42,167 nt of DNA from a virus, in the IMG/VR virus record IMGVR_UViG_3300017971_000445, positions 1-42,167 of that record; one strand, given 5' to 3'. Under the pieces are notes generated by a model, which saw only the letters and a list, made by a program, of their open reading frames with translations, searched no databases and was not told the DNA's origin. This document shows positions 1-42,167 of this stretch, piece by piece (the first letter of the stretch is position 1; every line of letters starts with the position of its first letter). The position numbers and the translations under genes are program-made.

Positions 1-12
1 GAGAAAAATGAT

Positions 13-528
13 ATGAACAGGATCCCCAGAACAGTTAAAATTCTTTCAATTATATCAGAGCTGGATGGCAAGGTCGAAAGCTCCAAGAAATTTCAAAAGC
101 TTGTTTTCCTTGCTCAATTTTTAGGAGATGATTTCGGACAAGAATTTAAATTCCATTTTTATAGTGTTTACTCATCAAGCCTTACATTTGATCTGAATTA
201 TGCGAAAGAAGCAGGATTAATAGACTTCAATAAAAATTATTTACCCCACACTATTGAATTGAAAGAGGAAGGCTCCGATTTTTTGAAGCAAGTAAACGCA
301 CATTATGAAGGAATTCAAAATATTGAAATAATTAAAATATTAAATAAAGAAACTCCTACATTTCTTGAGGTATTGTCAACCATCGTTTATTTAAATATGA
401 AGAATTATCCCAAAGGAAAAATTGAAAAAAAACTCAGAGAGATTAAGGGTCATCTTGAAAGGCATTTTGATAAAGCTTTTGGTTTTGCGAGAGATATACT
501 TTATCCAAAAGTGATTATGAAGCGGTGA
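13..528 (+). CDS. YwgA-like hypothetical protein
   Basis: A 171-residue protein of unknown function. Its opening (residues 5-45) has the pattern of the YwgA family: a short helix, an acidic/basic stretch, then KKFQKLVFLAQFLG, and further on a segment that fits 'FxFxxYSVYSSSLTxDLNYAKEAGLI'. YwgA-type and related proteins occur near mobile and defence genes, but their biochemical role is not established. The frame is open to the left edge of the window, so the true start could lie upstream; the ATG used here is the first in the window. The last codons overlap a 16-base sequence that recurs at 1394-1409 (see findings). Its AT-rich composition and strand differ from the minus-strand block that follows, so it may be an accessory cargo gene. 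Confidence 0.6.
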   Translation: MNRIPRTVKILSIISELDGKVESSKKFQKLVFLAQFLGDDFGQEFKFHFYSVYSSSLTFDLNYAKEAGLIDFNKNYLPHTIELKEEGSDFLKQVNAHYEGIQNIEIIKILNKETPTFLEVLSTIVYLNMKNYPKGKIEKKLREIKGHLERHFDKAFGFARDILYPKVIMKR

Positions 529-690
529 AAAAGTCTGTAATATATGGAGAAAAATACGGGAAGAGGGACTTGTAATATGCACGAAGCAACACGAACACAT
601 AAAGAAAGATTAAGAAATGTTGTATGTTAATAATCCTGAAAATCAAGGGGAAAATTGGAGAAAAAAAGAGCACGGAAGGGAGATAAGGAT

Positions 691-975
691 ATGATAACAT
701 CAACGCAAGACCTTAAATATCCGATTGAGAGTTATATAAATTTTAGCCCATTTGAGGATGAAACAGAGATAAGGGGACGAACCGTAAAACTTGTTAAGGC
801 AAGAAAAGAGCACGAATGTCATGGGTGGTATGTGGAATTTTGTAAACCCCACAAGATAAAAATTGGAGAATTATACTGGTGTGAAAAAATATTCAATGTA
901 GAAGCTGGTAAATGGGAAATTTACAGAGTGTCTCTGGAATGTATAGAGAGGTGGTTTGTTGAACAGGGGTATTAA
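691..975 (+). CDS. small Cys/His-rich hypothetical protein
   Basis: A 94-residue protein that I do not recognise. The central segment has HECHGWYVEFC followed by KIKIGELYWCEK and LECIERW. This resembles the small zinc-binding phage proteins in which a Cys/His pair precedes an 'I..GE.Y' turn. Zinc binding is an inference. The frame is open from a TTG at 655, but the ATG at 691 is preceded by a purine-rich GGGAG at proper spacing, so I chose that start. The gene stands alone between the YwgA-like gene and the tRNA. Confidence 0.6.
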   Translation: MITSTQDLKYPIESYINFSPFEDETEIRGRTVKLVKARKEHECHGWYVEFCKPHKIKIGELYWCEKIFNVEAGKWEIYRVSLECIERWFVEQGY

Positions 976-1020
976 GGTGAGACAAACCTTTAGGAATCTG
1001 ATAAGCGTAAACAATAACGC

Positions 1021-1097
1021 GGGGCGGTAATTCAAGTGGTTAGAGTGCTCGGCTCATAACCGGGAGGTTGCAGGTTCGAATCCTGCTCGCCCTACCA
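1021..1097 (+). tRNA. tRNA with anticodon CAT (Met or Ile2)
   Basis: A full cloverleaf can be drawn. The acceptor stem GGGGCGG pairs with TCGCCCT (G-U at both ends). There is a four-pair D stem, an anticodon stem CTCGG/CCGGG enclosing CTCATAA, and a T arm GCAGG-TTCGAAT-CCTGC. The discriminator is A and an encoded CCA follows. The CAT anticodon means elongator Met, initiator Met, or Ile if the wobble C is modified to lysidine. The 1-72 position is a G-U wobble pair and not the C-A mismatch typical of bacterial initiators, which argues against fMet. Phage-borne tRNAs commonly supplement host decoding or replace cleaved host tRNAs. Confidence 0.93.
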
Positions 1098-1193
1098 AAA
1101 TTGTTTCGTGAGCTCATTTTGATCAACCACGATCTTCTCAAAAAATGAGATTGGAAAGTATATTAAAAAGCATACAAAAGGAGGAACACAAGA

Positions 1194-1382
1194 ATGGTAG
1201 CTACTATACAGAAACAAAAGGAACGTATACTCGCGTTGGAAAAGGCGTTAATGCCGTTCGCGAGGATGTATAGAGAGGGCAACACAGAAGAAGATGTAAT
1301 ATTGTGTGTTGGTACGGGGTGTGATGCCGACTACTTATTCGGGGCAGATTTTAAAGAGGCATTCCTTACCTTATACGATTAA
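1194..1382 (+). CDS. small hypothetical protein
   Basis: A 62-residue protein, unrecognised. The ATG is preceded by AAAGGAGG at good spacing, which is the main support for translation. Residues 5-30 are predicted helical (QKQKERILALEKALMPFARMY), followed by an acidic C-terminal half with two Cys. It is the last plus-strand gene before the minus-strand block. A promoter-like repeat at 1391-1419 would fire leftward across it. Confidence 0.6.
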   Translation: MVATIQKQKERILALEKALMPFARMYREGNTEEDVILCVGTGCDADYLFGADFKEAFLTLYD

Positions 1383-1390
1383 AACACCAA

Positions 1391-1419
1391 ATTCAAAAGT
1401 GATTATGAAAACCACACAA
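1391..1419 (-). promoter_or_regulatory. promoter-like repeat element, orphan copy
   Basis: Read on the minus strand this is TTGTGT, a 17-base spacer ending in CATAATCACTT, then TTGAAT. It is the same arrangement found in front of several minus-strand genes (3841, 7160, 8239, 9725). Here no minus-strand gene lies downstream, so it would drive antisense RNA across the 62-residue gene and the tRNA, or it is a remnant. Confidence 0.4.
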
Positions 1420-1463
1420 AGGGGACCATGGTAATATCTACCACCCTCACGAAATCGTACACT

Positions 1464-1478
1464 GTCCGAAAATCGTAC
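1464..1478. promoter_or_regulatory. inverted repeat, GTACGA-N3-TCGTAC type (degenerate copy)
   Basis: GTCCGAAAATCGTAC matches the perfect palindrome at 8311-8325 with one change in the left arm, and both are followed by an ACATGT-like palindrome. A TCGTAC half-site also occurs a few bases to the left. It lies between a plus-strand and a minus-strand gene. A repressor-binding site is the simplest reading. Confidence 0.45.
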
Positions 1479-1494
1479 ACACATGTGTAATCCA

Positions 1495-1773
1495 TTACCC
1501 ATTTGCAATCTCTACCATATCCTCAACATCCATACCCAGAACCGGTATGGAATACATATCTATATAGGCATCAAAAGCTGTTTTAGCAGCTAGGGCATCA
1601 GGGAGAGTATAATACTCTACCCTCCCCGATTCCCACACAATCAGCACCCTGTTATTTTCCCACTCAACATTTCGTATTTCACCAACTAGTTCAAATCCAC
1701 ATTCGAAAATCATATCCCCTTCCTGTATACCGCTTCTATATTCCTTGTAACTGCGCCTATTTGCTTTCTCCAT
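1495..1773 (-). CDS. hypothetical protein downstream of RHH regulator
   Basis: A 92-residue protein of unknown function. Residues 15-60 look beta-rich (EGDMIFECGFELVGEIRNV, then VLIVWESGRVEYY), possibly a small barrel, with a helical C-terminus. Its start overlaps the end of the ribbon-helix-helix gene by 17 bases, so the two are co-translated. A regulator followed by a small partner recalls toxin-antitoxin pairs, but no toxin family is recognisable, so I make no such call. Confidence 0.6.
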   Translation of the reverse strand: MEKANRRSYKEYRSGIQEGDMIFECGFELVGEIRNVEWENNRVLIVWESGRVEYYTLPDALAAKTAFDAYIDMYSIPVLGMDVEDMVEIANG

Positions 1774-1963
1774 AGACCTTTTCCATCTCCTTTTGTTTTT
1801 TCCATGCAGCCTCTTCCAAGTTTTGTTTGTACTCGATCAGGGCTTTCCTCACCACGCCAGCACAAGAGCTCTTATCTTTAGCTGCTTGTGTGGTGATAAA
1901 CTCGCGTAACTCCCGATCCAAACTAATACCCATACGTAGAGACACCCGTGTATTAGTTGACAT
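1757..1963 (-). CDS. ribbon-helix-helix (CopG/MetJ-type) regulator
   Basis: A 68-residue protein. The segment TRVSLRMGISLDRELREFI, followed by two helices and a VVRKALIEYKQ ending, fits the ribbon-helix-helix DNA-binding fold: a beta strand for DNA contact, then two helices for the dimer. The start is the ATG at 1963, which has GGAGGTGG just upstream; the longer open frame lacks such a site. The family usually binds operators at its own promoter, and a strong promoter with flanking inverted CACCAT/ATGGTG repeats lies directly upstream (2014-2042). It is the first gene of a two-gene operon with the 92-residue gene. Confidence 0.75.
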   Translation of the reverse strand: MSTNTRVSLRMGISLDRELREFITTQAAKDKSSCAGVVRKALIEYKQNLEEAAWKKQKEMEKVYGESK

Positions 1964-2013
1964 GTTTACCACCTCCTCACTTTTTATTATATACACCATG
2001 TTATAAAAAGTTG

Positions 2014-2042
2014 TATATATGGTGGTATTGTGTGTATGTCAA
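2014..2042 (-). promoter_or_regulatory. sigma-70-type promoter for the RHH operon
   Basis: On the minus strand TTGACA is followed after 17 bases by TATATA. This is close to the bacterial housekeeping consensus at ideal spacing, and the start point would fall about 45 bases before the RHH gene's ATG. CACCAT at 1994-1999 and ATGGTG at 2019-2024 form an inverted repeat around the -10 region, a plausible autoregulatory operator. Confidence 0.65.
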
Positions 2043-2067
2043 GAGCTTTTTATGTTATTTTGGGAAA

Positions 2068-2082
2068 GGAGCAGGTTGCCCC
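2068..2082 (-). repeat. stop-proximal hairpin, variant copy
   Basis: GGAGC-AGGTT-GCCCC on the plus strand is a degenerate copy of the 15-base hairpin at 2604-2618 and 8334-8348. It lies 7 bases after the stop codon of the minus-strand gene 2090-2554, the same relative position as the other copies. One base pair of the stem is lost. Confidence 0.5.
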
Positions 2083-2089
2083 TTCTTCG

Positions 2090-2554
2090 TTATTGTTCAT
2101 CTTCATCAAAATTCATTTCCTTGATCGCTTCCAATAAATCAGATTTGTAAAACAGCATTGCATCGTCAAATCCCTCGTTCATCAATTGCAAACCAACATA
2201 TCGGTATTTTCGTAAAGTGGGTTCGCAACCGTCAGGGAAATCAGTTATGGGAAACGGGATTGACGACTCGAAATCCAGGTTAATCAGATCATCGAAAAAT
2301 TTTATGGATGATCTGACAACTGGGAGGGTTTTTATATATTCTCTGATTTCAGTTTTGTTTTTACCTGGTAGTGACGATGTCGGATACCAGTAAAATCCAT
2401 CAGAGTCAACTCCCGCAATCCCTCCCTGAGTTTGACATTCCAAAGCATCTCCGCAATCCTCTTTTGCCAGAAACTTGACAAACGATTCCGCATTTGATCC
2501 GTCCTCTGGATTCCCCGCATTGACAATCTCTATTAGTTCTTGTTTCGTTTTCAT
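2090..2554 (-). CDS. hypothetical protein
   Basis: A 154-residue acidic protein, unrecognised. It starts at an ATG preceded by GGGAGG. It has no membrane segment or signal peptide and no recognisable catalytic motif. Segments such as FYWYPTSSLPGKNK and the Asp/Glu-rich C-terminus (NFDEDEQ) suggest a soluble cytoplasmic protein. It sits alone between two copies of the stop-proximal hairpin. Confidence 0.55.
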   Translation of the reverse strand: MKTKQELIEIVNAGNPEDGSNAESFVKFLAKEDCGDALECQTQGGIAGVDSDGFYWYPTSSLPGKNKTEIREYIKTLPVVRSSIKFFDDLINLDFESSIPFPITDFPDGCEPTLRKYRYVGLQLMNEGFDDAMLFYKSDLLEAIKEMNFDEDEQ

Positions 2555-2603
2555 ATTAAGCCTCCCGCGCTAATCTCTGACCTGGCAACCCAGGGCAGGG
2601 AAA

Positions 2604-2618
2604 GGGGCAGGAAGCCCC
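2604..2618 (-). repeat. stop-proximal hairpin GGGGC-N5-GCCCC
   Basis: A perfect five-pair GC stem, extendable by AA/TT to seven pairs, with loop AGGAA on the plus strand (TTCCT on the transcript strand). It lies 9 bases after the stop codon of the minus-strand gene 2628-2960. The same 15 bases recur at 8334-8348. There is no T tract on the minus strand, so it is not a standard intrinsic terminator. Confidence 0.6.
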
Positions 2619-2627
2619 TTGTTGTTT

Positions 2628-2960
2628 TTACTCCTCCCTATTCAGGTGCGAGAGGTAAATATCCAGTTCCCCAAGTAGGAACTCGATATTGTACGACCCA
2701 CCCCTGGTTACAATTGCTTGCCGGATGCAAAATCCGACAGGCACTTTCTTTTCTGGAATATATTTATATGTAGAGATTTCCCCAAATCCCCACAAATATG
2801 GAAGGAGAACCCACGAACGTCGTGGGTTTGACCCAAGATACCTGTGGTAGAGCCACTTAGGCAACACCTCAGGTATCTGGTACGCTCTTGCACCATCCTT
2901 TGGCACTCTGTAATGTCTGGGAAATTCATCCCAATTTTTGTGATAAAACAGAGTTTTCAT
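2628..2960 (-). CDS. hypothetical protein
   Basis: A 110-residue basic, aromatic-rich protein with many Tyr and Trp. I do not recognise a family. Its ATG overlaps the stop of the upstream gene by four bases (ATGA), so it is translationally coupled to the 128-residue gene and belongs to the operon that starts near 3869. Confidence 0.55.
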   Translation of the reverse strand: MKTLFYHKNWDEFPRHYRVPKDGARAYQIPEVLPKWLYHRYLGSNPRRSWVLLPYLWGFGEISTYKYIPEKKVPVGFCIRQAIVTRGGSYNIEFLLGELDIYLSHLNREE

Positions 2961-3343
2961 TTTCCTCTCCTTTCACATAAATCTACAACCCAGCTGTCGT
3001 AATCCTCATAGGTTTTTTGTTCTATTTCTTTGATCGTTGCTATTACGGTATCCCTATATTTTTCATGGGGAGCCGTGTCTGCCATCATCCAAGCATCCGT
3101 GAATTCGTCGCAAAAAATAACCTCTATTGCCCCTGTATCACCAAGATTTATGACAACATCAGCCGATGGGTATGTTTTCTGTAGATTGTCATTCAAAACC
3201 TCACAATACGTGGCAGATGATTTTCCTTGATCTGTTTTATCTAAGTCGCCTGGCATCCAGTAATGATAAAGCGAGTCTTCGTCAACGTCAATTGTAATAC
3301 TCTCTATCATAGGATTACCATTTTTGTCTGTTTTTATTTTCAT
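2957..3343 (-). CDS. hypothetical protein
   Basis: A 128-residue acidic protein, unrecognised. A KTDKNGNPMIESITIDVDE start suggests a beta-hairpin opening, and the C-terminal half (residues 85-120) looks helical. Four-base overlaps on both sides tie it into an operon with the genes at 3340-3828 and 2628-2960. No catalytic motif is visible. Confidence 0.55.
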   Translation of the reverse strand: MKIKTDKNGNPMIESITIDVDEDSLYHYWMPGDLDKTDQGKSSATYCEVLNDNLQKTYPSADVVINLGDTGAIEVIFCDEFTDAWMMADTAPHEKYRDTVIATIKEIEQKTYEDYDSWVVDLCERRGK

Positions 3344-3828
3344 TTCCCTTCTCCTTTCGATTTTTCAAATATTGTAATCATCTCCTGTAATTGTCTGATT
3401 TGAGACGTAAAACTACGCCTGTCCGAACCTGTGTAATAATTCCTTTTTCCTGTGGGGTCTTTTTTTGCCAGAAGATTTTTAAAATGTTGTAGTTTAGATT
3501 TTACCTTCTCGATGCCTCCAAGAGATTCAATCCTTTCCAGTTGTCCATCTTTCCATTGTTTAACCTGATCTGATTCCTGTTTGCGAGTAGAAAGGCGAAC
3601 AGATTTCCGGTATTGCGGATCATCAATTATTTTTTTTGTGATGCTTACCATATCCTTGTAAGGTGTATCTGGATAACTGGCAACCGCACCCGCATAAACC
3701 TGATGATGGTCGGAAAACCGGAACTCAAATTCGTCAAGAATCCGCACATAATATGATCCCGTTCCCGCTCGATGCACTTGCCCCTTGAACCTTTCGGCAA
3801 ATTGTTTTGATTTTTGTTTTGCGTTCAA
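3340..3828 (-). CDS. hypothetical protein, basic
   Basis: A 162-residue Lys/Arg-rich protein. The frame is open further upstream to an ATG at 3867. I prefer the TTG at 3828 because GGAGG sits at ideal distance before it and the longer version would run through the promoter-like repeat. The middle (residues 85-130) is strongly helical and could form a coiled coil (QVKQWKDGQLERIESL, then KSKLQHFKNLLAKK). It is the first gene of a three-gene operon with four-base overlaps. No family is recognised. Confidence 0.55.
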   Translation of the reverse strand: MNAKQKSKQFAERFKGQVHRAGTGSYYVRILDEFEFRFSDHHQVYAGAVASYPDTPYKDMVSITKKIIDDPQYRKSVRLSTRKQESDQVKQWKDGQLERIESLGGIEKVKSKLQHFKNLLAKKDPTGKRNYYTGSDRRSFTSQIRQLQEMITIFEKSKGEGK

Positions 3829-3840
3829 CTTTTTTCCTCC

Positions 3841-3869
3841 TATCCAAAGTGATTGTGAAAACAACACAA
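3841..3869 (-). promoter_or_regulatory. promoter-like repeat element
   Basis: On the minus strand: TTGTGT, then a 17-base spacer ending in CACAATCACTT, then TGGATA. The GGAGG site of the 162-residue gene follows directly. It contains the inverted pair TTGTG/CACAA seven bases apart, like the copies at 8239 and 9725. Confidence 0.5.
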
Positions 3870-3876
3870 AGACACC

Positions 3877-4209
3877 TTATCGTTTTGCATAAAGCCTCTT
3901 TGTCTCCTTCCTTGTTTCTCTCCTTGCCTCCCTTCTCTCCCTCTCCTTTTTCTTCTTTTCTCCTTTCCTCCACTCTTCCCAGGGTGTTTTCCTGTATAGC
4001 TCCTTCGTTCCTTCCCAGGGAAACTCCAAGCGGTATTCCTCTCCTCTCTGTGGACCTACTATTCCTATTTTCTGTTCGATCATACGCTTGCAGGGGATAC
4101 ACGTCCACGTCGCATACACAGCTCCATTCCGGATTGTTACTTTTATGTCAATCTCACGTCCACAGACATTACATGTTACTGTATACCCGTCAATAGTAAA
4201 AGCTGTCAA
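3877..4209 (-). CDS. zinc-ribbon protein with basic C-terminal tail
   Basis: About 110 residues. An N-terminal pair of knuckles, CNVCGRE and CIPCKRM, spaced by about 24 residues, looks like a four-Cys zinc ribbon. The last 40 residues are a run of Lys, Arg and Glu (KGEKKKKERERREARRE), likely a long charged helix that could bind nucleic acid. The frame is open to an ATG at 4272 inside the upstream gene. The TTG at 4209 has AAGGAAGG at proper spacing and starts 14 bases after the upstream stop, so I chose it. The function is unknown. Confidence 0.6.
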   Translation of the reverse strand: MTAFTIDGYTVTCNVCGREIDIKVTIRNGAVYATWTCIPCKRMIEQKIGIVGPQRGEEYRLEFPWEGTKELYRKTPWEEWRKGEKKKKERERREARRETRKETKRLYAKR

Positions 4210-4223
4210 GGCATCCTTCCTTT

Positions 4224-4574
4224 CTATTTCGTGCTTCTTTTTTTTAGCAACACCCGGGAGAACGAAGTGCATCCTATGATGTTTTTCTCTTCATCCCTTA
4301 CAGGATTCGGTATCAGAAAATCCCGTCTATCCGGATATGATTGAGCTATGAGGGAGCTCACAATGTAAAACACCCCATGTTTCCTGGAAGGTAATCCCGC
4401 GCAATTAGTGTACGTGTTATCATATATCGGGATAGTATTCCTTCCCAGTTCCACATAACCGGATTTAAATCCTTCACGTTTGAGTCTTGGTGGGTGTTTA
4501 CAAGCTGGCAAGATGATATTACACCCGTTTCTAATGATCCTGACCTTGTGTGGTGTTAAGTTAATCAGTTCCAT
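4224..4574 (-). CDS. phage hypothetical protein of the 'NLTPH' type
   Basis: A 116-residue protein. The opening LINLTPHKVRI, a middle segment GYVELGRNTIP, and the later YIVSSLIA, then RRDFLIPNPVRDEEKNIIGC, match a widespread small phage and bacterial family that begins 'NLTPH.v.i' and contains 'R.D...P...RD..G.iiGC'. I know of no established function. It overlaps the upstream gene by 14 bases and is probably translated with it. Confidence 0.7.
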   Translation of the reverse strand: MELINLTPHKVRIIRNGCNIILPACKHPPRLKREGFKSGYVELGRNTIPIYDNTYTNCAGLPSRKHGVFYIVSSLIAQSYPDRRDFLIPNPVRDEEKNIIGCTSFSRVLLKKRSTK

Positions 4575-5322
4575 TGTTCTCCCCTCTCTTGATATGTTCC
4601 ATCACACCATATTCAATGGCTTCCCGGATAGTACGTTCCATATATTCACGATCATAGAAGCCAGAACAGACATCGTAAAAGAGCTGGGTGTGGTGTCGCT
4701 GATAATGCTCCCTCTCCTCGATATAATACTCATCCTCATCCGTTTTTGCCTCGTATGCCTCGATGCAATACCCATACACTTCCCCATTAAAGTACTTGGT
4801 GTATCTGTCACAAGCTTCCCTTGCCATATTCCTGTATGCATCCACAACCGCGACTTCGCCAAGACCCAGCTTTCTCCTGTTTTGCGTTTCCACGGTTTCG
4901 ATACAGATTTCATCAGGTATCCATACTCCGGCAGCGTCGCAAAAGTCACCATCTAGTGGATTAGTCTGATCTCCTGATACACTCCAGGAACACCCAGAAT
5001 GCTCGTAGTAATCAAGCAGCACACATCTACGCAGCTTCCCATCACACAGGTCTTCCACGTTATCCGGGTGTATGTAATTGGTATGGCGTTTGTTAAACGA
5101 GTATATTTTACCCTCTCCATCAAACTCCTCTTGTGGGTTTTCGATACATTCACCTTGTACGATTTCTGTAAAAACAATAATATTCGTGGAATTGCCCAGT
5201 TCTAGGATGTTGATTTCTGACTCACCCGCCTCACCCGGAATATCCAAAGCTTTTATAGCTTCCTCAATTTCGTTTTCTGTTTTCTCTGTTTTCTCTGTTT
5301 TCTCTATTTTCTCTATTTTCAT
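4561..5322 (-). CDS. hypothetical protein with charged repeat N-terminus
   Basis: A 253-residue acidic protein. It begins with tandem EK(I/T) units (KIEKIEKTEKTEKTE) encoded by 9-base DNA repeats around 5274-5320, a tract prone to length change. The body has several Cys (for example SGCSWSVSGDQTNPLDGDFCDAAGVW) and an acidic, helical C-terminal third (EDEYYIEEREHYQRHHTQL). I do not recognise a family. It is preceded by a weak copy of the promoter-like repeat at 5369-5397. Confidence 0.6.
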   Translation of the reverse strand: MKIEKIEKTEKTEKTENEIEEAIKALDIPGEAGESEINILELGNSTNIIVFTEIVQGECIENPQEEFDGEGKIYSFNKRHTNYIHPDNVEDLCDGKLRRCVLLDYYEHSGCSWSVSGDQTNPLDGDFCDAAGVWIPDEICIETVETQNRRKLGLGEVAVVDAYRNMAREACDRYTKYFNGEVYGYCIEAYEAKTDEDEYYIEEREHYQRHHTQLFYDVCSGFYDREYMERTIREAIEYGVMEHIKRGENNGTD

Positions 5323-5368
5323 GGTACTTCTCCTCTCGTTCCTATTTCGTTTATTTCGTTACATCTCT

Positions 5369-5397
5369 AACTCTGAGTGATTGCCAGACACACACAA
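5369..5397 (-). promoter_or_regulatory. promoter-like repeat element, weak copy
   Basis: Minus strand: TTGTGT, a 17-base spacer ending in GCAATCACTC, then AGAGTT. The TTGTGT and CAATCACT parts are conserved, but the -10-like part is poor. It lies about 50 bases before the 253-residue gene. Confidence 0.35.
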
Positions 5398-5404
5398 AGT
5401 TGCT

Positions 5405-7126
5405 TTATCCCTCTATCTTTTCATAGCTGTATGTATTTGTATCCTCGTCATAATGAAACCGTACCTGATCCAACATTATCACGTCCGGAATGTCTGATCC
5501 TGGAAGCTCCTCTTCCCTGTGCTCAATGCCCAAGTCCTCCAATACCGTTATAAGGGTAACGATGTTGGCATAAGGGGAAACTTCCCCACCCTCATAAATT
5601 ACGTGTGTTTGGATAACTCCAAGCAGTTTATTGCATACACTCCACGGGATTTCCGTTACTCTATCCCATTCACTAGTTGTAATGATTCCCTCCAGGTTCT
5701 CATACAGCTCGTTTTGTGCCTTGTTGTTGTATGTGTTTCTCCCGATTGAGAAAGGCATACACAGGGAGATAGTATCGCCTTTTTTGTATCGCGGATCCTT
5801 ACTAACAATAACGGGTTTTCTTCGATGCCATACATGCAGGTAGGCGGTCGCATTTTTATCATCGTCATCAATACCTGCCATATCAAGCGCGTTCTCCAAT
5901 CTATGCAGATGGAACGCCAAGAAGGGTTCATTCCAGTCTGTGGGAGTCAGTATGCCGGTATGCAGGTTAAATTGGCATTCCACAGGCATATTAAATGTAA
6001 TATTCTCATCCTCATATTTTGCCAAGAATCTGCTGTTGCCCTCGTTATTTTCATAATCACGAACAAAGGTGATGTAATCGAACACCCCCTTTCCTCTTTT
6101 AATGATATCCCGTAATTGTTGAACCGGGATTCCCAGCGTATAGCTGAAACGTGGGGGCAATACCATTTTGTAATTCGGGTATTCCTCATTGTTTTGCGCG
6201 ATTTGTATCCTGTACCCGTACGGGATTATTTCGAGTATTCGTCTATTGAGATGCTCCCAAACAAAGAAGCTCGTATAGTTATGTATGCGCGCTTTTATGA
6301 GAGTACATCGTGTAGATTTAGGCTTCAAAACAGATTGAACGAATTTAAGAACCTGCCAGGGAATCAGTTCATCCGTGTGCAAGTTACCCACTGTATCAGG
6401 TTTTAACGTGTCTACCGGGTAATTCTCCAAATGTGAGCTAGTTCCGCCACGGCTGTATTCGTACAGATTCACCCCGTCACAAGCTGCAAAGACCTGCCCA
6501 TGTTCCTCAATCCTCACAACTGCATTCCTTACTATGGTTCTTCTTTCGGTTTTGTTTATGGGAATGAGGAGCTTTTTAAAAAGTGATCTAGTTTCCCTCA
6601 CAAACAGGGAAAAGCTGGTTGAGTCAATCGGTCTGTTGCTATTCGCCAAGCGATAATCCTCATCTTCACCAACAAGCGCGGGAGTTAAACCGGTTTTCGT
6701 GTAGAATCCCTCAGAACCAATATAGACAGATTCCCCTTTTAAAACCCCTTCAGCACCCTCTTTCAACAGCCTGCTCATTCCTCTGAGTTCATCAGGTGGG
6801 ATTACAAAGGCAAATTCCTTGTATAGGTGGGTTTCTCCAATACATGTTGTAATATTTACATCCGGAATACGGTTTTGTTTCCGGGTAAGGGTGAGGAAAA
6901 CGCTTCCTTGTGGCTTCGAGTAGATAATACCGCCAAGCGCAGCCTCCTTTTCCGCCAACATGTAACTGGTAAGGAGTTTTTTAGTGTGCTGAGCTCCTTC
7001 TTTAGATACTGTAAAAATCTGTCCTTGTGTGGTTTCCTGTTTTATTTCTTGTTCCTGTTTTTGTTCCTGTTTTTGTTCCTGTTTTTGTTCCTGTTTTTGT
7101 TCCTGTTTCATTTCTTGTGTTTCCAT
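5405..7126 (-). CDS. probable DnaN-like DNA polymerase sliding clamp
   Basis: A 573-residue protein, inferred to be a divergent beta-clamp-like protein. Evidence: a segment TIVRNAVVRIEEHGQVFAAC followed by DGVNLYEYSR parallels the DnaN pattern of 'tRp.l.gv.l....g.l..vATDG.rLa'. EEYPNYKMVLPP parallels the DnaN '(F/Y)P(D/N)Y..v.P' signature at the end of the second domain. What follows (residues 325-430) could be the third domain. The protein is longer than cellular clamps (about 370 residues), with extra C-terminal sequence. The N-terminal 27 residues are mostly tandem KQEQ units. A clamp would tether the phage polymerase (20036-22756) to DNA. Homology is judged by eye, so it remains tentative. 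Confidence 0.45.
   Translation of the reverse strand: METQEMKQEQKQEQKQEQKQEQKQEQEIKQETTQGQIFTVSKEGAQHTKKLLTSYMLAEKEAALGGIIYSKPQGSVFLTLTRKQNRIPDVNITTCIGETHLYKEFAFVIPPDELRGMSRLLKEGAEGVLKGESVYIGSEGFYTKTGLTPALVGEDEDYRLANSNRPIDSTSFSLFVRETRSLFKKLLIPINKTERRTIVRNAVVRIEEHGQVFAACDGVNLYEYSRGGTSSHLENYPVDTLKPDTVGNLHTDELIPWQVLKFVQSVLKPKSTRCTLIKARIHNYTSFFVWEHLNRRILEIIPYGYRIQIAQNNEEYPNYKMVLPPRFSYTLGIPVQQLRDIIKRGKGVFDYITFVRDYENNEGNSRFLAKYEDENITFNMPVECQFNLHTGILTPTDWNEPFLAFHLHRLENALDMAGIDDDDKNATAYLHVWHRRKPVIVSKDPRYKKGDTISLCMPFSIGRNTYNNKAQNELYENLEGIITTSEWDRVTEIPWSVCNKLLGVIQTHVIYEGGEVSPYANIVTLITVLEDLGIEHREEELPGSDIPDVIMLDQVRFHYDEDTNTYSYEKIEG
7051..7110. repeat. 12-base tandem repeat coding KQEQ units
   Basis: About five head-to-tail copies of GTTCCTGTTTTT (plus strand), the last one diverged. 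They encode the repeated Lys-Gln-Glu-Gln at the N-terminus of the clamp-like protein. Such perfect repeats change length easily by slippage. Confidence 0.9.
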
Positions 7127-7159
7127 AATAATTCTCCCTTCAATTTTTTAAATTTTTAA

Positions 7160-7188
7160 ATACAAAAGTGATTGCAATATACCCACAA
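7160..7188 (-). promoter_or_regulatory. promoter-like repeat element
   Basis: Minus strand: TTGTGG, a 17-base spacer ending in GCAATCACTT, then TTGTAT, followed by the AT-rich leader (TTTAAAAATTTAAAAAA) and the ribosome site of the clamp-like gene. Same design as the copies at 8239 and 9725. Confidence 0.5.
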
Positions 7189-7225
7189 AAGTACACATAC
7201 ATACAGCACTGTCACACTGTGCCAC

Positions 7226-7253
7226 ATTGACACAGCATCAATTATGTGTCAAT
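7226..7253. promoter_or_regulatory. 9-base inverted repeat, likely operator
   Basis: ATTGACACA and TGTGTCAAT are perfect inverted arms separated by 10 bases. It sits about 40 bases upstream of the promoter-like element of the clamp-like gene and downstream of the terminator at 7354-7386. Repressor or activator binding is inferred. The rest of this 265-base gap shows only short CACTGT/CACACTGTG echoes. Confidence 0.5.
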
Positions 7254-7353
7254 TTGCACCATTTAGGATATGGGGTTTCTAAGAACGCTATAGATTCGTG
7301 TATCCCTTGGTTTCCTTAAAGAGAAATCTCCATAGCTTTCAATGTGGTTTAGG

Positions 7354-7386
7354 CAAAAAAAGAAAAAGGGGAGTGTTGAACTCCCC
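7354..7386 (-). terminator. intrinsic terminator
   Basis: On the minus strand GGGGAGT and ACTCCCC form a perfect seven-pair stem around a five-base loop, followed directly by TTTTTCTTTTTTT. It begins 5 bases after the stop codon of the 272-residue gene and ends its transcript. Confidence 0.9.
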
Positions 7387-7391
7387 ATATA

Positions 7392-8210
7392 TCAATAACC
7401 TTCACGTTCTTTTTCTATGAGATATTGAGCTTGGTCCCGAAAAAGACTCTCCCATATTTCCAAAAGCAAATCTTCATCAGAACCAGACAGGATCACTTGT
7501 GCGCCATCAGACCAGTTTAAGAACCAGTATTCAACGAGATGAACGGAACAATCCGGATTTACATAAAACCGGAATTCGTCACCCGGACCGCCAGTTGACA
7601 ATTGCCAACGGAAATATCCTTCTCTCTGGTCTGTGAAGGTTCCTGGGGAAACATAATCAAAACAGAGACCGTACTCATTGATATTTCCAAGGTCTTCCTT
7701 GATAGCTTCGAAGATGGTGTCTTTAAGGTCTTCCAAGTCAGGATTGTATTCAAGAATCTGTTGTTTTTCTTCTTCTGTGTCACAAGAAAGGATTTCCTGT
7801 TCCTTGTATTTTTCTTGATATTCCTGCAGCTCCTTTTCTGACAATTCCCCTTCCAAGGTGTCAACATCGTCTGTTTCCACTGCCCACATAAGCCGCAAAT
7901 CGTGAATTGTCCTGTCAAGTTCATCTTGAACGATATCCGCGCATTTTATTTGTTGTTTGTCAGTTACAAGGGGAAGCTGTGAAGATATGAACTCCATCCA
8001 ATCTTCTGTGCTGCAAAGGAAACACTCTTTGGGGTGTGTGTAGTTGAAATCTTTCCAAATCAGTACTTTACCTCGGTTTTCCCCATGAAGATTTTTTCCG
8101 TAAAATACATCTCCTGTAATCCCCGCAACAAATTTCAAAGTCTGTACATTCTTTAAAAATGTACCCTTTTCACCAAAACTCTTGATTTCCTCTTCACTTA
8201 GTTTTTTCAT
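7392..8210 (-). CDS. conserved phage hypothetical protein
   Basis: A 272-residue acidic protein. The C-terminal region GYFRWQLSTGGPGDEFRFY followed by EYWFLNWSDGA is a pattern I recall from phage proteins of unknown function ('YFR.Q.S.GGP.DEFRFY ... EYWFLDW.DGA'). The middle (residues 110-160) is an acidic helical stretch. It has its own promoter-like element (8239-8267) and a strong terminator, so it is a single-gene unit. The ATG is preceded by AAAGGAGAG. Confidence 0.65.
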   Translation of the reverse strand: MKKLSEEEIKSFGEKGTFLKNVQTLKFVAGITGDVFYGKNLHGENRGKVLIWKDFNYTHPKECFLCSTEDWMEFISSQLPLVTDKQQIKCADIVQDELDRTIHDLRLMWAVETDDVDTLEGELSEKELQEYQEKYKEQEILSCDTEEEKQQILEYNPDLEDLKDTIFEAIKEDLGNINEYGLCFDYVSPGTFTDQREGYFRWQLSTGGPGDEFRFYVNPDCSVHLVEYWFLNWSDGAQVILSGSDEDLLLEIWESLFRDQAQYLIEKEREGY

Positions 8211-8238
8211 TTTTAACTCTCCTTTTTTTAAATTTTAA

Positions 8239-8267
8239 ATTCAAAAGTGATTGTGAAATAAACACAA
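8239..8267 (-). promoter_or_regulatory. promoter-like repeat element, best copy
   Basis: Minus strand: TTGTGT, 17-base spacer TTATTTCACAATCACTT, then TTGAAT. TTGTG and CACAA are inverted arms seven bases apart. It is followed by the AT-rich leader TTTAAAATTTAAAAAAAGG and the ATG at 8210. The spacing fits a sigma-70-class promoter, while the conserved spacer suggests a bound regulator. Confidence 0.55.
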
Positions 8268-8310
8268 ACACACAATTACACACACACAAATAAACTGCTT
8301 CCCAAGCACT

Positions 8311-8325
8311 GTACGAAAATCGTAC
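8311..8325. promoter_or_regulatory. perfect palindrome GTACGA-AAA-TCGTAC
   Basis: A six-base perfect inverted repeat with a three-base centre, followed by ACATGT. Related copies lie at 1464-1478 and 10834-10848, all in intergenic DNA. Here it lies about 45 bases upstream of the -35-like hexamer of the 8239-8267 element, so a repressor or activator site for that unit is plausible. Confidence 0.55.
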
Positions 8326-8333
8326 ACATGTCA

Positions 8334-8348
8334 GGGGCAGGAAGCCCC
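8334..8348 (-). repeat. stop-proximal hairpin GGGGC-N5-GCCCC
   Basis: Identical in 15 bases to 2604-2618. It lies 5 bases after the stop codon of the minus-strand gene 8353-8613. The stem is five GC pairs with a TTCCT loop on the transcript strand and no T tract after it. Confidence 0.6.
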
Positions 8349-8352
8349 CCCC

Positions 8353-8613
8353 TTACCCAAAATAGATTTCCACCAGACGGTCAGTTTCTTCCTCATCTGC
8401 CACATCGTCGTTTTTGTGCAAATACGCGAATTGGGATGCTTCCTCTTCACATATTGGGCGTACATCCCAGTCTCCAAATCTCTCTCTGTTTCGGGTCAAA
8501 ACGTAATATTTGCCCTCATATAGATAGAGGGTTTCCATGTAGGGGCTTACGGGATCATCGCTGCCCACAAACCCACAAATCTCGTGACCGTCGTCGATTA
8601 ATTTAGTTTTCAT
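8353..8613 (-). CDS. small acidic hypothetical protein
   Basis: An 86-residue acidic protein, unrecognised. It starts at an ATG with the standard leader of this block (AAAGGAGATATTAAAA). The segment ETLYLYEGKYYVLTRNRERF looks like beta strands, and the C-terminus is Glu/Asp-rich. It is followed by the repeated hairpin 8334-8348. Confidence 0.6.
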   Translation of the reverse strand: MKTKLIDDGHEICGFVGSDDPVSPYMETLYLYEGKYYVLTRNRERFGDWDVRPICEEEASQFAYLHKNDDVADEEETDRLVEIYFG

Positions 8614-8751
8614 TTTTAATATCTCCTTTTTTTAAATTTTTAAATATAAAATTGTGTGGAAACAACGAAAGCATTTGTTCTTGTGTTTCATACATTTTTA
8701 ACAATCTCCCTTCTTTATTTTTATATTTGGTTACACTTTGGAACCAAACAT

Positions 8752-8806
8752 CAAAAAGAAAAAGGGAGCTATCCCTTATTCGCTAATAAAACAAAACAAG
8801 CTCCCT
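8752..8806 (-). terminator. intrinsic terminator with long loop
   Basis: On the minus strand AGGGAGCT and AGCTCCCT form an eight-pair stem across a 28-base loop, followed by TTTTTCTTTTT. The stem begins inside the last codons of the 57-residue gene, so the terminator overlaps coding sequence. The remaining bases up to 8613 hold only AT-rich leader. Confidence 0.7.
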
Positions 8807-8956
8807 GGAATTGTCAAGGTTGACATGACGCTCCCCTTTTCGGATTGCGTCTAAGATGCCCTCTTTGTGATCCTCAAACACCTCGCGGAAAATACACGGG
8901 ATGAGGGTTTTTTCGCCCTTAAACCGTTTATAGATTTCGCACAGTCTAACACTCAT
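8783..8956 (-). CDS. 57-residue hypothetical protein
   Basis: A short reading frame starting MSVRLCEIYKRFKGEK and ending NSRELVLFY. Its ATG is preceded by GGGAGGAAATAAAC, a strong ribosome site, and its stop lies inside the terminator at 8752-8806. Basic N-terminus and mixed helical character; no family recognised. The good ribosome site and matching terminator are the reasons for calling it real. Confidence 0.6.
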   Translation of the reverse strand: MSVRLCEIYKRFKGEKTLIPCIFREVFEDHKEGILDAIRKGERHVNLDNSRELVLFY

Positions 8957-8989
8957 GTTTATTTCCTCCCTTCGTTATCTCGCTTTAAC

Positions 8990-9691
8990 TTATGCATATC
9001 CTATACCAAAGCATCTTTTTAGATAATTTTCCACTTCCCCGGCTATTCGGCTTTTCCAGTTTTGCCACATATCCCCATCGATGTAAAGCAGCTCAACAAA
9101 TGTGCGTATTCGCCTTTGGTACAACACAGACAAAAGAAATTGTGTGGAAACAACTTGTTTCTTGATGCATCGTTTGAGATAACGCCTTAAACGTCCTTTT
9201 TCCCCTTTATCCAGGGGAATCTCATAATAATATGATTCCATCTCCTCTTCTTTTTCGCCTTGAGGAAATTTGTCATACTGTTTGATGACATTACAATATT
9301 GCTTGATCAGGGTTTTGATCTCGTCTTTTTCCCTGTCGTTTTTTCGTGGGTTTAAAACGTTTCCTTCCCGGTCAATCCTTATTCCATCGTAAAAGATTGA
9401 TTCCGGTCCGGTTTTGTTTCCGTTCTTGTTCCATACATACCAGATTCCCTGTTTTTGTTGGATTATTACCCGAGTTTGAAATCTGTTGATCCTATCCTTG
9501 GTTGTGGGTGTGTACCAGTCTCCAGTATTCAATGTCATAATACCGGTTTTCTTATTGACGGAAATGACATCCGTTTCATGGAGACGAATACACTCCTTTC
9601 TTAGCGTTTTATACCAAATGGTATTATTCGCCACAAATTTGGATTTAATGGGGTTTAATTCCCCTAAGATTTCGCTTTTTCGTTTTTTCAT
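8990..9691 (-). CDS. hypothetical protein, basic
   Basis: A 233-residue Lys/Arg-rich protein, unrecognised. The frame stays open to 9796, but the ATG at 9691 carries the block's standard leader (AAAGGAGATATTAAAA), and the longer version would run through a promoter-like element, so 9691 is chosen. Features: an N-terminal KKRKSEI start, a central beta-rich stretch (WYVWNKNGNKTG), and a C-terminal basic helical half (KGRLRRYLKRCIKKQ). Nucleic-acid binding is possible from charge alone. The 57-residue gene follows after 33 bases. Confidence 0.6.
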   Translation of the reverse strand: MKKRKSEILGELNPIKSKFVANNTIWYKTLRKECIRLHETDVISVNKKTGIMTLNTGDWYTPTTKDRINRFQTRVIIQQKQGIWYVWNKNGNKTGPESIFYDGIRIDREGNVLNPRKNDREKDEIKTLIKQYCNVIKQYDKFPQGEKEEEMESYYYEIPLDKGEKGRLRRYLKRCIKKQVVSTQFLLSVLYQRRIRTFVELLYIDGDMWQNWKSRIAGEVENYLKRCFGIGYA

Positions 9692-9724
9692 TTTTAATAT
9701 CTCCTTTCGTTTTTTAAATTTTAA

Positions 9725-9753
9725 ATTCAAAAGTGATTGTGATAGTAGCACAA
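9725..9753 (-). promoter_or_regulatory. promoter-like repeat element
   Basis: Minus strand: TTGTGC, a 17-base spacer ending in CACAATCACTT, then TTGAAT, followed by the AT-rich leader and the ATG at 9691. It is nearly identical in its right half to the copy at 8239-8267. Confidence 0.55.
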
Positions 9754-9770
9754 AGGCATACTCAACAAGC

Positions 9771-10094
9771 TCACTCATCGCTAATTGAAACGGCATCTAA
9801 AAATTTATCCCAAGCATCATCGCCATAGCAATCGATTGCCATAGCAATGAACTCATAACGCGTATCGCCGATGTCGTCGTCAAAATCGTCAATATCGTTA
9901 ATAGTATCTACCAGGACGTCATCCGCATCGCCATAACCCGAAAACCCCTGGGTTTTGGCGTTGCATGTATCATCAGCCCGATGCCAGTAAACATCGCAAC
10001 CGTAACCGGTATCACCTCGTTTGTGGTCAAACCAGTCCCAAATAGCACCGAAATACTGAGACAGTAGCTCGATGGTTTTGTTTTTTTTATTCAT
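9771..10094 (-). CDS. very acidic small protein
   Basis: A 107-residue protein starting MNKKNKTIELL, with GAGGAGATTTATC before the ATG; a longer open frame to 10124 lacks a ribosome site. It is unusually rich in Asp (for example NDIDDFDDDIGD, residues about 66-77) and could mimic DNA charge, as several phage anti-host proteins do. That is inference from composition only. Aromatic residues are concentrated in the first 40 residues (YFGAIWDWFDHKRGD). No family recognised. Confidence 0.6.
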   Translation of the reverse strand: MNKKNKTIELLSQYFGAIWDWFDHKRGDTGYGCDVYWHRADDTCNAKTQGFSGYGDADDVLVDTINDIDDFDDDIGDTRYEFIAMAIDCYGDDAWDKFLDAVSISDE

Positions 10095-10147
10095 GATAAA
10101 TCTCCTCGTGATATAATTCTGCATTTCTTTACTGAATCTCTACAATC

Positions 10148-10366
10148 CTAGTAAACCATAACCTTGAGATCAGGTGTGATGCCGGTCCTTGTACCATTGG
10201 GCAAGATTGCATCATCCGTGATCCCTAACTCCCCACTGCAATCACAATCCATAGACCCACACAGTGTGAGTTTCAACTTCTTCGCTTGTCCAGGCGATAT
10301 GGTATTCCCCCGAACCATAATTGTGCATTTTGATTTGTGATACCGGTTTTCAAACGTTACTTTCAT
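10148..10366 (-). CDS. small hypothetical protein
   Basis: A 72-residue, mildly basic protein with four Cys, three of them clustered (CGSMDCDCSG). Its ATG has the block's standard leader GAGGAGATATTAAAA. It is the outermost gene of the minus-strand block, next to the divergent control region. A TTGTGT-containing, weaker version of the promoter repeat lies at 10384-10412. Function unknown; metal binding by the Cys cluster is possible. Confidence 0.55.
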   Translation of the reverse strand: MKVTFENRYHKSKCTIMVRGNTISPGQAKKLKLTLCGSMDCDCSGELGITDDAILPNGTRTGITPDLKVMVY

Positions 10367-10471
10367 TTTTAATATCTCCTCTCATCTATTTAATTTGACC
10401 AAAACAACACAATAACAATCACACAACGCACCACACTTGTCAAGCTCTGGATACGTTTTTTTTCATTTATT

Positions 10472-10506
10472 TGTACGTTTACATCACGTACATACAAGAT
10501 ATTGTA
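10472..10506. promoter_or_regulatory. two adjoining inverted repeats
   Basis: TGTACG and CGTACA are inverted arms nine bases apart, directly followed by TACAA-GATA-TTGTA. The second has the same arms as the TACAACATCTTGTA sites at 15062-15207, suggesting the same protein may bind both places. Confidence 0.45.
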
Positions 10507-10681
10507 CACACTGGTTATGTATGTACTATATGTACTGTATGTGGATAAAATAAATACATGCACAAGACAAGGTAATTCAACATTGTGTGTGTTTCATGCA
10601 TGATTGCACAGTGTGATATTTTAACTATGCGAGGAATTATACAAACTTATTAAGACTTGCCTTTAGTTGTAGTTTGGCTTT

Positions 10682-10697
10682 GTGCGAAAATCCGCAC
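10682..10697. promoter_or_regulatory. GTGCGAAAAT-type inverted repeat (pair with 10913-10928)
   Basis: GTGCGAAAATCCGCAC here and, in inverse orientation, GTGCCTATTTTCGCAC at 10913-10928. Both are preceded by GGCTTTGTGC-like sequence. Two facing sites about 230 bases apart could support looping. Binding protein unknown. Confidence 0.4.
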
Positions 10698-10698
10698 G

Positions 10699-10719
10699 AT
10701 TGCACAATAATTGTGCAAT
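10699..10719. promoter_or_regulatory. 21-base palindrome, NtrC-like enhancer candidate
   Basis: Arms ATTGCACAAT and ATTGTGCAAT around a single A. The core has TGCAC and GTGCA at the spacing of known NtrC sites (TGCACC-N5-GGTGCA), differing at the inner bases. It lies about 280 bases upstream of the sigma-54-like promoter, a distance workable for enhancer-binding activators. The palindrome is certain; the NtrC-like role is inference. Confidence 0.5.
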
Positions 10720-10833
10720 ATACCTTGTATTACTAGGTATGCCATATTTTGACGTTTTTCAATGGGTTTTAGTGTACACGATTGATATCCCTGGATATCT
10801 GCATCATACAAATCTTATGCACTGGGGGGGAGT

Positions 10834-10848
10834 GTACGAATTTCGGAC
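10834..10848. promoter_or_regulatory. inverted repeat, GTACGA-N3-TCGTAC type
   Basis: GTACGAATTTCGGAC, one mismatch from a perfect inverted repeat; third member of the set with 1464-1478 and 8311-8325. Confidence 0.45.
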
Positions 10849-10992
10849 AGTTGGTGTAAACATAAGCGATGCTTGCCCTCACGAATTTTTCAGGTATTTT
10901 CCATCGGGCTTTGTGCCTATTTTCGCACATCCTTAAAATCTCGCCTCCCGATAACGCAGAAATGCATCATTTTGTTGCCCTTTTTCCTACTT

Positions 10993-11010
10993 CTGGCATG
11001 ATAATTGCGT
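10993..11010 (+). promoter_or_regulatory. sigma-54-like (-24/-12) promoter
   Basis: CTGGCATGATAATTGCGT contains GG and GC exactly ten bases apart and matches the RpoN consensus TGGCACG-N4-TTGC with one mismatch. The start point would be near 11020, just before the small membrane gene and the 711-residue gene. A GATAAT within it could alternatively serve as a sigma-70 -10, but the only TTGCCC upstream is 19 bases away. Sigma-54 promoters are rare in phages. Confidence 0.5.
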
Positions 11011-11069
11011 AATACCTACCATCGTGTAGCAAACATACAAAACCCCCGAGGGAAGGAGAACCGGCAGTC

Positions 11070-11204
11070 GTGTATATTCGCCAATCGTCCATCAATGAGA
11101 ATCGTAAGGACTTGGAGTGTTCGTTATTTTACCTCCTGGCTGCCGTTCTCTTCCTTCTCCTAGTGTGTCTCTCGATTGCTATTCCTGAAAATCCATTTGT
11201 ATAG
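11070..11204 (+). CDS. 44-residue single-pass membrane peptide
   Basis: Starts at GTG (residues read MYIRQSSINENRKDLE). Residues about 20-39 form one hydrophobic segment (LFYLLAAVLFLLLVCLSIAI), then a short PENPFV tail. GGAAGGAG lies about 11 bases upstream of the GTG. It is the first frame after the sigma-54-like promoter. An inverted repeat (GAGAACCGGCAG with CTGCCGTTCTC, about 11056-11152) could fold the leader and bury the GTG. Such peptides can be holin-like or inhibitory, but no function can be assigned. Confidence 0.5.
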   Translation: MYIRQSSINENRKDLECSLFYLLAAVLFLLLVCLSIAIPENPFV

Positions 11205-11213
11205 GAGTACGTT

Positions 11214-11294
11214 GTGGCTCATATTATTGATCTTCTATCTCATTTTGGGGACATCTTCTATCACGAGGTATACAAGGATACCCTGATTGTTTGA
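11214..11294 (+). CDS. 26-residue possible micro-gene or leader peptide
   Basis: A GTG-started frame, MAHIIDLLSHFGDIFYHEVY..., with AGGAG six bases upstream, 9 bases after the membrane peptide. It could be a leader peptide controlling the repeat-protein gene. Very short, so coding status is doubtful. Confidence 0.3.
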   Translation: MAHIIDLLSHFGDIFYHEVYKDTLIV

Positions 11295-11359
11295 CGTTGG
11301 TAGGGATTAGAAGACTATTAAAGCATATAAAGTCAGAATAAAATATAGGAGGAAAGAGT

Positions 11360-13495
11360 ATGTATGACATGATTATGGGGGGTAAATACCTCCGGATTGG
11401 GTGGAGTGCGAAGCCAGATGGGGCTTGGGAAGGGAGAATATTGGAACAGATGTGCCGTGGTGAGGCAGCTATTCCTGATGGTTTGTTTGAATTCTCCGTA
11501 CCTGAGAACCCTATAAGCATACGATCTGTAAATGCTCCCCAGATTACCAAATTTGTCCTCTACATACGAGGTAGAGACAAGAATCGGGATAATAGTATTC
11601 TCCGCATCCAACCTAGGGAAAGCTCTGATATTTCCCACGTTGCCAAACTTGTGAGTGCGTACAATCAGGCAATGGCCACTATTGAAACCCGTTCCGAAGA
11701 GATCGTGGTAGGTGGTGAATACCTCAAGATATCCTGGAAACGCTTGCCCTGTACATCCCGGGAAGATAAATGCTACGTCGGCAGGGTAATTGACCAGACA
11801 TACCGTTGGGAGGACTTTTACCCAATAGCAAAGAAAGGACATAAGTGGTATTTTAATCCCAAGATACAAACTTCTGCGGTTGGTGATGTAATAGTACACA
11901 TGAAATCTGTTGACCTTCCCTCCATCGAATCCATATCAAAAACCCGGATACTCTTTGATGTACGGGGAAAACACGTTGATCGTGACGACGATGAATTTCA
12001 GGCAACCGACCACGAATTCTGTATAATTAACGAGGCAATCAATAAGTATAACAGCAATATGGAACAGTACTTCGGTGGGTACGTGGGTAAGGAATGTGGT
12101 GGCAAGTACCTAAAGATTATGTGGGATCAGCGTGTCCCCGGCAGGTACTGTGGTGTAATTCAGCAGCAGATGTACGTTCGTTCCAATTTTAACAAACCTC
12201 TCAAGCTTCGTGAACCCGATATTGATACAAACGTCTACTTTAGCGAAACCATGTACAAGTGTAGCAGTATATGTATTTGTTCCGGCAGATCACCAGGTGT
12301 TCGTAAAGATGAAAACGGTGACATTATCCTCGACGTGATCCGTGAAGATGACGTATCCGACGTATCCGCGAGTGAGTACACATTCGATGCCCCCGAATAC
12401 CTTATCCCTTTTCTATCCGAAGCTATCGAACAGTATAACAAGTACATGGCGAAGGAGTTGGAAAGGGAGGAGGAAGTTGTTGGTGGTGATTATCTGAAGG
12501 TCAAATTCACCCCCATACCCAATTCTGTTGATTGGGAAGCTGTAATATTGAAGCAAAAGCACAGAATGGGTAGCTTTTATCCCCCCAGCATATCCAATTC
12601 GCTTGAGTTCGTAGCATCTAATGGGTACTCCTTGCGATCATGTATCTGGCCTGCCGTGTCCCAAGGGGAGAAGCTTTTCTATGTTCGTGGCAATTCAACC
12701 GGTAGTGATTATGATGAACTGTTCGTTCCCAACATTATGTACCCATTTATGAAAGCAGCTATTGAGGAGTACAACCAGAAAATGCTCGAATACGAGCGCA
12801 CACACAAGGAGAAAGTTGTAGTAGGCGGTAAGTGCCTCAAGATCGAATTTACCCGAGAAGCCAGTCCCGATGCTTGGGATGGCAAGGTATTATGTATGGA
12901 TGTTCCGGATACTATCAGGTACAAAAACTTTACCGTTCATATGACAAATGGCGATACTTACACCACCTATGCAAATCTTGAGCCTTGCCAAACAATCACC
13001 TGGGCATGGTATAATCGCAAAATGGAGCCCGATTTAAAAGGTTTCCCAGGAACGGGGAAGGCATTCTTCCTCAAGCTCCCCACTTCCGCACTTGAGTCAC
13101 CTTTGTTCAAACTCCCGGCTTCTTATCTCTCCGGTGTCGTCCTCCTTATCCGACGTTATAACGAGTATGTGGAGGCAGAAATTGCTAGGTTGGAAAAAGA
13201 AAGGGAGAGGAAGAGCAGTAATGAGGAGGAGGAAGTTACTTTGTCTGATATAAAAGGTGTATTCGCGTACCTTGAACATGCGGAGGCAGAAATTGCCAGG
13301 TCGGAAAAAGAAAAGGCAGAGAAAGAAAAGAGGGAGAAGGAAGCCAAACGGGAAGAGGTTTTGGATCGGCTTAGGTACGCTGAAGCGGTATATGACTTCC
13401 CGGCAGACCCCTTTCTCCTTTGTAATCCAGAAGTCATTAAATATGCGTGTAAGACATGGGTGAAAGTTTGTAAGGAGGCGAAAAATACAGAATGA
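11360..13495 (+). CDS. 711-residue protein with five internal repeats and charged tail
   Basis: Not a family I recognise. Five repeats of 100-125 residues occur at about 7-106, 117-234, 247-363, 375-475 and 489-606. Each opens with 'GG.YLKI.(W/F)' (GGKYLRIGW, GGEYLKISW, GGKYLKIMW, GGDYLKVKF, GGKCLKIEF) and closes with a helix ending in 'YN..M' (AYNQAM, KYNSNM, QYNKYM, EYNQKM, RYNEYV). A 'LF.VRG...D.D' strand is shared by repeats 1, 2 and 4. A Glu/Lys-rich probable coiled coil follows (605-672) with a doubled AEAEIAR unit, then a Cys-containing tail. AGGAGG precedes the ATG. As the first large gene after the control region it may be an early, highly expressed protein. Confidence 0.8.
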   Translation: MYDMIMGGKYLRIGWSAKPDGAWEGRILEQMCRGEAAIPDGLFEFSVPENPISIRSVNAPQITKFVLYIRGRDKNRDNSILRIQPRESSDISHVAKLVSAYNQAMATIETRSEEIVVGGEYLKISWKRLPCTSREDKCYVGRVIDQTYRWEDFYPIAKKGHKWYFNPKIQTSAVGDVIVHMKSVDLPSIESISKTRILFDVRGKHVDRDDDEFQATDHEFCIINEAINKYNSNMEQYFGGYVGKECGGKYLKIMWDQRVPGRYCGVIQQQMYVRSNFNKPLKLREPDIDTNVYFSETMYKCSSICICSGRSPGVRKDENGDIILDVIREDDVSDVSASEYTFDAPEYLIPFLSEAIEQYNKYMAKELEREEEVVGGDYLKVKFTPIPNSVDWEAVILKQKHRMGSFYPPSISNSLEFVASNGYSLRSCIWPAVSQGEKLFYVRGNSTGSDYDELFVPNIMYPFMKAAIEEYNQKMLEYERTHKEKVVVGGKCLKIEFTREASPDAWDGKVLCMDVPDTIRYKNFTVHMTNGDTYTTYANLEPCQTITWAWYNRKMEPDLKGFPGTGKAFFLKLPTSALESPLFKLPASYLSGVVLLIRRYNEYVEAEIARLEKERERKSSNEEEEVTLSDIKGVFAYLEHAEAEIARSEKEKAEKEKREKEAKREEVLDRLRYAEAVYDFPADPFLLCNPEVIKYACKTWVKVCKEAKNTE

Positions 13496-13770
13496 AATAC
13501 CCAACGAGAGAGATGAAAAGGAGAGCAGAGGAAATCGCAAAGCGGTTTAAGTCGTGCCCTTTTTGTGGAAGCGAGATGGTTTTTGACTACGATTTCACCA
13601 TTGCCCCGTTCGAATTCCCTAAGAAACGCAATGTTTGGTATTCCCTATATTGCCAAACAGATGGCTGTTTTGGAGAGTACATTGATTGTGCTGTTGATAT
13701 TAACGACAAAGAAGATGTCGACAAAACAGTGGAGAGTTTCAATAGGAGAAGGGAAAGCAACGTAGAATGA
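13492..13770 (+). CDS. Lar-like zinc-ribbon protein
   Basis: A 92-residue protein. CPFCGSEM, then a later VWYSLYCQTDGCFGEYIDC, and a C-terminal ESFNRRRE match the Lar/restriction-alleviation type of small zinc ribbon ('CPFCG ... V.C..C ... A...WN.R'). Lar of the Rac prophage lessens host type I restriction, but most relatives are untested and may simply be phage DNA-associated proteins. The start overlaps the preceding stop by four bases, so it is coupled to the repeat protein. Confidence 0.7.
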   Translation: MKYPTREMKRRAEEIAKRFKSCPFCGSEMVFDYDFTIAPFEFPKKRNVWYSLYCQTDGCFGEYIDCAVDINDKEDVDKTVESFNRRRESNVE

Positions 13771-14027
13771 ACATTCTAACCCTTACAAATGACTTCATAC
13801 AAGCCGTAGATAACTTGGTATGCTGTGGCGTAACATTTGACACCCTGTCCCATTACGTATCTGTAAACCCAAAATACTTTACATCGTTCTACAACAAGGC
13901 TACAACCGGCAAGTTGCCCGACTCGGCAAAGAACCGCATCCGTATGAATCGCATCGTCACAGTATACCGTTTCTACGTGCGTCAAGGTTATATGCCTGAC
14001 ATGGATAGAGGAGGAAATTTAATATGA
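13767..14027 (+). CDS. hypothetical protein, possible helix-turn-helix
   Basis: An 86-residue basic protein. Residues 22-60 (VTFDTLSHYVSVNPKYFTSF, then KLPDSAKNRIRM) have the helix-turn-helix rhythm of Cro-like domains, with a Leu-rich first helix and a basic recognition part. This is weak and by eye. Four-base overlaps with both neighbours place it in a tightly coupled run. Confidence 0.55.
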   Translation: MNILTLTNDFIQAVDNLVCCGVTFDTLSHYVSVNPKYFTSFYNKATTGKLPDSAKNRIRMNRIVTVYRFYVRQGYMPDMDRGGNLI

Positions 14028-14716
14028 ATGACTCAAAAAAGGATAGTCTTGGCATGTCGGAAGCGGACAGGCGCAAGGCATCCAGACACATAATCCCCTA
14101 CATACGCCACATCGTACGTATGTTGGATGCGGAGAGGTACTCGGAAGACCCTTCCAAGGAATACCTTGTAAAGTGTTATTCCTTGACAATCCCCGGCTTA
14201 TTTTTGTCCGAACAGAGGCATGTAATAGAGAAGTTGCCAGAGGAGATTTTCCGCGGTTTTAGATTTCGTATGTGCGGGTGTAAAGCAAAGTGCCTTGACG
14301 CTTGTGTTAGGGTAATGCTGAAGTACCTAAAACCGCTTGGGGAGCAATTTCTTTCTGCGGCATACTGTCCCCTATGTATGTTATACAACGAGGGCTCTGA
14401 TGGGCACTGCTCGTATTGCCCTTTAAAATCATCTGATAGTGACTTTCATGCTTGTGGGAATATGCGTACATACAAGAATACAGTTAAAGCTTTAGGATTT
14501 GCCAATTATATACGTACTTATCCCTTTACCTCATCACACAGCACCCCGGCTGTACGGGAAGCCTTTAGCGACCGTATCCAGTTCTACACCTACTTTATAC
14601 CCTTCCTGGCTACCCTCCCAGCTGAACGCTTTAACTGCGATGCCAGCTGGACGCCCATACTCCCCGATTTTGAAGAGTATCTTCAAGTTGACACATTTTT
14701 TGTCACCAATTTATAA
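14024..14716 (+). CDS. Cys-rich hypothetical protein
   Basis: A 230-residue protein with Cys clusters: MCGCKAKCLDAC (residues about 83-94), then CPLCMLYNEGSDGHCSYC (about 115-132) and a later HACG. At least one zinc site is likely. The N-terminal 60 residues are helical and basic. No family recognised. AGGAGG lies before the ATG, inside the end of the preceding gene. Possible roles include nucleic-acid binding or protein-protein adaptor. Confidence 0.6.
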   Translation: MNDSKKDSLGMSEADRRKASRHIIPYIRHIVRMLDAERYSEDPSKEYLVKCYSLTIPGLFLSEQRHVIEKLPEEIFRGFRFRMCGCKAKCLDACVRVMLKYLKPLGEQFLSAAYCPLCMLYNEGSDGHCSYCPLKSSDSDFHACGNMRTYKNTVKALGFANYIRTYPFTSSHSTPAVREAFSDRIQFYTYFIPFLATLPAERFNCDASWTPILPDFEEYLQVDTFFVTNL

Positions 14717-14727
14717 AGGAGTGAATT

Positions 14728-15048
14728 GTGAAAGCTATATTTTACTTACGCCTACAAAGTAATAATAAGGCGCGGGTTTTCAAGAAGGTAACAAAGATAC
14801 CCAATACCCTTGTGCCCCCGACACAACAAAACCCCGCCACAGACAAGATTATTCTTCCCATAGTTGTTATCCCAGGTTCATCATACGATGATTTTTTCCT
14901 CGTGGATTTCCAACTAGTGGGTTTTGACCTCAATTCCCAACACCTCCTGTTCCACCACGAGGAAATACTGGATGAGGGTAGTAAATCCAAGTTTATTCTC
15001 GACTCCATGAAGAAATGCAGATGGGAACTTATAGATAAGGAGCAGTAA
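14728..15048 (+). CDS. hypothetical protein
   Basis: A 106-residue protein starting at GTG with AAAGGAG before it. Basic N-terminus (KARVFKKVTK), a hydrophobic beta-like middle (KIILPIVVIP) and an acidic helical C-terminus. Unrecognised. Eleven bases separate it from the Cys-rich gene. Confidence 0.55.
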   Translation: MKAIFYLRLQSNNKARVFKKVTKIPNTLVPPTQQNPATDKIILPIVVIPGSSYDDFFLVDFQLVGFDLNSQHLLFHHEEILDEGSKSKFILDSMKKCRWELIDKEQ

Positions 15049-15051
15049 ATA

Positions 15052-15378
15052 ATGCAGGACATACAACATATTGTACCTCTCGGTAAAAAAATGCAAGATA
15101 CACTTTTGTCCATTTTTGTGCATTTTAACCGTTTTTCCCGTACCCATTCTTACTGCGAGATACAACATCTTGTACTTAGCCTCCCTCCCCGCATACAACA
15201 TCTTGTAAAAAAAATCTTTTCCCTGTGCAGTGTACCAGACTTTACCAAACGGTTACGAGAGGTACAAGATGCTGATTTTGGTGGTGTTCAGTGGGGCTCT
15301 GCCCCCCTTCCCCCACACCCCCTACCCCCTATATATTATATATATATATATTATTATATATTACTAGGGGGAGTATAG
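15052..15378 (+). CDS. doubtful 108-residue frame over the iteron region
   Basis: AAGGAG precedes the ATG at usable spacing and its TAG overlaps the next gene's GTG (TAGTG), both favouring translation. Against it, the product is odd: three in-frame IQH(I/L)V copies come from the DNA palindromes, and the end (PPIYYIYIYYYI) is read from an AT-repeat tract. It could be real coding overlapping a cis site, or a spurious frame kept open by chance. Confidence 0.35.
   Translation: MQDIQHIVPLGKKMQDTLLSIFVHFNRFSRTHSYCEIQHLVLSLPPRIQHLVKKIFSLCSVPDFTKRLREVQDADFGGVQWGSAPLPPHPLPPIYYIYIYYYILLGGV
15062..15271. repeat. array of TACAACATCTTGTA palindromes (iteron- or operator-like)
   Basis: TACAACATATTGTA at 15062-15075 and TACAACATCTTGTA at 15161-15174 and 15194-15207; a half-site in the other orientation (TACAAGATG) lies at 15263-15271. 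Arms are TACAA/TTGTA. A like-armed site is at 10493-10506. The array sits just upstream of genes for an AT-hook-like protein and a ribbon-helix-helix protein, which are candidate binders. Confidence 0.65.
15326..15366. other. AT-alternating tract, possible DNA-unwinding element
   Basis: About 40 bases made almost only of TATA and ATTA steps, flanked by runs of C and G. Beside the palindrome array it looks like the iteron plus AT-rich layout of replication origins, though it could instead be a promoter region or weak terminator. Confidence 0.4.
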
Positions 15379-15551
15379 TGTTTTTACTCGGTAAAGCTCA
15401 CGAATTAACCAAACAGCTCGAATCCGACCTCCCAAAGACAGAGAAGAGCCGTATTCGTTACCACCTTAGCCGTATTCAGGATGTTCTAAATGGCAAAATA
15501 ACAGAGGAGCAGTATAACAGGGGCAGAGGTCGCCCGAGGAAGGAGCAGTAA
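15378..15551 (+). CDS. small basic protein with AT-hook-like C-terminus
   Basis: A 57-residue protein starting at GTG, with GGGGGAG close upstream. Residues 5-40 are helical and charged, and the end RGRGRPRKEQ matches the AT-hook core (GRP flanked by Arg/Lys), which binds the minor groove of AT-rich DNA. It begins right after an AT-alternating tract, suggesting the tract or its surroundings as a target. The stop TAA overlaps the next ATG (TAATG). Function is inferred from motif only. Confidence 0.6.
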   Translation: MFLLGKAHELTKQLESDLPKTEKSRIRYHLSRIQDVLNGKITEEQYNRGRGRPRKEQ

Positions 15552-16084
15552 TGGCAAGTAGTAAAAAACAAGGTAAAAAGGGGGATTATAACCCCGATGA
15601 GTTCGTAGTGCCCGCTACGGATGCCCGTGGAAATAGCGAACGTGTTAACCTCCGTATGTCCCCTATGTACCTGGCTGCCATGCAGGATATACTCCAATCC
15701 AGGCTTTTCCCGTATAGAACCATACAGGATGTAATACGGGATGCTGTGAAAAGACACCTCCGCTACCTAAGCACCTTGGACACTTCTATAACATCCCTTA
15801 TGGGACAGATACAGGCTGTAGACAACATAGTCTGTGCCAACATTCGTCAAATAGAGTTCATGCGTAGCGTAGAGGACATGAAGAAGACCGTAGCATCCCT
15901 CCTGAAAGCAGGAGCCAACGAGGAAGCTGTATCTGTCCTAGCTAACGTAAAACACGAGGTGGAGAAGATAAAGAATAAGTTCTTCCGTGAACACTTCCTG
16001 GCTGCGATACAGCCGTTGTATGAAAAAGCCTCCAAGTCTTCCAAGTCCGTGAAGGTTGGCAAGAAAAGAAAGGTTAAGGAATAG
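15551..16084 (+). CDS. ribbon-helix-helix DNA-binding protein
   Basis: A 177-residue protein. Residues 27-73 (ERVNLRMSPMYLAAMQDILQ, then TIQDVIRDAVKRHL) fit a ribbon-helix-helix domain: strand, helix, 'P' turn, helix. The rest is long helices (residues 85-160), probably an oligomerisation part, with a very basic tail (KKRKVKE). RHH proteins bind short palindromes cooperatively, and the TACAACATCTTGTA array lies just upstream, so a replication-initiation, partition or repressor role is plausible. It overlaps the previous stop (TAATG). Confidence 0.7.
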   Translation: MASSKKQGKKGDYNPDEFVVPATDARGNSERVNLRMSPMYLAAMQDILQSRLFPYRTIQDVIRDAVKRHLRYLSTLDTSITSLMGQIQAVDNIVCANIRQIEFMRSVEDMKKTVASLLKAGANEEAVSVLANVKHEVEKIKNKFFREHFLAAIQPLYEKASKSSKSVKVGKKRKVKE

Positions 16085-16085
16085 T

Positions 16086-17639
16086 ATGAGGTTGAAGATA
16101 TGGAATGGGGAAACAGTTATAGTACCATTGCGACCGCAGGAACTAGACATATCGGACAAGTTTCAAGAGTGGAGAGCCAGCCAGTGGGAAGCTATCCATG
16201 ATGCTCTTACGTCCAAAAAACGTTTCGTGGTGCAGTCTCAACCAACCGGCTCTGGCAAATCATTAACTTATTACACCATAGCCAAGGTATTAGGGAAGCG
16301 TGTGTGCATCTTAACCTCCACCAAAGCCCTACAAGACCAAATAGCCAAAGATTTCCCAGTAGCAGATATTCGTGGTCAAAATGCCTACAAGTGCCTCCTC
16401 ACTGGCGACTCTGCCAACTATGGACCCTGTCGAATGGGGTATGATTGCCCTCGTACCCGTACCTGCCCATACATACGCCAATACCGGGCAGCTCTTAAAG
16501 CCAGCATAGTTCTCACAAACTACTCCTATTTCATAACCATTAATAGGTTTGGCAGGGGTCTTGGCAAGTTCGATTTGCTTGTATGTGACGAAGCGCATAA
16601 CATACATACACAATTGTGCAACGCAGCAACAATATCTATCCGATCCGATCTCCTATCCACCCCGCCAGATGAGTCCGATCTGACCGCGTGGGCTTTGTAT
16701 GAGGGGGGCAAGATAACAAATAGGATAGATAGATTACATTCCGAGTTCAACCAGGATACGACTGATTTTGATAAACCCCTGTTGCGTGAGATATCAGATC
16801 TCAAAATAGCTGAGCGGGGGTTGGAAACAGTACGTTCCCACGCGGATGACTGGTTACTTGAGAAATCTAAAGGCTCCTGCGTATTTACACCCGTTTGGGC
16901 TGGTGAGTTGTCCGAGGAGCTTCTTTTTTCGGGAATACCCAAAGTTATAACCATGTCAGCCAATATCTGCCAGAAGTCCTTATCTCTCATAGGTATCAAA
17001 GATTACGACTATTTCTCATACAAGCACACATTCCCCTTACAAAACAGGCTGGTGTATCATATTCCTACAACTCGTGTTGATTTCCGCATGAGTAGTGCTC
17101 AATTTGACACATATATGAAGCGTGTGGATGAGATAATCGAGTCACGATTGGACAGGAAGGGCATAATACACGGGGTTTCTTACAAACGTTGCCAGCAAAT
17201 CATGTCCAAATCTCGTTTTAAAAAGTACATGATTACCCATTACAAAAACAATCTTGCAGAGGTTGTGGAGCGGTTTAAAAACTCAACAGCTCCCAGTATC
17301 CTGATATCCCCATCAATTGTGGAGGGGTACGATTTCCCAGGCGACCAGTGTTATTGGCAAATAGTGGCAAAAGTGCCATTCCCTGATACTCGTGGAAAGC
17401 TAATGGCGTTGAGGAAGAAGAGCGATCCAGAGTACCCAAACTACATCGCAATGCAAAAATTCGTCCAAGCGTGTGGTCGTGGTGTCCGTTCCCAGGATGA
17501 TGTTTGTGAAACGTTCATACTAGACGATCACATGTTTTGGTTTTTCCGAAGATTCCAAGAATTTGCACCAGATTGGTTCTATTTAACAACAATTCGGTAC
17601 AATCCCACACCAGTTGGCATAAAAATTGCTGTAAAATAG
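16086..17639 (+). CDS. DinG/XPD-like superfamily 2 helicase with Fe-S site
   Basis: A 517-residue helicase. Walker A TGSGKS (54-59), DEAH (168-171) and a motif VI-type QACGRGVRS near the end mark superfamily 2. Between Walker A and DEAH lie Cys 103, 115, 121 and 127, the Fe-S cluster layout of the XPD/DinG family, which unwinds DNA 5' to 3'. The ATG at 16086 follows AAGGA; an upstream in-frame start at 16056 would overlap the previous gene. It probably opens DNA for phage replication or recombination and precedes the replication genes in the same direction. Confidence 0.88.
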   Translation: MRLKIWNGETVIVPLRPQELDISDKFQEWRASQWEAIHDALTSKKRFVVQSQPTGSGKSLTYYTIAKVLGKRVCILTSTKALQDQIAKDFPVADIRGQNAYKCLLTGDSANYGPCRMGYDCPRTRTCPYIRQYRAALKASIVLTNYSYFITINRFGRGLGKFDLLVCDEAHNIHTQLCNAATISIRSDLLSTPPDESDLTAWALYEGGKITNRIDRLHSEFNQDTTDFDKPLLREISDLKIAERGLETVRSHADDWLLEKSKGSCVFTPVWAGELSEELLFSGIPKVITMSANICQKSLSLIGIKDYDYFSYKHTFPLQNRLVYHIPTTRVDFRMSSAQFDTYMKRVDEIIESRLDRKGIIHGVSYKRCQQIMSKSRFKKYMITHYKNNLAEVVERFKNSTAPSILISPSIVEGYDFPGDQCYWQIVAKVPFPDTRGKLMALRKKSDPEYPNYIAMQKFVQACGRGVRSQDDVCETFILDDHMFWFFRRFQEFAPDWFYLTTIRYNPTPVGIKIAVK

Positions 17640-17668
17640 CATGATGACTAAATTAAGGAGGAAAAGGT

Positions 17669-18379
17669 ATGACAGAGGGTAACAAGGTTCCTTTGAATCA
17701 GTTTAAGCGATCCGGGTTTCTGGATGGTGTGGAGGCTACCATCACAAATGCCAGATTCGTGTTCTTCGCGTTCCCTACTGCGGGAAAGCAAGCGTGCTTA
17801 GAGGTCACGTTTGTTCCGAAGCAGGAAATTCGTAATCTCAGACCCCAGATGTACAAGGTTGGCGACCCTGCATCGTTCGTGCCATCGGAGAACGGAGATG
17901 AACTTATCTCCCCGACAGGCGCACAAATCCACGAAAACACGAAGTTCGGAGTTTTTATTACCTCTCTCTACGATGCAGGGTTTGATGGAGAGCTTAAGAC
18001 AATCTCCGAAATCAACGATCTTAAAGTACGCTTGAAATCCGTTCCCAATTCCCAGATTTGGGGCGGAAGCGGAAACACGCAGATGAGCAAAGGCAACACG
18101 ATCCTTATTGATGAAATTCTTGGTGATGATAGCGCGCCTACAAAGGGTGGTGGGGAAGTTTCCAAAGTCGAAGACGTTGCCAAGCTGACCATCCTTGAAA
18201 TCCTTGAAGCATCCGGAAAGCCGATGAAGAAATCTCATGTGGTGCTCAAGGCAAATAAGGCTGAGTTTGCGTCGCCAGCAGAGCGCAATTTAGTACTCGA
18301 TCTTGTTGGCTCTGACGAGTTCCTTGCCAGTTCGGATGAGTGGAAGTTTGAAAACGGCATTCTCTCCCTGGAGGAATAA
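17669..18379 (+). CDS. possible ssDNA-binding/recombination accessory protein
   Basis: A 236-residue protein, not firmly identified. The N-terminal half (residues 15-150) is beta-rich and may be an OB-type fold. The C-terminal 60 residues (ILEILEASGKPMKKSHVVLK, then DEWKFENGILSL) look like a winged helix, and a flexible TKGGGEV linker joins them. Its place directly before a Sak4-like ATPase suggests the single-strand-binding partner often encoded there. AGGAGG precedes the ATG. A plain structural or regulatory role cannot be excluded. Confidence 0.5.
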   Translation: MTEGNKVPLNQFKRSGFLDGVEATITNARFVFFAFPTAGKQACLEVTFVPKQEIRNLRPQMYKVGDPASFVPSENGDELISPTGAQIHENTKFGVFITSLYDAGFDGELKTISEINDLKVRLKSVPNSQIWGGSGNTQMSKGNTILIDEILGDDSAPTKGGGEVSKVEDVAKLTILEILEASGKPMKKSHVVLKANKAEFASPAERNLVLDLVGSDEFLASSDEWKFENGILSLEE

Positions 18380-18441
18380 TTCCTCCTATTCTCGTCCTAC
18401 TTTGTTGGTTTGCATAGTGGTGGTTCAATCCTATGCGCTTG

Positions 18442-18472
18442 GGGAGGGAGTTATCCCTTTCAGCTCCCTCCC
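18442..18472 (+). terminator. strong hairpin between replication genes
   Basis: GGGAGGGAG and CTCCCTCCC form a perfect nine-pair stem with a 13-base loop, followed by a pyrimidine run (ACTCTTTCT) without a clean T tract. It probably attenuates transcription or stabilises the upstream mRNA 3' end. Confidence 0.55.
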
Positions 18473-18495
18473 ACTCTTTCTACTAGGAGATTTTA

Positions 18496-19317
18496 ATGGA
18501 TGAAAAGAAACTTGCGTCTGTCGGGTTTGAGAAGACAAAACCCGACACCGAAAGAGCTTGGGTAATTTCAATATCCGGGGAAACATCTTCGGGCAAGACA
18601 ACGTTCGCGCTTACCGCGCCAAAACCCCACGCCTTTTTTAACTTCGACCATGGGGAAGCCAGAGCCATTTCAGGTATCAAAGACAAACTTGACGTTGATA
18701 AGGATGGCAACATTGACGGTTTATACATAAAAACCTTCTACCCGCCCTCTGTGAAAGTCTCCAGCAGGTTCTCTGGTAATGTAAAAAGCCCGCTACGTGA
18801 GGACAGTGGAGGTGTTCAGGAAGACAATATCAAGAATTTTGTTCCTCTGTATAGGGATTTTAACGAGGCGTACAATGCCGTTCTTTGTTCGGGGTTAAAA
18901 TATGCAACTATTGATGATGGTGGTGATCTCTGGGAAATTGTTCGCCTCGCCTACCTGGGTCAAGTTACCGAGGTGATGCCACAACACTACGTGGAGGTGA
19001 ATGCAGTGTGGAAATCCATTATTCAACGTGCCCGGTATCGTGGCGTGAATCTAATAATTACCCACAAACTGAAAGATGTCTATGTCGGAAATAGTTGCAC
19101 AGGGGAACGCACGTTGGATGGGTTTTCCAAAGACAACTTCCTGTCAGATATTTCCCTGCTTACAAGCTGGGATAAGAAAAAAAAACAACCCGAAATCCTC
19201 ATCACGAAGTGTGGACCCAACAAAGAGCTCGAGGGAATAACGATCTCGGGCGACATGTGCACATATACCATGCTTAAAGCACTCATTCTCGACTGTGACC
19301 CGGAGGACGTTACCTAA
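18496..19317 (+). CDS. Sak4-like RecA-fold ATPase
   Basis: A 273-residue protein. Walker A GETSSGKT (28-35) and a Walker B strand YATIDDGG (136-143), with ILITKCGPN near the end, fit the phage Sak4/RecA-core ATPases (also annotated AAA, 'phage nucleotide-binding protein'). These proteins anneal or exchange strands together with a phage SSB. It is followed by an ERCC4-type nuclease starting on its stop codon (TAATG), consistent with a recombination-dependent replication set. Confidence 0.75.
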   Translation: MDEKKLASVGFEKTKPDTERAWVISISGETSSGKTTFALTAPKPHAFFNFDHGEARAISGIKDKLDVDKDGNIDGLYIKTFYPPSVKVSSRFSGNVKSPLREDSGGVQEDNIKNFVPLYRDFNEAYNAVLCSGLKYATIDDGGDLWEIVRLAYLGQVTEVMPQHYVEVNAVWKSIIQRARYRGVNLIITHKLKDVYVGNSCTGERTLDGFSKDNFLSDISLLTSWDKKKKQPEILITKCGPNKELEGITISGDMCTYTMLKALILDCDPEDVT

Positions 19318-20039
19318 TGCCACTTTATATAGATAACCGAATGCATGAAAAGACCAAACTATTTCCACTATTAAAAGACATCGCCGAATTAGCCAGGTTG
19401 GAGTTCGGCGATGTTTCCTTTTCTGGCAATGGCGAGGATAACGCACGAATACTGATCGGTGTGGAGCGTAAAACCCTCCCTGACTTCCTCCACTCATTTA
19501 CTAGTGGCAGACTCGCTGGACACCAGATACCTGGGATGCTCAATTCCTACAATTACGTGTATTTGATAGTAGAGGGTATTTGGCGACCCAATCCAAAATC
19601 CGGAACAATGCAGGTAAAGCGTGGAAAGGCTTGGGCAGACTTGCGATTGGGCAAACGAAAGTACTCTTACCGCGAGTTCGTATGTGCCCTGAACACCCTT
19701 ACAATAATCTCAAACGTACACGTAGTAACAACACACTCTATTCGCCAAACAGCTCTATACATCCGTAGCCTTATCCACTGGTGGAATTCAAAGAAGTACA
19801 ACGAGCATAGAGCTCACTTGGCTTTTCAGAATACCCCGCCGATAACCTACAACAAGCCCGGTCTGACTCGTAGGCTGGCAAAAGAGCTGCCAGGAATTGG
19901 GTGGAAACGCTCTGCTGAAGTAGCCAAAGTCTTTAAAACACCCAGGGGTCTAATAAACTCAGAATTGTCACAATGGCTAGGTATCCCCGGAATCGGAAAG
20001 TCCATAGCCTCCAAGGTAATGGAGGAAATTAGTCAATGA
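19317..20039 (+). CDS. ERCC4/XPF-type endonuclease with helix-hairpin-helix
   Basis: A 240-residue protein. GVERKTLPDF (48-57) is the ERK-X3-D active-site motif of the XPF/MUS81/Hef nuclease fold, preceded by an IDNR-type strand (5-8). The C-terminus carries two helix-hairpin-helix segments: LAKELPGIGWKRSAEV and LGIPGIGKSIASKV. Such proteins cut branched DNA (flaps, forks, Holliday-like joints). Here it is one polypeptide with catalytic and DNA-binding parts. It is coupled to the ATPase and overlaps the polymerase start by four bases, so it likely resolves intermediates of phage replication. Confidence 0.82.
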   Translation: MPLYIDNRMHEKTKLFPLLKDIAELARLEFGDVSFSGNGEDNARILIGVERKTLPDFLHSFTSGRLAGHQIPGMLNSYNYVYLIVEGIWRPNPKSGTMQVKRGKAWADLRLGKRKYSYREFVCALNTLTIISNVHVVTTHSIRQTALYIRSLIHWWNSKKYNEHRAHLAFQNTPPITYNKPGLTRRLAKELPGIGWKRSAEVAKVFKTPRGLINSELSQWLGIPGIGKSIASKVMEEISQ

Positions 20040-22756
20040 CGTCGTGGATTGATGAAAACTGTGCTTTGTGTGATCTTTGCAAGAATAGAAAGAACGTAGT
20101 CCCTGGGAAATGGGCTAGGGGTTCGGGTATACTTCCAGAAGGAATGGATACTTTTGTTGTTGGGGAGGCTCCAGGCGTCAACGAAGATTTAACCGGTGAG
20201 TGTTTTGTTGGGAAAACAGGAGAAGAGTTATTCAGTAATTATCTGAAGCAGGGTGGAATAGACCCGAACACATGTTATTTCACGAACATAGTCAAGTGCC
20301 TCCCCACTTCCCAAGATAAAAAACCGAAGAAAGAGCACATAGATGCTTGCAAACCTTATCTATGGAAAGAACTCGAATCCGGATTGCCTCGTTACATAAT
20401 AGCGATGGGTAGCACAGCATCCAAGTTCTTCCTCGGCGCAAACCACAATGTCGAACGTGCGCATGGCAATGCGTTCAATGTGGAGATTCCCCTGCCCTCT
20501 GGAAAGCTCCAATGCGCGGTAATAGTCACGTACCACCCAGCAGCCGGTCTACACACCACCTCCATTATGCAGGAGATATACGAAGATTTTGTGTTCGCTG
20601 GAAAGGTAATTCGTGACGGGTTGCTTGAAAGGAGCACTATACCCGTTGACCGGTATGCCAAGGAGGAAAATTATCGTAAAATAACTACAGTGTCCGAATT
20701 AGAAGACGTGTTCAGACCAGATATACCCAAAATAGCTTTGGATACGGAAACGGTATCTGGAGAACCATACTGCTTATCGTTTTCCCAACATCCTGGAGAG
20801 GCATTTGTTATCTTCCAAAGTAATTCAGACGTATTATCCGCACTTAATCAAAATATCTTAGAAAACAGCTTGATTAGTATTTTGCACAATGCTACATTTG
20901 ACTTGCCAGTTTTGGAAAAGATGGGTGTGAAAATAGCTAATTTTGTTGATACTATGTCAATGGCATACTTACTTGGCAACAAACCCAAGAAGTTAAAGCT
21001 ATTAGCATATCGCATAGCTGGTATGCACATGCACATGTACAGTGATATATTGAAAATGGGCGATGCGAGAAGGATACAAAGATACCTGCTTGATGCTTGT
21101 CGCGAAGAGTGGAAAGACGCCCCTATAAAAATATCAGGGTGGGAACCGCGGTCCAATGTCAAAGAAAAAACCGTAGTCAAGCGTATGGAGCGTTTGGACT
21201 CCGTTGGAATGCTTACAAAGGACGTGCTTGACCGGATGATAAGCAAAGGCGAGGTTCCACGGGTAACACAAGCGCGAAATATAGGCAACAAAGCTGAGGC
21301 ATACTTTATAAAATCTTGTGATAATCGCGAGAATCCATACTCGTTGTGGAATAGCACAAAACCCGAAGATGGTCGGGAGGAGGTGGAAAAGGTTCTCGGG
21401 AAGATGCCAGAACCAAGTCTGCTCGATGTTCCCGAAGACGTAGTTATCCGCTATAGCGCACGCGATGCTGATGCCACATTTAGAATTTACCCAATACTCG
21501 CGGAGGAGATACGAGAGTTTGGTTTAGAGGACACGCTCTATAGGGACATGGGGACAATCCCCATGATTTGTGATATGGAGCAGAGAGGAATCCTAGTAGA
21601 CTTGAACCATTTTAAGCATCTTTCCGAGAAATACGGGGAGGAGCTTGCCAGTATCGAGGCAGAAATTAACAAGATAGCTGGATGGGATGTCAATGTCCGT
21701 TCTACTAAAGATTTACAACAGCTCCTATTTGTGGATTTGGGATTAGAACAGGTAAAAACAACAAACAAGGGGAACATATCCACAGATATGGAAACACTTA
21801 CAACATTACAAGGTTCACACAGTGTTGTAGATTTGTTATTACAGTACAGAAAGCTTCACAAGCTAAAGTCCACCTACATAGACTCAATACCAAAACACGC
21901 GGATTCGCGTAGCAGAGTTCATAGCAGGTTCTCAATAACGCGAACTGAAACTGGCAGGCTTGCCTCCTCGGAACCCAACCAACAAAACCAACCAAAGCGC
22001 GGGGAGGGGGCAAAAGACATACGTAGGGGATACATAGCTCCCCCCGATTACTCTTTCGTATCTGCCGACTATTCGCAGATAGAGCTTCGTGTCCTGGCTC
22101 ATATCTCAAAAGACCCGTCTCTATTACAGGCGTTTAACAACAATGAGGATGTCCACAACAAAACAGCTTGTGACATATTCGGAGTCTCTTCCCCAACGAA
22201 ATCCCAACGACGCGTAGCAAAGACCGTAAACTTTGGTGTTGTTTATTGTATACAACCAGACGGGTTGCAAAGGAAGCTATTTGAAATAGGGATAGATTGG
22301 GATGTGGATAAGTGTTCGGAATTTATAGCGGACTATTTCAAACTGCGCCCAGCTGTCAAAAAATATATTGAGTCTACTAAGGCTTATGCTAAACGAAACA
22401 AGCTGGTACGTGATATATTTGGCAGAATCCGATACATACCGGAAGTTCGTAGCGCACATTATTGGATACGGGAAGCTGGTCTTCGTCAAGCAGTAAACAC
22501 TCGCATACAGTCATCTGCACAAGGCATTATCAAAGAGGCAATGAGGCGAATGATACCCGCCTACAGGGGGCTTGGGAACGTTCACCCCCTGATACAAATA
22601 CACGACGATTTACTATTTGAGGTCGAGGATAGGCTACTAAGGGAATTCATATCGAAGCTATCCCACACCATGAGTATGGCTGTGACGTTGGTAGTGCCAA
22701 CACCCGTCTCGGTAGAGGTTGGTAAGAATTGGGGAGATATGGAGGAATGGAAATGA
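20036..22756 (+). CDS. uracil-DNA glycosylase (family 4)-DNA polymerase I fusion
   Basis: A 906-residue protein. Residues 1-200 are a family 4 uracil-DNA glycosylase: Fe-S Cys 12, 15, 88 and 105, motif GEAPG with ED (43-51), and HPAA (167-170). Residues 230-490 are a 3'-5' exonuclease with complete acidic motifs (D236-x-E238, N285/D289, Y473/D477) and a long insert between the last two. Residues 500-906 are the family A polymerase: motif A DYSQIELR (678-685), motif B with R725, K729, F733 and Y737, motif C HDD (856-858; usually HDE). No 5'-3' exonuclease domain is present. I recall a similar fusion in SPO1-type phage polymerases. It is the phage replicase. Confidence 0.93.
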   Translation: MTSWIDENCALCDLCKNRKNVVPGKWARGSGILPEGMDTFVVGEAPGVNEDLTGECFVGKTGEELFSNYLKQGGIDPNTCYFTNIVKCLPTSQDKKPKKEHIDACKPYLWKELESGLPRYIIAMGSTASKFFLGANHNVERAHGNAFNVEIPLPSGKLQCAVIVTYHPAAGLHTTSIMQEIYEDFVFAGKVIRDGLLERSTIPVDRYAKEENYRKITTVSELEDVFRPDIPKIALDTETVSGEPYCLSFSQHPGEAFVIFQSNSDVLSALNQNILENSLISILHNATFDLPVLEKMGVKIANFVDTMSMAYLLGNKPKKLKLLAYRIAGMHMHMYSDILKMGDARRIQRYLLDACREEWKDAPIKISGWEPRSNVKEKTVVKRMERLDSVGMLTKDVLDRMISKGEVPRVTQARNIGNKAEAYFIKSCDNRENPYSLWNSTKPEDGREEVEKVLGKMPEPSLLDVPEDVVIRYSARDADATFRIYPILAEEIREFGLEDTLYRDMGTIPMICDMEQRGILVDLNHFKHLSEKYGEELASIEAEINKIAGWDVNVRSTKDLQQLLFVDLGLEQVKTTNKGNISTDMETLTTLQGSHSVVDLLLQYRKLHKLKSTYIDSIPKHADSRSRVHSRFSITRTETGRLASSEPNQQNQPKRGEGAKDIRRGYIAPPDYSFVSADYSQIELRVLAHISKDPSLLQAFNNNEDVHNKTACDIFGVSSPTKSQRRVAKTVNFGVVYCIQPDGLQRKLFEIGIDWDVDKCSEFIADYFKLRPAVKKYIESTKAYAKRNKLVRDIFGRIRYIPEVRSAHYWIREAGLRQAVNTRIQSSAQGIIKEAMRRMIPAYRGLGNVHPLIQIHDDLLFEVEDRLLREFISKLSHTMSMAVTLVVPTPVSVEVGKNWGDMEEWK

Positions 22757-22983
22757 CAATGAATCATGAGGCAATAACGTCGCAAATAAAAGTTTACGAA
22801 GATGCCATAAGGGACTTGCCTAAAGATGCAAACAGCGTCCAAATAAAAGACACAACAAATTTTGTTATGCGCGGAGTTAATAGTCTTCGTAGTTCCCTTG
22901 GCAAAAACGTAATACTTTATCGTAGCAAGTTACGGGGCGTTTTAGACGCGTTAGCTATAAAAATATTTGAATGCGGGAGGTAA
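22753..22983 (+). CDS. small hypothetical protein
   Basis: A 76-residue mostly helical protein, unrecognised. The ATG at 22753 overlaps the polymerase stop by four bases and has GGAGG seven bases before it. A longer open frame from a TTG at 22729 is less likely. It may be a polymerase accessory, judged only from position. Confidence 0.55.
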   Translation: MTMNHEAITSQIKVYEDAIRDLPKDANSVQIKDTTNFVMRGVNSLRSSLGKNVILYRSKLRGVLDALAIKIFECGR

Positions 22984-22987
22984 TATC

Positions 22988-23416
22988 ATGGGACGAGAAA
23001 CGGATGGGATAACTACGGTAGACGAGTTGGAAACAAATCTTAAAGGGGAAGAGAGACACAAACTTGGCGGCGTCGACGAGGGTTTTGTTTTGATTGAGGA
23101 ACTATTAAAAGTGGAAAAGAGAGAGAAGTATCTCAGAACACGGATACAGCGTATATTTTCCAATATACTAATCCGATGTTCTCTCAAATCTATTTCTAAT
23201 GGGAAGTACGACGTTTTTCTTGAGGAAACCAGACACGAGGAGTACGATATTGAACACCTGAAAACATTGTTGAGGTACAATTTTAATATTACCAATGAAG
23301 AGATACGTGCAATTATAATGCCATGCTTAACACTGGTTACTGATGAGAAGGTCGTGTTTCGTCCTGTGAGGAGTAACAATGCACAATTACAAAGTGCTGG
23401 CAATTGCAATTCTTGA
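22988..23416 (+). CDS. hypothetical protein
   Basis: A 142-residue charged, helical protein starting MGRETDGI with GGGAGG before the ATG. No motif recognised. The central part (LIEELLKVEKREKYLRTRIQ) may be a coiled coil. It overlaps the next gene by 38 bases. Confidence 0.55.
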   Translation: MGRETDGITTVDELETNLKGEERHKLGGVDEGFVLIEELLKVEKREKYLRTRIQRIFSNILIRCSLKSISNGKYDVFLEETRHEEYDIEHLKTLLRYNFNITNEEIRAIIMPCLTLVTDEKVVFRPVRSNNAQLQSAGNCNS

Positions 23417-23831
23417 GGATGCAATTTGGTCTATTTTAAGTCCGCCATCCCGCAAGGAACAGAGGGACATAGACAGGGATAGGGAGTGGCTGTATTGCAA
23501 ATACCGCAATACCGAAGAGGGCTGCCTACCCTACCTGCCAGCTGACTTCTGCTGTGAGGTTGCTGAAATAGACTGGGATGACCTTATTGGCATGTTTGGT
23601 CAGGTACAGGTGCAGCCAGAGGAATTGAGCAGATACGTAGCTGATTTGGTTTCACGGGGGAAAACAATATCCACAGCTTTGATACTAAAAATGTTTAAGT
23701 ACCCGTTGTCTACCATTTCTGATTTATTTGAAGTGCCTGAGAAAATCATGCAGGGCATTCTCAAAGAGGCAGGCTACCCCGGCTACAATATACCTAGGAG
23801 TAGCAGAAAACAGCAACTCATAGCTGTTTAA
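23379..23831 (+). CDS. hypothetical protein, last gene before late promoter
   Basis: A 150-residue protein. GAGGAG precedes the ATG inside the end of the previous gene. Residues about 95-135 (TISTALILKMFKYPLSTISD, then LFEVPEKIMQGILKEAGY) resemble a helix-turn-helix followed by a helix, so DNA binding is possible. It sits just before the promoter of the structural operon, and a late-gene activator role is a fair guess without proof. Confidence 0.5.
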   Translation: MHNYKVLAIAILEDAIWSILSPPSRKEQRDIDRDREWLYCKYRNTEEGCLPYLPADFCCEVAEIDWDDLIGMFGQVQVQPEELSRYVADLVSRGKTISTALILKMFKYPLSTISDLFEVPEKIMQGILKEAGYPGYNIPRSSRKQQLIAV

Positions 23832-23852
23832 CGTACTGTTAATGTTTTTTAC

Positions 23853-23882
23853 TTGACAGATACCCCGCCTTTATGCTATTCT
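23853..23882 (+). promoter_or_regulatory. near-consensus promoter of the structural operon
   Basis: TTGACA (23853-23858), an 18-base spacer, and TATTCT (23877-23882). The predicted start point is about 23889, the A of the first ATG of the small helix-turn-helix gene, so the transcript would be leaderless for that gene. Confidence 0.65.
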
Positions 23883-23888
23883 AAACCT

Positions 23889-24047
23889 ATGAATCACAAA
23901 GAAATACGCAGACTAATCTGCTCTGCGTACGCACATGGGTTAAATTTCAGGCTTATATCCAAACTTATAAAAGACACATGGGGAATTACTCTTTCCCCCG
24001 AGTCCGTTCGTGGGAGGTATCGTAGGTATGCCACGAATGTCGGATAA
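23889..24047 (+). CDS. 52-residue helix-turn-helix protein, probably leaderless
   Basis: MNHKEIRRLICSAYAHG, then LISKLIKDTWGITLSPESVR and GRYRRY form a compact helix-turn-helix like the N-terminal DNA-binding part of small terminases or resolvase-type domains. No ribosome site is present; the promoter puts the 5' end at the ATG. It overlaps the next gene by 20 bases. It may be a terminase DNA-recognition part or a late regulator. Confidence 0.55.
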   Translation: MNHKEIRRLICSAYAHGLNFRLISKLIKDTWGITLSPESVRGRYRRYATNVG

Positions 24048-24558
24048 GTTGTCTCTTACCGAGGAGCAAAAAGAGCAAGTAGCTCGGTTCTATGCTCGTG
24101 GGAAGGTACGCACAGAAATCTATGAAACCATGTGTTCAGAATACCCACAACTAAAGATGGTTCCTAAAGAGGCTATAATTGCTCTTATTCACTCGGTTTA
24201 CACCACGGATCGGTGGAAACGAAAAATTGAAAAGTACAAGGACGAGATTACCTTAAAAAAGGACGTTTCCCTATCCAATCCCACAGAAGCAATCAAGTAT
24301 TTAGAAACCCTCCTTAATCAGGAAAAGAAGCGCAACAACCCGGATGTAGACAAAATCGTAAAGCTGCTCGACAGCATGTTAAAGCTTCGTAGGGAAGTCA
24401 AGCGGGAGGATGAGGAGGAGCAGGGAGGCTCCTGGGAATACTTCGTTCACAAGGTAGTGCAGTTGGAGCGTAAATTTCCCGTATTTGGATGCAGCGCAAT
24501 AATAAGAGCCAGGCAGGGTTTGGAGACAGATAGTGTCGAAGAAGAAAATAACGCCTGA
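24028..24558 (+). CDS. probable small terminase subunit
   Basis: A 176-residue protein starting at an ATG with GGGAGG upstream. The N-terminal third (LTEEQKEQVARFYARGKVRT, then EIYETM) is helix-turn-helix-like, the middle is a long charged helix (residues 95-140) suited to ring formation, and the acidic tail overlaps the large terminase gene by 26 bases. The small subunit recognises packaging sites and regulates the large one. The assignment rests on position and architecture, not on clear family motifs. Confidence 0.6.
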   Translation: MPRMSDKLSLTEEQKEQVARFYARGKVRTEIYETMCSEYPQLKMVPKEAIIALIHSVYTTDRWKRKIEKYKDEITLKKDVSLSNPTEAIKYLETLLNQEKKRNNPDVDKIVKLLDSMLKLRREVKREDEEEQGGSWEYFVHKVVQLERKFPVFGCSAIIRARQGLETDSVEEENNA

Positions 24559-26119
24559 GGATTACAGGAACTGTAGGCGACTCTTTCACAATCAACGCTT
24601 ATACAGTGCCCTTTTCCTAAAAATAAAAGACAAAAGTGGCAAGCTGGTAAATTTCGTATGGAATAGAACGCAAAGACATGTGTATGCCACAATGCTCTGG
24701 GCATACCATCTTGGACTTCAGCCACACTTCTTAATATTAAAAGCCAGGCAACAAGGAATCACGACATTTTGCCAATCTCTTGGTTTCCATTCTACAGCTA
24801 CCCGCCCAGGCATAGAAGCCCTGGTACTTGCGCATGATAGGGAAACATCGCAAGCCGTGTTTGAGAAATCACAAACATTCTGGAAATACCTGCCCCCCGA
24901 CTTTCGTCCAGCGCGGAGAACAAAGAACAAAAAAGAACTAGACTTTTGTGATCTTGAATCGAAGTTCTCGATTGGAACTGCTGGTGGTGGTGAAACTGGT
25001 GGTGTTGCCAGAACCTTAAATTTTGTGCACGCCACGGAAGCTGGGTTGTGGCCAAAGGGAGGTTACAATACCCTCTCTGCCCTTCGTGAGTGTCTACCTA
25101 TAGAATCCGGATTTCTCTCGTTAGAGAGCACCGCGTACGAACCAACAGGCGTGTTCTTCGACAAGTGGGATTTATGCAAAGACAATCTCAACGTAATTAA
25201 AAAGTGGGTCAGGAATGGCAGAAGGGGCGCACCGGATATGAGGGGGTCGTTCATACCCATATTCATTCCTTGGTTCCTGCACGAAGAATACAGGATACCA
25301 CTTCTACCAGGAGAGGAAATAAATCTTACAGAAGAGGAGGAAGCCCTTACTCAAGAACACAATCTGTCTCTTGAGCAGATAAAGTTTCGTCGGCACAAGG
25401 ACAGGACGTGTGGGGACGACAGACCGAAGTGGTATCCGGAAAACCCGGAAGAGTGTTGGAAATACCAATCTGGTCGTATCCTGCCCGAGTTTGATAAAAA
25501 AACCCACGTAGTAAAGTCATTCCCAGTGAATGACAGGGACAAGTGGATGATAGTGGGTGGTATAGATTTTGGAGCAGACCATCCGTTTACGTACGAAAGA
25601 GTAGCAATAAACAAGAAAACTTTTGAAATATATGTGTTTTCAGAATTCGGCAGACGTAACCTGATAGCTGCCGACCAGATAAGGGAAATAAAGAACGGAC
25701 GTGTGGATGGAACATACCCCAACATTATCTTTGCAGACCCAAGTAGCCGTGCTGGTCGTTTGGAATTGCAAGCTGGCAACGTTCGCACCTACAAAGCAGC
25801 AAATGATATAAATTGGAGCATACAGCTTCTGAAGACACTTCTACGACCCCACCCAATTACCGGCAAACCCATGCTACACGTCATGGAGTCATGCAAACAT
25901 ACTATTCGCCAGTTGGAAAGCTGGTCGCGGAAATTAAAAGCCCCGGGCGTGTTCGGGGAGATACACAAAGTCAACGACGACTTCGTGGATGCTCTCAGGT
26001 ACGCAGTGTACTCAGTTTGGCTCCTGTGGCGTAGGAAGAAGATAAAGACGCCTTGGGACTGGGGCGTAAATGAGGCTGAGGGAAAGATAATAACTAAGGA
26101 GAATACTCAGGGAGGATAA
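24533..26119 (+). CDS. terL: terminase large subunit (packaging ATPase-nuclease)
   Basis: A 528-residue protein. ATPase half: the phage-type Walker A KARQQGITT (70-78) and Walker B NFVHATEAG (163-171). Nuclease half: RNase H-like acidic residues in GGIDFG (D345), FADPSS (D402) and NDDFVDALRY (D486). The protein cuts concatemers and drives DNA into the prohead through the portal. Starts at GTG, with TTGGAG before it. Length is normal for the family. The portal gene follows after four bases. Confidence 0.93.
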   Translation: MSKKKITPEDYRNCRRLFHNQRLYSALFLKIKDKSGKLVNFVWNRTQRHVYATMLWAYHLGLQPHFLILKARQQGITTFCQSLGFHSTATRPGIEALVLAHDRETSQAVFEKSQTFWKYLPPDFRPARRTKNKKELDFCDLESKFSIGTAGGGETGGVARTLNFVHATEAGLWPKGGYNTLSALRECLPIESGFLSLESTAYEPTGVFFDKWDLCKDNLNVIKKWVRNGRRGAPDMRGSFIPIFIPWFLHEEYRIPLLPGEEINLTEEEEALTQEHNLSLEQIKFRRHKDRTCGDDRPKWYPENPEECWKYQSGRILPEFDKKTHVVKSFPVNDRDKWMIVGGIDFGADHPFTYERVAINKKTFEIYVFSEFGRRNLIAADQIREIKNGRVDGTYPNIIFADPSSRAGRLELQAGNVRTYKAANDINWSIQLLKTLLRPHPITGKPMLHVMESCKHTIRQLESWSRKLKAPGVFGEIHKVNDDFVDALRYAVYSVWLLWRRKKIKTPWDWGVNEAEGKIITKENTQGG

Positions 26120-26123
26120 GTAG

Positions 26124-27794
26124 ATGAAGACGAAAGCTGGTAAAAAAGAAGGATACAAAGTGGCTGCAAAAACATACACATCTAGTCCCAATGTGCGTGT
26201 GGAAAAGCCTGGGTGGTATCAGGACAAACCAAGTACTGGTGATCGTGCAAAAGATACAAAGCAGTTCACAGAGGACTCGTTCGAGAAAGAATATGGTGGT
26301 TCAAAGGGTATAGATATATTAAAACCCAAGTACAACCTTGAGTATCTGGTAAAGGTTCCTCCCGGCTCGTCAATTCTATCCCCCTGTATTGACTTTAAAG
26401 AGGTCGGAGTTGGCGGGTTTGGCTACTCTATAGAAGCTACTGGGGATGCTAAGGACAAGAGTATCGAGGATGCCGAGGTGGAGCAGGAAAAAGACGAGTT
26501 GGATTTCTTTTATCGCACATGTAACCCAAAACGCTCTTTCGTGGAAATAGTTCGTAGTGTTGTTAGGGATCGGGAAACAACCGGCAATGCTTACCTTGAG
26601 GTGATTCGCACAAAGAGTGGAGAGCTTGCTGGGTTTGAACCCGTGCTCCCCCACAATATCCGATTGTGTGCAGCTGACCCAGTTGGGATAGACTATAATT
26701 ACACCGTGCGGATAGGAACTGAGATAAGGGAGGTAAAGAGTACTCACAGGTTTCGTCGGTATGCAATGAGAAGGGATGCAGAGGACGCAATAATCTACTT
26801 CAAAGAGTGGGGGGATATCAGAAGCGTAGATCGAGAAACAGGGGAATACACAGAAAATCCAAAAATTCAAGCTTCTGAAATAATTCACTTTTCTTATTAC
26901 AATCCCCACACTTTTCCGTATGGTTCTCCGAGATGGGTAAGTAACTTGGACTCCATCGTTGGATTACAGGATGCCGAGTCAGTAAACCAATCATTCTTTC
27001 GCAACAAGGGTATGCCAAATTTCATCATCTGTGTATCTGGTGGAGAGGTTCCGGAGAAGGTTGAGCAGGACATACGCGAATATATTGAGAATCTAAAAAA
27101 GATGGACAGTACCGATCAATTCTATTCTATACTGGTTCTTCACGCCAAGACTCCGGACTTGGAAAATTTCCTGCCCGAGGATCGTCCTAAACCTCCAGTT
27201 ATAGACATAAAGCCCATAACCCCCTATCTTCAATCTGAAGCCCTGTTCAAAGAATACATGGGAACAACTCGTGATTACGTTCGTTCGTCTTTCCGAATAG
27301 GCGATATATTTTTAGGGGGAGGCAACACCACCCAAGCTTCTGCTGAAGTGGCAAAGCGCGTTGTGGAGGAGTGGGTGCTTAACCCGGAACGTATGTTCCT
27401 CCAATACAAATTTAACCAGATAAATGAGCGTGAGTTCGGAGCTCGATACACGAAGATGGTGCTTCGCGGTCCGGACGTAGTAGACTATGACAAGGTAACA
27501 CAGGCACTCTCTCGTATTCAGGGAGCGGTAACACCCAACGATATTCGGGGCTTGGTCGGAAAAATACTCGGTAAAGACCTTCAACCTTGGAAGGAGCCCT
27601 GGGCTGACGAACCCATAATCTTAATTTCCAACGCAGCCGGATTGTCTGCCCTTAATGGTGCTCGCGGTGGTATGGATCAGGCGTCTGTGAGTATAACTCA
27701 GGACATGGCAAAGCGTATAGAAAAGGTGGAAACGCAGCAGGAACTTCTTGGGGCAGTATCAAAAGTGTTTTCAAAACAAACTAAGGATAGTTAA
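26124..27794 (+). CDS. portal protein (PBSX/HK97-like family)
   Basis: A 556-residue protein. The segment QASEIIHFSYYNP, then YGSPRWVSNL, the QDAESVNQSFFRNKGMPNFI stretch, and a later FRIGDIFLGGGNTTQASAEV are typical of PBSX-type portals. Twelve copies form the ring through which DNA enters and leaves the head. The N-terminal 60 residues are basic and probably disordered; the C-terminus is helical. AGGAGG lies upstream inside the terminase end. Confidence 0.9.
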   Translation: MKTKAGKKEGYKVAAKTYTSSPNVRVEKPGWYQDKPSTGDRAKDTKQFTEDSFEKEYGGSKGIDILKPKYNLEYLVKVPPGSSILSPCIDFKEVGVGGFGYSIEATGDAKDKSIEDAEVEQEKDELDFFYRTCNPKRSFVEIVRSVVRDRETTGNAYLEVIRTKSGELAGFEPVLPHNIRLCAADPVGIDYNYTVRIGTEIREVKSTHRFRRYAMRRDAEDAIIYFKEWGDIRSVDRETGEYTENPKIQASEIIHFSYYNPHTFPYGSPRWVSNLDSIVGLQDAESVNQSFFRNKGMPNFIICVSGGEVPEKVEQDIREYIENLKKMDSTDQFYSILVLHAKTPDLENFLPEDRPKPPVIDIKPITPYLQSEALFKEYMGTTRDYVRSSFRIGDIFLGGGNTTQASAEVAKRVVEEWVLNPERMFLQYKFNQINEREFGARYTKMVLRGPDVVDYDKVTQALSRIQGAVTPNDIRGLVGKILGKDLQPWKEPWADEPIILISNAAGLSALNGARGGMDQASVSITQDMAKRIEKVETQQELLGAVSKVFSKQTKDS

Positions 27795-27795
27795 G

Positions 27796-28698
27796 ATGCC
27801 AAAGGATATAACTAGTCTTCGTAGAGAAATACTGGATGGGTTGCCAGAAGAGGTAAAGGGCATAGCAGATCGTTTGTCCGATGCTGAGTTGGAGGATGTG
27901 GAAGACCGCGGCTTAATCAGCTCGTGGCTTCTGGAAATAGTTATCTTGGTAACAATCGTTGATTTGTACAAAGCTCAGTTTGAAAGAGCTTCACACATAG
28001 CTGTGTCCGAAGTAAACACAACTTTCGGGCATACAAAGGATTTCATATTCCCCACGATAGATAATGTTTTGGAGCGACGTATAGGCGTGTTGGGTGATCT
28101 TGGAACGCAGATGAGAAATAAGGTATTGGGGTTTACAGCAGACGCGTATAGGATGGGTGCGCGCTCCGTAGGCAGCCCTATAAAATTCCCACCGGCTACA
28201 CACATAAGTCGCCTCGCCAACATAACCATGTATTTTCTAAAACATCACTACCACGACACCTTACGAAAGCACGTAGAGTACGAAATAGAGGGTGTAACAA
28301 AGGATCGTGTAGTAACACAGCAGGAGCTTTACGAAGCAATACAGCGCGGGTTTGTGCGGATGGAGCCTAGTTTTCAAAGACATGCCACGGTTGCCATTAA
28401 CATGGCTCGCTCCGTTGGTTCCATTTATGCCATGCACAGACAGCGTGTGGAAGCTTTTGAGTTTGTGGCACTTCCTGGATGCTGTGTTGTCTGCGCCGAG
28501 TTATCCGGCAAAGTATTCACAATGTCATCTGCTTTATCAACATTAGATGCAATAATGTACTCTGACAACCCAGAAGATATTAAAATAATCTCCCCGTTCA
28601 TCCACACCCTAAGTGAGTTGGCTGGACGTGGCGACCAATTCATACTCATACCCGTGCATCCTAATTGCCGTTGTTACTACCGACCAATTATCCTGTAG
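27796..28698 (+). CDS. Mu F-like minor head protein
   Basis: A 300-residue protein. The C-terminal region (PGCCVVCAELSGKVF, later PVHPNCRCYYRP) is the signature of the phage Mu F/SPP1 gp7 family ('C..C..l.G ... P..HPnCRC'), minor proteins at the portal vertex needed for head assembly. The N-terminal two thirds is helical. Start is the ATG right after the portal stop, with AAGGA upstream. A 154-base gap follows that shows no gene; TTGCTT and TACACT 18 bases apart in it are a weak promoter candidate. Confidence 0.88.
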   Translation: MPKDITSLRREILDGLPEEVKGIADRLSDAELEDVEDRGLISSWLLEIVILVTIVDLYKAQFERASHIAVSEVNTTFGHTKDFIFPTIDNVLERRIGVLGDLGTQMRNKVLGFTADAYRMGARSVGSPIKFPPATHISRLANITMYFLKHHYHDTLRKHVEYEIEGVTKDRVVTQQELYEAIQRGFVRMEPSFQRHATVAINMARSVGSIYAMHRQRVEAFEFVALPGCCVVCAELSGKVFTMSSALSTLDAIMYSDNPEDIKIISPFIHTLSELAGRGDQFILIPVHPNCRCYYRPIIL

Positions 28699-28852
28699 AT
28701 AATAAAAATCATCCGTTACTTATCCTACCATTATTCAAATATCTGCATGGAATACCTGCCTATTATCCCCCATCTTCAACCAATATGTGACCGTTGCTTG
28801 TTCCTCCATTGCGGTGTTACACTAAACATGTAAACCTATATGGAGGGTATCC

Positions 28853-29893
28853 TTGCCCGTAGATAGAAAACGATTCCTTATAACCGATCTCGAAGTAACC
28901 GCAATTGGCTTAACCAAGCCCCCCACAGCACACGATGGGAAACAACCCGCTACTGGGTACGGTATAATCTTGCGCACTGCTGATGGCGGGGACAGAGAAA
29001 TCCAAACAGACCCAATAGTAACTTGCAAGCTAGACAAGATGCGCCAGATGGTTTATAGCGTCGTTTACTCACCCGGTAGATGGGATAGTCAGAATCAGGG
29101 CGTAGCGAAAGAAGACGCGCAGGTAATTTCCAAAGCAGCACACAATTTCATTTCTAACGGATTCGCACGAAATATCGATATCCTCCACGATAGGAACACC
29201 AACATAGGTGCTCGCGTTGTGGAGTCGTGGGTCACTAAAAAGGAAGGTGATCCATTTTTTAATCCCCCTGAAGTGCCTGTGGGTTCCTGGGCTGTTGGTA
29301 TCAAGATAGATTCTGATGATCTTTGGGGCAAAATATTGGCGGGTGAGTATGGGGGAATTTCACTATTTGGGCTTTCCCAAGTAAGAGAGTACGATGGAGG
29401 AAAAACTATGGAAAAGACGGATTCTAAACAAACCGATACTGTGCAGGTTGCCAAGAGTGCCGATGTGGAACCAAACACGGTTTTGCAAAGCCTTGCCAAG
29501 CTCGTCTCGAAGATTCTTGGCAAAGAGCAAACCGATGGGCGGGTAGAGAAAACGGCAGAAAACCAGACACAGGAAAATAAGGAGGTTAGTAACGTGGACG
29601 AAACTCAATACAAGGAGCTTGTCGACGGTTTGAACAAGCTTACGGAGAAGATAGCTGGCATAGAGGCAGCCATTGAGGAAACCAAGAAAAGCCTCACAGC
29701 CAAGTGTGCGGAAATAGACTCCGTTGCGCAGGAAGCAAAGAAAACCGCCGAAGATGTAACCCCGCGAGTGGAGGCTTTGGAGGGGCGTCGGCAGGACACG
29801 TCCAAGACCTCTGAAAGGGACATAAAACAACCAGAGAAGGCGGACCATGGGTTGTTTTCAAACCTCATACCGGCTGAGTACAGACCCAGCTAA
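28853..29893 (+). CDS. XkdF-like prohead protease fused to scaffold
   Basis: A 346-residue protein. Residues 60-180 match XkdF-type capsid maturation serine proteases: QMVYSVVYSPGRWDSQNQGV, H112 in DILHDRN, a VVESW strand, then GSWAVGIKI and GEYGGISLFG with S170 as candidate nucleophile. Residues 186-346 are charged and coiled coil-like, as in delta-domain scaffolds. Starts at TTG with GGAGGG before it. Two in-frame internal starts with strong ribosome sites (29408, 29594) suggest separate scaffold products. It directly precedes the major capsid gene. Confidence 0.8.
   Translation: MPVDRKRFLITDLEVTAIGLTKPPTAHDGKQPATGYGIILRTADGGDREIQTDPIVTCKLDKMRQMVYSVVYSPGRWDSQNQGVAKEDAQVISKAAHNFISNGFARNIDILHDRNTNIGARVVESWVTKKEGDPFFNPPEVPVGSWAVGIKIDSDDLWGKILAGEYGGISLFGLSQVREYDGGKTMEKTDSKQTDTVQVAKSADVEPNTVLQSLAKLVSKILGKEQTDGRVEKTAENQTQENKEVSNVDETQYKELVDGLNKLTEKIAGIEAAIEETKKSLTAKCAEIDSVAQEAKKTAEDVTPRVEALEGRRQDTSKTSERDIKQPEKADHGLFSNLIPAEYRPS
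29408..29893 (+). CDS. nested scaffold protein (internal in-frame start)
   Basis: An ATG at codon 186 of the protease gene is preceded by GGAGG seven bases away, exactly where the protease domain ends. It would yield a 161-residue scaffold (MEKTDSKQTDTVQ...). A second in-frame start, GTG at 29594 with AAGGAGG eight bases before it, would yield 99 residues. The layout parallels the nested protease/scaffold genes C and Nu3 of phage lambda. Translation from these sites is inferred. Confidence 0.6.
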   Translation: MEKTDSKQTDTVQVAKSADVEPNTVLQSLAKLVSKILGKEQTDGRVEKTAENQTQENKEVSNVDETQYKELVDGLNKLTEKIAGIEAAIEETKKSLTAKCAEIDSVAQEAKKTAEDVTPRVEALEGRRQDTSKTSERDIKQPEKADHGLFSNLIPAEYRPS

Positions 29894-29925
29894 CGAAATA
29901 AATAGAGAATAGGAGGAGAGATATA

Positions 29926-30843
29926 ATGAGCGACCAACTTTTAAGAGCTGCACTAAAGACGGATACCTTGATTACTTCGGGGACTACTATTGCCAGTTAT
30001 GGAAAACTGAATGCTGAGCAGCTTGACAAGTTCATGCAGTGGATCATCGAACAGGAAAACATACTGAAGATGATTGATGTTATTGACATGAACGGTCCAA
30101 CGCTTGACTTGGACTCTTTCGACATTGCCGAACAGAGTTTGAGAAAGGCTACTGAGGGTACGGCGTCCGATGCTGTGGGCATCACAACGGCAAAGCGATC
30201 CCTGAGCACCACAGAGGTTGTCCTGCCATACAAACCCTCGTACAGCTTCGTAGAGGACAACATTGCCAAGCGGGGAGGTGTAGACCAGATCATTCGTGGC
30301 TTTGCCACGTTGTTCTCCAATGACCTCGCAAACCTCGCCATCAACGGTGACGGGTCTACTGGTAACTTTTTCTCGATTGAGAAGGGATTCATCCAGTTGA
30401 TTAAGGATGAGGTTGGAAGTTCCCACATTTACGACCACAACGGAAGCACATCGTACCTGAGCACGGTTTTGCCTAATATCTTGGCTGAGTTACCGTCGAA
30501 GTTCAAGGCGAACTTTCCCAAGCTGCGTTTTATTGTTTCCTACGCTACATACGAGGCAATTGCCAAAGAAGTAGCTAACCGCAGCACTGCACTCGGCGAC
30601 GCTATCCTGCTTGAGGGCAAGCCGTTAAAGTATGGCGGTATCACCATTGAACGCGTGCCATATTGGCCGGACGGAACTCACTTGCTGTGTGATCCCAAGA
30701 ACTTGGCAATTGGCGTTCAAAGAAACATCCTTTTCGAGACTGACAAGGATATCGAAAAGCGATTGCACATCTATGTGATGACGTCCAGGATTGATTTTCA
30801 GATTAAAAACCTGGATTCCCTGGTCATCTCCTACGATGCATAA
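29926..30843 (+). CDS. major capsid protein (HK97-fold)
   Basis: A 305-residue protein, identified from place (after protease/scaffold) and features: a helical N-terminus, ANLAINGDGSTGNFFSIEKG after it, the PKLRFIVSYATYEAI segment, GKPLKYGGITIERVPY, and LCDPKNLAIGVQRNILFETD, all typical of HK97-like coat proteins of the P2 gpN/'phage major capsid' style. A strong AGGAGG ribosome site fits high expression. Confidence 0.88.
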   Translation: MSDQLLRAALKTDTLITSGTTIASYGKLNAEQLDKFMQWIIEQENILKMIDVIDMNGPTLDLDSFDIAEQSLRKATEGTASDAVGITTAKRSLSTTEVVLPYKPSYSFVEDNIAKRGGVDQIIRGFATLFSNDLANLAINGDGSTGNFFSIEKGFIQLIKDEVGSSHIYDHNGSTSYLSTVLPNILAELPSKFKANFPKLRFIVSYATYEAIAKEVANRSTALGDAILLEGKPLKYGGITIERVPYWPDGTHLLCDPKNLAIGVQRNILFETDKDIEKRLHIYVMTSRIDFQIKNLDSLVISYDA

Positions 30844-30875
30844 TAACATGCGAAAGAATAAGGAGGATATGAACA

Positions 30876-31169
30876 ATGCCTAAACCCAAACCGCCCACAG
30901 ACGTGGTGATCGAGAATCCCCCAAAACCCAAGAAACCCGGTTTCGATGTGACCTTTGTTGGTAGTGGGTCAATGAAAGTAACTTCTGTTACGGGAAGCGG
31001 AAATGTGGATGAGGGGAAGAACTACCACTTCACGCGTGCCGGTGCTGATCCGGCAAAACCCGTGTTCGTTGTTGAGGAAGATATTGGGAAGTTCGAGAAC
31101 ATCAACGACGTTGTTGATCTCAAAAAAAACCGCCCGTTCGATATCAAGCGTGTAGGGAAGGGGGACTAG
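30876..31169 (+). CDS. small head-associated protein
   Basis: A 97-residue protein with a Pro/Lys-rich start (PKPKPPTDVVIENPPKPKKP) and a beta-rich body. AAGGAGG precedes the ATG. Position right after the capsid gene suggests a decoration or head-completion protein. Not recognised as a family. Confidence 0.6.
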   Translation: MPKPKPPTDVVIENPPKPKKPGFDVTFVGSGSMKVTSVTGSGNVDEGKNYHFTRAGADPAKPVFVVEEDIGKFENINDVVDLKKNRPFDIKRVGKGD

Positions 31170-31171
31170 TA

Positions 31172-31840
31172 ATGAGAATGAAACATGTAGCGTTTCTTAT
31201 CTCACTCTTTCTCGTGTTTTCCTTTCTGTTCACTTGCGCGTATGCAGAAATGGCGTTTGTGGAAAAGGAGTTCACGGTTTCTTCCGGATCGGCTAGTGGC
31301 AGCGTTACCCTTGAACCCAACTTCATGTTGTATGAGGTGCGATGGAAGACGAACGGTATTGATGCTGGTGACTCGGTAACGTTGTCCCTTGTGGACAACT
31401 TTGCCAATTATACCGTTTGGACAGCTACCGATTCCACGATAGTTGCTGGTATAGGCGAGGTATGTGTTCTTTCCAATATCTGGGATTATACTATCACAAA
31501 TACCAGTACTACCACAACCACATCCGGGAATACGGCAACAAGTTCTAATAGTGGCACTAGCACCGGCACAAATACATCTACAGCTACAATGACCGATGTT
31601 ACATCTGGAACACTCTCAACCATCACATCTACAGTCACCACAACCGATACTGTAACAAATACCGTAAGTGACTCTGTTACCACATCCGGAACTACCACGA
31701 ACGTGGCTGTTGTCGAGAATATCAGCTCCGCATCAACCACGAGGTACTTCGGATGCGGTCCTACTATGTTTACAATCACTTTCTCAAGCACACAGGAAGC
31801 TGATCGTGTTATCCGGGTGAAGTTGTTAGGCAAGGAATAA
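31172..31840 (+). CDS. exported Ser/Thr-rich protein in head module
   Basis: A 222-residue protein with a clear Sec signal peptide: MRMKHVAF, hydrophobic LISLFLVFSFLF, then TCAYA with probable cleavage after AYA (residue 25). Residues about 108-185 are low-complexity Ser/Thr with Gly and Asn (TNTSTTTTTSGN), like linker stretches of surface proteins. The N-terminal mature part and the last 35 residues look beta-rich. A signal peptide is unusual for a virion structural protein; it could be a cargo gene that alters the host surface. GGGGGA precedes the ATG. Confidence 0.7.
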   Translation: MRMKHVAFLISLFLVFSFLFTCAYAEMAFVEKEFTVSSGSASGSVTLEPNFMLYEVRWKTNGIDAGDSVTLSLVDNFANYTVWTATDSTIVAGIGEVCVLSNIWDYTITNTSTTTTTSGNTATSSNSGTSTGTNTSTATMTDVTSGTLSTITSTVTTTDTVTNTVSDSVTTSGTTTNVAVVENISSASTTRYFGCGPTMFTITFSSTQEADRVIRVKLLGKE

Positions 31841-32322
31841 TGAAGATCGAACTAAAACGACTCATTGACGTACTTTTTGTTTTGTTCCTTTTTGGAGCTT
31901 TACTACGACCATCAGTTGCACAGGACGATTATAGGTTGGATAGGAGTGTGCCCGGTTTTGCTGGGTACACTCTCTCCTATCCTGTTTTTGGCGGGACTTA
32001 TAATCAGGCATCCTTAACAACTACTACGGTAGCTACCATAGCCAGTGATTTGAGCTCAGCAACCGTACAGTATAATATTACATCCACAGATACGCTCACC
32101 GTTTCGGAAGTGTGGATTCAAACCTCTGTAGATTCCAGATGGACGTTGGACAATAACACAAACCCAACATCTGTTACTGGTATCCTACTGTCAGCCGATG
32201 ATACCTTGAAGCTCCCCGGGAACAGCGCACGATGGTTGCGTATTATAGGGGTAAGCTCTTCTGGTTACATCCGCAAGCAATATTTTGGATGGCCTACCTC
32301 ATATTATTACCCTTGGGAGTAG
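31840..32322 (+). CDS. exported hypothetical protein in head module
   Basis: A 160-residue protein. MKIELKRLIDVLFVLFLFG followed by ALLRPSVAQ is a Sec signal peptide with likely cleavage after SVA. The mature part is Thr/Ser-rich and beta-like (TTTTVATIASDLSSATVQYN), ending in aromatic residues (YYYPWE). Its ATG overlaps the previous stop (TAATG), so the two exported proteins are made together. Function unknown. Confidence 0.68.
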   Translation: MKIELKRLIDVLFVLFLFGALLRPSVAQDDYRLDRSVPGFAGYTLSYPVFGGTYNQASLTTTTVATIASDLSSATVQYNITSTDTLTVSEVWIQTSVDSRWTLDNNTNPTSVTGILLSADDTLKLPGNSARWLRIIGVSSSGYIRKQYFGWPTSYYYPWE

Positions 32323-32325
32323 ATT

Positions 32326-32967
32326 ATGTCAGTAGCATATTGCGCTATAGCTGATGTTTCTGCCCTACTCCCAAGTGGAGCCTCTTACACAGACGACGAA
32401 ATACAAACAGTAATAGATTTTGTAAAAGAGCAAATTGACTTATTTATGGAGGAAGCGGACTGGTTTGGTTCTGTTTCCTCCCAAACTATTATAATGGACG
32501 GGTCTGGCACAAGCAAGCTCATGATTCGTGATGAGGTTCGTCCATTGGTGTCTATTACATCCATCTTAATAGACGAAGTAGAGATCAGTACAGCATATTT
32601 GGAAGAGATGGAATATGACAGCAAACGGCATATCATATACTCTCCCAGCTTGGAATTCTACAAAGGTACTAGGAATATAGATATAACGGGCACGTTTGGA
32701 TATGCCAGTGTGCCCGGTTTGCTAACACACAAGGCAGCAAAGACCTGTGTTAAGATTCTTCGTGCTGGTGGTGTTGGCGATTGGTTGGAGAGCAATAGTT
32801 CCAGCTCCTCTGGTTCCCATGTAAAAAGCGTAAAATTTGATGATGCAACGGTTGATTTTGATTCGACTGAAAACGCAACAGACACAACGCACACGACCGG
32901 AGATTCTGAACTTGATGATATTTTGTGGAAGTATAAATCACTGTACCCGTTGGGTGGCATAGTATAG
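32326..32967 (+). CDS. head-tail connector (gp6/adaptor-like)
   Basis: A 213-residue protein beginning with the 'DV..LLP......D..I...I..V...ID' pattern and 'VRPLVSITSILIDEVEI', then 'Y..K..IIYSP....F.KGT.NI.ITGTFGY', typical of HK97 gp6/YqbG-like adaptors that sit under the portal. The C-terminus has a Ser-rich loop. GGGAG precedes the ATG. Confidence 0.72.
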   Translation: MSVAYCAIADVSALLPSGASYTDDEIQTVIDFVKEQIDLFMEEADWFGSVSSQTIIMDGSGTSKLMIRDEVRPLVSITSILIDEVEISTAYLEEMEYDSKRHIIYSPSLEFYKGTRNIDITGTFGYASVPGLLTHKAAKTCVKILRAGGVGDWLESNSSSSSGSHVKSVKFDDATVDFDSTENATDTTHTTGDSELDDILWKYKSLYPLGGIV

Positions 32968-33011
32968 TAATTTTCGTGAGTAGTGGATTTTCAGCATAGT
33001 AGAGGTGTATC

Positions 33012-33395
33012 TTGCTGGGTTATGTAAAACCTGAGGTGCTTTCAGCCTTTTATGATGTTTGGAGTCTGAAAGGAAAGCAATATGTGAGCATCGAGAGGTA
33101 CTCGGAAGTTGGTGGGGCTGCACAATCCGGAATAGCCCCAACAAGAACACAAGTTTCCGGTTTATCCAGTTTAAAGGCAATCGTTCGTCGTGTTACTCAG
33201 AAAATGATCCGCGAGTCTGGTCAGGTTCTTCAGCAAAACGACCACAAATTCAAAATATTAATGCCTACCAGCTCCATCCCGATCACTAGGACAGATAAAA
33301 TTTCCTGGAATAGCCAAACGTGGGAAATAGTTGGGATAAGCATGAGTGACGCCTCCACAGGACTATCCCACGTATATGCGAGGGCAGTTAAATAA
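33012..33395 (+). CDS. probable head-closure/stopper protein
   Basis: A 127-residue protein starting at TTG (MLGYVKPEVL) with AGAGG upstream. SGLSSLKAIVRRVTQKMIRE followed by a beta-rich end (ISWNSQTWEIVGI) fits the small stopper proteins found between adaptor and gp10-like genes. Overlaps the next ATG by one base (TAATG). Assignment mainly by gene order. Confidence 0.5.
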   Translation: MLGYVKPEVLSAFYDVWSLKGKQYVSIERYSEVGGAAQSGIAPTRTQVSGLSSLKAIVRRVTQKMIRESGQVLQQNDHKFKILMPTSSIPITRTDKISWNSQTWEIVGISMSDASTGLSHVYARAVK

Positions 33396-33844
33396 TGCGA
33401 GTACACTTATCTACAAAATTAAAAGCCGTAGCCAGTTTTTTAGATAAGCGGTATGGTGCGTTGTACGGTTTTCGCGCCTATGCTGATTGGGTGGCTGAGA
33501 GAGCATTCAATATGATAAAGAATAGCACCCCAAGACGGTCTGGCAAAACAGCAGACTCTTACTCGTTGGTCGTGGAGGATACACACAGTGGAAGACGCTA
33601 TTCGATCTGTAACGAGAATAAACAAGTAATCGAGTGGTTGTCAAACGGCACACCCGCTCATGGTCCGGTGACTGCCTCCTTTATGCAGTGGGTAGAGAAG
33701 CATCACCCACTATATAAAGGTTTTTGGAGAAAGGCATGGGTACGCGGGATTAAACCGCACCCATTTGTATTGGATACAATAGAATTTGTGATGCAGGCAA
33801 TGATGATGGTTGGGGAGGACGTAAGAGTAATATCCTACGTGTAG
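33395..33844 (+). CDS. HK97 gp10-like tail/neck protein
   Basis: A 149-residue protein. An N-terminal helix, ERAFNMIKNSTPRRSGKTAD, then SYSLVVED, NGTPAHGP and the ending GIKPHPFVLDTIEFVM match the HK97 gp10 family (tail completion/neck), whose mark is the 'G..p.PFl..a' end. It connects head stopper and tail terminator. Confidence 0.75.
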   Translation: MRVHLSTKLKAVASFLDKRYGALYGFRAYADWVAERAFNMIKNSTPRRSGKTADSYSLVVEDTHSGRRYSICNENKQVIEWLSNGTPAHGPVTASFMQWVEKHHPLYKGFWRKAWVRGIKPHPFVLDTIEFVMQAMMMVGEDVRVISYV

Positions 33845-33849
33845 TTTAA

Positions 33850-34329
33850 ATGGCGCTTAATGCAGCTAGCAAATCTGAGAACTTGCTACTTTCCTTCTGT
33901 AAGCACCTTTATGACAATGTGGGAGCTTCTTTCAGGAACAAGATAAACTACTTACAGGAGCGATGGAGTCCGGAAAACCAAACAACGTGGGCTGAGGTAG
34001 ATTGGTTAAAGGGTGCAGACGGTTATTGTAAAAAGCCCTGGTTGGTTTCCATAGTGGTCTACTCCAGACCCGAGGAAGATGAATTTGCTCACGCACACAG
34101 GGAACTGATGGATGTTATAAAGGCTGCCCTGAATTCTACATCTGTGAGTATCTACGACTTTGGAGCCACTGATCTGACTCGTGCCAATCCCGTAGACACG
34201 ACGTTGAGTTTCTATCCCCTACCCAATGGTGGTGAGGAACCCGTATCTGATTTGGTTGGTGGAAACATACGGGGAACCCGTATAGTATATAAATGTTTTT
34301 CAGTGCGTCCTGATATGTGGGGCGCATAA
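33850..34329 (+). CDS. probable tail terminator protein
   Basis: A 159-residue protein. Its position between gp10-like and the tail tube candidate, and its alternating helical/beta pattern with VSIVVYSRPEEDEF and a closing strand (RIVYKCFSVR), fit tail terminators that cap the tube. No clear family motif seen. ATG begins 5 bases after the preceding stop. Confidence 0.5.
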   Translation: MALNAASKSENLLLSFCKHLYDNVGASFRNKINYLQERWSPENQTTWAEVDWLKGADGYCKKPWLVSIVVYSRPEEDEFAHAHRELMDVIKAALNSTSVSIYDFGATDLTRANPVDTTLSFYPLPNGGEEPVSDLVGGNIRGTRIVYKCFSVRPDMWGA

Positions 34330-34342
34330 GGAGGAAATATAA

Positions 34343-35155
34343 ATGGGAGCTACGATTCCGGAATTTGGTCACGACACGGAAGCAGAAACAATAAATATAG
34401 GTTACACGCGGGAACCTATAGAACTGCTGGATGGTCTTGGAAAAACGGATTACACGAAGAGCCTTACAACCACGTTTACAAAAACACAACCCGTATGTGC
34501 TGCTATTGGCATTGCATCGAGCACCTCTGAGGCTAATATGATAGCAGCTGCTGCAATTGCAGCTGTCATAAGTGGGGCAACACTTACAGTAGAGGAGGAA
34601 GTAAGCATCCTTCGTGGACCCTCAACAGATTTCCAGGTAGAGGGTGGTTATGCTCCCAGCTCTGAAGACAAGCTCATGTACGTTACCTGTTGTAAGTGGA
34701 AACGCGTGCGTGTTCGTTTGGAGATAAAAGGCAAGGGGCGTATCCCGTCCGAGTTCCTCACAATGGGTGATGATTTTCTGTCAGCTTCGGCAGCCATCAC
34801 TATCCAGTCTGGAACAGACGCAACCACAAAAATAGTAACATCAGCTGTTTATGGGGAAACGGGTGTTGATCTCAAAATAACAGATGTACAGCGTAATGAG
34901 GAGAACGAAGATTGGGGTGGTTGGGCTGTGACACTGGAGGGGTGGGTAGACCCAGGAACGTACACTACTTCCCCATTAAAAAGCAGTTTGGAGTTTTTTG
35001 GCGAAGCTGGTGCAGACCTTGATGGTGAGACGGGGTATAAGATCACAATTCAAGAAACTTATTCGGAAGATCAGCATGTCATGAGAACTGAAACTGTCGA
35101 GGTTTACGATGATGCAGCATCGAGCACAGTATCTGCAATCTCATATCCTGCGTAA
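34343..35155 (+). CDS. probable major tail (tube) protein
   Basis: A 270-residue beta-rich, Thr/Ser-rich protein. It lies where the tail tube gene is expected (after terminator, before chaperones and tape measure) and has a strong AAGGAGG site. A middle helix-like Ala stretch (NMIAAAAIAAVISG) and a DGETGYKITI end segment are visible. Assigned by order and composition. Confidence 0.55.
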   Translation: MGATIPEFGHDTEAETINIGYTREPIELLDGLGKTDYTKSLTTTFTKTQPVCAAIGIASSTSEANMIAAAAIAAVISGATLTVEEEVSILRGPSTDFQVEGGYAPSSEDKLMYVTCCKWKRVRVRLEIKGKGRIPSEFLTMGDDFLSASAAITIQSGTDATTKIVTSAVYGETGVDLKITDVQRNEENEDWGGWAVTLEGWVDPGTYTTSPLKSSLEFFGEAGADLDGETGYKITIQETYSEDQHVMRTETVEVYDDAASSTVSAISYPA

Positions 35156-35169
35156 GGAGATAACATCTC

Positions 35170-35448
35170 GTGGCAGCTCTTGTAGTCGTACATGATCTTG
35201 GTAAACGACCAAGGAAAACAGTGTCACCACAATGTGATGGTAATGACTTGGTTACGACTCATGGGTATGTGCATAGAAAGGTTGTTGTAATCTCCTGGGC
35301 TGAAACAGCTGAGATAGAATCGAACATTGTGTCGAACGAGACTGGTGGATTTAGTAGGGATGGGGATTACCGTGCATATCCGGCGATTGCAAGAGAGTTC
35401 CCTTTATATAATGTGGAGGCAAATCTGGTAAAATACACGGATACGTAA
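35170..35448 (+). CDS. small tail-module hypothetical protein
   Basis: A 92-residue protein starting at GTG with AAGGAG upstream. Beta-rich with a basic N-terminal third (DLGKRPRKTVS). Between the tube candidate and tail chaperone. Could be a minor tail or tube-associated protein; no family recognised. Confidence 0.5.
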   Translation: MAALVVVHDLGKRPRKTVSPQCDGNDLVTTHGYVHRKVVVISWAETAEIESNIVSNETGGFSRDGDYRAYPAIAREFPLYNVEANLVKYTDT

Positions 35449-35458
35449 GGAGGCATAC

Positions 35459-36073
35459 ATGATACGCAATCTTAGAGAAGGAGAACAGATACCGGAGGAG
35501 TTTGCAGACGTTTTGAAGCTGGCTCCTGAAGAGAGGAAGAAGCTCATCATCCTAGGTGATAAACGGATGTGGATTTTCCCGCCGACCAAGGAAGAGGTCG
35601 ACAAGATCATAGATGCGTTGAAGAAGTACCTGCTATTTCAGGACAATAACGAAGACGTGGTCGATTCCATACTCAGGGACTTTGTTCCAAGCGCATTAAA
35701 GTCTATCGGAATAAACGAGACAATCCTTGCCAAGGCAACACCCGACCAGATTATTCATGTCGCCTACACCGTATACGACTTTATATTCGGGATGGAGGGG
35801 CTTGGTGAAGGCATACGAAAAAACGTGAAGAGCCTCTGGGGAACACTTCGGCAGATGCTGTCACTAACCCCGGAGGCAGAAGAAAACATGAAGACCTTAT
35901 CCGATCATTTTTCCCGCACACCGGAAGCAGCGCAGAGGGCTATGTCTGCGAAACCTTCGGATACTCCCCCGCCTTCGTCCGAGGAAGGTATTACATTCGG
36001 TGCGCGGATACTGGAAATCCCTGTTGTAGATGCAAAGGGAAAGACGGGGGACGACGGTGTGAAAACGCCATAG
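35459..36073 (+). CDS. tail assembly chaperone (gpG-like)
   Basis: A 204-residue acidic helical protein directly upstream of a tape measure gene. Near its end, in the right frame, is the slippery heptamer G GGA AAG (36037-36043). Most ribosomes would end at the stop at 36073, 30 bases later; a minority would shift back one base and continue into the downstream frame. This is the gpG/gpGT arrangement of siphovirus tail chaperones, which coat the tape measure during tail assembly. Confidence 0.78.
   Translation: MIRNLREGEQIPEEFADVLKLAPEERKKLIILGDKRMWIFPPTKEEVDKIIDALKKYLLFQDNNEDVVDSILRDFVPSALKSIGINETILAKATPDQIIHVAYTVYDFIFGMEGLGEGIRKNVKSLWGTLRQMLSLTPEAEENMKTLSDHFSRTPEAAQRAMSAKPSDTPPPSSEEGITFGARILEIPVVDAKGKTGDDGVKTP
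36037..36043 (+). promoter_or_regulatory. programmed -1 frameshift site (G GGA AAG)
   Basis: The heptamer is identical to the lambda G/GT slippery site and has the correct X XXY YYZ phase in the upstream gene. The -1 frame is open from 35809 to 36579 and joins the next gene. A small hairpin GGTGT-GAAA-ACGCC follows at 36056-36069, 12 bases on, a possible stimulator. Confidence 0.85.
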
Positions 36074-36579
36074 TTGCGTTAGAGGGACTCACGTATACAG
36101 AGTTCGTGGTTCTATATAGATGTGCCCTATTCAATCACTACAACAAGCTCCGGGACTTCATGCAACAAATAGGTCTTTTGGTTGGGTGGAAGCCGAAAGG
36201 AAAACCGCGTGGCGACTCCTTGGAAAACTTCCCAAATGATGTGGATTATTTTGGTGAGGAACAGATACGAAACCACCTGAAATATTGGAAAAGGATATTA
36301 AGCAAGAATAATAATGTAAAGGACATAGGTAGGATTTGGGATGATCGACGGGCTTCTGCATGTAGGGGTGAGATGGGACAGGCAGCCCGTCGTTGTTCTA
36401 TGGACGATAGACTTTGGATGATGTATATAAATTCTGTGAAGGTGGGAACGGAGCCGGATATGGGATTGGTTAAACACTGGTTCTCCATACAATATTACTC
36501 GTCCAAGGCAAAAACACATCCGGACAAGGAGGAGAGGGATAAGGCGTTTGCTACGCTTAGAGCCCTTATCAGGAGATAG
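36043..36579 (+). CDS. tail assembly chaperone frameshift extension (gpT-like)
   Basis: This frame lies at -1 relative to the gpG-like gene and is reached by slippage at 36037-36043, giving a fusion of 195 plus about 178 residues. The extension begins DGGRRCENAIVALEGL, then TYTEFVVLYRCALFNHYNKL. A GTG at 36106 could start a separate 157-residue protein, but no ribosome site precedes it, which supports the fusion. The extension is basic and helical, ending KAFATLRALIRR. It would recruit the tape measure or tube protein. Confidence 0.75.
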   Translation, partial: DGGRRCENAIVALEGLTYTEFVVLYRCALFNHYNKLRDFMQQIGLLVGWKPKGKPRGDSLENFPNDVDYFGEEQIRNHLKYWKRILSKNNNVKDIGRIWDDRRASACRGEMGQAARRCSMDDRLWMMYINSVKVGTEPDMGLVKHWFSIQYYSSKAKTHPDKEERDKAFATLRALIRR

Positions 36580-36581
36580 AT

Positions 36582-38273
36582 ATGAGTACTGATGTAAAAC
36601 GCACTATATTCCAATGGGATTCACAAGGGCAACCCAAAGTTCTATCCGATCTTCTTGGTTTGAAAGCTGCCGTGGACAAGCTCAATGCTGCCATTGGGAA
36701 ACTAAACACAAACATGGGAACACTGGCTAGCAGGAGTCGCGGAATAAAAACAACCGAACCGGGGTGGGCGTATGGTGGTGATCAGAGTCGGCTAAGCTTG
36801 ATAGGACAGCCGTATGGGAGAAGGGAGCTCCCATTTGGCAAGGTATTTAACGGCATCGAGTCATTCAGTAGTAAGCTATGGAAAGCAAGCATACACATAC
36901 TTGCAATCACATACCTACTCCGTAGAATCACAATACCCATAAAACGAATCATACGTGCAGGAATAGGTGCTGGTGCTCTTACACTGGAAAAATCCGATGC
37001 TTGGTTCAGGCAAAAAGTAGCCCTGTCAGAGATGCTTGGAAAAGAGCGTGGCGAACATGCTATAAGATATGGGTGGAGAAAAGCTGCTGTAGAGATGGGA
37101 CAGGCTACGGAGTTCATGGATTTGATCCGTACTGTAGCTGCATTAAATACAGAAATACGAGATGCCATGCGTTCCAACACACAGACAGCAGAGCGCATCT
37201 GGAACAAGATGGTTCATACCGTCCAGGCAATGGTAACAGTCTTCCCGGAATATTCCATTGGTCAGGCTACCTCTGCTCTTTCCCGTGCTATAGCTGGTCA
37301 ATACATAACAATGGCTCGTACATTCCGCGCTCCAAGAAGGGTAATCGAGTCGGAACTTGGACGTCCTGTTGGAACTGGCATGGCTGCGATAGAAGACCTT
37401 CACAAGTTTTGGTCGCAACGTATATCGCAAAGTGCCATCGAGTCCATCGGTGGATCGTACAGAGAACAAAGCAATAACATACGTCGTCAGCTTGGGGAGC
37501 GTTTTCCCTTTCGCATAGGTGAGATGGGATTCCGGCAACAGGTATCCGGGAGCCTTTTCAACCTGAACACCACAATAAACGAGATGATGAAGGCTGGCAA
37601 GTACGACAGGTTCTTTCGTCAAATATCTGATAAATTCATGGGTGTGTGGAGTGATATTACAGATGCCGTATCGACGCTGGTTATAGACATAGACATATCC
37701 GAAGATTCCCTGGCTGCTATGATTAACAAGATGGTAGACCAGATGGGGAAAGCTGCGCCAAAATTAATGAAGACCTTGTTGTACTCTGTGGGTGACGTAG
37801 CCAAAGAGCGTGGTGGCAGCTTGGGATTTGTTGCTGACTTATCTGCCATGAGTAATGCTTCAGCTAAAGTAATTAGAGACGCAATACTACATGATTATGG
37901 TTCTATGAGAACAACGATTCCCCAGCTAGGGGCACTGTTTCAAAGTACCAACGCCCCGCCAGGAACAGCGTTCTCCGAATACATACGCGAGATGTACAGG
38001 GAGCCTCCTCCAGGATACACGGACAGGTGGATGGGTGATGAGAGCTTAATCCAGAAAATACGTGGCAGTGTAGGGGCTATGGAATCTTACCGTATGTTTG
38101 GAGAAGAGGGGCTTTCGCAATACGTAGCATCCCAAGGAGGGAAAATACCACAGAGCTCTCCCGAGGAAATAGCAAAATACCTGGCTAGGATAGCCGAGGC
38201 AACAGAGAAGCTGGCACACGGCTCAGAGAGAGATGCAGCATTTGCACACACAATATGGGCAGATACTCCATAA
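36582..38273 (+). CDS. probable tape measure protein
   Basis: A 563-residue, mostly helical protein placed right after the gpG/gpGT pair. A hydrophobic helix around residues 104-135 (HILAITYLLRRITIPI, then GAGIGAGALTL-like sequence) is common in tape measure proteins. At about 1.5 angstroms per residue a tail of roughly 80-90 nm is implied. AGGAG precedes the ATG. A small tape measure for a siphovirus; homology is not visible by eye. Confidence 0.65.
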   Translation: MSTDVKRTIFQWDSQGQPKVLSDLLGLKAAVDKLNAAIGKLNTNMGTLASRSRGIKTTEPGWAYGGDQSRLSLIGQPYGRRELPFGKVFNGIESFSSKLWKASIHILAITYLLRRITIPIKRIIRAGIGAGALTLEKSDAWFRQKVALSEMLGKERGEHAIRYGWRKAAVEMGQATEFMDLIRTVAALNTEIRDAMRSNTQTAERIWNKMVHTVQAMVTVFPEYSIGQATSALSRAIAGQYITMARTFRAPRRVIESELGRPVGTGMAAIEDLHKFWSQRISQSAIESIGGSYREQSNNIRRQLGERFPFRIGEMGFRQQVSGSLFNLNTTINEMMKAGKYDRFFRQISDKFMGVWSDITDAVSTLVIDIDISEDSLAAMINKMVDQMGKAAPKLMKTLLYSVGDVAKERGGSLGFVADLSAMSNASAKVIRDAILHDYGSMRTTIPQLGALFQSTNAPPGTAFSEYIREMYREPPPGYTDRWMGDESLIQKIRGSVGAMESYRMFGEEGLSQYVASQGGKIPQSSPEEIAKYLARIAEATEKLAHGSERDAAFAHTIWADTP

Positions 38274-38283
38274 GGAGAAATGA

Positions 38284-40425
38284 GTGACAGACATTAACAA
38301 CATATTTGATATGGGTATTTCAGGCTCTACTGACTTCACATACCAGCACAACGAGAAAGAGCTTGGTCCAAGTATTGTTGTTGGAGGAAACTATGCTGCT
38401 GGAAGTGTGCCGAATTACGAAAATAACGACATCATAACAATATCCCTACCCTACGGGCAGCGTGTTGTTGGTAGGGTCATAAACCCGCGAACTATGGCAG
38501 AGCCGGACAAGTACCGTTTCACATTCGAAGTATTATCCGAACAGAGCCTATTCGTGAAGTCCTCCCCGTCGAAAGATGTCCGTTTTATGACAATGACATG
38601 GGAACAATACGAACGTTGGTTAGACGGTATCGATTTAACCGTTATAGATTATGTTCCAAAGGTGCGTATATCCAATGACCCACACGGCAGGTATGGTTGG
38701 GATAGCCACTCCATTATAGCTTGGGCTGCTATGCAGATGTCGGCACAGATACAAGGCGTCTGGATTAACACACACAATTACTGGTTAAAGGATTTTCAGA
38801 TATCTTATGGCTCCTCGTATTATTCTGCCATGCTCGGACTTGTTGGCATATTCGACCCGCGTATAGAATTTGATGGGTATAACCTATATATACTGGACAG
38901 AGCTGTAAATAACGGGGAATTCGGAACAGTAAGTGTGGTTAAATCTGAGTTTATCAGCCAAGAGGAGCCGTGGTCGTCCAAGCCAAAATATGTGCGGGTT
39001 CTCGGGCAAGATAGTGAGTGGCGCGCAACCAAGTACAAGGGCAAAGTTGGTGGGTCTCTTACCTTTATAAACGTCCCCATGTACGATCTTACCGTCAAAG
39101 CTGGTTACTCGCACGGAACACCGGCACTAGAGGTAAAAAAGACAGACACCACGGAACCAGTAAAGAATGAGGAAAGCGAGAACATAATAGTAGCTGATGG
39201 AGACGATACAGAAACCATATACACCAGAACAGTAGAGATTAACTATTATCTTCGGGACGTCTTTGGCAATAAGGCAGAAATATACCTGTCCGAGAAGTTT
39301 GTATATAAGCGCATTGGTGATTACCCACCGTGGCCTTCGTACACAGCAGGTTCCACGTACACAGACCCAACAAATATGGAAACCGATTATCTGTACGAGT
39401 CTAAAATAGTCATACATTCCTACTCAGGCACAGGAACCAACTACGAGAAGCCCCGCCTGACCAGCACACACAACAGCGGACTTAACTATTGGGGATCGTT
39501 AGCAGTCCAACCACACACTGTGATAATAAATGGTCAGTATTGTTGGGAATCTTATGCTTCTGAAACAGGCTACGGTTTATCCGTATCCAAAAAACAAACA
39601 TACTACCCACTCGCCTCGGTAACGTTTAAAGGAACATCGTACACGGATGAATACAAGGATATGAGTACAGACCTCGTTTTGGATGGTGTGCCATTTTATG
39701 ATAGAGAAATAACCTACGCTCCAACGATATCGGACGGAAAAATAGATGATCTTGGCATCTTCTTACAGATAATGCCGAAGTATGCAATACAAGGAAAAAA
39801 TTTCCCACTCAACGCATATGAGTTCCCAACAAAGGACACGGGTTTGGACGCGGATATGCCTATATCAGCCTCGAATCTAAAGACAGCCGATTTAATACGG
39901 GATGAGTGTATTGTGTCGATGAAAGAAACCACCCTAACCAACATCGATTTTAGGCATTACACAAAAAGAGTTCGTCACAAGGAACGAAATGTTAGGGACG
40001 GGTTGATACATTTTGTAGAGAATTCGACAAAGCATATATCCTCCCCACCGCCACAAGAACCTTATAGGATGAGAACGATGCAGGCATATGCGGAGGACGA
40101 TACCATCCTGACGGAAACGCTCAATAATCCCCCGGCAGAAGTGGGCACGGAAGCAGTAGACTGGTACGATTTGGAAGAGATGCAACGAAAGGTAAAAAAT
40201 AGACTACGTAGGGGCGTACTGCGTAGAAAGTACAGGTTTTCCTGCCATGTGCCCTTCGAGATAGGGCAATCTGTAACACTGTCTACATATTCGGGACCGG
40301 GTGGAGCCATAGTACATGAGCCGGGCACATATAAAGATGCTCGTGTTGTTGACATAAAAATAAATAGGGATGCCAAAACAGGAAAGGCATACACAGATGT
40401 GGTAGTGGAGTGTGACGTAGTATGA
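38284..40425 (+). CDS. probable baseplate/tail hub protein
   Basis: A 713-residue beta-rich protein, the largest in the tail module, starting at GTG with AAGGAG before it. Aromatic and Tyr-rich throughout. The C-terminal region (MQRKVKNRLRRGVLRRKYRF, then HVPFEIGQSVTL, ending VVDIKINRDAKTGKAYTDVV) looks like the OB/beta-barrel end of hub proteins that close the tail tip. Assigned from order and composition. A central domain (residues 290-480) shows many Thr/Tyr and may be an inserted carbohydrate-binding or Ig-like unit. Confidence 0.55.
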   Translation: MTDINNIFDMGISGSTDFTYQHNEKELGPSIVVGGNYAAGSVPNYENNDIITISLPYGQRVVGRVINPRTMAEPDKYRFTFEVLSEQSLFVKSSPSKDVRFMTMTWEQYERWLDGIDLTVIDYVPKVRISNDPHGRYGWDSHSIIAWAAMQMSAQIQGVWINTHNYWLKDFQISYGSSYYSAMLGLVGIFDPRIEFDGYNLYILDRAVNNGEFGTVSVVKSEFISQEEPWSSKPKYVRVLGQDSEWRATKYKGKVGGSLTFINVPMYDLTVKAGYSHGTPALEVKKTDTTEPVKNEESENIIVADGDDTETIYTRTVEINYYLRDVFGNKAEIYLSEKFVYKRIGDYPPWPSYTAGSTYTDPTNMETDYLYESKIVIHSYSGTGTNYEKPRLTSTHNSGLNYWGSLAVQPHTVIINGQYCWESYASETGYGLSVSKKQTYYPLASVTFKGTSYTDEYKDMSTDLVLDGVPFYDREITYAPTISDGKIDDLGIFLQIMPKYAIQGKNFPLNAYEFPTKDTGLDADMPISASNLKTADLIRDECIVSMKETTLTNIDFRHYTKRVRHKERNVRDGLIHFVENSTKHISSPPPQEPYRMRTMQAYAEDDTILTETLNNPPAEVGTEAVDWYDLEEMQRKVKNRLRRGVLRRKYRFSCHVPFEIGQSVTLSTYSGPGGAIVHEPGTYKDARVVDIKINRDAKTGKAYTDVVVECDVV

Positions 40426-40604
40426 ACGTAGCTGATTACATAATGCAGCGTAAGTCAGCACTTAGACGACGACGCCCCAATCTCGAAACGGATGTTGCGG
40501 GGGAATGCGTACCTATAGGGGGCAGACCACACAGATCGGAAAGGGTTCTAATAGTGCCAGTAGGACACAGGAGATATGTGATTGGTGCTGTTGGTGTATC
40601 ATAA
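40422..40604 (+). CDS. small basic tail-module protein
   Basis: A 60-residue protein, Arg-rich (RKSALRRRRP), with a beta-like end (RVLIVPVGHRRYVIGAVGV). Its ATG overlaps the hub stop by four bases. Unrecognised. Confidence 0.55.
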   Translation: MNVADYIMQRKSALRRRRPNLETDVAGECVPIGGRPHRSERVLIVPVGHRRYVIGAVGVS

Positions 40605-40642
40605 TGACACATATTGTACCATTTTAGAGGTAAACATACTAT

Positions 40643-40825
40643 ATGCAATACAAAAAGGAAACAGTAGTAGTAGAGTTATCGAGTCATTGTGTGCTCACAC
40701 AGAGTGGCTATGTTGTTGAGTCTTCCGGTAGACCCGGGGATACGATAATTGTGCTCAAAATTGCAGGTTGTGTAAAGGGCACACACTTTACAGAGGTACT
40801 ACGCAGACCGGATAGGGGGGAATAG
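40643..40825 (+). CDS. small tail-module protein
   Basis: A 60-residue, probably all-beta protein (ETVVVELSSHCVLTQSGYVV, then DTIIVLKIAGC). AGAGG precedes the ATG at a longish distance. Its TAG overlaps the next gene's GTG (TAGTG). Unrecognised. Confidence 0.5.
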   Translation: MQYKKETVVVELSSHCVLTQSGYVVESSGRPGDTIIVLKIAGCVKGTHFTEVLRRPDRGE

Positions 40826-41196
40826 TGTTGTTAGACATACAAGACACGAACACATCGGACGATGAAAAGAGGATACAAACCAAGCGAACATTGGTTGTTA
40901 GTGGGAACAGCTATGAGAAGTCCTTACAGCATGGCACTGTGGCTGTAGAGTTTGTACGCGACTCCAACGGCAAGATACAAGTAGATGAGAACAACGCGCC
41001 AATTGTCGAGTTGGACACAAACGGAAATCCCAAGCAGGGTCCTATACTATTACGGTGGAACCCAGAAGCGTATACAAAGGATGGGAAGACGTATGGAGCC
41101 TGGGTATCCGATGATGGGATAGGGGGTAGTGGGGTAGCCGTAAACTACTACAACATAGTTTCCTTGGGATTTTGTATAGATGAGACGGAAGCCTAA
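40825..41196 (+). CDS. tail-module hypothetical protein
   Basis: A 123-residue acidic, beta-rich protein starting at GTG overlapping the previous stop. GGGGGGAA precedes it. Segments such as VEFVRDSNGKIQVDENNAP, then IVELDTNGNPKQ, repeat a D/N-G turn. Possibly a tail tip or fibre-attachment component from position. Confidence 0.5.
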   Translation: MLLDIQDTNTSDDEKRIQTKRTLVVSGNSYEKSLQHGTVAVEFVRDSNGKIQVDENNAPIVELDTNGNPKQGPILLRWNPEAYTKDGKTYGAWVSDDGIGGSGVAVNYYNIVSLGFCIDETEA

Positions 41197-41208
41197 ATGA
41201 AGAAAGAA

Positions 41209-41241
41209 CACAGAGTCGAAACCCTGTGCCCTCTCTTTTTT
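41209..41241 (+). terminator. weak terminator-like hairpin
   Basis: CACAG and CTGTG, with an inner GT/AC closing CGAA, form a short stem; a run of six T follows after seven bases. It lies between the 123-residue gene and the last gene. The spacing is poor, so termination would be partial at best. Confidence 0.3.
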
Positions 41242-41274
41242 GGGGGTCAAATAAGGATATAGCAAGCAAGAATC

Positions 41275-42167
41275 GTGCCAGTTAGTACAACATTTGCAGG
41301 AAATATACTAAATCAGGACAAGGTTGCTCTACCAAGACTTACTGGTGGCCAGTCCAATTTTGATGGATATCCTGGTATTTTTGGTCTGTTTGTTCCAGAT
41401 TCATTTGTATCTGGGTATTGTTCAGCCTGCTGCAAGTGCGCTTCTCATGACGCAGCTATTATGGTTGGTGTTAAAGTAGGTAAGCACGCTCCCGAGGCTG
41501 TATTTTACCCAGAATACAGATATACGCATGAAGATTTGTTATATCTGCATAATGCGCTTTATCTGACATATTATATTTATTATGGGGTTGAGTATGACCT
41601 TTTATACAACTCAGGGTGGACAGCTGACAATATTTCTCAACAACGAACATACACCATCGTAGACACGTCTTTGTCTGATCCGGTATTGAGCTCCAACCAG
41701 CTTCGGCTTCGGGGTGATAACCCGAGGCATTTGCAAACGGGCGACTCACAGCCTAACCCAGATTGGTATGGGAATGGGGGTGACGAGGGTAATCGCCTAA
41801 TTACGGTAGACTCATTCCACTGCTTGCCAATCGGTTCTATGGGAGTATTTCATTTCCCTTCCGTACTTAGACTAAAGCAGCTTCCATGCTTGACAAAGGT
41901 TGAGGATGTGACGGCGGTTGGTGATGGCGAATACGAGTTTATAGCTACTCTGTCAAATGCCTGTTCGTATGCAAAGTACCCCGATGATCAGAAATACGGT
42001 GACGTGTCTGAGTACAGTATAACATTCTATTATTATAAAACGACCCCAATGGATTGGCCTGACATACAGCCATCTCCGAATACTGGGTGGACTCGCGAGA
42101 CAGTGAGTTTAGAATCTGGAGATTTGGTAGAGGGCGTCTATACAATATCGGATAGAATATTGTATCC
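41275..42167 (+). CDS. tail or receptor-binding protein, truncated by window end
   Basis: An open frame from GTG at 41275 to the window end, at least 297 residues, with no stop. It begins MPVSTTFAGNILNQDKVALP. It is Tyr-, Asp- and Gly-rich with a Cys cluster near residue 50 (CSACCKC) and a YLTYYIYYGVEYDLLY stretch. The ribosome site is weak: AAGGA lies about 17 bases before the GTG. Location after the hub and small tail genes suggests a minor tail or receptor-binding protein. The family is not recognised. Confidence 0.6.
   Translation, partial: MPVSTTFAGNILNQDKVALPRLTGGQSNFDGYPGIFGLFVPDSFVSGYCSACCKCASHDAAIMVGVKVGKHAPEAVFYPEYRYTHEDLLYLHNALYLTYYIYYGVEYDLLYNSGWTADNISQQRTYTIVDTSLSDPVLSSNQLRLRGDNPRHLQTGDSQPNPDWYGNGGDEGNRLITVDSFHCLPIGSMGVFHFPSVLRLKQLPCLTKVEDVTAVGDGEYEFIATLSNACSYAKYPDDQKYGDVSEYSITFYYYKTTPMDWPDIQPSPNTGWTRETVSLESGDLVEGVYTISDRILY

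Follow-up and report, generated by a model that had tools for sequence, protein, structure and literature searches.

Likely sigma-54-type promoters before the rightward genes of a tailed phage, with a candidate enhancer palindrome upstream

The window analysed here, a whole linear IMG/VR virus record of 42,167 bases, derives from a tailed phage with terminase, portal and head proteins and likely carries sigma-54-type promoters in front of its rightward genes; judging from sequence, we put the probability of this reading at about 0.72. The earlier note had proposed one such promoter, and the proposal is well supported: the core motif is in statistical excess, it is laid out before ribosome-binding sites, and perfect -24/-12 promoters in the same layout are present in three relatives. 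We infer that host RNA polymerase with RpoN would transcribe the rightward genes, at least partly, from these promoters, promoter 1 serving an operon beginning at 11070 or 11360 and promoter 2 serving the gene at 17669 and probably also the downstream genes for recombination and replication. A host NtrC-family activator, responding to some host signal, would bind the palindrome and loop to promoter 1.

Gene layout and sigma-54-type cores of the window

Leftward genes occupy 1495-10366; the rightward block begins at 11070 or 11360 and extends as far as the record end (Table 1). Between the two blocks lies a control region of 0.7 kb, the longest non-coding stretch of the window; the earlier description of it as the only long one is wrong, since others are found at 976-1494 (around a tRNA), 8614-8989 and 7127-7391. 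An 84-codon frame (10682-10936) spans the palindrome, and its coding score is like that of non-coding DNA. The left half of the control region holds an AT-rich cluster of GTACATA/TATGTAC repeats (10465-10550), a possible operator or origin, and the left end of the record (1-528) gives a weak match to a DarG antitoxin model (2e-05, far below the cut-off). Among the rightward products, the 711-aa protein contains about five repeats of a GGxYLKIxW-type unit with no family recognised, and 20036-22756 encodes a fusion of a family A DNA polymerase with a uracil-DNA-glycosylase-like domain (UDG-PolA), which has counterparts in many IMG/VR contigs at 30-37% identity.

Table 1. Coordinates of the features discussed (aa, amino acids)
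Feature	Position	Strand	Basis or remark
Non-coding control region separating the two gene blocks	10367..11069	.	ORF map, coding fraction
Perfect 21-bp palindrome ATTGCACAATAATTGTGCAAT, candidate enhancer site of an NtrC-family protein	10699..10719	.	dyad
Putative sigma-54-type promoter 1, CTGGCATG-ATAA-TTGCG; predicted start near 11020	10993..11009	+	motif
Possible 44-aa hydrophobic (membrane) peptide, AAGGAG, GTG start	11070..11204	+	coding score ambiguous
First clear gene of the rightward block, encoding 711 aa with internal repeats; function not recognised	11360..13495	+	
Replication/recombination module, gene order common to comparison relatives	15551..22756	+	
Putative sigma-54-type promoter 2, TTGGCATA-AAAA-TTGCT, at helicase gene end; predicted start near 17641	17614..17630	+	motif
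Gene behind promoter 2, 236 aa, SD TAAGGAGG	17669..18379	+	heads Sak4-like, nuclease, UDG-PolA genes
Third exact core TGGCACGATTCTTGC, running antisense to structural genes, with its role unexplained	41266..41280	-	motif

The sequence CTGGCATGATAATTGCGT is present at 10993-11010, exactly where the earlier note had placed it. Within it, TGGCATGATAATTGC (10994-11008) shows the single mismatch to TGGCACG-N4-TTGC that had been claimed and none to the degenerate TGGCAYR-N4-TTGC. The GG (-24) and GC (-12) pairs, with ten bases between them in a TGGCAY-N5-TTGC context, are found at 10994 and again at 17615, a site beyond the earlier finding. Exact TGGCAYRN4TTGC occurs three times in the window, at 10994(+), 17615(+) and 41280(-), against 0.08-0.16 occurrences expected under Markov models of orders 1-4 and 0.074 expected when synonymous codons are shuffled within genes and bases outside genes; none of 1000 such shuffles reaches three. 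The same pattern is absent from 1.35 Mb of other viral loci. A weight matrix score of at least 14 is attained by 5 sites in the window versus 0.68 expected (0/1000 shuffles), and minus-strand matrix matches are also in excess; because this matrix only approximates the published sigma-54 consensus, the exact-core counts carry the argument. Relative to the consensus TGGCAC-N5-7-TTGCT (PMC12316311), promoter 1 has T instead of C in its -24 box and carries a G following TTGC.

Both plus-strand cores end 39-61 nt upstream of an SD sequence and start codon, an arrangement (SD and start at +35 to +80) that follows about 5% of plus-strand positions in the window. The 10994 core ends 61 nt before the GTG, with its AAGGAG, of the possible 44-aa peptide, and the 17615 core ends 39 nt before the ATG of the gene at 17669, with the SD sequence of that gene in between.

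Sigma-70-like sites in the control region show no excess over shuffled expectation, and the sole plus-strand one (10478) is weak. These observations make it unlikely that transcription of the rightward genes begins at a sigma-70 or phage-specific promoter that escaped recognition, with the sigma-54 sites secondary or unused, even though the first genes of a phage normally need an immediately active promoter and a divergent promoter could hide in a 1-kb region.

Partial conservation of the putative promoters and their layout in distant relatives

No close relatives of the window phage were found by single-protein scans, by megablast or in the collections searched, all phages recovered being distant. 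Relatives at 31-40% identity were recovered by a helicase-alignment scan and share the gene order 15551, helicase, 17669, Sak4-like, nuclease and UDG-PolA genes. The search of related genomes that the earlier note had called for came out partly in its favour: exact cores occur in the whole records of 7 of the 35 relatives (15 sites, as against 4 for the reversed pattern), among them G004, G006 and G009, but are absent from the records of the other 28.

In G004, G006 and G009, helicase relatives with 35-40% amino acid identity, all seven sites (two, three and two, respectively) read YTGGCACGN4TTGCA, lie in the direction of the helicase and are followed at +54 to +73 by an SD sequence and start codon (7/7, against a background of 6-10%). 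The core search left the first Y and last A free and permitted C/T and A/G inside, and at the positions left free the seven sites match the sigma-54 consensus. They are not located at the same gene as the sites of the window, and the site before the 17669 homologue shows no conservation in four loci compared (L008, L009, L012 and L023). The remaining eight sites, in G008, G024, G019 and G027, are unlike the sense promoters.

Taken with the window, nine of nine sense sites precede an SD sequence and start codon. This regularity, the Markov and codon-shuffle models and the consensus agreement at free positions make it quite improbable that the -24/-12 look-alikes reflect chance or another DNA-binding motif, an explanation that would nevertheless accommodate the excess of minus-strand matrix matches and the sites at 41280(-) and in G008 and G024, which run antisense to structural genes and are not explained as promoters.

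The antisense cores of the window, G008 and G024 (L261, L262) lie in gaps between structural genes and point against those genes. The 15-mer of the third core is identical at G008:C1:30807-30821 (-), and the G024 cores adjoin a repeated AGTGAATCA element. In the stretches read of MW202545, Caulobacter RW and Roseobacter CRP-6 (related terminase), neither a sigma-54 core nor an NtrC site was found.

The first promoters of two relatives are preceded, 50-220 bp upstream, by dyad arrays, GGAAC/GTTCC in G006 (L258) and TGTCTC/GAGACA in G004 (L260); no dyads lie upstream of their later promoters, and G009 has no such dyad. The window follows a similar plan, with a dyad upstream of promoter 1 and none upstream of promoter 2. 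Judged by sequence, the arrays of G004 and G006 are candidate activator sites of proteins not recognised, and different dyad sequences would be expected of phages that rely on different host activators. Alternatively, the dyads of the window, G004 and G006 could be repressor operators.

The palindrome and its candidate activator

The palindrome is confirmed. It is perfect (10+1+10), its half-sites are spaced as TGCAC-N7-GTGCA, and 274 bp separate its end from the -24 element downstream. It is unique in the window, and dyads with 10-bp arms are uncommon: when 300 random 350-bp windows were drawn from the record, 7 had an arm of that length, some of them probably containing this same dyad. Opening of every sigma-54 promoter requires an ATP-driven enhancer-binding protein (EBP). 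Neither a sigma-54 activator domain (PF00158) nor a sigma-54 DNA-binding domain (PF04552) was detected in the phage records examined, which are possibly incomplete, so the activator should be the host's, and a host EBP acting through the palindrome is a reasonable reading. The earlier idea that the phage depends on host RpoN and a host activator thus gains from the lack of detectable phage genes for either function, whereas the identity of the activator as NtrC is only plausible.

In rhizobia, TGC-N11-GCA is the NtrC motif, and NtrC binds the dusB promoter (PMC10746234). The palindrome conforms to this dyad, with inner bases AA/TT in place of YA-N3-TR (2 mismatches). NtrC sites usually number two or more and lie about 50-200 bp upstream; here one good site lies about 300 bp upstream, a further match at 10963 having 3 mismatches, and no IHF site was found between the palindrome and promoter 1. 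The 19-mer of the palindrome has 12 matches in about 85,000 genomes, of which only one speaks for NtrC, a copy about 100 bp before dusB-ntrB-ntrC in an alphaproteobacterial contig (L096). Because the motif fits and the 19-mer precedes these genes, NtrC is a fair and plausible candidate for the protein at the palindrome.

Other matches were set aside. A Gemmatimonadetes genome (L098, L101-L105) contains six TTGCACAAWWWTTGTGCAA copies, most of them accompanied, at a distance of about 31 bp, by another half-like dyad. These tandem elements, which belong either to a regulator not recognised or to a repeat element, have no sigma-54 promoter near them. For this reason an EBP gene beside one of the copies (L090) was not accepted as proof. 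The match in L091 looks like a terminator hairpin, and the others have no clear context. The palindrome was also rejected as a shared phage operator, with no exact matches in viral contigs. The NtrC-like match TGCACCAGATTGGTTCT at 17564, 34 bp before promoter 2, is explained by coding, as it encodes residues A-P-D-W-F within the FAPxWF motif of the helicase; P505, W507 and F508 of this motif do not vary among relatives.

The more specific proposal, that host NtrC itself is the activator and that rightward transcription rises under host nitrogen shortage, is doubtful. The motif fit (PMC10746234), the dusB-ntrB-ntrC copy and the occurrence of NtrC and sigma-54 promoters in other phages agree with it, but the inner bases, the single distant site, the Gemmatimonadetes elements, the coding nature of the second match and the other dyads that relatives carry at the corresponding place do not. 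A separate possibility, which we consider less likely than not, is that a repressor, from phage or host, uses the palindrome as its operator, in which case the palindrome would be unrelated to the promoter and perhaps control the leftward genes. Phage control regions usually contain repressor operators, the palindrome sits between divergent gene blocks, and the region holds further dyads besides the GTACATA repeats; against this, the window has one perfect copy and no related ones, no adjoining repressor was recognised among the leftward proteins tested, and the plan of a dyad before the first promoter recurs in G004 and G006.

Apparent NtrC-site promoters in other phages, and known systems

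The pattern TGCAC-N7-GTGCA, 60-90 bases, TGGCAYRN4TTGC matches 54 viral contigs, where about three chance matches are expected by a rough estimate that assumes a total of about 50 billion bases. Seven matches (L186 and six alike), lying in or beside coding DNA and having GC-rich half-sites, were dropped. The 47 contigs kept (L187-L239 except L196, L198, L216, L217, L222 and L238) span several unrelated lineages and show canonical NtrC sites, often tandem, an exact sigma-54 core and phage genes downstream. The inner bases, which the search did not constrain, agree with the NtrC consensus: of 33 distinct site-promoter pairs, 24 have YA and 25 have TR. Of 29 distinct promoters, 18 have another NtrC site, not selected for by the search, within 250 bp; among 1394 other windows taken from these contigs there is none. 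From the site pattern, the inner bases and the second sites, it appears that NtrC and sigma-54 promoters are present in phages whose lineages are unrelated to the window.

Bacteria normally use sigma-54 promoters for nitrogen and stress genes, and such promoters stay closed until a signal-responsive ATPase opens them. Given sigma-54-type promoters in the window phage, near-perfect versions in some distant relatives and versions with full nitrogen-regulator sites in unrelated environmental phages, the physiological state of the host may turn certain stages of the life cycle of some phages on or off. In its broadest form, which we hold to be slightly on the probable side, host sigma-54 and EBPs would be a recurring main developmental switch in several unrelated phage lineages, placed before replication or terminase/structural operons, the activator sites being of NtrC type in certain phages and of a different type in the rest, and virion production would be gated by host nitrogen or stress state. 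If so, phage development would be conditional on a host signal without a phage-encoded switch, and the rpoN or ntrC status of the host would decide phage productivity.

Among known systems, RpoN/NtrC promoters of the glnA/glnK type share with promoter 1 the TGGCA-N6-TTGC core, a 40-60 nt leader and an upstream TGCAC-N7-GTGCA palindrome; they differ in that the site of the window stands in a phage control region, its single palindrome is ~300 bp away and its activator is putative. The alphaproteobacterial dusB-ntrB-ntrC promoter, at which NtrC binding and autoregulation are documented (PMC10746234), resembles the window in the TGC-N11-GCA motif and, in L096, the same 19-bp dyad upstream. However, L096 shows no sigma-54 core beside the dyad, and NtrC is reported as a repressor at that promoter. 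Published links between phages and sigma-54 transcription include Xp10 protein P7, a phage protein that inhibits sigma-54 polymerase (PMC5053324), and the Gifsy-1 prophage, which activates RtcR and thereby triggers a host sigma-54 operon (PMC9879122), but the promoters concerned there are host promoters. The open literature yielded no phage whose own control promoters had been shown to be sigma-54 dependent; most subscription papers lay outside this search, and the negative is weak evidence of novelty.

Several of the unrelated contigs (L188, L199, L203, L207, L209 and others) resemble the window in carrying an NtrC-type dyad and an exact sigma-54 core before phage genes. They differ from it in the number of sites (1-5), in the YA/TR inner bases, in the distance from site to promoter (50-100 bp in most cases), and in that some of their promoters face terminase genes: L199, L207 and L209 each have the promoter in a gap between divergent genes, directed at a small-terminase-like gene and a large terminase.
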